From Chloroflexota bacterium (lineage in GTDB: Bacteria; Chloroflexota; Anaerolineae; UBA4142): a DNA stretch of 42,926 bases. Made by a program: the position numbers and the translations under genes. Every line of letters starts with the position of its first letter. Within the stretch, counting starts at the first letter, position 1. The notes below the pieces were generated by a model. It was not told the DNA's origin, did no database searches, and saw only the letters and a program-made list of their open reading frames with translations. Positions 1 through 42,926 of the stretch are shown one piece after another. The DNA is taken from positions 5,863 to 48,788 of the forward strand of contig JAMDCU010000094.1 in the NCBI GenBank assembly GCA_023489485.1, read 5' to 3'.

Positions 1-48
1 GGCGAGGATACCACGAGAGGCGTCCCATCTCAACCACATACTAACAGT

Positions 49-1134
49 TCAGATTGGGGGCAGCTTGCCGTAGACGCAGTGCCACACTTGATCGAATCGC
101 TGGCTCAGGATGACGGCGCGCACTGGCAACAAGCGCTCGGCCCCCTCACGGCTCCACCGCATCCCCGGCCCCGTGAAGCGCGCCCGAAATTGTTTGATCT
201 CACTCTCGACCATGCCGCTGCCAATCGGGAATCCATCCTCACGGGTCTCCAAGTATTGCATGCGGCGGGCATTGGTCTGAAAGTAGCCAGCTTCCTTGCG
301 CAATGCCGCGGCGGCGCGGCATTGGGTTCGGGCCTGTTCCCGCAACTCCGCCGCAATGTGGTCGGCGTGCCCCTGATAGAGCGACTGCTCCCTCTGCTTC
401 ACCCAGCGATGGGCCGGCACACTCCCTTCCCCATAGAACAGGGCGCCTGCATTGGAGAGGTGCTGTTTGGCGTGGTACCAATCCACCACTTGGCGACTGC
501 CACTGAAATGCTCACCCACCAGATTCCAAATCCACGGTGCCCCATCGCCTAGGGCAATACGATCTCCCGCCTCGGGCAAGCCCCGCTCGACCGCCTCTGC
601 CCACAGCCGCGGCCCCAAGGCGGCGGGCCCACCGAGCACCGCGACATAGCTGGTGTCGGTAGCCTGCGCCTGCGGCTCCAGTTCGTGGGTGAGGGGATTG
701 GGCTCCAGATGGGAGGCAATGTTGAAAACAGTGCCGACTTTGAGCTCTTTCCAGCCCTCTTTTCGGACGTGAATCATGCCGCCATCCATCGCCGTCCCCA
801 TGGGGCGTTCGTGCGGCACCTGACCCCGAATCACTTGGCCCCGCTGGGGCAATCCTACGGCCGCCCGGGCCCGGGCTTGTTCCGCCACTCGGATGTGCTC
901 ACCCCACTGCGGTGCCCGTCGCCAGATGCTGGTATCGGAGATCGACCACCCGCCGATCTTTTGGAGGATGGGTTCGGCGAGATCGTCCTCGACCTGCCCA
1001 TAGAGCCTAACGGCTTCGCGGGCGATCACTTCACTCCAATGCTTTTCGTGCACGCCCAGTTGATGGTCGACGGGGAAAAAGACCCTCCTTGCAGTGCGTG
1101 TCACTGACCGGTGTATACTGTGCCAGGCATACAT
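49..1134 (-). CDS. ISKra4-family transposase, 5'-truncated
   Basis: The 361-residue product matches the catalytic part of ISKra4-type DDE transposases. The start of the recognisable region reads VFFPVDHQLG (residues 18-27), which in this family follows a Cys-rich N-terminal segment that is missing here. Likely acidic catalytic residues are D117 (AMDGG), D197 (LGDGAPW) and E310 in GSGMVESEIKQFRARFTG, the best-conserved C-terminal block of the family. About 100 N-terminal residues appear to be lost near position 1110-1135, where the reading frame changes and foreign sequence begins. The element is therefore probably not autonomous. I could not define terminal inverted repeats; the left end would lie at or before the window edge. 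Family assignment is confident, completeness is not. Confidence 0.8.
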   Translation of the reverse strand: MYAWHSIHRSVTRTARRVFFPVDHQLGVHEKHWSEVIAREAVRLYGQVEDDLAEPILQKIGGWSISDTSIWRRAPQWGEHIRVAEQARARAAVGLPQRGQVIRGQVPHERPMGTAMDGGMIHVRKEGWKELKVGTVFNIASHLEPNPLTHELEPQAQATDTSYVAVLGGPAALGPRLWAEAVERGLPEAGDRIALGDGAPWIWNLVGEHFSGSRQVVDWYHAKQHLSNAGALFYGEGSVPAHRWVKQREQSLYQGHADHIAAELREQARTQCRAAAALRKEAGYFQTNARRMQYLETREDGFPIGSGMVESEIKQFRARFTGPGMRWSREGAERLLPVRAVILSQRFDQVWHCVYGKLPPI

Positions 1135-1381
1135 GGGGCGGCGTTTGACAGAGGACTGCGAAGATATAATCGCCTTGTGGTCCTGCCTTGTACCCGTGGA
1201 TAGCCAACAAGTCCAGTTCGCGAGATTTGCCTGTCAAGGCGTCCGGATAGACCGAGTTCGCCTCGACATAGTAATCCCGCTTTCTGAGAAGCGTCTCTAG
1301 CCTACTCTCCAGCAAGTATCCGGACCGGCTCGGCACCTCTTTGGCTTCGGTTTGAGTTATTCTGTCTGCTAAGGCATTCAT
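1135..1381 (-). pseudogene. N-terminal fragment of a nuclease-like protein, cut off by the ISKra4 remnant
   Basis: The reading frame starts at ATG 1381 and gives about 80 residues before running into the transposase-derived sequence. Visible features are a Leu/Arg-rich helix (LLESRLETLLRKRDYYVEAN) followed by LTGKSRELDLLAI. The pattern of a Glu in the first helix and a later SRELDLLA strand resembles the start of PD-(D/E)XK restriction-like domains, but the fragment is too short to be sure. Its ATG overlaps the stop of the preceding small frame as ATGA, which suggests translational coupling. The remainder of the gene is not found in the window. Confidence 0.4.
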
Positions 1382-1578
1382 ATACGCGCTCGGGGGTTAG
1401 CCTTGCGCTCTCTTCCCGCCACGTCGCTCACGTGTAGCACGCCAACTTGCATCGTTTCCAGCAATACGGCAATCCACCCTTTGCCCAACATCCCGTTATT
1501 CTCAATCCGTTGTGCGCGGAATGACCGAAGGCTTTGGCGTCCCTCCCCCTCCATCCAAGCCGAGCGCTGACAAGACAT
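1378..1578 (-). CDS. Small hypothetical ORF coupled to the nuclease-like fragment
   Basis: This 66-residue frame begins MSCQRSAWMEG and ends RKANPRARI. Its TGA overlaps the ATG of the following fragment (ATGA). I do not recognise it. The C-terminal half (MLGKGWIAVLLETMQVGVLH) looks like plausible globular protein, while the N-terminal part is low complexity, so it may itself be the tail of a broken gene. The only support is the overlapping stop/start. Confidence 0.25.
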   Translation of the reverse strand: MSCQRSAWMEGEGRQSLRSFRAQRIENNGMLGKGWIAVLLETMQVGVLHVSDVAGRERKANPRARI

Positions 1579-1644
1579 CGACGCACGAAGTAATGAAAAT
1601 CCAGGACGCGACCCTGACCCGTGAAGCCTTTGCTTTGGCTGGGT

Positions 1645-2277
1645 CTAGGAGCAGACAATTTGCTCGTGCTTCGCCAGTTCCGCCCGCAGTCTTTCGAGCT
1701 TCTCTCTGATTTGAGCTTCTCTTTGCACGAGCGCTAGTTTCTCGCCCAAGCTTTTCACGATTGATTTAGAGGCAGCTGCTCCAAAAGACCGTGGCTTTTG
1801 GCACGCCCGGACAAGGAATTGTGAATCCTCCATTGTCAAGCGCTGAAATCTGGCGGAGTAGTCCTTGTCAGAGTAGCCACCGGTCAACATTCCCTGCCAC
1901 CGAGGTGTCTTCTGGGGAGGGTTTTCGCTTTTCATTAATTCACCCAACCCAAACCTGAGTAGAGCAATCTCAGGCTCCCAGGTCATTCGCATTTTCTGGA
2001 GCAGCGCTAACCTGGCTTGTGAAACCTGGCGGAGCTGCCGCTCCAATTCGGTTATCTCTCTTTGAAGCCGAGAGATAGCTAGCTCAGATGCCGTCTTATC
2101 CACGCCGGATCGGATCTTCTCTAGTCCTTCGACGACAGGGGCGAGCGAAATAACGCCCTCGCCGCGTTTGACAATGTGCTCGGTGCCGCAATAAGCGCAG
2201 GCAAAGCGCTCAATCTCCTTTGTGATTTTGAGGCGCCCCCCGCACGACGGGCAAGTAAGTGAGACAAAGTCAGTCAT
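1645..2277 (-). CDS. Zinc-ribbon plus coiled-coil protein of unknown function
   Basis: The chosen start is ATG 2277, preceded by GGGAGGATAGA; a GTG eight codons upstream (2301) is also possible. The N-terminus carries a clear zinc ribbon with Cys pairs CPSC (C9, C12) and CAYC (C27, C30), spaced as in rubredoxin-like knuckles. Residues about 50-95 form a heptad-rich coiled coil (repeated Leu/Ile with Glu/Arg/Gln), and another charged coiled coil closes the protein. There is no signal peptide or membrane segment, so it is probably cytoplasmic. Function is unknown; such ribbon/coil proteins often act in protein or nucleic-acid binding. The gene looks intact in an otherwise decayed area. Confidence 0.65.
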   Translation of the reverse strand: MTDFVSLTCPSCGGRLKITKEIERFACAYCGTEHIVKRGEGVISLAPVVEGLEKIRSGVDKTASELAISRLQREITELERQLRQVSQARLALLQKMRMTWEPEIALLRFGLGELMKSENPPQKTPRWQGMLTGGYSDKDYSARFQRLTMEDSQFLVRACQKPRSFGAAASKSIVKSLGEKLALVQREAQIREKLERLRAELAKHEQIVCS

Positions 2278-2301
2278 TCTATCCTCCCTCGGAGTGCTCA
2301 C

Positions 2302-2908
2302 CAGATGGCATATGACTGGGAATCTCAGTGGATGCTGGCGACTGATTGAGAATCACTGCTCTCGAGAGCAGTAAATATAGGAGCCGCGGCCAGGAAGCAA
2401 ACAGAGAAAAACGAGGGAAGCTGCACTCTTAAGCGGCATGGATATCCCTCCTGACTTAGGAGGAGAATCGGTTTACAGCGGTCGCCCGGTTTCTGAAATA
2501 CAAAACACCTGCCGCCGACGCGCTTGCGCGGACGAGCAACAGGTGCCAAGCTTCATTTCATTCGATTCAGGCTACGACAGCCCCGTATCATGGACTCGCC
2601 TCCCCAGTTGCTGAGGTGATCGAGGCGAACAGGTGCTGCAGACCACAATCAAACGAACACGATCCAGTATACGACGAACGAACGAAATGGTCAAAGAAAC
2701 AGGCGTGCGAGGTCCGCTCGTTCTGCGCGGCCCGTAAGCACGAGTTTCTTGGGAGTCCAAGCGGCGGAGAACCAAGAGATCGTACTGTCTGTGAATGATA
2801 TACTAAAAGCGCGCCAATTGAGCGGAACGCGATAATCGAAAAGAGCGCCACCGAATCCCACAATTCTGGTATCCTGTCTCCATTCTAGCGCGGGATGCCG
2901 GAGGAAGG
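2302..2908. other. Intergenic stretch without a supportable gene
   Basis: Short frames exist on both strands but none shows a recognisable motif, a good ribosome-binding site or protein-like composition. The 3' edge contains GGAGGAAGG, which serves the IS21 remnant that follows. Confidence 0.5.
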
Positions 2909-3642
2909 ATGATTCAGGTGAAAGACAAAGAACGTATTCGGCGCGCGTATCTCCTCGAGAACAAAAGTCAACGTCAGATCGCCAAGGAACTGCATCACTC
3001 GCGTCACACCGTGGCTTCTGCCTTGGCGGATCCCAATGCTGGCAGCTATCAGCTGCGTGAACCGCGGCCAGCACCTGTCCTCGCACCTTACCAAGCGACC
3101 ATCGAGCAATGGTTGCGCGACGATCTCACTGCCCCGCCCAAACAACGCCGCACGGCCCATCGCATCTTTACGCAGCTGGTGGAGCAGCATCAGTTCCCCG
3201 GCGCCGAGTCCACCATCCGTCGCTTTGTGCGTCAGCGCCGGAGGGAACTGGAACCGCCAGAGGCGTTTCTGCTCCTGGAGCACGGACCGGGCCAAGATGC
3301 GCAATGCGATTTCGGCGAAGCGGAGGTGATCCTCGCTGGACACGCTGTAACAGCGCAGTTCTTCTGTCTGAGGCTCTGCTACTCCAAGGCACCGTTCGTC
3401 TGGGCGTTTCTGCATCAACGCCAGGAAGCCTTTCTCGAAGGACAGCGACGCGGCTTTGAATTCTTCGAGGGCAGCCGCATCGCGTTTGGTATGGCAACCT
3501 CAAGACTGCTGTACTCAAGGTTTTGCAGGGGCATCGCCGCGAAGAACAGCAGGCGTTCATTGCCTTCCGCTCCCACTACCTCTTCGAGAGTCGCTTCTGT
3601 ACGCCGGGCGAGGGACATGAGAAAGGCCTTGTGGAGAATCTA
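2909..3642 (+). pseudogene. IS21-family istA transposase remnant (frameshifted, 3'-truncated)
   Basis: A start at ATG 2909 behind GGAGGAAGG gives an IstA-like protein: an N-terminal helix-turn-helix (SQRQIAKELHHSRHTV), then the DDE core entry DAQCDFGEAEVIL. Around 3475-3490 the frame shifts; the next frame continues the homology ([13 protein letters not shown], then [19 protein letters not shown]) up to VENL at about 3642, where it ends abruptly. About half of IstA and the whole IstB helper ATPase are missing, so the element is dead. The junction at 3642 runs directly into a different transposase fragment. Confidence 0.8.
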
Positions 3643-3836
3643 GCTGCACCGGCGCTTCACGGTCGAACAGGTCAAGGTCTTGCTGCACGGTTACTGCCAG
3701 GGCACGCTCACCCGTGCCGATGCTCAAGCACTGTTGGGAGTGGGCAAGACGCGTTTCTTTGCACTCGTCGGAGAGTACCGATCAGACCCAGCCGCCTTCT
3801 CCATCGCCTATGCACGCGAGACGCTCCCCTGCCTAT
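3643..3836 (+). pseudogene. N-terminal fragment of a second integrase-core transposase
   Basis: Immediately after the istA break, a new frame reads [20 protein letters not shown] followed by [20 protein letters not shown] and then [17 protein letters not shown]. This looks like the N-terminal helix-turn-helix region of a DDE transposase that precedes an integrase core. No catalytic domain follows; homology fades near 3836. The hybrid of two transposase pieces indicates nested insertion and deletion. Confidence 0.45.
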
Positions 3837-3996
3837 CGCCGAGGTTCCGATCCATGTACAGCTTGGCGTTGCCACCATACCTATGGTGGGCCGTTGCAGT
3901 GGTACAATCACACCTGCTTTGCAAAGCGCATTCCGAGCGACTTGCAGTGCACTACCCGGAATTGGTCCAAGACACTTGCTGTCAGGTCTCGCAGAT

Positions 3997-4639
3997 AAGG
4001 ATCATCGACAAAGTTCCATGCGTAACAAAGTTATTGCCGATGTTTCGGACCAGGGAATGCCGGCCGCGTTGTTCATGACATTGGAGGATGGCTTGCTGTT
4101 CGCTGAGGCGCGCCATGAGCTCTCCTGATAGGCCTGCACCGGCTCTTGCTGGATTGGGCGAACCCAACATGTTCGTCACCATCTGGCACCGTGACGTGGA
4201 GATGCATCCCCGGCGAATGACCTACTCCAGAGTCGGTCATTAGATGCTGCTGTTACTGCGGGGCAGGATCACGGAGCCACGGGCGGGCAGAGGGACCATG
4301 CTGGTCGGGTAGGAGATAAATCAGTTGCTGCTCTCCGACGAACCGGTGCATTAGCAGCCGGGCGACAGGCTGCAATTGTATACCGATAGGTTAGTCGAAG
4401 CGATCGATTCTGATCAGCAATTCTTCGGCTTGGACTGTCTAGTCGATCTGCTGGGACAAAATACCGAGATTCCGCCAGACGCACTATGCCAAAGAGTATT
4501 TGTCACATTGGTCCCTTTCCAAGGGACAATGGAGCAACATGTTGATATGGCACGGGTTGTGATGGATATTAGACAGCCGAGTCATTCTCCCTTGATGTGG
4601 CGCAACAAGTGGGCGCATGGGAGAGGAACGTTAACTTGA
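3997..4639 (+). pseudogene. Decayed SpoIIE-type PP2C phosphatase domain
   Basis: Three frame segments line up with the C-terminal phosphatase domain of SpoIIE/RsbU proteins. The first contains [17 protein letters not shown] (the GDVSGKGxPAAL metal-binding block). The second starts near 4115 with MFVTIWHRD and MTYSRVGH (normally MFVTLxxG and LTYxNAGH). The third runs through LLLLRGRITEP, QPGDRLQLYTDRLVEAIDS and FFGLDCLVDLL to a degenerate dimer-end motif near 4565. There is a frameshift near 4115 and three in-frame TAG codons (after VGH, after MLVG and after EPVH). The order and spacing of blocks fit a complete phosphatase C-terminus. It is a fossil gene; any upstream sensor domain is gone. 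Confidence 0.65.
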
Positions 4640-5404
4640 CACCAGCTCTGGTCGTCCTGGCATTCGGAGAGGATGCTTGCCCGCCCCGAAGGATAACCCG
4701 CTGCGGCTGTGTCAGACAATCCGAGCCTGAGATCGAATGGCTATCGAATCACGTGTGGCTTGACGATCGCCATGGGTGACAAATTCGTCTCATGATTCGG
4801 TCGTACGACAGCATTGCGCACAAATGGAGCAAGCAGATCCGGGCTGTCTCAAGCGAATTGCGCACTACGTCTCGCGGTCGCATTACGGGAACGGTCGTTG
4901 ATTTCTGGGTAAGCAGACAGATAGCAAGGTTCGCTTCGTCGCGGGCGAGCTGGGGATGCGCTTTGAGGAAGAGGTATCCGCTTACGTTATAGAGGGACAA
5001 TATATAGGTAGGGTGGGCTGTCTGTTACACACGCAAGAAGATCTTGTCTCCCCAGCTGTTTTGGCTGCGCGACTGGGAGCAGAGTGCTTCATAGCCATGT
5101 GTCGGAATGCCTCGCGCAGGATTGTGTTGATAAGGCCGCGTCTACAAAGATAAACGCGGGCTTTCTTTTTCGAATGACCACAGCACCCTGTAGGTTTCTG
5201 TCGCTCCGCATCCCATTTGCTCTGGAGAACACTCAACCCTGTTCATCATGCCTTTAGTGGCTGAGTATTCGGATAAGTGTATCCGTGCCTAGTATATGAA
5301 GCTGAACGTTTCTTCGGAATCTCGATGATGGCTTCGACGATGGTGAAACTTGGAAGCGCGTGCCGCGCGGGATCAACGGGGTGTCTGGATGATCGCAAGC
5401 ACCG
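4640..5404. other. Gene-free stretch, probably eroded sequence
   Basis: I see only short unrelated frames without motifs or ribosome-binding sites. The one structured element is a possible hairpin with a T-rich tail near 5136-5171. The sequence probably continues the decay that surrounds the phosphatase fossil. Confidence 0.45.
5136..5171 (+). terminator. Possible rho-independent terminator
   Basis: CCGCGT (5136-5141) can pair with ACGCGG (5154-5159) across a 12-base loop, followed by CTTTCTTTTT. The stem is only six base pairs and the loop is large, so it would be weak. It could be a leftover terminator of the lost upstream gene. Confidence 0.35.
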
Positions 5405-6358
5405 CTAACCATCTTGGGATCGCGGTGGGCCATCGACCAGGTCGCGCTTTAAGAGATCGACGGATTCGCGGGCAAGAGTTGTCTGAATCTCGATGATCTT
5501 TCCCGCAAGCTCTTCAGGAAATCGATTCCTGTCCGCCGAAGCAATCAGCAGGGCATCGTAGCCTCTCGCCAGCTTTGCCAATGCATTGTCATCCGAGAGA
5601 GGAATAGCTTCGAGCTCTGTCTGAAGACCTAGACCTTGGAAGGATTTGGCAAGCCGCTGCACTACATCTTCAGCGAACAAGACCCCGATTCGCCTGGCTC
5701 GCAAGGATGCGATCCTTTTGACAACTTCAACCGAGGGATAGAGTACTATAGAATATACCTTTCGGCCATCTTTTAGCAGTTGCTGCACATCCTCGACATG
5801 CGAGATCATTGTGATAACGACCTCGCGCTGCCTCAAACGATGTTGAAGTTGGGGATCCGTCTGTAGTTTACCTAAGAGGAAGGGTTCAACGTCCATGTCG
5901 AGCTCATCCCCCAACTTCTGAGCAACCTCATTGAGCCAAGCCTCGTGGCATTCCACAAATGCCGCCCTCCTGCGCGCGATCGCAGCAAAGGTCTGAACGA
6001 CAATCTCGGCTGTATTGAGAAACTCGTCGCCCGAGTACCCCATTGCCTGCACGTCTTGAAGCGCCTTTTCAACAATGCTCCGCAGTTTTCTCCGGGATTG
6101 GAATGCTTCCGAATCTTTCCTGGTTAGCTCGACATAGGTGCCACTGCCGTACTTTGAGACAATGTATCCAGAGGAAGCCAACTGAGCGTAGGCGCGCGCC
6201 ACCGTGTTGATGTGCACGCCAACCTGGCGAGCGAGAGCCTGCGCCGTCGGTAGTTTCTCGCCGGGCTGTAGCACGTCAGTTTCGATGAGGAACTTCACCT
6301 GCTCGACAATTTGCAGATAGACCGGCGCTCCGCGCTCGCGGTCAACGTGAATGTTCAT
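5405..6358 (-). CDS. GntR-family regulator with an unassigned C-terminal domain
   Basis: The start is taken at ATG 6358 (MNIHVDRERG), because GntR domains begin just there; GTG 6385 is an alternative. Residues about 10-75 form the winged helix-turn-helix, including LPTAQALARQVGVHINTVAR and the wing SSGYIVSKYGSGTYVE. This matches the GntR/YtrA-like consensus for DNA binding. The remaining ~240 residues are not FCD, UTRA or aminotransferase domains; alternating strands and helices with IGVLFAEDVV suggest an alpha/beta ligand-binding fold, but I cannot name it. The gene is divergent from the large catabolic operon that starts at about 6600, so it is the obvious candidate local regulator. Confidence 0.8.
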   Translation of the reverse strand: MNIHVDRERGAPVYLQIVEQVKFLIETDVLQPGEKLPTAQALARQVGVHINTVARAYAQLASSGYIVSKYGSGTYVELTRKDSEAFQSRRKLRSIVEKALQDVQAMGYSGDEFLNTAEIVVQTFAAIARRRAAFVECHEAWLNEVAQKLGDELDMDVEPFLLGKLQTDPQLQHRLRQREVVITMISHVEDVQQLLKDGRKVYSIVLYPSVEVVKRIASLRARRIGVLFAEDVVQRLAKSFQGLGLQTELEAIPLSDDNALAKLARGYDALLIASADRNRFPEELAGKIIEIQTTLARESVDLLKRDLVDGPPRSQDG

Positions 6359-6399
6359 GGGATACTCTGTTTTCCACAAATCCACACTCCAATGGTGGA

Positions 6400-6427
6400 A
6401 TTATAGCACACACCCAACGTATAACAA
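6400..6427 (-). promoter_or_regulatory. Predicted promoter of the GntR gene
   Basis: Reading the minus strand, TTGTTA (6427-6422) and a perfect TATAAT (6405-6400) are separated by 16 bases. Transcription would begin about 35 bases before the ATG at 6358. This is a sigma-70-like prediction from sequence only. Confidence 0.5.
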
Positions 6428-6546
6428 AATAACATGGTCTGAGGGCAAGCGTATAGGGCAGCACCAATGTACCGCGGGAAGCCGACCTACCCAACCGATT
6501 GAGGAACAACTACTCGTGCAGACATCATAAGCGATACTTTCGGCCG

Positions 6547-6576
6547 TTGACGCAGCGTCCGAGTTCATCGTACAAT
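6547..6576 (+). promoter_or_regulatory. Predicted promoter of the long catabolic operon
   Basis: TTGACG (6547-6552) and TACAAT (6571-6576) are separated by 18 bases, giving a start site near 6583. It lies just upstream of the nested inverted repeats at 6588-6612, in the right arrangement for repression. Confidence 0.5.
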
Positions 6577-6587
6577 ACTGTTAGAAT

Positions 6588-6612
6588 TTACACAATTCAA
6601 TGTGTAATTGTG
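6588..6612. promoter_or_regulatory. Operator-like nested inverted repeats
   Basis: TTACACA (6588-6594) and TGTGTAA (6601-6607) form a perfect inverted repeat with a six-base spacer. A second, overlapping one is CACAATT (6591-6597) with AATTGTG (6606-6612). They would fall in the first ~30 transcribed bases. GntR-family regulators typically bind TGT/ACA-type palindromes, so this is a good candidate site for the divergent GntR protein. Binding is inferred. Confidence 0.45.
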
Positions 6613-6697
6613 TGACAAGATTCACGTTCAGTGGAACCTCTGCTTGCCAAACGACAAGTGCCGTGTCTGGAAATTGCGTCTGCCGACGGAGGCTGCG

Positions 6698-9523
6698 TTG
6701 CAGGATCAGGAACTTGACCAACTGCTGCAAAGGGAGGATGAGCGATATTTTTCCTCGATCGACCTGATTGCTGCGCACAACGCTCCGTCCCCTTCAGCCC
6801 GGAGCAACGCACATTGGGGCGTGGCCCAGTTCCGGTCCACAGAAGGCTTGGCAGGGCGCCGGCCTTATGCTGGAACAGAGAGCTTTGATGCCATCGAACA
6901 ACTCGCCGCCTGCCGGGGCAGTGAGTTGTTCCGGGCCGAGCATTGTAACGTCCAGCCGGTTTCCGGTACGAATGCCAACCTTGCTGTCTACCAGGCGCTC
7001 CTCAACCCCGGAGACAAGATTCTTTCCATGAGTCTTGAGTCTGGAGGACACCTCTCACACGGACACCCTCTCCACCTTGTTCGCCGGCTGTACGAAATCT
7101 CCCACTATTCCGTAGACCCCGAGACTTGCCTCATCGATTATGATCGACTCGCCGAGATAGCGCTGAAGGTCAAACCGCGCCTTATCATCACGGGGTATTC
7201 TTCTTACCCACGCGCGATCGACCTGGCTCGTTTTGCCCAGATCGGAGAGATGGTCGGGGCGCGCGTCATGGCGGATATCTCTCATATCGCCGGGATCGTG
7301 GCCGCTCGCCTGCATGATAACCCTGTCCACCATGGGATTATCGTCGCCTCCTCTGTCGAAAAGACACTCCGAGGGACCCGGGGCGGATTCATACTTTGCG
7401 GTAAGGATCTGGCACAGCAAATCGATCGAGGGGTTTTTCCAGGACTACAGGGGTCTATTGGATTGTCTCAGTTGGTTGCTACCGCGCACCTCTTTTGCGA
7501 GGCGTCTAGTAGCGAGTTTCGCGAATATCAATGTCAGGTTCTCAAGCACGCCCGCGCTCTGGCAGAAATCCTCTCTCGCCATGGGATTCCCCTGGTCGGC
7601 GGAGGCACGGATACGCACATGGTGCTTGTCAATGTCGGCGCCATTGGTTTGAGCGGAAAAGAGGCTGAGGAACGGCTCGCCCGGATCGGCATTCTCACTA
7701 ACCGTAATGTCATCCCCTTTGATCCCAAGCCTCCTTTCCAGGCAAGCGGGTTGCGCATCGGCACATCCGCGATCACCGGACGCGGCTATACGGACGCGGA
7801 AGTGAACCAAGTCGGCGAATTGGTGGCCGAGGCTCTCGTCACGCCTCGCTGGTCCGCGGCGCTCGAATCCGCCCTGTGCTCGCGCGTCGCCGGTCTGGTA
7901 GCGATCCAACGCGACCGCGATAATCTCCAAGATCTGCGCCGCGCGCGATCCCATTCTTTGCGGCTGGCGTCGGGCAGCGAGCTACAGAGATGCGGGACGG
8001 TGGGCGAGATATTGGTTCGAAATGCACGGTTCTTGCCGAACAAGATCGGTATCGTCTGCGGTGAAACCCGTGCGAGTTTCCGGGAAATGAATCTCCGCGT
8101 GAACGCGCTGGCCCACGGCTTGCTTTCGCTGGGCGTGCGCCAAGGCGACCGAGTTGGCATTCTTGCGCACAACTGCCACCGCTTTCTGGAATCCTACTTT
8201 GCCATTGCCAAGACGGGCGGCATCGTCGTGCCATTGAATAATCTGCTCTCGGTTGAGGAACTGGCCGCTCAGGTGAACGATTGTCTGGCCAAGATTGTGA
8301 TCGTGGGTGACCATCAACTCGAGCCGGCGCAAGCCGTACGATCCAGGTGCCCGGGGCTTGAAACACTGATCTTTTGGGGAGAGGGTCAACCCAGCGGCGT
8401 GATCGACTACGAAAGCATGCTCGCAGGCCAGCCCACAGGCGAGCCGCACGTATCTGTTTCTCCCAATGACCGCTATGCGATTCTCTATACGAGCGGGAGC
8501 ACCGGCCGCCCCAAGGGCGCGGTCATCACCCATCGCGCCCATACGATCAACGCCCTCTCTATGATCATCGAAGGCGACGTGCGCGAACAGGATGTGACTC
8601 TCAGCGTCCTGCCCATGTTTGCCGCTATCCCCGAGCAAATGATACCGCACCTGACCATGGGGGCGCGGGTCGTCGCGGTGCCCCGCTATGAGATCAAGAC
8701 AATGCTGGAGACCATTGCGCGGGAACGTGTGACTCACACCGATGTGGTACCTACGATATTGGGAGATATCCTGGCGTATCCGCGTCTGGACGAATGCGAT
8801 ACGAGTTCACTGCGGCACGTTCTGTACGGCTCGGCTCCAACGCCTCCGGCCGTAATCAAACGCTGGTGCGAACGGCTGCCCCACGCCGGTCTGTTCGAGG
8901 GTTATGGGACGCTCGAGTCGGGACCGCTCGCCGCCTGTCTCAAGCCTCAGGACCAATTGGTCAAGCTGGGCAGCGCCGGAAAACCGGTACTGCAAGCGGA
9001 GATGGCAATAGTAGACGAGCAAGACCGCCAGGTGCCGGCGGGCGAGGTGGGCGAAGTCGTCTGGCGGAGCGAATCGCTGTTCGAAGAATACTATGGACAG
9101 CCTGAGGAAACCGCGCGTGCACTCCGCAGCGGCTGGTTTCACAGCGGCGACATTGGAACACTGGATGCCGAAGGGTATCTCTACATTCTCGACCGGATAA
9201 AGGATCTCATCAAAACAGGTGGGCTGGGTGTCTCTTCGGTCGAAGTGGAACGCGTCCTATACGAGCATCCTGCGGTCTTGGAGGCGGCGGTGATCGGTAT
9301 TCCGCACGAACGTTGGGGGGAAGCGATCCACGCGGTCGTCGTCAAGTCGCAGGACTCGCTCACCGCGGATGAGCTGATCCAGTTCTGTGGATCACGGCTG
9401 ACTCGCTTCAAGATACCCAAGTCTGTCGAATTTGTCGATTGTCTTCCCAAAACCTCGATCGGCAAAATATCCAAGCGGGCGCTACGCTCCAAGTATTGGG
9501 CAGGCCGGGAGAAACAGGTCTAG
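6698..9523 (+). CDS. Fusion: SHMT-like PLP enzyme plus acyl-CoA synthetase
   Basis: The start TTG 6698 is chosen because GGAGG (6688-6692) precedes it by five bases and it gives the usual ~25 residues before the first SHMT motif; TTG 6608 is the upstream limit. Residues about 1-385 follow serine hydroxymethyltransferase: VQPVSGTNAN, SGGHLSHGHP, DISHIAGIVAA, the Schiff-base Lys (~K222) in VEKTLRGTRGG, and the carboxylate-binding Arg in GLRIGTSAIT. Several normally conserved residues differ: LIASEN reads LIAAHN, KYAEGYPGKRYY reads FRSTEGLAGRRPY (losing the catalytic Tyr of E. coli GlyA Y55), and THKTL reads VEKTL. Residues about 435-935 are an ANL-family adenylating enzyme: YTSGSTGRPKG, YGTLESGP, HSGDIGTLDAEG, DRIKDLIKTGG and the C-terminal Lys motif PKTSIGKISKRALR. 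It probably couples aldol/retro-aldol or condensation chemistry at an amino acid to CoA thioester formation. Substrate unknown. First gene of the operon. Confidence 0.85.
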   Translation: MQDQELDQLLQREDERYFSSIDLIAAHNAPSPSARSNAHWGVAQFRSTEGLAGRRPYAGTESFDAIEQLAACRGSELFRAEHCNVQPVSGTNANLAVYQALLNPGDKILSMSLESGGHLSHGHPLHLVRRLYEISHYSVDPETCLIDYDRLAEIALKVKPRLIITGYSSYPRAIDLARFAQIGEMVGARVMADISHIAGIVAARLHDNPVHHGIIVASSVEKTLRGTRGGFILCGKDLAQQIDRGVFPGLQGSIGLSQLVATAHLFCEASSSEFREYQCQVLKHARALAEILSRHGIPLVGGGTDTHMVLVNVGAIGLSGKEAEERLARIGILTNRNVIPFDPKPPFQASGLRIGTSAITGRGYTDAEVNQVGELVAEALVTPRWSAALESALCSRVAGLVAIQRDRDNLQDLRRARSHSLRLASGSELQRCGTVGEILVRNARFLPNKIGIVCGETRASFREMNLRVNALAHGLLSLGVRQGDRVGILAHNCHRFLESYFAIAKTGGIVVPLNNLLSVEELAAQVNDCLAKIVIVGDHQLEPAQAVRSRCPGLETLIFWGEGQPSGVIDYESMLAGQPTGEPHVSVSPNDRYAILYTSGSTGRPKGAVITHRAHTINALSMIIEGDVREQDVTLSVLPMFAAIPEQMIPHLTMGARVVAVPRYEIKTMLETIARERVTHTDVVPTILGDILAYPRLDECDTSSLRHVLYGSAPTPPAVIKRWCERLPHAGLFEGYGTLESGPLAACLKPQDQLVKLGSAGKPVLQAEMAIVDEQDRQVPAGEVGEVVWRSESLFEEYYGQPEETARALRSGWFHSGDIGTLDAEGYLYILDRIKDLIKTGGLGVSSVEVERVLYEHPAVLEAAVIGIPHERWGEAIHAVVVKSQDSLTADELIQFCGSRLTRFKIPKSVEFVDCLPKTSIGKISKRALRSKYWAGREKQV

Positions 9524-9621
9524 AGAGCCGGCGCTCTAGGAAGGGGGTGGTACTCACTGGACGACCTGAACAGCACATGCCGCACAGTCCGTATCTTGAG
9601 AGATTGACACAAGGAGGAGAG

Positions 9622-10674
9622 GTGAACAAAAGGCTCTGGATCGCAATGGCGATTGTCCTGCTCGTGGCTATGGTCGCTGCATGCACCGCGGCGCCTACGC
9701 CCGCCCCTACTCAGGCCCCCCCGACGGCCGCCCCCCAATCGTCCAACAGTTCAAGCGCGCCGGCGAGCTCGTCGACTACCGGCAAGACCTTTCAGATCGG
9801 TATCACCGTTATCGTCGAGCACCCCGTGCTGACCGCAATGCAAAAGGGGTTTCAAGACCGGATGAAAGAACTCGGCTATGTCGAGGGCAAGAACGTCGTG
9901 TATGAAGTGAAGAATGCCCAAGGTGATCTTACGAACGCGACAACTATAGCCAAGCAGTTCGTGGCCTCCAAGAAAGACATGATCGTTGGCCTCGGCACTC
10001 CGTCCATCGTGGCGGCGGCCAAAGAGACCAAAGATATTCCAATCGTATTTGCCGGAATGACCGACCCGGTGGGAAGCGGTGTGGTTAAGACCATGGACCA
10101 GCCGGGCGGAAATGTCACTGGAACCACCGACTGGGTGCCGCCCGAAGATCAACTCGCCGTCCTAAAAGAGGCCTACCCCAATGCCAAGAATATCGGAATC
10201 ATTTTCAACCCCTCTGAGGCAAATAGCAAGAGTTGGTTGGATACGGCAACTCCCGCGGCACAAAAAGTTGGTTTGACTTTCGTCACAGTTCCCGTCGCGG
10301 CCACCGGCGATCTACAGGCGGCGGCGCAATCTCTGGTAGGGCGTGTCGACTTGATCCTTGCCGGACCCGACAATACGGTGTCGGGCGGCATGGAAATCAT
10401 TGCCAAAGTCGCGATATCCAACAAACTGCCAGTGCTGAGCATCGCCCAGGAGAATGCTGCCCAGGGTGCCCTGATGGGTATGGGTGTCGACTATTACAAG
10501 TTGGGACAGATGGCGGCCGACCAGGCTGACAAAATCTTCAAAGGAGAGTCGCCAAGCACCATCGCGGTCCAGAAGCTTCCGCAGTTGGTTATTACCGTCA
10601 ACACAAAGACAGCTGCCGCTATCGGAGCCAAGCTGCCCGATTCGATCATGAACCGCGCCACCAAGACCGAATAA
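9622..10674 (+). CDS. TrpX-type ABC transporter substrate-binding lipoprotein
   Basis: The start is GTG 9622, preceded by AAGGAGGAGAG; the frame is open further upstream but that would spoil the signal peptide. The N-terminus is a lipoprotein signal (NKRLWIAMAIVLLVAMVAAC, lipobox VAAC with Cys21), followed by a Pro/Thr/Ala/Ser linker of about 35 residues. The mature part matches the ABC_sub_bind (TrpX) family: FQIGITVIVEHPVL, LGYVEGKNVVYEVKNAQGD, IPIVFAGMTDPVGSGVV and GVDYYKLGQMAADQA. These proteins present amino-acid-like ligands to LivH-like permeases. The 350-residue length is normal. It is followed by a strong hairpin and the permease gene. A paralogue lies at 39302-40369. Confidence 0.88.
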   Translation: MNKRLWIAMAIVLLVAMVAACTAAPTPAPTQAPPTAAPQSSNSSSAPASSSTTGKTFQIGITVIVEHPVLTAMQKGFQDRMKELGYVEGKNVVYEVKNAQGDLTNATTIAKQFVASKKDMIVGLGTPSIVAAAKETKDIPIVFAGMTDPVGSGVVKTMDQPGGNVTGTTDWVPPEDQLAVLKEAYPNAKNIGIIFNPSEANSKSWLDTATPAAQKVGLTFVTVPVAATGDLQAAAQSLVGRVDLILAGPDNTVSGGMEIIAKVAISNKLPVLSIAQENAAQGALMGMGVDYYKLGQMAADQADKIFKGESPSTIAVQKLPQLVITVNTKTAAAIGAKLPDSIMNRATKTE

Positions 10675-10681
10675 CAGTCGC

Positions 10682-10723
10682 ATCAGTCCTCGGGGGTGGC
10701 CTCCACTGCCCCCGAGGACTGAT
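10682..10723 (+). other. Strong intercistronic stem-loop after the binding-protein gene
   Basis: ATCAGTCCTCGGGGG (10682-10696) pairs perfectly with CCCCCGAGGACTGAT (10709-10723) across a 12-base loop. No T-tract follows, so it is more likely an mRNA-stabilising or partial attenuating hairpin that keeps the binding protein more abundant than the permease. Confidence 0.65.
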
Positions 10724-10744
10724 CACAGGAAGGACAAGCCCTCC

Positions 10745-11735
10745 ATGGACTTGGTCACAATTGCAGTACAGATCTTGCTGATCGGAATGGAGACAGGCCT
10801 GCCTCTCGTCTTTATGTTCCTGGGGGTTTATCTCATATTCCGTCTGCTGGATGATTTCGACCTAAGCGTCCAGGGTACCTTTCCCATGGGCGGTGCCACC
10901 GTGGCTGTGCTTCTCGCCCGCGGGATGAATCCGCTTGCGGCAACGGCGTTCGCGGTCTTGGCCGGGTGCGTGGCGGGCCTGGTGACGGGCCTCATTCACA
11001 CTCGTTTGCATGTCACGCTGCTGTTGGCCGGTATCATTTCGATGATTGGTCTGTACACGATCAACCTGCATATCATGGGCGGCCCGAACGTGCCACTCTT
11101 GAATGTCCCTACGATCTTGGGATTCGTTCGCCGACGACTATGGCGGACTGGAGCACGGCATCGTGGTGAGCGCGGCAATGCTCGTCCTGCTCGGCCTTTT
11201 CGTCGGCGGGCTGATTTATCTGCTGAACACCGAGCTGGGTTTGGCCATCCGGGCCACCGGCGGCAATCCCGCTATGGCGCGCAGCATGGGTGTCAATACG
11301 GCAGGAATTACCATCCTGTGCGTCGTGCTGGCCAACGGGCTTATTGCGCTTTCCGGCGCTCTGGTTGCCCAGGACCAGGGCTATGCAGACATATCGATGG
11401 GGACAGGTTCGATCGTCGCGGGAATTGCGTCCATTCTGCTGGGTGAGTTGATTGTACGCAAACCGGGTCGAGTCAAGCGTGGAGTTGTCGCCGTGGTGAT
11501 CGGTACCCTGGCCTACCGCCTCCTCTTTACGTTGGCGCTCCGGCTCGGGCTGGAGCCTTTCGACCTGCAACTATTCACGGCGGTCACGCTCTTGTTCGCG
11601 CTGGTTATTCCGAGGGGAGTGCAGCAGGTCCAGTCGCAGCAAAAGCAGTGGGGGCGGCTGTACCAGCTATTGGGCAAGCGGCCAGTGCGAATGCCTCAGG
11701 AGGGATTGAGCCATGTTGCAGCTGGAAGACGTTAG
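10745..11735 (+). pseudogene. ABC permease of the TrpX-type importer, split by a frameshift
   Basis: The gene starts at ATG 10745 behind AGGAAGG. The first frame gives membrane segments (LPLVFMFLGVYLIFRLLDDF, TFPMGGATVAVLL) through NVPTILG. At about 11118-11128 homology jumps to the next frame (FADDYGG, then LLNTELGLAIRATGGNPAMA, VLANGLIALSGALVAQDQGY, GVVAVVIGTLAYRLLFTLAL). The paralogue at 38277-39239 is continuous across the same point, so one extra base (or loss of two) splits the gene. This is BPD_transp_2, the LivH/TrpY class, with about eight to ten membrane helices. The 3' end overlaps the ATPase start at 11713. It could be a sequencing or assembly error or a real inactivation; I see no programmed slippery site. 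Confidence 0.75.
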
Positions 11736-13701
11736 GGTCGTCTTTAGCAAAGGGACGCCGACCGAAACCGTTGCCTTGAATAATGTGAGTCTCGACGTGA
11801 AAAAGGGCGACTATATTACGATCATCGGCAGCAACGGCGCCGGCAAGACGACTATGATCGAGACAATTTCCGGGACCGTCTCGGCGGAGAGCGGCCGGAT
11901 TACGCTCATGGGAAAAGACATTGGCAAGCTAGCCGACCACGAACGCGCCCGCTTTATCGGTCGCGTCTTTCAGAACCCTCTGGCCGGGACCACTCCGCTC
12001 ATGTCCATTGAGGAAAATCTCGCTCTCGCTGCCCTGCGCGGGCAGACCCGTACGATACGTTTGGGGGTCACGACCAAACGTCGGAACGAATTTCGAGATG
12101 CGCTCGCCCAACTCGACATTGGACTGGAGAATCGTCTTTCGGACTCGGTCTCCTTGCTTTCCGGCGGCCAACGCCAGTGTTTGACGCTCGTGATGGCGAC
12201 CTTGCGCAAGCCGGACCTACTCCTGTTGGACGAGCACACCGCGGCGCTCGATCCCAAGAACCAGGAACTGGTCATGCAGATCACGGACCGGATTATTGCC
12301 GAGCACAACCTCACGGCGCTGATGGTGACGCACAACATGTCCCAGGCTCTCCAACACGGGAACCGGACGATCATGATGCACCAGGGAAACATCGTCGCGT
12401 GCTTTGGGCAGGAGGAGCGGCAAGCCCTCACGCCGGAACAACTCGTGGCCAAGTTTCACCAGGTCCCCGGCGCGGAGTTGGAAGACCGCACCCTATTATC
12501 CATTCCTGCAGAGCCCTGCGTTCAAGTCCAGACACCCGACTCGAATGGCCGTGCGCAGTTCATGAACGACGGCGCAAGCGCGCTTGAAACGGGTGCGTAT
12601 ATTGCCGAGCACCGATTGGAATTCATCCGCGACTGGAAATCGGACCATCCGGATAAACCTTTGGTCGGCTGGGTCTATACGAACGATCCCGAAGAGATCG
12701 TCCATGCGGCTGGCTTGACGCCGCTCCGGATTTTTGGCGACAGCGCGCGTACACAGGCGCCGGACAAGTATCTGCCGACCGGAGTCTGCGCGTTCGCTCG
12801 CAGCTATCTGGATATGGCACTGCAGGGTCGCTATGATTTTCTCGACGGGTTGGTCATGGCCCAGTCCTGCGATACCAATTTCAAGGTCTTTGACATCTAT
12901 CGCCGCCAGGTCGTGCGTCCTCCCTTCAAGTATTTTGTCCATATGCCGCATGTCATATCGTCCGAATCGTTCGAATTTTGGATGCGGGAACTGGACGAGT
13001 TTAGCCGCTCCCTAGCTCAGGCCTTTGACGTCGCTATTACCGACGAGCGACTCTATTCCTCGATCGAGGTGTATAACCGTCATCGCGCGCTGTTGAAAGA
13101 GTTGTACGGTCTGCGCAAGCCCGATCCCCCACTCGTCTCCGGTGTCGAGGCGTTTCAACTGGCCCTGGCCAGCGTCACCTTGCCCAAGGAAGAGGCCAAC
13201 ACGCTCCTGGAAAAAGCTATCCAGGAGATCAAAACACGCGTGAACCTGATCCCGCGCCGGCCCCGGTTGCTGCTGGCCGGGTCGCTCGTGGACAATCCCG
13301 CGATTGTGCGGACGGTCGAGGACGCGGGCGCGAACGTTGTGGCGGATACTCTCTGCACTGGCAGCCGGTACTTTTGGGATACCATTGAGCAGAATGGTAA
13401 TCCCCTACGCGCGATCGGTCGCTATCACCTGGAACGCCCCATCAATCCATGGCAGCATCCGACCGAGTCAGGCAATGTGGCCTTTATGCAAAAGATGTGT
13501 GAAGAATTCCAGGTGGATGGCGTGGTGTTTCAGACCATGCGATTCTGCGACCCGTATGGGTTTGATGCCCCTCTGATCATGGAAAGCCTGGAAAAGCGAG
13601 GAATTCCCGCTCTGCATCTTCACCACAACTATAACGAGGTGGCATGGGCCTCTCTGCGCAACCGCCTGGAGGCTTTTGTGGAAATGGTTTCGGGGGTCTA
13701 G
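11713..13701 (+). CDS. Fusion: ABC importer ATPase plus 2-hydroxyacyl-CoA dehydratase HgdB-like subunit
   Basis: Residues 1-~263 are a complete ABC ATPase: Walker A GSNGAGKT (39-46), signature LLSGGQRQ (148-155), Walker B LLLLDEH (169-175) and the H-loop in MVTHN. This matches the stand-alone paralogue at 37474-38274, which stops where the fusion continues. After a ~20-residue linker, residues ~284-662 form a full HgdB/BcrB/FldC-type subunit: WVYTNDPEEIVHAAGLTPLR, and the three Cys expected to hold the [4Fe-4S] cluster in PTGVCAF (C359), AQSCDTN (C386) and RFCDPYG (C612). An internal ATG at 12562 (M284) marks a likely ancestral start but lacks a ribosome-binding site. The frame is open without any stop. 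The dehydratase part works with the next gene product on a 2-hydroxyacyl-CoA. Confidence 0.85.
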   Translation: MLQLEDVRVVFSKGTPTETVALNNVSLDVKKGDYITIIGSNGAGKTTMIETISGTVSAESGRITLMGKDIGKLADHERARFIGRVFQNPLAGTTPLMSIEENLALAALRGQTRTIRLGVTTKRRNEFRDALAQLDIGLENRLSDSVSLLSGGQRQCLTLVMATLRKPDLLLLDEHTAALDPKNQELVMQITDRIIAEHNLTALMVTHNMSQALQHGNRTIMMHQGNIVACFGQEERQALTPEQLVAKFHQVPGAELEDRTLLSIPAEPCVQVQTPDSNGRAQFMNDGASALETGAYIAEHRLEFIRDWKSDHPDKPLVGWVYTNDPEEIVHAAGLTPLRIFGDSARTQAPDKYLPTGVCAFARSYLDMALQGRYDFLDGLVMAQSCDTNFKVFDIYRRQVVRPPFKYFVHMPHVISSESFEFWMRELDEFSRSLAQAFDVAITDERLYSSIEVYNRHRALLKELYGLRKPDPPLVSGVEAFQLALASVTLPKEEANTLLEKAIQEIKTRVNLIPRRPRLLLAGSLVDNPAIVRTVEDAGANVVADTLCTGSRYFWDTIEQNGNPLRAIGRYHLERPINPWQHPTESGNVAFMQKMCEEFQVDGVVFQTMRFCDPYGFDAPLIMESLEKRGIPALHLHHNYNEVAWASLRNRLEAFVEMVSGV

Positions 13702-13705
13702 CCGC

Positions 13706-14968
13706 ATGACCACGACTTCGCGTTCCCAGAAGAGCATGATTGCGGCCCGAGAAGTCTACGGGCTGGTCAAATCCTACTATCAAGAGATGCGCCAGGCGCG
13801 CGAGCAGGGAGTACCGGTCGTCTGGTATTCCGGACAGGCGCCGGTCGAACTGCTAGAAGCCGCCGGTGTCTTTCCATACCTGATTGAGCAGTACTGTCCC
13901 GTTGCCGCTGCCAAACAACTGGCGCCTCTGTATCTGGATGCGGCTGAGCGGCGCGGCTACTCGGAAGAATTGTGTTCCTACGCCACCGTGCCCATCGGCG
14001 TCGCACTTGAGATCGACAATCCGCGCTTTCATCATGCCAATGGCGGGCCCGTCAAGCCGGACTTTTTGGTCACCTCACATTTTCTCTGCGACCAGCGGGT
14101 CAAATACATCAAAGCCATCGGCCGTATCTTGGATCGGCCCGTGGGTGTGATCGACTGCGTGCATAACATCGATATCGAGGAACCTTCTGACATCAAGCAA
14201 TATCACCTCGACTATTACGTCACCCAGTATCAGGAGTTGATTCGGTTCGTCGAGCAGCAGACCGGGCGACCCTACGATATGAATCGCCTTGGCGAGGTGG
14301 TCGAAGAATTCAACCACGGCATTCGTCTCTTTATGGCGGGACTGGAATACCAGCAGAGCGTCCCGGCTCCCATGTCCGCCTCGGACTTTTTCGCCATCAT
14401 GTTCCCGCTCTTTGTGCGCCCGGGGCGACGAGAGACAACCGAGTTCTGCGGGCGGTTTCACGACGAAATGAAGGCACGGTCCGAGCAGGGCATAGGAGCG
14501 GTCACGCCGGAGAAATATCGCCTGATGTTTGACGGCCTCCCCATGTGGTTCAACCTAGGACTGCTCAACTATTTTGAGGAGGCGGGGGCTTCGTTCGCGG
14601 CTTTTACCATGTACATCGATCGTTTCATCGAGCTCGACCCCGAACGCCCCCTGGAGAGCATGGCCCGCCGCGAACTCTTGAATCATATCAATTCACATGC
14701 ACTCCGGCGTATCGAGTATGTCGGCGAGATTGCGCGCAAATTCAAACTTGATGGGATATTCATGCCAGGCTTTGAATCTTGCAAGCCGATCTATGTGCAT
14801 CAGGAGGAACTCAAGCGCGCGATGCGCGGGCGGCTTGACCTTCCTACCCTGTCTTTTGAAACCGATTTTCTCGACGAGAGATATTACTCGGATGCACTCG
14901 CCAAGAGCCGTATCGATGCTTTTCTCGAAATCCTTGAAGAGAGGAGAGCGGTAGCATGTATGCCCTAG
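13706..14968 (+). CDS. 2-hydroxyacyl-CoA dehydratase, HgdA/FldB-like subunit
   Basis: The start is ATG 13706, four bases after the fusion stop. The 420-residue protein matches the second subunit of 2-hydroxyacyl-CoA dehydratases / benzoyl-CoA-reductase-like enzymes. Visible motifs: WYSGQAPVELLEAAGVFPYL near the N-terminus, candidate cluster cysteines in SEELCSYA (C90), HFLCDQRVKYIK (C128) and FESCKPIYV (C359). The family removes water from (R)-2-hydroxyacyl-CoA through a ketyl radical after one-electron ATP-driven activation, and is oxygen-sensitive. It sits between the HgdB-like fusion and the activator gene, the usual order of partners. The exact substrate cannot be told from sequence. Confidence 0.88.
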   Translation: MTTTSRSQKSMIAAREVYGLVKSYYQEMRQAREQGVPVVWYSGQAPVELLEAAGVFPYLIEQYCPVAAAKQLAPLYLDAAERRGYSEELCSYATVPIGVALEIDNPRFHHANGGPVKPDFLVTSHFLCDQRVKYIKAIGRILDRPVGVIDCVHNIDIEEPSDIKQYHLDYYVTQYQELIRFVEQQTGRPYDMNRLGEVVEEFNHGIRLFMAGLEYQQSVPAPMSASDFFAIMFPLFVRPGRRETTEFCGRFHDEMKARSEQGIGAVTPEKYRLMFDGLPMWFNLGLLNYFEEAGASFAAFTMYIDRFIELDPERPLESMARRELLNHINSHALRRIEYVGEIARKFKLDGIFMPGFESCKPIYVHQEELKRAMRGRLDLPTLSFETDFLDERYYSDALAKSRIDAFLEILEERRAVACMP

Positions 14969-15789
14969 GCTTGGATATCGGTTCTGCGTACGGCAAGGCC
15001 GTCCTCCTCCAGGGGGAGCAGATCGTGGCCAGCCGCGTGCTGCGCACCGATGGGAACATGGAGCACACGGCGCTGGGACTGCTGGATCAGATTCTGGCGG
15101 CAGCTCACATTCCTTTTGGCGAGATCACGTTTGCCGCGAGTACGGGTATCGGGCGCCACCTCGTCCCGTTTACTCAGAAGACCAATACCGAGATCACCTG
15201 CCAGGCACGCGGGATTGCCTGGATGTGTCCAACGGTACGAAGCATCATCGACATTGGCGGGCAGGACTGTAAGGGTATCAAACTCGACGAAGCAGGCCGG
15301 ACCATTGATTTTGTCATGAATGACAAGTGCGCTGCTGGGACGGGTCGGTTCCTCGAGGTGATGGCGACGGTATTGGGAATCAGCCTCGAAAACCTTGGGG
15401 CGACGTCGATCCAGGCAACTCAGTCAGTCAAGATTGCCAGCACCTGCACCGTTTTCGGCGAGTCCGAGGTTGTATCTCACCTGGCGCACGGCGCCCCCAA
15501 GGAGCAGATCGTGCGCGGGCTGCATGAGGCGATAGCCCGCCGTATTGCCGGAATGGTTGGCAAGACTCCCTGCGAGCCGGACTTGGTCATTACGGGCGGA
15601 GTCGCCAAGAACGTCGGAGCCGTACGTGCCCTCGAGCAAGTGATGGGCATGCAGGCTTTTGTCCCGCCCGAACCGCAGATTACGGCGGCGCTCGGATGTG
15701 CATTGATGGCTGAGCGCACCCAAAGCCATCCCCGACCGGATTGGAGCCACTCAGCAACGCTCGACGTCCGTACACGCGAATTGAGCTGA
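14956..15789 (+). CDS. 2-hydroxyacyl-CoA dehydratase activator ATPase (HgdC/BadF family)
   Basis: This 277-residue protein overlaps the preceding gene by 13 bases, implying translational coupling. It is an ASKHA-fold ATPase with phosphate-1 motif GLDIGSAYGKAVLL, phosphate-2 SIIDIGGQDCKG and adenosine motif VITGGVAKNVGAV. The two Cys that bridge one [4Fe-4S] cluster between the two subunits of the homodimer are present in NDKCAAGTG (C125) and STCTVFGESE (C164). It transfers one electron to the dehydratase at the cost of ATP. Length and motifs are typical, so the dehydratase system looks complete. Confidence 0.9.
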   Translation: MYALGLDIGSAYGKAVLLQGEQIVASRVLRTDGNMEHTALGLLDQILAAAHIPFGEITFAASTGIGRHLVPFTQKTNTEITCQARGIAWMCPTVRSIIDIGGQDCKGIKLDEAGRTIDFVMNDKCAAGTGRFLEVMATVLGISLENLGATSIQATQSVKIASTCTVFGESEVVSHLAHGAPKEQIVRGLHEAIARRIAGMVGKTPCEPDLVITGGVAKNVGAVRALEQVMGMQAFVPPEPQITAALGCALMAERTQSHPRPDWSHSATLDVRTRELS

Positions 15790-15801
15790 AGGAGACCTCA
15801 A

Positions 15802-17016
15802 GTGAAACCCGCCGACAATGATGTTCTAGTCGTGAGTGCCGTGCGCACTCCTTTTGGCAAATTCGGAGGCGCGCTCAAGGACATTCCAAGCATTGATCTA
15901 GGGGTACGCGTCGTTCAAGAGGTCCTTCAGCGGTCGCATGTCTCGGGAGACGAGATCGACGAATTCTACTACGGTTGTGCGATACCCGTAGAGACGGGCA
16001 CGCCTGTGGCGGCGGTGGTTGCGCGGCAGGTGCTGCTTAAGGCCGGCCTGCCGGCTCGGACGGTCTCACTCACGGTGGATCGAGCCTGCTGCTCGTCTCT
16101 ATCTGCGATTCAACTGGGTTATCGCGCGATCAAATCCGGCGACGCGGAGGTGGTGATTGCGGGCGGCGGCGAGAATATGGGCCGGGCTCCACATTTACTC
16201 TATGACCTGCGCTGGGGCAAGCGGATGGGCAGTGTCACAATCCAGGATCCCCTGTACGCTTTGGGCTATCCCGATTACAGCCCTGTCTCGGTAGACGCAG
16301 GTCAAGTAGCTCTCGAGTATGGCGTCTCACGCATGGAGCAGGACGCGTGGGCCTATCAGAGCCAACGCCGGTACACTCAAGCCCATGCGCAGGGCAAATT
16401 CCGGGATGAAATTGTTCCATTCGAGGTGCCCCAGGCAAAGGGCGAGCCTTTTCTCCTTTGTGAGGATGAATTCCCACGGCCGGATACTACCCTCGAAAAG
16501 CTCGCGAAATTACCAACCGTGCATGGCAGCCCGACGGTGACGGCCGGAAATGCACCGGGCATTAACGCCGGCGCCTGCGCTCTACTTCTGATGTCTCGCG
16601 AACGATGCAATGGTTTGGGCCTCGAACCGCTCGCCCAAATTGTTTCCGTCGCAAGTGTCTGTATGGAGCATCGAATGATCGCGGCGGTGCCGGCGCCCAC
16701 GATCCGGGCGGCGGTGGACAAGGCGGGACTGGGCCTGGACGATATCTCTCTCATCGAAATCAACGAGGCTTTTGCCGCCATGCCGCTGGTGAGCACCAAG
16801 ATCCTGGCCGGGGAGGACCCAGCCAGACTGCAAGACCTGCGCGCCAAGACCAACGTGAACGGCGGCGCCATTGCCATCGGTCACCCGCTCGGGGCGACCG
16901 GCGCTCGCCTGATCACGACGCTGATCTACGAATTGCGGCGGCGGGGCGGTGGCTATGGCGTCGGCGCCCTGTGTGGCGGGCTCGCGCAGGGCGATGCAGC
17001 CGTTGTGCAAGCGTGA
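15802..17016 (+). CDS. Thiolase (acetyl-CoA C-acyltransferase)
   Basis: The start GTG 15802 follows AAGGAGACCTCAA. The 404-residue protein has all thiolase blocks: the nucleophile region VDRACCSSLSAIQLG (C96), INEAFAAMP, the His block NVNGGAIAIGHPLGATG, and the C-terminal Cys block GALCGGLAQGDA. The nucleophile block is unusual: NRxCGSG is the norm, whereas here it reads DRACCSS. The enzyme would cleave a 3-oxoacyl-CoA or run the reverse condensation. With the 3-hydroxyacyl-CoA dehydrogenase at 20559-21410 it makes a beta-oxidation-like end step for the operon, although no enoyl-CoA hydratase is encoded here. Confidence 0.9.
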   Translation: MKPADNDVLVVSAVRTPFGKFGGALKDIPSIDLGVRVVQEVLQRSHVSGDEIDEFYYGCAIPVETGTPVAAVVARQVLLKAGLPARTVSLTVDRACCSSLSAIQLGYRAIKSGDAEVVIAGGGENMGRAPHLLYDLRWGKRMGSVTIQDPLYALGYPDYSPVSVDAGQVALEYGVSRMEQDAWAYQSQRRYTQAHAQGKFRDEIVPFEVPQAKGEPFLLCEDEFPRPDTTLEKLAKLPTVHGSPTVTAGNAPGINAGACALLLMSRERCNGLGLEPLAQIVSVASVCMEHRMIAAVPAPTIRAAVDKAGLGLDDISLIEINEAFAAMPLVSTKILAGEDPARLQDLRAKTNVNGGAIAIGHPLGATGARLITTLIYELRRRGGGYGVGALCGGLAQGDAAVVQA

Positions 17017-17083
17017 TTGTTCTTGTTGATCTTGATTTCGTCGCGAAAGTAAAAAATCATAAATCACCGGATGGAGGATTCTT

Positions 17084-18361
17084 ATGGATCAGACGACAGC
17101 CGACCACATCGAACTTTATTTTCGCAAATATCCCGAAGTGCCGCCGGAGGCGATTATCAAAGAAGATATCCTGCGGCTAGGCGTCAAGTTCACGCCGGCA
17201 GCGCTCGCGCGAGCGCAGGGATTCAAACTCAAGACCTATTTCCTCTTTACGTATGATCACGCAGACAACCAAGGCGTGCGGGCGCCCCAGGACCTGTATC
17301 TCTCGGGTGGTCCGTATGGTCTGCGCCACACGATCGTCCGCGTGGTGGTTTCCGACCGATCACCCTACTGTGTGGATGTCCAGGACGACAAACTGGTCAT
17401 CACGTATCAGGGACAATTCCTGGCCAACATCGAATACCCGCGTCTCGCGCCCTACCACTACAAGACGCTACCGGATGGGACGCGCTATGGAGACTATATT
17501 CCACTGGTCTGTGATCACCTCGGCTTTCTCACGACGTATCGGACCTGCCAGTACTGGGGCAAGGGACTGAACTGCAGGTTCTGCGACATCAATGAGAACG
17601 TACGGCAAATCCGCAAGCATTTTGGCAAAGAAGCCATGCCCAAGGCCTACAAAGACATCGACAGCGTCGTGACCGTCATTGAAGCTATGTTTGCTGAGCA
17701 GGACCCTGACCTGCGGGTTCAGGAAATTCTGATTACGGCAGGAACGATTTTGGGTGAGCTGAACGGCAAGAACGATACCGAGTTCAACCTTGAATACGTT
17801 GAGGCCATCCGAGACCGGATCGGATACCGCATCCCTATCGTCCTCATCATCGAAGCGAAAAAAGAGAGCGAACTCAAGCGGATCAAGAGCGCGGGGGTTA
17901 CGTCGCTCAACTTTAACCTCGAAGTCTGGGACAAGAATATATTTGCCGCCCTCTGCCCGGGCAAGCAGCAATACATCGGTTGGGACGAGTGGGTCCGGCG
18001 TTTGATCAAGGCGGTCGACGTCTTTGGCGAATGCAACGCCAGCCCCAATTTTGTCGCGGGCGTAGAGATGGCGCAGCCTTACGGCTTCAAAGAAGTGGAT
18101 CAGGCCATCAAATCGACCACCGAGGGCTTTGAGTTTTTGATGAAGCACGGCGTCGTGCCGCATCTGGATACCTGGACTCCGGAGCCAGGGACGATGTTCG
18201 AAGGACACCCGCCGATCTCACTGGACTATTTAATTCAAGTCGACAGGGCGTGGTATGAAACCTGGAAAAAGTACGACTATCTTCCCGTGACAGGTTATGG
18301 ACCGGTAGGACCGGGGCGAGCCTATTATGCCAACACGGGCAGCGTCGACATGGGGTACTGA
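17084..18361 (+). CDS. Radical SAM protein with an unusual CX8CX2C cluster motif
   Basis: The start ATG 17084 is preceded by GGATGGAGG. The 425-residue protein has an ~150-residue N-terminal extension, then a cluster-binding motif with C155, C164 and C167 (TCQYWGKGLNCRFCDI). Spacing is CX8CX2C instead of the standard CX3CX2C. The barrel follows: ILITAGTILGE, IPIVLIIEAKKESELKRIKS, AGVTSLNFNLEVWD, SPNFVAGVEMAQPYGF and LDTWTPEPGT. The general architecture resembles BioB/HydE-like radical SAM enzymes that handle small substrates. There is no SPASM or B12-binding domain within the protein, but a corrinoid protein lies later in the operon. I do not recognise the subfamily or reaction. Confidence 0.75.
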   Translation: MDQTTADHIELYFRKYPEVPPEAIIKEDILRLGVKFTPAALARAQGFKLKTYFLFTYDHADNQGVRAPQDLYLSGGPYGLRHTIVRVVVSDRSPYCVDVQDDKLVITYQGQFLANIEYPRLAPYHYKTLPDGTRYGDYIPLVCDHLGFLTTYRTCQYWGKGLNCRFCDINENVRQIRKHFGKEAMPKAYKDIDSVVTVIEAMFAEQDPDLRVQEILITAGTILGELNGKNDTEFNLEYVEAIRDRIGYRIPIVLIIEAKKESELKRIKSAGVTSLNFNLEVWDKNIFAALCPGKQQYIGWDEWVRRLIKAVDVFGECNASPNFVAGVEMAQPYGFKEVDQAIKSTTEGFEFLMKHGVVPHLDTWTPEPGTMFEGHPPISLDYLIQVDRAWYETWKKYDYLPVTGYGPVGPGRAYYANTGSVDMGY

Positions 18362-18402
18362 GCGGAATAGAACAACGCAATCCCAACACATGGAGGAGTT
18401 GA

Positions 18403-19527
18403 ATGGTTCCTGTGCTCCAGTGCCAGTGGAACGATAGGGAAACCGGCGCCAAAGCCTATTTCGTGATCGATACGCTCAAGTCGGAATTGTGCGCGGGTGG
18501 GATTCGCATGCGCAAGGGGGCAACGGCGGACGAAGCCCAGCGGCTGGCGCGCACAATGACCTACAAACTTGCTGCAATCGGCATCCCGTTCGGCGGGGCT
18601 AAAGCGGCTATCGACTATGATCCCACGCTGCCCGACAGTTATGGGGTGCTTGAACGATTCCTCGCCGTGCACCGTCCCTGGATCAGAGAGTTCTGGGTCA
18701 CGAATGAAGACCTCGGGACCAAAGAAGAAGATATAGTCGCAATTCTCAAGAAGATAGGCATCCCTTCCCCATTTCAGGCGGGGATAAGTAAATCCCAAGA
18801 CCCGGAGCGCACGGCGGCTAACCTGCGCCAGGCGGTCGAGCTGCAGGTCGATGGGCTCCGCATGGTCGATACTGTCACAGGGTACGGTGTTGCTCAGGCC
18901 ACTCTGGAGGCACTGCTCTTCATGGGACGCCGTCCCGCCGAATGTTCGGTCGTCATTCAGGGGTTTGGAAGTGTCGGCGGGAGCACGGCGCGGTATCTAT
19001 GGAGAGAAGGATGCCGCATTGCAGGCATCGCGGATGCCGAAGGCGTCATTGCCTGTCCGGATGGATTGGACATCGATGGGTTGCTGAGCCGACGCAATCG
19101 GTGGGGTGTTATCTCCCGTTCGGGCTTGCCGCGTGAGTATCAGTGCCTGCCGCGCGAAGAATGGGTGCACCTGAATGCGGACATCTTGATCCCCGCGGCG
19201 GTTGCCGACGCGATTCACGCGGAGAATTGCGACGGGATCCGGGCCAAGCTTATCGTCGAAGGGGCGAACATCCCGACCACGCTTGAGGCGGAGAAACGAC
19301 TCTCCGCGCGCGGGGTGGTCATTGTGCCTGACTTTGTGGCCAATGCCGGAGCGATTGGCTATACCCCGTCGATCATCCTGGGACGCATCCAGCCCCGGGT
19401 GGATGACGCGCTTGGTTTTCTCAAAACGCAAATCCGCAGCACTACGCGCAAGGTTCTCGAAAAGAGCCGGACGGAGGGCCTTACGCCACGTGAGGCGGCA
19501 ATTCAACTCGTCAAGAGCGCCGGTTAG
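18403..19527 (+). CDS. Glu/Leu/Phe/Val-type amino acid dehydrogenase
   Basis: ATG 18403 follows a GGAGGAG site. The 374-residue protein has the N-terminal dimerisation/catalytic domain (GGIRMRKGATADEAQRLART, MTYKLAAIGIPFGGAKAAI with the two catalytic Lys, and NEDLGTKEED with the expected Asp) and a C-terminal Rossmann domain (VIQGFGSVGGSTARYL, GIADAEG, VEGANIPTT, VPDFVANAGAIG). It should interconvert an L-amino acid and its 2-oxo acid with NAD(P). It is somewhat shorter than classical glutamate dehydrogenases, and nothing seen fixes the side-chain specificity. In this operon it may make the 2-oxo acid on the way to a 2-hydroxyacyl-CoA, or reassimilate ammonia. Confidence 0.87.
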   Translation: MVPVLQCQWNDRETGAKAYFVIDTLKSELCAGGIRMRKGATADEAQRLARTMTYKLAAIGIPFGGAKAAIDYDPTLPDSYGVLERFLAVHRPWIREFWVTNEDLGTKEEDIVAILKKIGIPSPFQAGISKSQDPERTAANLRQAVELQVDGLRMVDTVTGYGVAQATLEALLFMGRRPAECSVVIQGFGSVGGSTARYLWREGCRIAGIADAEGVIACPDGLDIDGLLSRRNRWGVISRSGLPREYQCLPREEWVHLNADILIPAAVADAIHAENCDGIRAKLIVEGANIPTTLEAEKRLSARGVVIVPDFVANAGAIGYTPSIILGRIQPRVDDALGFLKTQIRSTTRKVLEKSRTEGLTPREAAIQLVKSAG

Positions 19528-19536
19528 GGAGGAACA

Positions 19537-20502
19537 ATGTCGGTCATCACGCTGGAGAGGATGCGCGAGGTTCAGGGCCAACTACGCGGGGTGATCCACC
19601 CGACGCCCCTCCAATCTTCGAGGACCTTCTCCGAGATGACGGGAGTGCAAGTATATCTCAAACCAGAGTGCTTGCAGAAAGCAGGCAGCTTTAAGCTGCG
19701 CGGAGCGTACAGCCTCGTGAGTGGGCTGCCGCCGGAAGAGCGAGCGCGAGGGCTCGTGACCTACTCGGCCGGCAATTGGGCGCAGGGGGTAGCGCTCACC
19801 GCCTCGATTATGGGAATTGGAGCAACGGTGGTGATGCCGAGTTCGCCTAACCCGGCCAAGGTAGCGGCCGCGCGCGGCTATGGGGCGACGGTGGTTCTCT
19901 ACGGCACGAACTCGCTCGAATTATGCGACAGGGCCCAACAACTGCGTCAGGAACACAGCTATGCCTTTATTGACCCGCTCGGGTCGCCGGACCTGGTCGC
20001 GGGAGATGCCTCGATCGGGCTAGAAATCGTAGATGAGCTGCCGGATGTCGACGCCATCGTCGTGCCGGTGGGCGGCGGTTCCATGCTGGCTGGCATCGCC
20101 CTCGCCGCCAAAGCGCTCAATCCCCGCATCCGTTTGTTCGGCGTTCAGCCCGAAGGGTCACGGGCGATGAAATTGTCTCTCGAAGCGGGACACGTCGTCG
20201 AAAGCGACTCGGTGACAGTGGCCGAGGGATTGGGAGTCAAACGTCCCGGACAATACAGTTTCGATGTGATCAAAGAGAACGTCGACGATGTGGTCCTGGT
20301 TTCCGATGACGAGATCGTGCGTGCAATGCTGTTGCTCCTGGAACGTGCCAAACTTGTCGTCGAACCTTCAGGTGCGGCCAGCCTGGCCGCACTCTTATCC
20401 GGAAAATTGAATTTGGGAGGCAAAAAGGTGTGCGTTGTGCTGAGCGGCGGAAATATCGATTTACCCCGGCTCGCGAAATTCCTTTCGGCGGCTTGCATGT
20501 GA
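19537..20502 (+). CDS. Threonine-dehydratase-like PLP enzyme (fold type II)
   Basis: ATG 19537 is ten bases after the previous stop and has GGGAGGA in front. The 321-residue protein is a single-domain serine/threonine ammonia-lyase homologue without an ACT regulatory domain. The PLP Lys is K53 in KAGSFKLRGAYSL; the phosphate loop is PVGGGSMLAGIA and the C-terminal block is LSGGNIDL. The otherwise conserved SAGNHAQG block reads SAGNWAQG, with Trp at position 81 in place of His next to the cofactor ring. This suggests altered substrate or reaction (another beta-hydroxy or beta-substituted amino acid), which is inference. It belongs to the same tight operon. Confidence 0.85.
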   Translation: MSVITLERMREVQGQLRGVIHPTPLQSSRTFSEMTGVQVYLKPECLQKAGSFKLRGAYSLVSGLPPEERARGLVTYSAGNWAQGVALTASIMGIGATVVMPSSPNPAKVAAARGYGATVVLYGTNSLELCDRAQQLRQEHSYAFIDPLGSPDLVAGDASIGLEIVDELPDVDAIVVPVGGGSMLAGIALAAKALNPRIRLFGVQPEGSRAMKLSLEAGHVVESDSVTVAEGLGVKRPGQYSFDVIKENVDDVVLVSDDEIVRAMLLLLERAKLVVEPSGAASLAALLSGKLNLGGKKVCVVLSGGNIDLPRLAKFLSAACM

Positions 20503-20558
20503 ATTTAGAGCCGAAATGCGCTCCGCAAGCGGAAAATCCAATTGACCAAGGAGGACCG

Positions 20559-21410
20559 GTGCAGGTCGAAAAGATTGCGGTAATTGGCGCCGGGACGATG
20601 GGGAATGGCATCGCACAAGTCGCCGCGATGGCAGGCTACCAGGTACAAATGCGCGACGTGGAACAGGCTCTTATCGATAGAGCCCTGGGGACCATACAAA
20701 ATAGCTTGAATCGTCTGGTCAAAAGCGGCAAGTTAACGGCTGCCCAGGCAGAGGCCGCGTGCGGCCGAATTCAACCCACTACGGATCTCGCCCAGGCGGT
20801 TGGCGATGCAGATGTCGTGATCGAAGCGGTTCCGGAAAAGCTGGAGTTGAAAAAGCAGGTATTTGCAGGAATTGATGCACTTTGCCCCGCCCATGCGATC
20901 TTGGCCACCAACACGTCCCAATTGAGCATCACCGCGCTCGCGCACGCGACGCGGCGTCCCGAGAGCTTCATCGGTATGCACTGGTTCTCGCCGCCGGTAT
21001 TGATGCGACTGATCGAGATCGTGCGCGGGTTTGATACGTCCGATACTACGGTTCAGATCATTCAGAACATTTCCGCACAGATGGGTAAGGAAACGGTAGT
21101 GTGCAAGGACTCGCAGGGGTTTATCACGACGCGCGTTTTCCAGGCTTTTCTCAATGAATGCTTCCGAGTCTGTGACGAAGGTATAGCCTCGATGGAGGAC
21201 ATTGACAAGGCGATCAAGCTCGGGCTGAATCACCCTATGGGTCCGTTTGAATTGACCGACTATGCCGGTGCCGACGTCGCGAACAGCGCGAATGAGGGAT
21301 TGACCGAGGTCTTTGGCGATCGCTTTCGCTCGCCCCAATGTCTGCGACGTTTGATCGCCTCCGGGAACTTGGGTCGCAAGACCGGCCGAGGATTCTACCG
21401 CTACAAATAG
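20559..21410 (+). CDS. 3-hydroxyacyl-CoA (3-hydroxybutyryl-CoA) dehydrogenase
   Basis: The start GTG 20559 is chosen because AAGGAGGA precedes it and the Rossmann fold begins immediately (KIAVIGAGTMGNGIAQVAAM). The 283-residue length is typical. The catalytic His lies in FIGMHWFSPP and the paired Glu in LMRLIEIVRG; the usual Asn of HFFNP is replaced by Ser. The C-terminal helical domain contains VVCKDSQGFITTRVFQAFLN and NHPMGPFELTDYAGAD. It oxidises a 3-hydroxyacyl-CoA with NAD, feeding the thiolase at 15802-17016. The gene lies 56 bases after the threonine-dehydratase-like gene. Confidence 0.9.
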   Translation: MQVEKIAVIGAGTMGNGIAQVAAMAGYQVQMRDVEQALIDRALGTIQNSLNRLVKSGKLTAAQAEAACGRIQPTTDLAQAVGDADVVIEAVPEKLELKKQVFAGIDALCPAHAILATNTSQLSITALAHATRRPESFIGMHWFSPPVLMRLIEIVRGFDTSDTTVQIIQNISAQMGKETVVCKDSQGFITTRVFQAFLNECFRVCDEGIASMEDIDKAIKLGLNHPMGPFELTDYAGADVANSANEGLTEVFGDRFRSPQCLRRLIASGNLGRKTGRGFYRYK

Positions 21411-22099
21411 TCCCGGAAATCCAAATTCTGCAAGTCCTCGCGAGAGGCCCAGGGAGTGGAGCCCTGAGTGGTTCTCTGTCTAGTGCGATTGCAGACCTGG
21501 AAGAAGGAATGGCCCTGAATCTGGTCAAGGAGCAATTGGATCATGGAGTAGATCCACTGGCCATTCTCGCTAGCTGCCGGGAGGGGATGGCGGCGGTGGG
21601 CCGACGCTGTGAAGCGGGCGAATACTTTGTATCTGAGTTGATCATGGCGGGCGAGTTGCTGAAGGAAGCATCTCGCCTGCTCAATCCTCATATCAAGACC
21701 GATGGGGACCGCGGCCGGGGTAAGGTCGTGATTGGCACGGTCAAAGGTGATATTCACGATATCGGCAAGGATATTGTGGTGAACTTGCTCAACGCAACTG
21801 GCTATGAAGTCATTGACCTCGGGGTTGATGTGCCGGTGGACCGATTTGTGGAAGCTGTCCGAGTGAGCGGGACGGCGGTGGTTGGTCTGTCGTGCCTGCT
21901 AACTGTATCCTTCGATGCCATGAGGGCAACCGTTGACGAGCTGAAAAACGCGGGGCTACGGTCCAAGGTCAAGGTGATGATCGGCGGTGGCCCTATCGCC
22001 GAGCAAGTGCGGCAGCACGTGGGAGCTGATGCCTTCGGCGCGGATGCGCAGGCCGCCGTGAGTTGCTGCAACCGATGGATGCAGGAAGCCACCACATGA
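21338..22099 (+). CDS. Corrinoid (B12-binding) protein of a methyltransferase system
   Basis: ATG 21338, which overlaps the dehydrogenase gene by 73 bases, is the only ATG/GTG/TTG before the N-terminal helical domain; ATG 21509 would cut that domain, so the true start is uncertain. The helical cap (LVKEQLDHGVDPLAILASCR, CEAGEYFVSELIMAGELLKE) is followed by the Rossmann B12 domain with the base-off motif VKGDIHDIGKDIVVNLL (DxHxxG), GLSCLLTVSFDAM and the GG block MIGGGPIAEQ. This is the MtaC/MtbC/MtmC-like architecture. It carries the methyl group between a substrate-specific methyltransferase and an acceptor. The adjacent truncated UroD-type gene was its partner. Confidence 0.85.
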   Translation: MSATFDRLRELGSQDRPRILPLQIVPEIQILQVLARGPGSGALSGSLSSAIADLEEGMALNLVKEQLDHGVDPLAILASCREGMAAVGRRCEAGEYFVSELIMAGELLKEASRLLNPHIKTDGDRGRGKVVIGTVKGDIHDIGKDIVVNLLNATGYEVIDLGVDVPVDRFVEAVRVSGTAVVGLSCLLTVSFDAMRATVDELKNAGLRSKVKVMIGGGPIAEQVRQHVGADAFGADAQAAVSCCNRWMQEATT

Positions 22100-22606
22100 G
22101 CCATCAAGCCGTGTATCAAGAGAGATTCACGCGCATTCAAAAGGCTATGCACGTCGAGGCTGTGGATCGGGTTCCGATCATCTATATGGGATCAGCCTTC
22201 GTGCCGCGCTATATGGGCATGTCGATGGCGCAGTTCTGTTCGGACAGAGAGGCGGCTTTCCGGGTCAAGCTCACGGCGATGGACAAGCTAGCCGGGTTTG
22301 ACGGGGCCAACCAGGCGGGCTCCTCAGGTGGAATCAGCCTCGTTCCCTTGTGGCTTTCGCGGGTGGAGATCCCGGGACGCGAATTGCCTGCTGATAGTTT
22401 GTGGCAAGTTCGTGAAGCGCAAGTCATGTTGGAAGCCGAGTATGATACTATTCTCCACAAAGGTTGGTCTCGCTTTCTGGCCGACTATATGCCGAGGGTC
22501 GTCGATGTTGCCCAGTTGGATGCTTTCGTGCTTTGGAGTTCGGCAAACCGCCAACGTATCTTGGAAACCTATCGGGAGCATGGAACGCGCAACTTCATGA
22601 GAAAAT
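22096..22606 (+). pseudogene. UroD/MtaA-type corrinoid methyltransferase, cut by an insertion sequence
   Basis: The gene begins at ATG 22096 and overlaps the corrinoid-protein stop as ATGA. About 168 residues remain, with the N-terminal pattern of uroporphyrinogen-decarboxylase-like methyltransferases (YQERFTRIQKAMHVEAVDRV, then IYMGSAFVPRYMGMSMAQF). At ARNFM the frame runs into the end of an insertion sequence near 22602 and becomes repeat-derived. Roughly half of the usual ~340 residues, including the zinc-ligand region, is missing, and I do not find the rest after the insertions. The methyl-transfer branch is therefore probably inactive unless another copy exists. Confidence 0.75.
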
Positions 22607-23967
22607 GTTACCGAAACGAGATCGTGACGTCACGAGAGAATGTTACCGAAACGGAATTCGTGACGTCACACCGGAATGTTACCCCTGCCGGGTCGGCTTG
22701 AGCTCCGCTAGCCGATGATCGATTTCCTGCTTCAGCTTGACGACATCGAGTTGGGCATGCCCGCGGCGCAGCTTGGCTTTGACTGGTGAACTCACGTCGG
22801 GGGAGTCCACCACCCGCTGATAGGGCGTCTTGGGCGCATCGTAGATTTTCTTCACGCGACTGCCGTGATGTTCCGTCCGGAGCAGTTTCGTCAGCGGTAG
22901 GAAGTGATTGAAATACAAGCGATAGACGCGGTAGAGCGCATTGAGTTGGGCCACTTGCTTGGGCGTGTCGTAACGCCCGTACCCCACCAACCGTCGCACC
23001 GCGGACCAATTCTTTTCTTCGACGAAGGGCTGATCGTTCTTGTGCCCCACCCGGCCCCGGGTGAAGGTGAGGTGTTCGTCCACACAATAGCGATAGAGTT
23101 CGTCGTTAATGAACTCGCTGCCATTATCCGAATCCAAGCCCAACAGCGGAAAGGGCAGGCACACCCGTTCCTGTTTCAAGGTGGCAAAGACATGGACTTG
23201 CGCTTTATTGGGCGTGGCCCCGAGTTCGGTCCAGCTCGTCGCCACATCGGTGAGGGTCAGGGTGCAGGCAAAATCCCCTTGATTGGAGCCCCCCTCGTGC
23301 TGCACCAGGTCGATTTCGCCAAAACCGGGGCGTTGGTCATCCCAATCGGCGAAGGTCCGCACCGCAATTTGCTGTTTGAGCAAGGTGCCCGGTTTGGTGC
23401 CCCCGCGCAGCCGGCGGCCGGGACGGCGGGCGGCCCGGCGCCAGCGATCCATGGTGGAAGGACTGACCTGTAAGAGATGTTGATAGGTGAGGCGACTGAC
23501 TTTCAGATGACCCTGGCGGCGCAGGTTCGGCAGTTCGGTGTCCATGGCCACGCGGAGACGTTTCGAGCCGATGTCATCAAAGAGGGCCACGAGCCAGAAC
23601 ACGGCCTGTTGATCGGACTCCGTATAGAGGGCGCGGCGGTGGCGATGGAGCGGCTGCTTGGGATCGCGCCACTGGCGTTTCCCGGCGAGCAAGGCGCTGG
23701 CATGTTTGCGATGATAGCCAGCGGTGGCCACAAACTCGTCCAGCATGAGCGCGCGCTCTCTCTTGGAAGCTTGGGCATAACGTTTGCGTAGTTGCGCCAG
23801 GTACTTGGGGCTGGGCTTGGTGTGACTCACGAGAGGACTCCTGTTTTGAGGAGTCATTATCGCACAGCTCCGCGTGGGGCTGGTAACATTTTCTCGTGAC
23901 GCCACGTTTCGCTCTCAGTAACATCCTCCCATTACGCCACGTTTTGCGTTCGGTAACATTTTTAATG
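22602..23967. mobile_element. Insertion sequence A with triple repeats at each end
   Basis: The outer ends are inverted copies of AAAATGTTACCGAA (22602-22615 and about 23950-23963). Each end holds three copies of AATGTTACC at 35-36 base spacing: 22604, 22639 and 22675 on the left; complements at 23882, 23917 and 23952 on the right. Two palindromes GTGACGTCAC lie between the left copies (22624 and 22660). ATGAG occurs directly outside both ends and is a possible target duplication. The element contains one transposase gene on the minus strand and interrupts the UroD-type gene. Confidence 0.7.
22679..23857 (-). CDS. DDE integrase-core transposase of insertion sequence A
   Basis: The preferred start is ATG 23857 (MTPQNRSPLV); an ATG at 23905 lies inside the terminal repeat region. 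The protein has an N-terminal helix-turn-helix region (KRYAQASKRERALMLDEF, then TAGYHRKHASALLAGK), and a retroviral-integrase-like core with the expected acidic residues in GFGEIDLVQHEG, GLDSDNGSEFIN and NDQPFVEEKN. The C-terminal part is basic (KAKLRRGHAQLDVVKLKQEI). It resembles unclassified integrase-core transposases rather than typical IS3. The gene appears intact, so the element could still be mobile. Confidence 0.8.
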   Translation of the reverse strand: MTPQNRSPLVSHTKPSPKYLAQLRKRYAQASKRERALMLDEFVATAGYHRKHASALLAGKRQWRDPKQPLHRHRRALYTESDQQAVFWLVALFDDIGSKRLRVAMDTELPNLRRQGHLKVSRLTYQHLLQVSPSTMDRWRRAARRPGRRLRGGTKPGTLLKQQIAVRTFADWDDQRPGFGEIDLVQHEGGSNQGDFACTLTLTDVATSWTELGATPNKAQVHVFATLKQERVCLPFPLLGLDSDNGSEFINDELYRYCVDEHLTFTRGRVGHKNDQPFVEEKNWSAVRRLVGYGRYDTPKQVAQLNALYRVYRLYFNHFLPLTKLLRTEHHGSRVKKIYDAPKTPYQRVVDSPDVSSPVKAKLRRGHAQLDVVKLKQEIDHRLAELKPTRQG

Positions 23968-24044
23968 AGGCGGCTCCCTAACTTGTCACCAATGGGCTTC
24001 CATGATATACTGAAGCCAACAGCGAGCCTGTAGTTTGTCTTTAC

Positions 24045-25394
24045 CTGTTGTGGCTGAAAACTTCGTCCGCCTCGATTCAAACGTCCCTCATTCACTCACG
24101 CCGCGAGTTGGTAATCATGGTGCAAGCCATTCAGCACTGGGAACGCGATGATCTTGGCTTTCCCCTGCGTCTCTGGAGTTGACGTACTTCCCTCGGGTAT
24201 CTGCCGCTCGATGCCCTGGTGCGGTCGCGCGCGATTGAAGTATGCCACGTATTCCCGGATCACCCGATACAAATGTTGCTCCCCCAAAACCAGGATGTGG
24301 TCGAGACATTCTCTCCGTACACTTCCCCAGAACCTCTCACAAATCGCATTCGCCTTGGGCGCACGATAAGGCGTCTTCAAGATTCTGATAGATGTGCCCG
24401 CCGCGACCCGCGTGAAGGCGTCCCCATATTTGCTATCGCGATCTCGAATTAGAAACCCTGGGGCTTGACCAAACGGCGTTGCTTCGCGCAGTTGTTGAGC
24501 GACCCAGTCATCCGTCGGTGACCGCGTGACACCAAAAGGAACAATCCGCCGCGAAGCTAAGTCAACGATGAAAAAGAGATCCAGCGGACGAAACCCGAGG
24601 TCGATGACCGGCAACAAGTCGCACGCCCAGATGTCTTTGGCGTGGTTCTTCAAAAAGGTCGCCCAGGTTTGTGAAGTAGGTTGGGCAGGACGGACACGGG
24701 TAATGTAAGTTTGGATGGTGTGCTTGGCGACGGTCACCCCCAGTTTGAGCAATTCCCCACGAATGCGTTCGGCTCCCCACAACCGATTCTCCCGTGCCAT
24801 TTGCTTTATCAGCGCGACGGTTTCCGTGGCTAGTTTGGGACGACCCCTGCGATGGCGTGATTTGAATTTCCAAAATAACCGAAAACCCTGGCGATGCCAA
24901 CGGAGGAGTGTGTCGGGTTTGAAGATGAGGAGCGCCTCTTTCCAATTTTTGACGCGGCTGGCAAGGAGGACGAGCCAGAGACGATCAGCTTGCGAAACGG
25001 CAGGCTTTTTGACTTGGCGGTGAAGGATAATCAGTTGTTGGCGAAGCAGAGCGTTTTCAGCGACCAGCTCGCCTTTACTGCGTGTCAAGTCGGCGGCAGG
25101 ACTGAACACAATTGAATGGCGGGAAGGTTGAGTGATATGCAGGAGCGTATGTTCAAGGAAGGTGACGAGACGAACGACAAGTTGGGTCAGCCAATGGAAG
25201 AGAATGAGCACGCGGATCGACTCCCGGGAAGCTGTCAAAAACTTCAAGAAAGTGTATCTAACGTCCCGTTGGAGTCAAATTCCGCACGGACGGGGTTTTC
25301 AGCCACCACAGGGTTGCCCCATGATTACCGACTCGTTGCTGGAGTGAATGAGGGACGTCTGAATAGAGATGGACCAGGTTTTCAGCCACCACAG
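24045..25394. mobile_element. Insertion sequence B with long inverted ends
   Basis: The left end (about 24045-24125) is an imperfect inverted copy of the right end (about 25312-25394). Shared blocks include the terminal CTGTTGTGGCTGAAAA / TTTTCAGCCACCACAG, the block CGTCCCTCATTCACTC and GGTAATCATGG. On the left these blocks include the last codons of the transposase gene, so the right end carries a duplicate of that coding end in inverted orientation. TTTTCAGCCACCACAG also occurs a second time at 25296-25311. It sits directly beside insertion sequence A. Confidence 0.65.
24096..25247 (-). CDS. DDE integrase-core transposase of insertion sequence B
   Basis: The frame opens at TTG 25247 and yields 383 residues. 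A Leu-rich N-terminal segment precedes helix-turn-helix-like sequence (ENALLRQQLIILHRQVKKP), then an integrase core (rve) with catalytic residues in WACDLLPVIDLG, LIRDRDSKYGD and the Glu of NAICERFWGSVRRECLD, followed by YFNRARPHQGIE. This is the IS3/IS481-like group of long-arm integrases seen in many bacteria. The last residues (GLHHDYQLAA) lie inside the inverted end of the element. It appears complete. Confidence 0.8.
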   Translation of the reverse strand: MKFLTASRESIRVLILFHWLTQLVVRLVTFLEHTLLHITQPSRHSIVFSPAADLTRSKGELVAENALLRQQLIILHRQVKKPAVSQADRLWLVLLASRVKNWKEALLIFKPDTLLRWHRQGFRLFWKFKSRHRRGRPKLATETVALIKQMARENRLWGAERIRGELLKLGVTVAKHTIQTYITRVRPAQPTSQTWATFLKNHAKDIWACDLLPVIDLGFRPLDLFFIVDLASRRIVPFGVTRSPTDDWVAQQLREATPFGQAPGFLIRDRDSKYGDAFTRVAAGTSIRILKTPYRAPKANAICERFWGSVRRECLDHILVLGEQHLYRVIREYVAYFNRARPHQGIERQIPEGSTSTPETQGKAKIIAFPVLNGLHHDYQLAA

Positions 25395-25412
25395 CATGGT
25401 ACGACGCCATCT

Positions 25413-25441
25413 TTGACAAATTATCGACATTGCGATACTCT
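25413..25441 (+). promoter_or_regulatory. Possible promoter of the HutC regulator gene
   Basis: A perfect TTGACA (25413-25418) is followed after 17 bases by TACTCT (25436-25441), a weak -10. It begins about 20 bases outside the end of insertion sequence B. Confidence 0.35.
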
Positions 25442-25462
25442 AGAGACGTTCTAGGACATCTC

Positions 25463-26290
25463 ATGACATCCCATGCCGTTGAACCGTTAGGGGGTGCCCC
25501 CGTGAAGATTGCGCGCGACAGTGCAATCCCTCTCTATGCACAAATTGCTGGAACTTTGCGCCGCCAGATCGAGACCGGTCAGCTTAAACCAGGTGCGTCC
25601 CTTCCGCCCGAAAGCGCTTTGATCAAAACCTTCAAGGTCAGCCGTATTACAGCACGGAAGGCGCTTGACCTCATGGCCTCCGAAGGCCTCATCGTCCGGA
25701 AACAAGGCAAAGGAACCTATGTTTCGCCGCCCAAGATCCAGCAGGAGTTGCGGTCGCTCCAAGGGTTTGCCGAATGGATGGCAGCCCAAGGATCGGATCA
25801 GGTAATGCAGGTGAGCGCGTTTGATAGGTTGTTGCCTGACGCTTCTGTAGCACGCGCGCTGCGAGTGGAAGACGGGCAGAAGGTGCTACGAATCACGCGG
25901 CGCCATTTCTGGAAAGGCAAATCTATTGCCTATGCACTGATTTATCTGCCCGATCAACTCGGAAACCTCTTCGACCGCCAGGAAGTTACCACCACACCGA
26001 TTTATGCGCTTTTGGCGACCAAGGCGCACGTCGAGATCAAACGCGCCCATCAAGTCGTTCGAGCCGTTGCGGCTAGTCCCGATACCGCCCGGTCGCTCGA
26101 CTGCGGGCCGGGCGCGCCGGTGTTGATGGTCGAGCGCGTGACCTACTCCACCGAAGAGATCCCGGTCGAGTATATTGTCTTCTTTTATCGCGGTGACTCG
26201 TACGAACTCGCGGTAGACCTTCAACGTGACCCAACGATGAATGTCCTGCGACCGCTCAATAGTCTGGAGCAACCGATTGTCGAAAATTAG
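25463..26290 (+). CDS. GntR-family regulator, HutC subfamily (UTRA effector domain)
   Basis: ATG 25463 has AGGA eight bases upstream; GTG 25502 with GGGGG upstream would start directly at the DNA-binding domain. The winged helix-turn-helix runs from IPLYAQIAGTLRRQIETG through LPPESALIKTFKVSRITARK to the wing EGLIVRKQGKGTYV. The C-terminal UTRA domain shows QGFAEWMAAQG, VLRITRRHFWKGKSIAYALI and VLMVERVTYS, the usual layout of HutC proteins that sense small pathway metabolites. It is the first gene of a seven-gene plus-strand cluster and its likely regulator. Insertion sequence B ends just upstream, so its native upstream region may have been altered. Confidence 0.88.
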   Translation: MTSHAVEPLGGAPVKIARDSAIPLYAQIAGTLRRQIETGQLKPGASLPPESALIKTFKVSRITARKALDLMASEGLIVRKQGKGTYVSPPKIQQELRSLQGFAEWMAAQGSDQVMQVSAFDRLLPDASVARALRVEDGQKVLRITRRHFWKGKSIAYALIYLPDQLGNLFDRQEVTTTPIYALLATKAHVEIKRAHQVVRAVAASPDTARSLDCGPGAPVLMVERVTYSTEEIPVEYIVFFYRGDSYELAVDLQRDPTMNVLRPLNSLEQPIVEN

Positions 26291-26339
26291 CCATTTACGC
26301 CTATCTGGCTTGCGCAGGGAAGCGCTTGGGAGGTGGTGA

Positions 26340-27104
26340 ATGCAAGGAGTCCGCTTGTCTGAACTGACCTGGGAGGAGGCGGCGGAAGCCACCCAACGGT
26401 GCCCGGTTGCCATCATCCCAGTTGGCGCTGGCACGAAGGAGCATGGCCCTCATTTGCCGTGCGGCACCGATTTGATGGTAGTCGAAGAGCTTGCGCGCCG
26501 TGTGGTCGAGGCTTGTCCCGTGATCTTGATGCCCGCTTTGGCTTACGGCTATTTCCCTGCCTTTCTGGATTGGCCCGGCAGCGTTTCCATCGAGCCCGAC
26601 CATTTCATGGGCGTCGTCGGCGACATTGTCCGCTCGCTGACGCGGCACGGGACGCGGAAATTCCTGATCCTCGATGGGGGTGTCTCGACGTTTCCGCCCA
26701 TGCGGACCCTGGCGATACAATTGCACAATGAATTGCGCGTCGAGGTCGCGGTGACCAATATCCTCGGACTGGGGAGCGAGGTGGAAAAAGAGATTTCCGA
26801 GCAGGAGTTCGGCGGGCATGCGGATGAAATGGAGACTTCGAATATGCTTGCCATCCGTCCCGACCTGGTCAAGCTCGATCGCGCTGTCAAGGAAGCTTCT
26901 TTCTCCGTTCCGGGTACGCACGGCGCCGGGGGCGTCCAGAAAGTCTACCTCGCCGGGAAAATGACGACTCCACACGGGGTCAACGGCGATTCCACGCTTG
27001 CCACGCGTGAAAAGGGCGAACGAATGCTCGCTGCGATGGCCGAGGACATTATTCGCTTCTTGAACGATTTCGCTCAGATGCCCTTGGAGAACGAGGCGCA
27101 ATGA
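26340..27104 (+). CDS. Creatininase-fold protein with an altered metal site
   Basis: ATG 26340 follows TGGGAGGTGGTGA. The 254-residue protein has the creatininase/creatinine-amidohydrolase fold, a family that includes MftE. The first metal block, normally GSTEQHGPHLPLGTD, reads GAGTKEHGPHLPCGTD (residues 29-44), placing Lys where the canonical ligand Glu stands, with Glu at the next position. The second block, normally NGHGGN, reads LDGGVST, so the canonical His ligand is lost. The third block FGGHADEMETS is intact. The usual binuclear metal site is therefore probably changed. It overlaps the aminotransferase gene as ATGA, so the two are probably made together. Function is unknown: an amidohydrolase with a remodelled site or a non-catalytic partner. 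Confidence 0.75.
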   Translation: MQGVRLSELTWEEAAEATQRCPVAIIPVGAGTKEHGPHLPCGTDLMVVEELARRVVEACPVILMPALAYGYFPAFLDWPGSVSIEPDHFMGVVGDIVRSLTRHGTRKFLILDGGVSTFPPMRTLAIQLHNELRVEVAVTNILGLGSEVEKEISEQEFGGHADEMETSNMLAIRPDLVKLDRAVKEASFSVPGTHGAGGVQKVYLAGKMTTPHGVNGDSTLATREKGERMLAAMAEDIIRFLNDFAQMPLENEAQ

Positions 27105-28384
27105 CCCTGGATAACGCAGCCGAGTTCCTGGCGCTGGCGGAAAGCTACGATGCTGACTTTAATCCTTCCCTGCCGCGCATCGTGATCGAACGCGGGAGCG
27201 GCGCGATCTTGACGGATGTCAACGGACATGAATCCATTGACATGAGCGACATCATCGCTAGCGTGGGTCACTGCCATCCCCGACACGTGTCCGCATTACA
27301 GCAAGCCGCCGCGCAAATGATTGTCGGGAGGGGGAGTGAAACGAATCCGAGTCGCGCCAAGCTCATCCAGCAACTCGTTGATCTCACGCCCCAAAACCTA
27401 GACAAGGTTTTCCTCGCGACCAGCGGGAGTGAAATCGTCGAGTGGGCGACGCGTATTGCGCGCCGTTTCAGCGGCAAGCACGAGATCCTCGCGTTCTGGG
27501 GTGGAGTCTACGGGCGCACCTACGGCGCGATGAGCATGAACGGTCTGGTAGGCCGCAAGCGTCGCTTCGGTCCCGTGATGCCCGGCGTAATTCACGCGCC
27601 TTATCCCTACTGCTATCGTTGTCCCTTCGACAAGCAGCCGGACTCGTGCGACTATTACTGTATCACGTTCCTGGATCGCCTGTTGGATGCGGAGAGCACG
27701 GACGACCTGGCGGCGCTCATTATCGAGCCGTATGAAGGAGTTGGCGGCATCATTTTTCCGCCCCCTGGATACTTGCCCCGCCTGCAAGAATGGGCGATGG
27801 AGCGAAACGTTATTTTCATTCTGGACGAAGTGCAGTCTTCCTTCGGGCGCACTGGCAAATGGTTCGCCCTCGAATGGGAAAAATTGAACCCCAATATGCT
27901 CTGCTTGGGCAAAGGGTTGGGCAGTGGAATCTCGATCGCGGCGCTCGTATCCGAGAGCCGGCTCATCGCCGCGCTGTTCCCCGGCGAATTGGGGGGTGGC
28001 AACGGGGGGAACCCGTTTGCATGCACATCGGCGCTGACGGTCATTGACATCATCCAGCAAGAAAAACTGAACGAGCACGCGATCCAGGTCGGCGATTATT
28101 TGCTCGATCGAATGCGCCAATGGCAGAACCAATTCCCGATCATCGGCGATGTGCGCGGCCGCGGGCTGTGCCTGGCGATGGAGTTTGTGCGGGACCGCCG
28201 AACGAAAGAACCGGTGCGTGGCTTCTCGGCGCGCGTGAGCGAAGCCTGTTATCTCAAAGGAGTCTCGCTATCGGGAAGCGACCACATCCTGAGCTTGCGT
28301 CCTCCGCTCGTCATTACGCTGGAGCAAGCCGAACGCGCCGCCAACGTGATCGAAGAGACCATTCGAGAATTGGCGGGATACTAA
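27101..28384 (+). CDS. Class III (omega) aminotransferase
   Basis: The ATG at 27101 overlaps the previous stop. The 427-residue protein shows fold-type-I class III motifs: GHCHPRHVSALQQAAAQM, LATSGSEIVEWATRIARR, GRTYGAMSMNG, IIEPYEGVGGIIFPPPGYL, IFILDEVQSSFGRTGKWFA and PLP Lys K271 in LCLGKGLGSGISIAA. A Cys-rich insert (PYCYRCPFDKQPDSC) is typical of the 2,2-dialkylglycine decarboxylase / beta-amino acid aminotransferase branch. The likely role is removal of a terminal or beta amino group, with pyruvate or 2-oxoglutarate as acceptor. Context with an amidohydrolase and a creatininase-fold protein suggests catabolism of an amide- or amine-bearing compound (inference). Confidence 0.88.
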   Translation: MTLDNAAEFLALAESYDADFNPSLPRIVIERGSGAILTDVNGHESIDMSDIIASVGHCHPRHVSALQQAAAQMIVGRGSETNPSRAKLIQQLVDLTPQNLDKVFLATSGSEIVEWATRIARRFSGKHEILAFWGGVYGRTYGAMSMNGLVGRKRRFGPVMPGVIHAPYPYCYRCPFDKQPDSCDYYCITFLDRLLDAESTDDLAALIIEPYEGVGGIIFPPPGYLPRLQEWAMERNVIFILDEVQSSFGRTGKWFALEWEKLNPNMLCLGKGLGSGISIAALVSESRLIAALFPGELGGGNGGNPFACTSALTVIDIIQQEKLNEHAIQVGDYLLDRMRQWQNQFPIIGDVRGRGLCLAMEFVRDRRTKEPVRGFSARVSEACYLKGVSLSGSDHILSLRPPLVITLEQAERAANVIEETIRELAGY

Positions 28385-28387
28385 CAC

Positions 28388-29179
28388 GTGACACGGATTA
28401 TTGACGCCCATACGCACCTGGGTCTCGAAACCTTCGTCGTCAAGCCAATTCCGACAGAAAAACGCAAGCGACCGGCTTTTCGCGATCCCCTGGAACATCG
28501 CGTCGAGAATCTCCTTCGCCGGATGGATACCAATGGCGTGAGCCGCGCAGTCGCGTTTCCTTATCCGCTGGAAGAGGTGGATCCGGTTCTCGTTAACACG
28601 TATGTGCTGGACGCGTGCCACGCCTACCCAGATCGTATCATTCCCTTCGCGCTCATCGGCGATGATGTGGACCAGTGGCTGGAGCAAGGCGCCAAGGGGT
28701 TCAAACAACACGCGATTCTCCAAACGCCCGAGCGGTTCAACCTGCCGCGCGCGTATCGGCGCATGGCAGCAGCCCAAACGCCGTTGATTATCCATGCCCG
28801 CTCTCTAGCTCCCGAACAGGTGACGCAGCAGATTCGGGAAATCCTGAATTCTGCGCCTGACCTGCGCGTGATCGTGGCGCACATGGGGCGCCATACTCCA
28901 AATACGAGCGAACACGTCGAGGCGAATCTTCAGGGCCTGCGCGATCAAGCCAACGTCTTCTTTGAGACGTCCACGGTGCGCGATTCTTTGATCATCCAGC
29001 GCGCGGTGGAATTGGTCGGTGAGAATCGGATCCTCTTTGGCTCGGACAGCCCATTCAACTCTCACTTGGACGCCGATCCGCTAGCTGTCGAAATTGACAT
29101 TATTCGCCAAGCCGGCTTCCCCCCGCGCGTCGAAGACAAGATTCTCGGCGGAAACCTCATGCGCTTGTTGGGCATCTGA
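28388..29179 (+). CDS. Amidohydrolase-2 family metal-dependent hydrolase
   Basis: GTG 28388 lies four bases after the aminotransferase stop. The 263-residue TIM-barrel protein starts with the metal motif IIDAHTHLG, and has KGFKQHA, LIIHARS, VIVAHMGRH and LFGSDSPFNSHL, which supply the remaining His/Asp ligands. This fits the amidohydrolase-2 family (decarboxylases and hydrolases such as ACMSD and dihydroxybenzoate decarboxylase relatives). The length is at the lower end of the family. Tight spacing puts it in the same transcript as the two genes before it. The reaction (hydrolysis or decarboxylation) cannot be told. Confidence 0.82.
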   Translation: MTRIIDAHTHLGLETFVVKPIPTEKRKRPAFRDPLEHRVENLLRRMDTNGVSRAVAFPYPLEEVDPVLVNTYVLDACHAYPDRIIPFALIGDDVDQWLEQGAKGFKQHAILQTPERFNLPRAYRRMAAAQTPLIIHARSLAPEQVTQQIREILNSAPDLRVIVAHMGRHTPNTSEHVEANLQGLRDQANVFFETSTVRDSLIIQRAVELVGENRILFGSDSPFNSHLDADPLAVEIDIIRQAGFPPRVEDKILGGNLMRLLGI

Positions 29180-29253
29180 AGGGGGGTGATTCAGCAGCCA
29201 AGTGGTCGTAAGGTATTTCGCGCTCGTTCGACCTCATTCAAACTGGAGGAAAC

Positions 29254-30912
29254 GTGAACAGGAATTCCTTGATTTCCCTGGCACTCGTTCTATTGGCAAT
29301 CATGCTCGTCAGCGCCTGCGCGGCGCCGACGCCACCCCCTGCGCCACCGCCGCCAGCGGGCGCGACCGTCGCCCCAACCAGCGCACCCCAGCCGACAACG
29401 GCGGCTCAGCCGGCGACTCCCAAAGTCATCCGGATGCGCATCACCCGCGATCCCAAGTCGCTGGAACCAGGACTGTTCAGCGAATTGATTACCGGCTATA
29501 TCGCGAATGACATGCACGCGCAATTGCTGCGCTTTGACGACAAGAACCAGCCCGTGCCCTACATCGCCAAAAGCTGGCAGGTCTCGAGTGATGGTCTCAC
29601 GTACACCTTCAACTTGCGCAATGATGTCAAGTTCCAAAATGGGCGCACGGTCGTTGCCGACGACTTTGTCTATACCTTCACACGCGATTTGGATCCCAGA
29701 GTCAAAGCCGCAATTGGTCCAACGGATTTTAGCAATGTCAAAGGCGCCAAAGAGTATATCGCCGGCACGGCAAAAACCGTTGAAGGGTTCCAAGCGCCCG
29801 ACGCGACGACTTTCAAGATTGTCTTGACCCAACCGGAACCAGCGATGCTGATGCGCCTCGCCAGCCCGTTCACGGCGGTCATTCCCAAGGAAGCCGTCGT
29901 TGACGGCAAGCCCCAGTGGAAAGACAAGCCCATCGGCGCGGGGGCATTCCGGTACGTGGACTGGCAGACGAACGTCAAAGTCGTGCTTGAAGCCAATCCT
30001 GACTATTTCCTGGGCAAGCCGAAGATTGACCGGCTCGAATATGTTGTCGTTCCCGACGCGACGACCGCCATCGCCCAGTATCAAAAGGGAGAATTGGACA
30101 TCATCGGCGTCAGCGGCGGTCAACTCGCGCAGGTCAACAATGATCCCACCTTGAGCAAGGAACTCAAGACCTTTCCGCGCGCTCAACTCACTTTCTTTGT
30201 GCTCAACGAAAAGCGCGTCCCGGCGTTCAAGGACAAGCGCGTCCGCCAGGCATTCATCTATGCGATCAACCGTCAGCAATTGATTGACAAGGTGATGCTC
30301 GGCGACCGATACCTGGCGACCGGCTATGTCCCAACCGGAATTTCCGAAGCCGTCCCGGACGAAAAAGCTTACCCCTACGATCCCGCCAAGGCCCAGGATT
30401 TGATGGCTCAAGCCGGGTTCCCTGGCGGCAAAGGTTTCCCCAAGATCGAATTCGTCACCACCTCGGACGAAGGGTCGCTGGCCGAAGCACTGACCGCGAT
30501 GCTCAAGTCCAACCTGGGCATTGACGTCACCGTGCGCATTGGCGAGAGCGGGGACGTATTGAATGGGCTGTGGGCTTTGGACAAATGGGATATCGTGAGT
30601 TGGGGGTGGACGGCGGATTACCCGTCGGCGGACAACTGGCTCTATCAGTTGCTGTACAGCAAGCTCGACAGCAACTTTGCGAGCTACAACAACCCCGATT
30701 ATGACAAACTCGTTGACAAGGCGCTATCCGAAATGGACTCGGCCAAGCGCATCGCCGACTGGCAAACCGTCGAGAAGATGGCGCACGACGAAGCGCCGAT
30801 GATTCCCTTTGGCTTTGCCAAGAACCTATTCCTGGTCAAGCCCTATGTCAAAGGATTCAGCGCCAGCATGATGGGCCCCAACAAGTTCGAGAACGTCGAC
30901 ATCGTCAAGTAA
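29254..30912 (+). CDS. Dpp/Opp-type ABC substrate-binding lipoprotein (SBP family 5)
   Basis: GTG 29254 follows TGGAGGAAAC. The N-terminus is a lipoprotein signal (LISLALVLLAIMLVSACAAP, lipobox VSAC) with a Pro/Ala/Thr linker to about residue 50. The mature part is a typical SBP_bac_5 protein: VPYIAKSWQVSSDGLTYTFN, LRNDVKFQNGRTVVADDFVY, AYPYDPAKAQDLMAQAGFPG and WDIVSWGWTADYPSADNW. The 552-residue length is normal. Such proteins bind peptides, opines or other polar solutes. The operon context suggests delivery of the substrate for the aminotransferase/amidohydrolase genes. A perfect hairpin separates it from the permease genes. Confidence 0.92.
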   Translation: MNRNSLISLALVLLAIMLVSACAAPTPPPAPPPPAGATVAPTSAPQPTTAAQPATPKVIRMRITRDPKSLEPGLFSELITGYIANDMHAQLLRFDDKNQPVPYIAKSWQVSSDGLTYTFNLRNDVKFQNGRTVVADDFVYTFTRDLDPRVKAAIGPTDFSNVKGAKEYIAGTAKTVEGFQAPDATTFKIVLTQPEPAMLMRLASPFTAVIPKEAVVDGKPQWKDKPIGAGAFRYVDWQTNVKVVLEANPDYFLGKPKIDRLEYVVVPDATTAIAQYQKGELDIIGVSGGQLAQVNNDPTLSKELKTFPRAQLTFFVLNEKRVPAFKDKRVRQAFIYAINRQQLIDKVMLGDRYLATGYVPTGISEAVPDEKAYPYDPAKAQDLMAQAGFPGGKGFPKIEFVTTSDEGSLAEALTAMLKSNLGIDVTVRIGESGDVLNGLWALDKWDIVSWGWTADYPSADNWLYQLLYSKLDSNFASYNNPDYDKLVDKALSEMDSAKRIADWQTVEKMAHDEAPMIPFGFAKNLFLVKPYVKGFSASMMGPNKFENVDIVK

Positions 30913-30921
30913 GATCGCCGC

Positions 30922-30953
30922 GTCGGGGACGCGTTAGCCAACGCGTCCCCGAC
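30922..30953 (+). other. Intercistronic stem-loop between binding protein and permease genes
   Basis: GTCGGGGACGCGTT (30922-30935) pairs perfectly with AACGCGTCCCCGAC (30940-30953) over a four-base loop. No T-tract follows. It sits just after the SBP stop, as does the hairpin at 10682-10723, and may stabilise the upstream mRNA or reduce permease expression. Confidence 0.65.
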
Positions 30954-30964
30954 CAGGATCGGAA

Positions 30965-31891
30965 ATGTCACGGTATCTATTCCAACGGCTCATCGCCACT
31001 GTTTTCAGCCTATTTGCCGCTACACTGATTGCGTTTCTAGCCTCGCGCCTGGCGCCGGGGGACCCCATTCGGCTGATGCTCGGTGACCGGGCCGTCTCCA
31101 GCCAAGTGGTGCATCAATTGCAACAGCAATACGGTCTGGATCAACCCATCCTGGTGCAGTACGGCTACTTCGTGCGCAACGCGCTCATCGGTGATTTTGG
31201 GACGTCATACTATTACACCGGCAAACCGGTGCTGGAAGTCATCGCGCCGGGGATCTGGGTCTCTCTCCAATGGGAGAGCCTCTCGCTGGCGCTCGCTGTG
31301 TTTGGCGCGCTGGTGTTGGGTGTCCTTTCAGCGCTCAAGCAAAACTCCTGGCTCGATCACCTGATCATGTTGTTTGCCCTTTCGGGCATCTCGCTGCCCA
31401 GCTTTGCTTTGGCAACGTTCCTCATGGTGATCTTTTCGCTCCAATTAGGCCTGCTGCCGGTCGCCGGTCTCGATTCGCCCGCGCACTTTATCCTGCCTTG
31501 TCTTACCCTCGCCGCGCAACCGGCTGCGCTATTGGCGCGACTCTTGCGCGCCTCGATGCTCGAAGTGATTAACCAAGAATACATGCGGACCGCCCGCGCG
31601 AAAGGGCTCGGGGAGATGGCGGTCATTCTGCGACACGGTTTGAAGAATGCATTGCTGCCTTCTCTCACTGTTCTGGGGATAATGGTGGGACGCATCATGG
31701 CAGGTTCGTTTCTCGTCGAGACCGTCTTTAGCATCCCCGGTTTGGGACGCATCGGCGTGCAAGCAGTCGTGGAGCGGGATTATCCCGTTATCCTGGGCAT
31801 TACGGTTCTACTTTCTTTCGCGTTTCTTTTCGTGACATTCGTGGTGGATCTGTTGTATGGGTTCCTGGATCCTCGCATCCGCTACGCGTAG
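30965..31891 (+). CDS. ABC permease, DppB-like
   Basis: ATG 30965 begins a 308-residue membrane protein with the fixed layout of DppB/OppB permeases: an N-terminal helix (LFAATLIAFLASRLAPGDPI), a periplasmic loop (YGLDQPILVQYGYFVRNALI), then five helices, and the EAA loop MRTARAKGLGEMAVILRHGL that contacts the ATPase. The C-terminus ends in the usual LLYGFLDPRIRYA. It pairs with the next gene product to form the translocation pore for the ligand bound by the lipoprotein encoded upstream. Confidence 0.92.
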   Translation: MSRYLFQRLIATVFSLFAATLIAFLASRLAPGDPIRLMLGDRAVSSQVVHQLQQQYGLDQPILVQYGYFVRNALIGDFGTSYYYTGKPVLEVIAPGIWVSLQWESLSLALAVFGALVLGVLSALKQNSWLDHLIMLFALSGISLPSFALATFLMVIFSLQLGLLPVAGLDSPAHFILPCLTLAAQPAALLARLLRASMLEVINQEYMRTARAKGLGEMAVILRHGLKNALLPSLTVLGIMVGRIMAGSFLVETVFSIPGLGRIGVQAVVERDYPVILGITVLLSFAFLFVTFVVDLLYGFLDPRIRYA

Positions 31892-31900
31892 GTAATTGCC

Positions 31901-32830
31901 ATGTCCTCTGCCGCGACTCAAAGCTCATCCTCATCCGATCTGGCGGGGATCCTTGACGTGGATCGAACTGTGGCCACACGCACGCGGTCAGGTCTGTGGG
32001 GGGATGCCTGGTACCGCCTGCGAAAGAACCGTGCGGCGATCCTCTCACTGGGTTTCCTGATCGCACTGGTCGCCATCATTGTGCTCGCGCCGTATCTCGG
32101 CGAGCCTTCGCCCCTCACCCAGGACCTCGATCATATAGACGAGGCGCCCAGTGCGGCCCATCTCCTCGGGACGGATGAGTTGGGCCGGGACATGCTAAGC
32201 CGCCTGATTAACGGGGCGCAGGTCTCGCTAATGGTCGGGTTGACCGTGCAGACTTGCGAAACCGTAATCGGCACGCTGTTGGGGCTGATCGCCGGGTATT
32301 ATGGCGGCGTCGTAGACATGATCATCATGCGTATCGTGGATACCGTCTATGCCTTCCCCCCGTTTCTGTTCGCAGTCTTTATGGCGGCGATTCTGCCGCC
32401 GTCAGTGTGGAGCATCATTCTGGTCTTGGTTCTCGTCAGTTGGCCCTGGGAGGCTCGTGTCACCCGCGGGATGGTCCTATCGCTCAAGGAAAGCGAATTT
32501 GTGACGTCGGCGCGGGTAGTGGGTGCCTCGAACTGGCGCATTATGCTCCGGCACATTCTGCCGAATGCGCTCAGCCCGTTGATTGTGGGGTTTTCGCTCG
32601 GCATCGCGGGGACGATTATGGCAGAGTCCGGCTTGAGTTTCCTGGGCATCGGTATCCGTCCGCCCACTCCCAGTTGGGGCGGTATGATTGACCAAGGGCG
32701 GCTCTTCCTGCGCGTGTATCCTCATCTCGCGATTTTCCCGAGCATCGCTCTCGCCTTGACAGTGCTGGCCTTTAACTTTTTGGGCGATGGCCTGCGGGAT
32801 GCGCTCGATCCGCGTCTCCGAAAAGACTAG
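31901..32830 (+). CDS. ABC permease, DppC-like
   Basis: ATG 31901 follows the dppB-like stop by nine bases. The 309-residue product has the OppC N-terminal helix (RKNRAAILSLGFLIALVAII), the HLLGTDELGRDMLSRLINGA block, the EAA loop TSARVVGASNWRIMLRHILP and the C-terminal GDGLRDALDPRLRKD. It is a typical partner of DppB. No ATPase genes (DppD/DppF) follow; the sequence after 32830 is debris. The importer must borrow ATPases from elsewhere or has lost them. Confidence 0.92.
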   Translation: MSSAATQSSSSSDLAGILDVDRTVATRTRSGLWGDAWYRLRKNRAAILSLGFLIALVAIIVLAPYLGEPSPLTQDLDHIDEAPSAAHLLGTDELGRDMLSRLINGAQVSLMVGLTVQTCETVIGTLLGLIAGYYGGVVDMIIMRIVDTVYAFPPFLFAVFMAAILPPSVWSIILVLVLVSWPWEARVTRGMVLSLKESEFVTSARVVGASNWRIMLRHILPNALSPLIVGFSLGIAGTIMAESGLSFLGIGIRPPTPSWGGMIDQGRLFLRVYPHLAIFPSIALALTVLAFNFLGDGLRDALDPRLRKD

Positions 32831-33179
32831 CGTTGCTTGGCGCGAAACTGCAAGGCCTGGGTGCTGAACTCATCGTGAGGCTTTTCTAGCGCCAGAACCT
32901 GATTCCCTTACCAATCCAATGAAACTGGGTGAGTGCCATTATTCGTCGGTCATTAAAAACTTGATACCATGACGGAGTGCCAGTGTTCGTCGGTCACTCC
33001 CGAAAGCGTCGCCGCGGCACGGTGTACGGCACCTCGCACAATAACGGTTGTTGATCCGGCGCTCGCCGCCGCAACGCAAAGAAGCGAATGGCCCCGGCGT
33101 CCAGATCGACCTCCCCGCGCACGAGACGATGGACCCAGGTGGACGAGACGTCGTAGGTGCGTCTGAGCAGGCTGACCTG
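32831..33179. other. Gene-poor stretch after the importer genes
   Basis: No supportable gene. A minus-strand frame around 33000-33200 contains LLRRTYDVSSTWVHRLVRGE, which looks faintly like a transposase helix-turn-helix, but nothing around it supports this. The short block TGCCAnTnTTCGTCGGTCA occurs twice (about 32935 and 32979), a small local duplication. Confidence 0.4.
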
Positions 33180-33554
33180 GCCACCGGCCGTGGTGCGCCG
33201 CAAGAATGGTGGCTGGCGGGCTCGCAGCTGAGGGAGGCGATGGAGAACCGCTACGCCGTCATTGGTATGGCCCTCGGCACCTCGGAGCTGAATGGTATTG
33301 CCGCGCCCTAGGCAGGCACGCTCGAGGCCAAGTTGGGAGAGGCTGGGGAATCGATGTTCATCCCCACTCGCCGGGGCAAGGGCCTGCCGGCCCCTGAGAT
33401 CGAAACGGCGCCCGTCCGCTCGGGCAGCACTCTAAACCCGACGTACTCTTGGCTGACTCCGGAGAGCTTCTCCGACTTTGACTTGCTTGTCTTTCTGGAC
33501 TCGACCACCTATCCCCGAGGCAGCCCGTCACTGACCGACTGGAACTCGGGGTGA
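33180..33554 (+). pseudogene. C-terminal remnant of an erythromycin-esterase-like protein
   Basis: One frame carries the last part of the erythromycin esterase family: WLAGSQLREAMENRYAVIGM, ALGTSELNG, then after an in-frame TAG (33309-33311) AGTLEAKLGEAGESMFIP, NPTYSWLTPESF and the terminal FDLLVFLDSTTYPRG. Normally these blocks form one domain of a ~400-residue enzyme; the catalytic His/Glu blocks upstream are gone. It is a fossil. The assignment rests on motif order and the terminal FDxLVFxDxTT-like segment. Confidence 0.5.
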
Positions 33555-33600
33555 GCGGGGGCGACTGCAGTTCACTGCCTCTACGCCCTTCTAGGTGACT

Positions 33601-33726
33601 ATGGACTGGAGTAACTTTTACATGACGACCGCGGGCGCATCGGCGGCGCTGCTCGGTTTGCTATTTGTCGCTATCCAACTCCACCTCGACGTCATTGCGG
33701 CGGAGCGCTCTCGGGCAAGCGCTTGA
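33601..33726 (+). pseudogene. N-terminal fragment of a small membrane protein
   Basis: ATG 33601 opens a 41-residue frame reading MDWSNFYMTTAGASAALLGL and then a hydrophobic stretch LLFVAIQLHLDVIAAE. This resembles the first helix of bacterial integral membrane proteins of unknown function that start WxxFYxxxAGAxAALxGLLFVA. A TGA stops it at 33726, and the next frame gives only a few further residues of similar style. It is probably truncated and non-functional. Confidence 0.4.
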
Positions 33727-34062
33727 CGCACATTAACCGGATTGCGGCCTATGGCGTGCGGCACGCGGCGGTGACTGCGTGCGCTCAGGGGCGGTGAGCT
33801 GCCAGGTGACACTCGCCTACGCACCGAACCTCGATGAACCCTCGGATATGAACTCTCAGATGCGGGGGAGAGGAAAGACGCTGCTCAAGAGCGAGTTCTC
33901 ACATCCCGTAGTGGTGGCAAAACTCACGCAGCTCGTGGACATGAGCCGGCTCAGGCAGGGAATACATTTCTTTGATGGGTCTGCCGTGGAACAGCGCGGA
34001 ATGAAAGCAAAGCCATCCGGTCAAATCTACTGGATCATATGACCGTTGCATATTTGATCACG
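33727..34062 (+). other. Unassigned sequence with one short open frame
   Basis: The frame 33779-34042 could encode 87 residues (EPSDMNSQMRGRGKTLL, HFFDGSAVEQRGMKAKPSG), but I recognise nothing in it and see no convincing ribosome-binding site. It may be the tail of another broken gene ahead of the terminator. Confidence 0.3.
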
Positions 34063-34096
34063 AAAGCAGCCAGTGTGTCATCCCCGGCTGCTTTTT
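34063..34096. terminator. Bidirectional rho-independent terminator
   Basis: AAAGCAGCC (34063-34071) pairs with GGCTGCTTT (34086-34094) over a 14-base loop. On the plus strand the second arm runs into TTTTT; on the minus strand the structure lies 25 bases after the stop of the flavoprotein gene and ends in TTT. It probably ends transcription of the minus-strand cluster. Confidence 0.6.
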
Positions 34097-34120
34097 GGTG
34101 GGTGAGAGAATCGAAATCTG

Positions 34121-35302
34121 CTAGACCAACTTGTGTTTGCCCTCATAGACAGGCCTGTTTTCCAGGATGCGGTTAGGAGAAAAAATCGAGAGGTCCAGAG
34201 ATATGGGACGGTGCAAGATCAACTCGGAGAGATAGCGCCCGACCGCGTGACATTGCTGAAACCCATGTCCTGAGAACCCATTGGCCAGGAAGAACCCCTT
34301 CAACTCCGGCCATTCACCCAGGATGGCATTGCCGTCAAGCATGTTCACTTCATAGAGCCCGGCCCAGCCCCGCGCCACCTTGAGGCGATCGAAATCGGGT
34401 ACATATTCTACCAGTTCCGGCCACAGGATTTGACTGAACCTTTCCCGGTCCCATTCAAAATCGTCATAACTCACCAGGTCATCCGGCAAGGACTTGCCGC
34501 AGGTGAAACGGCCCGCACGCTCGTGAATCAGATAGAGGCCCGAAGGGAAGATGATCGCTGGCAGAAGGCCATCCATCCGGGCACGGGTCTCCAGAACAAA
34601 GACCTGGCGCTTGGTTGGCCGAACAGGGAGGGCAATGCCCAATGGGTCGGCTAGGCTGGCCGCCCATGCCCCTGCCGTGTTCACAACAAAATTCGAGTTC
34701 AGAACATCGCCCGAGGTCAACTTGACGCCGGTGATTTGCCGTCGGTCTTGCGACAACTTACCCACCTCGGCGTGAATAAAATTGGCACCCAATTCCACAG
34801 CTTTACGCTTGTACCCCATCAGCACGGCAAAAGGGTCCATCGTGCCATCTTGATATCCGAGGGTGCCGCCAGCGCAACTTGTCAAATTGAGCAGAGGATA
34901 TCGCCGCATGAATTGGTCTGGCGAGAACCACTCGACCTGACAGCCCAATGCCTTTTGCAGTGACAGACCTTCTTGCGCAGTTTGACGTCCCTCTTCGTTC
35001 ACGAGAAAGATGTTCCCCTGGCGGTGGAAGGCAACCTCCGGTTTTTCACCGCCGACGACCATCTCCTCCGAGAAACGGGCCAGGACCTCGAGCCCGTAAA
35101 GAGACATCAAGATGTTTTCTTTGACGTTGAATTGAACACGGATGTTACCGTCGCACAAAGGAGTGGATGCCCTGGCATAGGTGGGATCCTTTTCAACGAT
35201 CGCGACGCGCAAGGTAGGATCGGTCCGAACGAGATAGTAGGCGGTCGCACACCCCATTATGCCGCCGCCCGCCAGGATCACATCATACGTACGGTATGCC
35301 AT
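34121..35302 (-). CDS. FAD-dependent amino acid oxidoreductase (DAO family, DauA-like)
   Basis: The 393-residue protein begins at ATG 35302 with the FAD-binding fold YDVILAGGGIMGCATAYYLV, continues with ASTPLCDGNIRVQF and the NTAGAWAA block, and ends with the family signature GFSGHGFQQCHAVGRYLSEL. This is the DAO superfamily (D-amino acid dehydrogenases, sarcosine and glycine oxidases). No covalent-flavin Cys context is obvious. In this cluster, which also holds an ornithine cyclodeaminase-type protein and a DauR-like regulator, a D-amino acid dehydrogenase role is most attractive, giving a 2-oxo (imino) acid. Sarcosine/proline-type oxidation is an alternative. It is last in the minus-strand cluster and is followed by a terminator. 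Confidence 0.85.
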   Translation of the reverse strand: MAYRTYDVILAGGGIMGCATAYYLVRTDPTLRVAIVEKDPTYARASTPLCDGNIRVQFNVKENILMSLYGLEVLARFSEEMVVGGEKPEVAFHRQGNIFLVNEEGRQTAQEGLSLQKALGCQVEWFSPDQFMRRYPLLNLTSCAGGTLGYQDGTMDPFAVLMGYKRKAVELGANFIHAEVGKLSQDRRQITGVKLTSGDVLNSNFVVNTAGAWAASLADPLGIALPVRPTKRQVFVLETRARMDGLLPAIIFPSGLYLIHERAGRFTCGKSLPDDLVSYDDFEWDRERFSQILWPELVEYVPDFDRLKVARGWAGLYEVNMLDGNAILGEWPELKGFFLANGFSGHGFQQCHAVGRYLSELILHRPISLDLSIFSPNRILENRPVYEGKHKLV

Positions 35303-35363
35303 CGCTGCCGATGCTCCATCGTTCTGGTCTGAACTGGTGATAGGCCGATCGTGGTCGCTCCGG

Positions 35364-36106
35364 TCATTTCAACACTGCCTCTCTCCGCGGTGGTTTCCTC
35401 GGCAGAGGGATGAGCATCGGTGTGGTGCGCTTGTACTCCAAGTACGGCGCACCGAGGGCGCGCGCCATGTCGCGCTCTTTTCCATGAATTGCGCCCAGGA
35501 TATAGACCGTCATCCCGATCGCCAGCAGGAGCTGACCAGCCGTCATGGTGGGCGTGGCCCAGAAGCCGACGATGTAGGCCGTCATGGGAAGCTGACGGAC
35601 ATACCGATTGAATACCGCAATCTTCCAGGGGGCGCGACATATCGCTCGGCCAAAAATGCCTGCTTGAGCCCAAAGAGATCGAGGTGAGGGGGAATCCACG
35701 TGATGATCTCGAGGAGCCATGCCGCCCAGAAGAGGCTCGAAAGGAATACACTCACGCCCGCTTGCTCAACGTGCCAAATGGTGAGCGGCAGGGGTCGCCA
35801 CTGCCACAGGAGGAAGAACAATAGGAGACTGGACAAGAAGACGTAGGTGCTGCGTTCGATGGTCAGAGAGATGATTTTGGTCCAGCGTTTTTTGAAGGCG
35901 AAGCGCGCCATGCCGCTGTGCTGGACTCCAAAAATCAGGATCAGGAACAGATCGATCACGACGGCTTCTGCCGCAGGGGTCGCTGGACCAATGTCAACGG
36001 TCTTGGCGACAAGGACATTTCCAACGAACGGAATCAACCACAGCACGCTGATGACGAAGAGGATGTAGCTTGTGAGACCGTACGCGACAATGAGCCCTCG
36101 GCGCAT
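35364..36106 (-). pseudogene. MddA/NnrU-like membrane methyltransferase, frameshifted
   Basis: The start is ATG 36106, with AAGGAGGA in front. The first frame gives several membrane helices (LFVISVLWLIPFVGNVLVAK, LILIFGVQHSGMARFAFKK, FLSSLLLFFLLWQWRPLPL) up to RLRYSIGMS near 35615. From there the neighbouring frame continues with FNRYVRQLPMTAYIVGFWAT, PTMTAGQLLLAIGMTVYIL and RALGAPYLEYKRTTPMLIP. This matches the isoprenylcysteine-methyltransferase-like family that includes methanethiol S-methyltransferase MddA. The SAM-binding block normally reads RHPLYxGF; here RQLPMTAYIV, so the key His is lost near the frameshift. Probably decaying, or a sequence error plus a divergent enzyme. Confidence 0.65.
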
Positions 36107-36264
36107 TTGAGAATCCTCCTTGATTCGGAAAAACATAAAGACAATATAATCATAGGCGATTTCAGTCAAATGTCGGATTTGCGTTTTTGGATAAGAGGTC
36201 AATTTTTGAGCAGGGGCTAGCCCGAGGATCATCCTGATTCGACGATCGCGTCTACTTCTTAGCC

Positions 36265-36281
36265 TGAATGAGAATCATTCA
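36265..36281. promoter_or_regulatory. Palindrome resembling a Fur-type box
   Basis: TGAATGA (36265-36271) and TCATTCA (36275-36281) form a perfect inverted repeat with a GAA spacer. The core ATGAGAATCATTC resembles the Fur consensus (AATGATAATCATT). It lies about 160 bases upstream of the MddA-like start in a 200-base intergenic region. No promoter was identified with it. Confidence 0.3.
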
Positions 36282-36438
36282 TGTCGTGAATAGTTTTGCA
36301 TCTGCCGGACACTATCAGAGCGCCCGTCCGACCAAAAACGAGCTAAACTCGAATGGTCTGTCACCGCCTCTCTTGGGCGAACACGCTGGTATTAGCGAGC
36401 CCCAGGCTTTGGCAGCCGAATAGACCGGGTCTACTATT

Positions 36439-37431
36439 TCAGAATTCTACCCAGGTGCCCGCCCCATTGTGAGCCGCGTTCGCGTACACGTGGGCCGCTG
36501 CTGCGAGATCCTCGACAGCTAGGCCAAGCGCCTTGAACAGTGTAATTTGGTCTGGGGATGTTCGTCCCTCTTTTGTACCGATCAGGATCTCCCCGATTTC
36601 TCCTTGAATGTGATCCGGGCCGATGGCTCCATCTTGGGCGGCGAACAAGTAGTCTCCGGACTCATTCAATGTGGACTCGCGCCGATCGCCAAAGAAACGT
36701 GAAGCGGCCACTGTGGCCGTATCAATTTCACGCGCGTTCCGGAAACTCGCACCGACCGCATTGATGTGGGTGCCGGCCGAGACCCACTCCCGTTTCAGCA
36801 CGGGCTCGGAGGATGACGTCACGGTGACAATCAAGTCAGCGCCTCGAACAGCAGATTGGACGCTATCCACATATTCAACGGGAAAGGAAAATCGAGCCCC
36901 CATTTCTTTGGCGAATGCCTTTGCTCGCTCCACGTTATGATCTGCGACGCGCACGCGTTTGAGCGGGCGGACACATGCCATGGCCGCCAGGTGAGCACGT
37001 CCTTGTGTGCCGGCACCGACGATAGCGAGGTCACTGGCATCAGGCCGCGCCAAGAGGCGAGTCGCCACCGCAGAAACAGCTCCGGTCCGGATTGAGGTGA
37101 TAGCCGACGCGTTCACGACCGCGAGTGGTTCGCCTGTCTCGCCGCTGAAGAGGAGCACACATCCCTGGTGCATATCTTTGCCCATCGCTGAGTTACCTGG
37201 AAAGACGCAGACCGCTTTCACTCCATAGGCGGCAGCCCCGTCCTCGCCGGACCGGTAAGCCGGCATCAGCCCCAGCATGCCCGCGGCGGCTGGCGGATTG
37301 ACTATCATCCGAAGGGGCAGAAACATTTCACCCTTGGCGAGTGCTGCGAGCGCCTCTGCCATGACCTCGACGCACTCGTTCATCGGCAAGAGTTGCTCAA
37401 CCTCGCTATGACTCAAGACGAGAATCTTCAT
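36439..37431 (-). CDS. Ornithine cyclodeaminase / mu-crystallin family protein (DauB-like)
   Basis: The start is ATG 37431 (MKILVLSHSEVEQLLPMNEC), preceded by AAAGAGG. The 330-residue protein has the family's N-terminal dimerisation domain (EALAALAKGEMFLPLRM, GVKAVCVFPGNSAMG, VVNASAITSIRTGAVSAVAT) and an NAD(P)-binding Rossmann domain (LAIVGAGTQGRAHLAAM). Members include ornithine cyclodeaminase, alanine dehydrogenases, ketimine reductases and DauB, the NAD(P)H-dependent L-arginine dehydrogenase. In this context, reductive amination of the 2-oxo acid made by the DAO-family enzyme is the most attractive role. The gene is 42 bases downstream of the ABC ATPase and shares its transcript. Confidence 0.87.
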   Translation of the reverse strand: MKILVLSHSEVEQLLPMNECVEVMAEALAALAKGEMFLPLRMIVNPPAAAGMLGLMPAYRSGEDGAAAYGVKAVCVFPGNSAMGKDMHQGCVLLFSGETGEPLAVVNASAITSIRTGAVSAVATRLLARPDASDLAIVGAGTQGRAHLAAMACVRPLKRVRVADHNVERAKAFAKEMGARFSFPVEYVDSVQSAVRGADLIVTVTSSSEPVLKREWVSAGTHINAVGASFRNAREIDTATVAASRFFGDRRESTLNESGDYLFAAQDGAIGPDHIQGEIGEILIGTKEGRTSPDQITLFKALGLAVEDLAAAAHVYANAAHNGAGTWVEF

Positions 37432-37473
37432 TGGATCGGCCTCTTTAAATGCATCCAAGATGTGGAACAAACC

Positions 37474-38274
37474 CTAGCCACCGACCAGACTGTCGGTGAG
37501 TTCCCCCGCGGCCACCTGGCGGAAGCGCTGGATCAGACCATCTTCTGCTAGGCGTACTTTCTCCTCACGGGTGATGTCCGCCGCGATGCGTCCGCGGCTC
37601 ATAATGAGGAGGCGATCCCCAAAGCGAGCCGCCCACCGCATATTGTGGGTAACCATAATCGTGGTCACATGTTGCTCGCGGACGAGGTCATCCGTCCGCC
37701 GCATTACGAGTTCGGCCATTTCAGGGTCCAAAGCCGACGTATGCTCATCAAGGAGCAGCACCTCTGGACGTTCCGCCACCGCCATGATCACCGCGAGCAG
37801 CTGTCTCTGACCACCCGACAAACGGCTGACGTCCTGTTTCAGACGATGCTGGAGGTCACGGCCGTACTCGGCCAGTAGAGCCCGAAAGCTTTCTGTATGA
37901 TCGCGCGTGAGAGCGAACTTGAAGGGGGATCGGTTACGTCCGCGTCTAGACAATAGGGCGGCGTTCTCTATGACGGAAAGACCTTCACACGTACCTACCG
38001 CTGGGTCTTGGAAGACCCGGGCGATCCACTGCGCTCGCCTGTAATCCGGCAGCCGAGTCACATCCTTGCCGCCTAAGAAGATCTCGCCCTCGTTGACTGG
38101 TACGCTGCCAGCGAGGACGTTAACCAGGGTTGATTTGCCTGCGCCGTTGGGGCCGATCACCGTAACATACTCCGACGGGGCGAGCTTAAGGTTCAGCCCG
38201 GTGAGGGCGCGCACGGTCGCCCCGCCACGATGGAAGGTGACTGAAGTATTTCTGATCTCTATGGATTCCGACAC
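37474..38274 (-). CDS. ABC importer ATPase (TrpX-type system, second copy)
   Basis: The 266-residue protein carries Walker A GPNGAGKS, the signature LSGGQRQ, Walker B EVLLLDEHTSALDPE and the H-loop MVTHNMRWAARFGD. It is closely similar in layout to residues 1-263 of the fused ATPase at 11713, which makes it the reference for where the normal protein ends. The ATG follows the permease stop by two bases. It energises uptake together with the permease at 38277-39239 and the lipoprotein at 39302-40369. Confidence 0.93.
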   Translation of the reverse strand: MSESIEIRNTSVTFHRGGATVRALTGLNLKLAPSEYVTVIGPNGAGKSTLVNVLAGSVPVNEGEIFLGGKDVTRLPDYRRAQWIARVFQDPAVGTCEGLSVIENAALLSRRGRNRSPFKFALTRDHTESFRALLAEYGRDLQHRLKQDVSRLSGGQRQLLAVIMAVAERPEVLLLDEHTSALDPEMAELVMRRTDDLVREQHVTTIMVTHNMRWAARFGDRLLIMSRGRIAADITREEKVRLAEDGLIQRFRQVAAGELTDSLVGG

Positions 38275-38276
38275 TC

Positions 38277-39239
38277 TCAGGTCACCTCTCTTCTCTCAGA
38301 TGCGTCCGTCGCTGCGATACTGATGGCTTTGGCGCTGCTTGTTGCTCGCGTTTGCACAACCCTCGTCACTCCGAGATTCAACAATAGTGAAAAGACGACA
38401 ACCGACGCTGTCAGCGCATTGAAATCCTGCGGCTCAACGCCGACCCGGAAGGCAAGAGCGAGCAGCAAGCGGTAGGCCAGCGTACCCAGGACCACCGTGA
38501 GTACACCGCGGATGGGTCCGGTACCCCAGAGAATCACCTCCCCTAAGAGCACTCCAGTTACTCCGAAGATCAGAATGCTGGCACCCATCATGACATCAAC
38601 AAAACCTTGCTCCTGTACGACAAGAGCCCCGCTGAGCCCGGTGAGCCCATTCGCCATCATGATAACGAGAAGCAGCATTAGCGGAGGCGAAACGCCTGCC
38701 GCACGCGCCATCATTTTGTTCGTCCCACAGGCACGTAGGGCAAGGCCAGCCTCAGTGAGCAGGAACAGGCTGAGCAATCCAATCACGACCCCAGCAATCA
38801 ATCCCATCACAAGGATCGTAGAGATCTGGGAGGACTGTGTGATCCCTAGGGCGGAGTTGAAGCTGTCTACGATTGTCCGTTTGCCAATAATGCTGACGTC
38901 TGGAACACCCAGAAGGCGTAGATTGATGGTAAATAGGGCGGTGTTGACAACGATGCTGGATAGAATGAGGCTCAGGTTAAGGTAGTACATGACGACGTAA
39001 GTCAGGACCCCAGCGAGCGCTCCGCCGATTGCGGCCAGCGGCAGTGCGAGCCACGGGTCACCCCCCCGAACAATCCAGACCGCGCAGATGGACGCACCCA
39101 GCGTGAAACTGCCGCCGACCGTCAAGTCAAAATCCTGGTAGATGCGGAAGACGAGCCAGACGCCAAGGAAGGCCAGCATGTAGGGCAGACCGGTCTCCAA
39201 GGCATCCAGCACCGCGTACACAAAGACCTGTGGTTCCAT
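38277..39239 (-). CDS. ABC permease (TrpY/LivH-like), second copy, intact
   Basis: The 320-residue membrane protein begins MEPQVFVYAVLDALETGLPY and has LAFLGVWLVFRIYQDFDLTV, GLALRACGTNKMMARAAGV (the cytoplasmic EAA-like loop), MANGLTGLSGALVVQEQGFV and GVLTVVLGTLAYRLLLALAF. It aligns end to end with the frameshifted permease at 10745-11735 and shows that the broken one should be a single continuous chain. It belongs to BPD_transp_2, about eight to ten helices. It is the translocator of the second amino-acid-like importer in the window. Confidence 0.9.
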   Translation of the reverse strand: MEPQVFVYAVLDALETGLPYMLAFLGVWLVFRIYQDFDLTVGGSFTLGASICAVWIVRGGDPWLALPLAAIGGALAGVLTYVVMYYLNLSLILSSIVVNTALFTINLRLLGVPDVSIIGKRTIVDSFNSALGITQSSQISTILVMGLIAGVVIGLLSLFLLTEAGLALRACGTNKMMARAAGVSPPLMLLLVIMMANGLTGLSGALVVQEQGFVDVMMGASILIFGVTGVLLGEVILWGTGPIRGVLTVVLGTLAYRLLLALAFRVGVEPQDFNALTASVVVFSLLLNLGVTRVVQTRATSSAKAISIAATDASERREVT

Positions 39240-39301
39240 CGCTTTTACCTAGCCCCTGCCCAATCTACCGGTTTTCGAACGCATGCGGCCATGGTTGGGT
39301 G

Positions 39302-40369
39302 TCACTGGTATTTCTGCACGGCTTTGTTCAGGATGGAGTCCGGCAACGTGATGTTGAGGTTCTTGGCCACTGTAGTGTTCACACTGATGTAGATGCCTCC
39401 TCCTGCTTCGGTATTTCCGTACACCACCGGAATATCTGCCGGCGACTTGCCACGCAAGATCTCGGCGACAATCTTGCCATTCAATGTTCCCAATTGCCCG
39501 TAATCGACTCCAATTCCCAGGAGAGCGCCATCCTTGGGGGCATTGCCTTGGGTGACAAAGAGCGGGAGTCCAGCATCGGAGATCGCCTTGGCCACCGTCG
39601 GAATCGCACTGAGGAGGGTAGCATCGGAGGGAAGAATGACTGCATCGACGCGGCCCTTCAATGATTGGGCGGCCGGGAGAATGTCATTGGTCGAGGCGGT
39701 CGGAGCGGTAACCACCTGCATCCCGCGCTTCTGCGCTTCATCTGTGATCGCCTTGATCTGTAGTTGTGTGTTCTGCTCAGCGATGTTCCCGATTAGCCCA
39801 ATCTTCTGCGCCTTCGGCAAGACCTGGGTAATCTGATCCAAGATAATTGCCGGAGCAAGCCAATCGGAGGTTCCGGTAAAGTTCGTGCCTGGGTGGTCTA
39901 CGGACTTGACCACTCCGGACGCAACCGGGTCTGTCATGGCTCCAAAGACGACGGGAATAGTGCTCGTCTCTTTTTGGATCGCCAAGATCATGGGCGTGCC
40001 GCCGGCCACGATGACGTCTGGCTTTCGCTGGACGATTTGCTTAGCGACCAAAGGAACGTTGTTCATGTCGCCCTGGGCATTCTCCTCGACGTAAGTGACG
40101 TTCTTGCCCTCAACAAAGCCCTCGCGCGCGAGTTCCTTCTTCATCTCATCGTGCATATTCGCAATGAGCGCGATGAAGCTGATGCGCGCGATTCCGATGG
40201 TGAACTTTTTGCCCCCGGCAACCGCTGCCGTTGGTGCGCTGGTTGGGACCGAGGCACTCGTCGGCGGGGGCACCGTCGCTGCTGTCGGCACCGTCGGTGC
40301 ACACGCGCTAAGTGCGGTCACAAGCAGTAGACCGGCTACCACCATCAGCAAGGCCATTCGCACTTTCAT
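39302..40369 (-). CDS. TrpX-type ABC substrate-binding lipoprotein, second copy
   Basis: ATG 40369 follows AAAGGAGGGAGAGAA, a strong ribosome-binding site. The signal peptide MALLMVVAGLLLVTALSAC ends in lipobox LSAC and is followed by a Pro/Thr/Val/Ala linker. The mature protein has FTIGIARISFIALIANMHDE, GFVEGKNVTYVEENAQGDMN, IPVVFGAMTDPVASGVVKSV and GIGVDYGQLGTLNGKIVAEI, the same pattern as the protein at 9622-10674 but with clear divergence in ligand-facing parts. The ligand is probably an amino acid or a relative. It is the first of three transporter genes in the minus-strand operon. Confidence 0.92.
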   Translation of the reverse strand: MKVRMALLMVVAGLLLVTALSACAPTVPTAATVPPPTSASVPTSAPTAAVAGGKKFTIGIARISFIALIANMHDEMKKELAREGFVEGKNVTYVEENAQGDMNNVPLVAKQIVQRKPDVIVAGGTPMILAIQKETSTIPVVFGAMTDPVASGVVKSVDHPGTNFTGTSDWLAPAIILDQITQVLPKAQKIGLIGNIAEQNTQLQIKAITDEAQKRGMQVVTAPTASTNDILPAAQSLKGRVDAVILPSDATLLSAIPTVAKAISDAGLPLFVTQGNAPKDGALLGIGVDYGQLGTLNGKIVAEILRGKSPADIPVVYGNTEAGGGIYISVNTTVAKNLNITLPDSILNKAVQKYQ

Positions 40370-40393
40370 TTCTCTCCCTCCTTTTGGAGTGCG

Positions 40394-40532
40394 TGCAATT
40401 TACCTGGTCAAGCCAGGGTTTTAGCCCTTCCGAGCTGCAACTCTTGGGTTTGCTCGCGGGTGCAAGCCGCCTAACGAAATTGGAGCCGTGGTATCGACTG
40501 ACTCCGTCTAGCCAATGTCTGCAATTCACCTG
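40394..40532 (-). promoter_or_regulatory. Direct repeats flanking the gap before the second importer
   Basis: TGCAATTTACCTG (40394-40406) and TGCAATTCACCTG (40520-40532) are near-identical 13-base direct repeats at the two edges of the 156-base gap between the aminotransferase and binding-protein genes. They could be regulator half-sites or the trace of a short duplication. No clear promoter was seen in the gap. Confidence 0.25.
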
Positions 40533-41461
40533 TTAGTCACAGGCGTAAGCCATTTGAGTTCATCCGCGACCTCGCCGCGGACGATTGAAAAGTAACTTTC
40601 GCGCGTTCGGCCGGTCAACGGGCCAGTCTCCCCGTTCCCGATCTGCTGACGATCTACTGAGAGTATCGGAGTGACCTCCGCCGCGCTGCCACAAAAGAAT
40701 AGCTCGTCTGCCACATAGAGCTCTGTCCGATCGATTGATCGCTCTTGAACTGACAACCCCATTTTCCGGGATGCCAGGGTAATAAGGGTGTCACGGGTCA
40801 CTCCCTCCAGGATTCCATCAGTGACGGGTGGGGTGATCAGCGCGCCGTGGCGCACCATGAAGATATTGTAAGCCGTCCCCTCGGTGACATTTCCCTGGGA
40901 ATTGAGCAGAATCGCCGTATCGTATCCGTCGATTCTAGCCTGATACTCAGCGAGTCGAGAGTTGTGATAGTTCGCGGCTGCCTTGGCCCGGAGCGGCATG
41001 GAATGATCCGAAGGGCGAATCCATGAGCTGATTTGGCAATGCATGCCCTCCGCTTGGACCATTCGACCCATGGGGCGCGCGAACATCACGACCGTTGCGG
41101 GCTCCGTCGGATTGACCGCGAGGAGTGTCCCGTCTGGTTTCTCAATCAAGGCTTTAATAACTATCTGGATGTCCTCGCGGAATTCGCCCGCGCGAACGAT
41201 GCGAAGCACATCCTCAGCATATCGATGGATATCCCCATGGCCTGGGATCTTGCACAGGTTCATCGTTTGGACGAGGCGATGCAGATGATCCTTGAGGCGG
41301 AATATGTAGAGTTCCTGCTTGGTCGCGTTCCAATAGCCTCTGAGCGATTCGATGACATTGGCCGCGAAACCAAGGGCAGGGATGTTCACGTGCACGCGCG
41401 CTTGGTCGTACTCGAGGATCTCTCCGTTAAAGAGAATCAATCGTGGTTGCTTGTCAGGCAT
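40526..41461 (-). CDS. Branched-chain-type aminotransferase (fold type IV, IlvE-like)
   Basis: The 311-residue protein starts at ATG 41461. It has LILFNGEILEYDQARVHV at the N-terminus, the PLP Lys K160 in LRAKAAANYHNS, NVTEGTAYNIFMV, GILEGVTRDTLITLA and FFCGSAAEVTPILSVDRQQI. This is the class IV layout shared by branched-chain aminotransferases and D-amino acid aminotransferases; EGT and GSAAE fit the BCAT branch. It directly follows the regulator gene (33 bases) and precedes an importer. It could transaminate the imported amino acid or reamidate its 2-oxo acid to the L form. Confidence 0.9.
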   Translation of the reverse strand: MPDKQPRLILFNGEILEYDQARVHVNIPALGFAANVIESLRGYWNATKQELYIFRLKDHLHRLVQTMNLCKIPGHGDIHRYAEDVLRIVRAGEFREDIQIVIKALIEKPDGTLLAVNPTEPATVVMFARPMGRMVQAEGMHCQISSWIRPSDHSMPLRAKAAANYHNSRLAEYQARIDGYDTAILLNSQGNVTEGTAYNIFMVRHGALITPPVTDGILEGVTRDTLITLASRKMGLSVQERSIDRTELYVADELFFCGSAAEVTPILSVDRQQIGNGETGPLTGRTRESYFSIVRGEVADELKWLTPVTNR

Positions 41462-41494
41462 GTCGTAGACCTCCGCTCTTTTTCCGCGCGGTAA

Positions 41495-42250
41495 TTAGTC
41501 TCTCGGATTATCGCGGGGCGACTCACGGAACTGCAGTTCTTTGAGGTAGTTGTATATGGTAAAACGCGAAACACCCAAAGCCCGCGCGGCGTAATCCACT
41601 CCGCCTTTCACAAGGAACAGGCCCTGAGCGTGCATCGCTTTGATTGCCTTTAGCTTTTCCTCTTTGTCCGCTGCGTGAAGGGGCTTGCCCATCGCAACGA
41701 GGGCCTCGTCGACAATGCACTTTATCACAGCATTCACATCGGTCTTTCCGTTTTCGGGTTGCTGGCGAGACTCGGCCGGTGGTTCTGAATTCGAATCCAC
41801 GGAGGTGAAGGTTGTGAGGATTTGGCTGGCCCGACGCAACTCCGTTATATCGAAGTTCACGCACAGGGCGATTACCGGAGCACCGCGTGTGTTGTGAAAG
41901 ACCACGGAGGTTGATTTCAGCGTCCGTCCATCGCGTGTTCGGGTTGCGTAGTTGGCTACGATGCCGGTTTGATTAGCTCGCTCCAATATGGATCCGAGGC
42001 CTTTGTCACCCACGGGGCCGCCGATGATTGGGCCCCCAACCTTACGTCCTGTAATATGGCCGTTCGCAATCGCGACGATAGAATGGTCAGGGTTGCGAAT
42101 GTCGTGAAGGACCACCTCGCAACCATTCCCGAACATGGCTGCGATGCCGTCGACAACCAATTTAAGAATCGCCAAGTAATCATCTGCCGACCCCTTTATC
42201 CGGGGTGCAAGCGGTTCGGCGTGTGTTTGATGGCCGTTATGTGTCGCCAC
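41495..42250 (-). CDS. YheO/DauR-type transcriptional regulator
   Basis: The preferred start is GTG 42250 (VATHNGHQTH), with GCGAGGA upstream; the frame is open to GTG 42313 but that would run over the palindrome at 42281-42292. The N-terminal half is a YheO-type PAS domain (DDYLAILKLVVDGIAAMFGN, CEVVLHDIRNPDHSIVAIAN, GGPVGDKGL, VFHNTRGAPVIALCVNFDIT). The C-terminal half is a helix-turn-helix (GVDYAARALGVSRFTIYNYL). This is the architecture of DauR, repressor of D-arginine use in Pseudomonas. It is first in the minus-strand cluster and is the likely regulator of the aminotransferase, importer, OCD-like and DAO-like genes. Confidence 0.88.
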   Translation of the reverse strand: MATHNGHQTHAEPLAPRIKGSADDYLAILKLVVDGIAAMFGNGCEVVLHDIRNPDHSIVAIANGHITGRKVGGPIIGGPVGDKGLGSILERANQTGIVANYATRTRDGRTLKSTSVVFHNTRGAPVIALCVNFDITELRRASQILTTFTSVDSNSEPPAESRQQPENGKTDVNAVIKCIVDEALVAMGKPLHAADKEEKLKAIKAMHAQGLFLVKGGVDYAARALGVSRFTIYNYLKELQFRESPRDNPRD

Positions 42251-42280
42251 TGGCAATCCTCGCGCGAATTCAACAAATCG

Positions 42281-42292
42281 TGTAATATTACA
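42281..42292. promoter_or_regulatory. Perfect palindrome upstream of the DauR-like gene
   Basis: TGTAATATTACA is a perfect 12-base palindrome 31 bases before the chosen start at 42250. It is a plausible autoregulatory operator. Confidence 0.4.
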
Positions 42293-42350
42293 AAGGTTGT
42301 TGCACGATAGCACCTATCATACCTCGAACTGTTACTTGAGAAAACACCCA

Positions 42351-42376
42351 TTAGGGTAGTTTTACGCTATCCCTAA
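42351..42376. promoter_or_regulatory. Second inverted repeat upstream of the DauR-like gene
   Basis: TTAGGGTAG (42351-42359) and CTATCCCTAA (42367-42376) form an almost perfect inverted repeat. It lies about 60-85 bases further upstream than the palindrome and could be a second operator or part of the promoter. Confidence 0.35.
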
Positions 42377-42392
42377 GGCTCAGTTGGCACTT

Positions 42393-42926
42393 CTAGCTAG
42401 ACGGGCGTGTCCTAAATGGGGAGGCTAGGGCCTAGATCTCAATAATCAAGACATCGTGTGCGTTTTGACCATACTTCCTACCGTAAAGGAGAAAGTGTGG
42501 AAACGCCTACGGCTGAACAACTGTTGCGCCGCGAAGCCGTCCGCCGTCATCTCTGCGGCGAAAACCGCAGTGTCGTTTGTCACGACTTGGATCGCAGCCC
42601 CGGCCAGTCGCAGCCTCTCTCCAATGGAGGCTCTCAATCCGTCAGTCCACCCATCCACTCAGTCCACCGTCCAAGGCTCAGACCAAGTGGAACGTGGACG
42701 GCGGACAATCCGCCGATTGCGCGCGCTGGAACCTGTCTAGATGCCCACGGCGGCCAACGAAGCGCCACCGCGTTCTCGCGGCGCGGGCGCGAGTCGTCCC
42801 CGTTTGGGTTTCCACAGACCGTATGCTATACTGAGAAGCGAACGGCAAGGCATTATCCCCAACCTCATTCCAGTGCGGTTCGCTTCAGAGGAGAAGCGGA
42901 ACGTGTCTCCTTCCCGTTTGGTTATC
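42393..42926 (+). other. Right edge: no clear gene; possible transposase N-terminus at 42497
   Basis: A frame starting at GTG 42497 (behind AAAGGAGAAA) reads VETPTAEQLLRREAVRRHLC and GENRSVVCHDLDRSPG, which resembles the N-terminal helix-turn-helix of integrase-core transposases. After about 35 residues it becomes low-complexity Ser/Pro sequence, so it is at best a degraded remnant. The rest of the stretch to the window end shows nothing I can name. Confidence 0.3.

Follow-up and report, generated by a model that had tools for sequence, protein, structure and literature searches.

An ABC importer ATPase and a 2-hydroxyacyl-CoA dehydratase beta subunit share one open reading frame in a Chloroflexota genome, plausibly through recent loss of a stop codon

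A single stop-free reading frame of 662 amino acids, at positions 11713-13701 of the + strand, encodes an ABC importer ATPase followed by a dehydratase beta subunit. It lies in the window, that is, the whole stretch of 42,926 nucleotides analysed here, which is placed on a 48.8-kb contig of a single genome (3.1 Mb in 179 contigs, 70.7% complete). We favour, with some reserve, the reading that two operon neighbours were fused recently and only in this lineage by loss of the stop codon of the ATPase gene, and that the product is probably translated as one chain. No ABC-dehydratase fusion was found described in the literature searched, in agreement with the first-pass annotation, which had named no described case either.

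The frame runs from ATG 11713 to TAG 13699-13701. Pfam profiles matched it with ABC_tran (PF00005, E 4e-28) at residues 22-177 and with HGD-D (PF06050, E 3.2e-85) at residues 326-658. The ATPase half (11713-12504, residues 1-264) is complete and TrpZ-like, is 42-54% identical to stand-alone ATPases, and carries the Walker A, signature, Walker B and H-loop motifs as GSNGAGKT, LSGGQ, LLLLDEH and VTHNM. The HgdB/HadC-like half (12562-13701, residues 284-662) is likewise complete as judged by PF06050, by alignment, and by PDB matches to BzdN and HadC. Its cysteines C76, C103 and C329 were invariant in an alignment of 10 sequences, and they aligned with cysteines of BzdN (8s02_B) and HadC (3o3m_B). 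Decoding with a codon model kept one frame across the join. The fused ORF is not a chance frame, since it encodes both domains at full length without a change of frame. The first-pass annotation had reported that no stop separates the two parts, that the N-terminal part contains every ABC ATPase motif, and that the remainder is a complete HgdB-like subunit with three cluster cysteines; all of this was confirmed.

The boundaries of the join were compared with stand-alone proteins. In nearly all of the 28 usable ATPase relatives, homology extended as far as about residue 264 of the fusion, with an LLS-like ending (ends at ~262-268), and three of the 28 had a 20-residue tail. The paralogous stand-alone ATPase encoded at 37474-38274 (- strand) ends within a few residues of 264, just where the fused one had been said to run on. 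Stand-alone HgdB relatives, most of them 366-394 aa in length, have their start close to where M284 aligns; counted from M284, the HgdB half has 379 residues, the same length as a stand-alone HgdB. Between the halves lies a linker of 19 codons, PAEPCVQVQTPDSNGRAQF (12505-12561), which is missing from the ATPase and HgdB relatives and showed no homology when compared with them. Six of its 19 codons are one substitution away from a stop. One change would turn GAG 267 into TAG, and judging by the lengths of the relatives a stop would be expected around codons 263-268. By its codon score the linker ranked between the two reference sets (9th percentile for true coding windows, 91st for wrong-frame ones). 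We regard the linker as probably a former stop codon plus spacer, and two whole genes with their former spacer between them are the best fit to what is expected of a lost stop codon. A lost stop codon after recent fusion was one of two readings put forward by the first-pass annotation, and it is favoured here on the grounds of two complete genes, a linker of spacer length, and no relative with the join.

If this reading is right, the stop codon of the ATPase gene would have been lost in the lineage, joining the adjacent genes for the TrpXYZ-like ATPase and the dehydratase beta subunit, and the former spacer would have become a flexible linker of ~20 residues. Translation from the ATPase start, which is preceded by the Shine-Dalgarno sequence AGGAGG, would most likely give one chain of 662 residues. 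Its C-terminal half would pair with HgdA and be charged by the activase like an ordinary dehydratase, and its N-terminal half would act as an ATPase, the permease that goes with it being frameshifted as sequenced. The fused chain was modelled with AlphaFold, using as input a block alignment of ATPase and HgdB relatives in which the row of the fused protein was repeated. Both domains were predicted at ~90 pLDDT, the linker at 30-41 and residues 252-283 below 50, with a pTM of 0.59. With a linker predicted to be disordered and this pTM, a fixed arrangement of the two domains is not predicted.

Related genomes, where the first-pass annotation had suggested looking, yielded no second case. A search of ~800 genomes with the 662-aa query returned single-domain matches only and no ABC-HGD-D fusion; the samples, which overlap, comprised 99 relatives, 396 genomes from the class and 400 from the phylum, as well as 10 named relatives and 60 genomes of a neighbouring class. 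One match, identical in place, score and identity, turned up both in a genome listed under the same phylum (G580) and in a class sample (G801) built around a named Chloroflexi record (L109), which points to phylum Chloroflexota but to another class than that of the sample. Around the 80 nearest HgdB loci, an alignment scan of genome contigs found none fused and none with an ATPase directly upstream, so the ATPase-HgdB gene order itself was absent. Among the genomes searched no other had the join, and the ORF is therefore not placed in a conserved ABC-HGD-D fusion family. The nearest HgdB relative was only ~40% identical, in a contig scan that may leave out very near genomes; the comparison thus covered distant relatives, and the absence means that the join is not widespread, not that it is an artefact. 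In 14 genomes of the family, no open frame holding another HGD-D member exceeded 526 codons, except for a chance frame on contig C89. That frame, of 684 codons, was considered as a further HGD-D fusion of this genome and rejected because its N-terminal part looks out-of-frame over a neighbouring hydrolase-like ORF. An HGD-D gene at L006:1322-3346 lies in an open frame of 674 codons whose N-terminal part is apparently non-coding, an example of the chance long frames of this GC-rich genome.

Two general artefacts were also rejected. A chimeric contig is unlikely, since GC and tetranucleotide content were alike on both sides of the join and the junction had no repeat within 612 kb of the genome. 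General reassignment of a stop codon was discarded as well: all three stops end ORFs normally among 376 long ORFs, and the linker contains no stop codon.

The alternative that survives best is an error in the consensus, in which case the ATPase and dehydratase genes would be separate in the organism and a miscalled base or an indel would have removed a stop, or an overlap of the two genes, from the assembly. With six near-stop codons in the linker, a single wrong base could create the join. The HgdB ATG also overlaps a TGA of the +1 frame (ATGA, 12562-12565), as coupled genes do, and an indel could therefore produce the join too. We regard such an error as a realistic, though secondary, possibility because the join is present in one assembly only and a neighbouring gene is frameshifted. 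This gene is the permease at 10745-11735 (+ strand), in which the two halves of PF02653 lie in different frames (10745-11446 and 11103-11735). Alignment with ~30 intact permeases and codon-model decoding placed the frame switch near 11126, ~590 bases upstream of the ATPase start, and both halves are otherwise conserved. The stretch is therefore either error-bearing or decaying. Frame anomalies that are singletons with intact homologues are frequently sequencing errors (PMC3711429), and the position of GAG 267 within the predicted stop region is as this alternative expects.

Frameshift-like events, however, are rare elsewhere in the genome. Decoding of 612 kb gave 82 direct frame switches, and in only ~7, the permease included, did the upstream frame continue well past the switch, so that apparent frameshifts occur roughly once per 100 kb. 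Twenty other long ORFs of the genome had either unremarkable architectures or no strong match in Pfam, one glycosyltransferase pair among them. In addition, the first gene of the operon (6608-9523, + strand) is itself a join, of an SHMT-like enzyme (PF00464, residues 32-405) and an acyl-CoA ligase (PF00501/PF13193, residues 471-953), for which no full-length match was found in 301 genomes of the phylum. Its SHMT part is divergent and its TTG start is uncertain. The first-pass annotation of the fused ORF had mentioned neither this second join nor the permease frameshift. Two joins in one operon would require two errors, and with this second unshared join two independent base-call errors become less likely. 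An SHMT gene beside HgdAB in genome G003 was considered as a sister operon and rejected; its SHMT match was much stronger and it is probably the housekeeping GlyA.

It is also conceivable, though unlikely, that the DNA does carry the open frame while translation begins additionally, or for the most part, at M284 and yields a normal HgdB. The 379-residue length from M284 would agree with this. As the first-pass annotation had stated, we found no match to a Shine-Dalgarno sequence at ATG 12562, whereas one precedes most other genes of the operon, among them those for the ATPase, the activase and the thiolase. Such a sequence of at least 4 bases was present in 69% of genes and of at least 5 bases in 41% (38% and 11% of internal control codons, respectively; 612 kb). 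Since 31% of genes lack even a 4-base match, and the HgdA ATG next door lacks one too, its absence at M284 is weak support for a single chain. A start at M284 is further disfavoured by the lack of an in-frame stop just upstream, which leaves no termination for coupled re-initiation.

The other reading of the first-pass annotation, a true fusion that channels substrate from uptake to dehydration, found no support. The importer genes stand in the order binding protein, permease, ATPase in one operon, with PF04392, BPD_transp_2 and the ATPase all present, the permease in frameshifted form. The substrate-binding protein (9622-10674, + strand; PF04392, E 1.6e-73) has the Shine-Dalgarno sequence AAGGAGG before its GTG 9622. 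The importer resembles the TrpXYZ type, whose substrate would be tryptophan or a related amino acid. That importer and dehydratase genes lie in one operon in the same direction, and that the operon contains a second two-enzyme join, would speak for a fusion selected to tether the dehydratase to the importer for substrate hand-over. The join is, however, not conserved in any of the genomes searched, the linker is predicted to be disordered with no fixed geometry, and with its permease frameshifted the importer of this operon cannot be made as sequenced, which undercuts channelling. The substrate would also need CoA activation between import and dehydration. As the chemistry of the dehydratase family acts on CoA esters (PMC11574389) and the ligase is a separate protein, direct hand-over is implausible, and one shared operon already accounts for the link between uptake and catabolism. 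We therefore hold selection for hand-over to be very unlikely. The same slight credence goes to a selected bifunctional protein that would bring an importer motor with a radical dehydratase subunit to the membrane, its ATPase perhaps serving the paralogous permease at 38277-39239. That permease belongs to a second complete PF04392-type transporter (37474-40369), with the ATPase mentioned above and a binding protein at 39302-40369. An ornithine-cyclodeaminase-like gene (36439-37470) adjoins this transporter.

Downstream, the operon continues over 17084-22701 with a variant radical SAM protein, a glutamate-dehydrogenase-like ORF, a PLP enzyme, a 3-hydroxyacyl-CoA dehydrogenase and a B12-binding protein. 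The region 22063-25247 holds a URO-D-like ORF whose match is confined to the first 68 positions of a 346-position profile, and then two transposase/integrase ORFs on the opposite strand. If the operon were decaying, it would be shedding its importer genes, insertion sequences would have truncated its distal end, and the join would be a side effect with no function. The permease frameshift and the short URO-D match followed by transposase genes would fit such decay, but it is highly improbable, as the ATPase and HgdB halves retain their motifs, their GC3 resembles that of adjacent genes, and the remaining operon genes look intact.

Stop-codon loss between two operon neighbours thus stays the preferred reading. 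Should the product be made as one chain, no earlier fusion of an ABC ATPase with a dehydratase is known to us, and it would show operon genes caught in the act of merging into a single protein. Had selection favoured it, a membrane importer would be linked directly to a radical enzyme. For now, a join that is unique to one incomplete assembly and lies next to a frameshift calls mainly for caution.

Compared with TrpXYZ-type importers, such as the one described in Streptococcus suis (PMC9382623), the operon has the same binding protein, permease and ATPase, and the stand-alone ATPases compared are ~265 aa long. It differs in that its ATPase is continued by a dehydratase subunit and its permease lacks an intact frame.

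The dehydratase genes form an ordinary set. Downstream of the fused ORF, an HgdA/HadB-like alpha subunit (13706-14968, + strand; PF06050, best PDB match HadB 3o3m_A) begins with an ATG 4 bases past the stop codon, with an alternative TTG start at 13676. It is followed by a 2-hydroxyacyl-CoA dehydratase activase of the HgdC/HadI type (14956-15789, + strand; TIGR00241, 251 bits against a cut-off of 125). The HGD-D fold in two adjacent homologous subunits, the three cysteines of the beta subunit and the linked activase together place the set in the dehydratase family, and (R)-2-hydroxyacyl-CoA dehydration is its putative reaction, judged from sequence.

Double-cubane cluster proteins (PDB 6ENO, 7YYL) share the HGD-D fold, but their sequence matches were weaker, and here the genes form an alpha/beta pair. 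The solved protein closest to the HgdB half in both sequence and fold was BzdN (PDB 8S02; E 4.6e-54, TM 0.94 by target). In contrast to the ATP-dependent benzoyl-CoA reductase BzdN/BzdO, the HgdA found here is closer to HadB. Benzoyl-CoA reductases (BcrABCD/BzdNOPQ) also have two different activase subunits, whereas a single activase ORF lies beside HgdA/HgdB in this operon, and the set is not assigned to them. The (R)-2-hydroxyisocaproyl-CoA dehydratase HadBC/HadI (PDB 3O3M; reviewed in PMC11574389) has the same adjacent genes for alpha and beta subunits, one activase and three aligned beta cysteines. Identity to it is ~24% in structural alignment, and the beta subunit here differs from it in carrying an N-terminal ABC ATPase.
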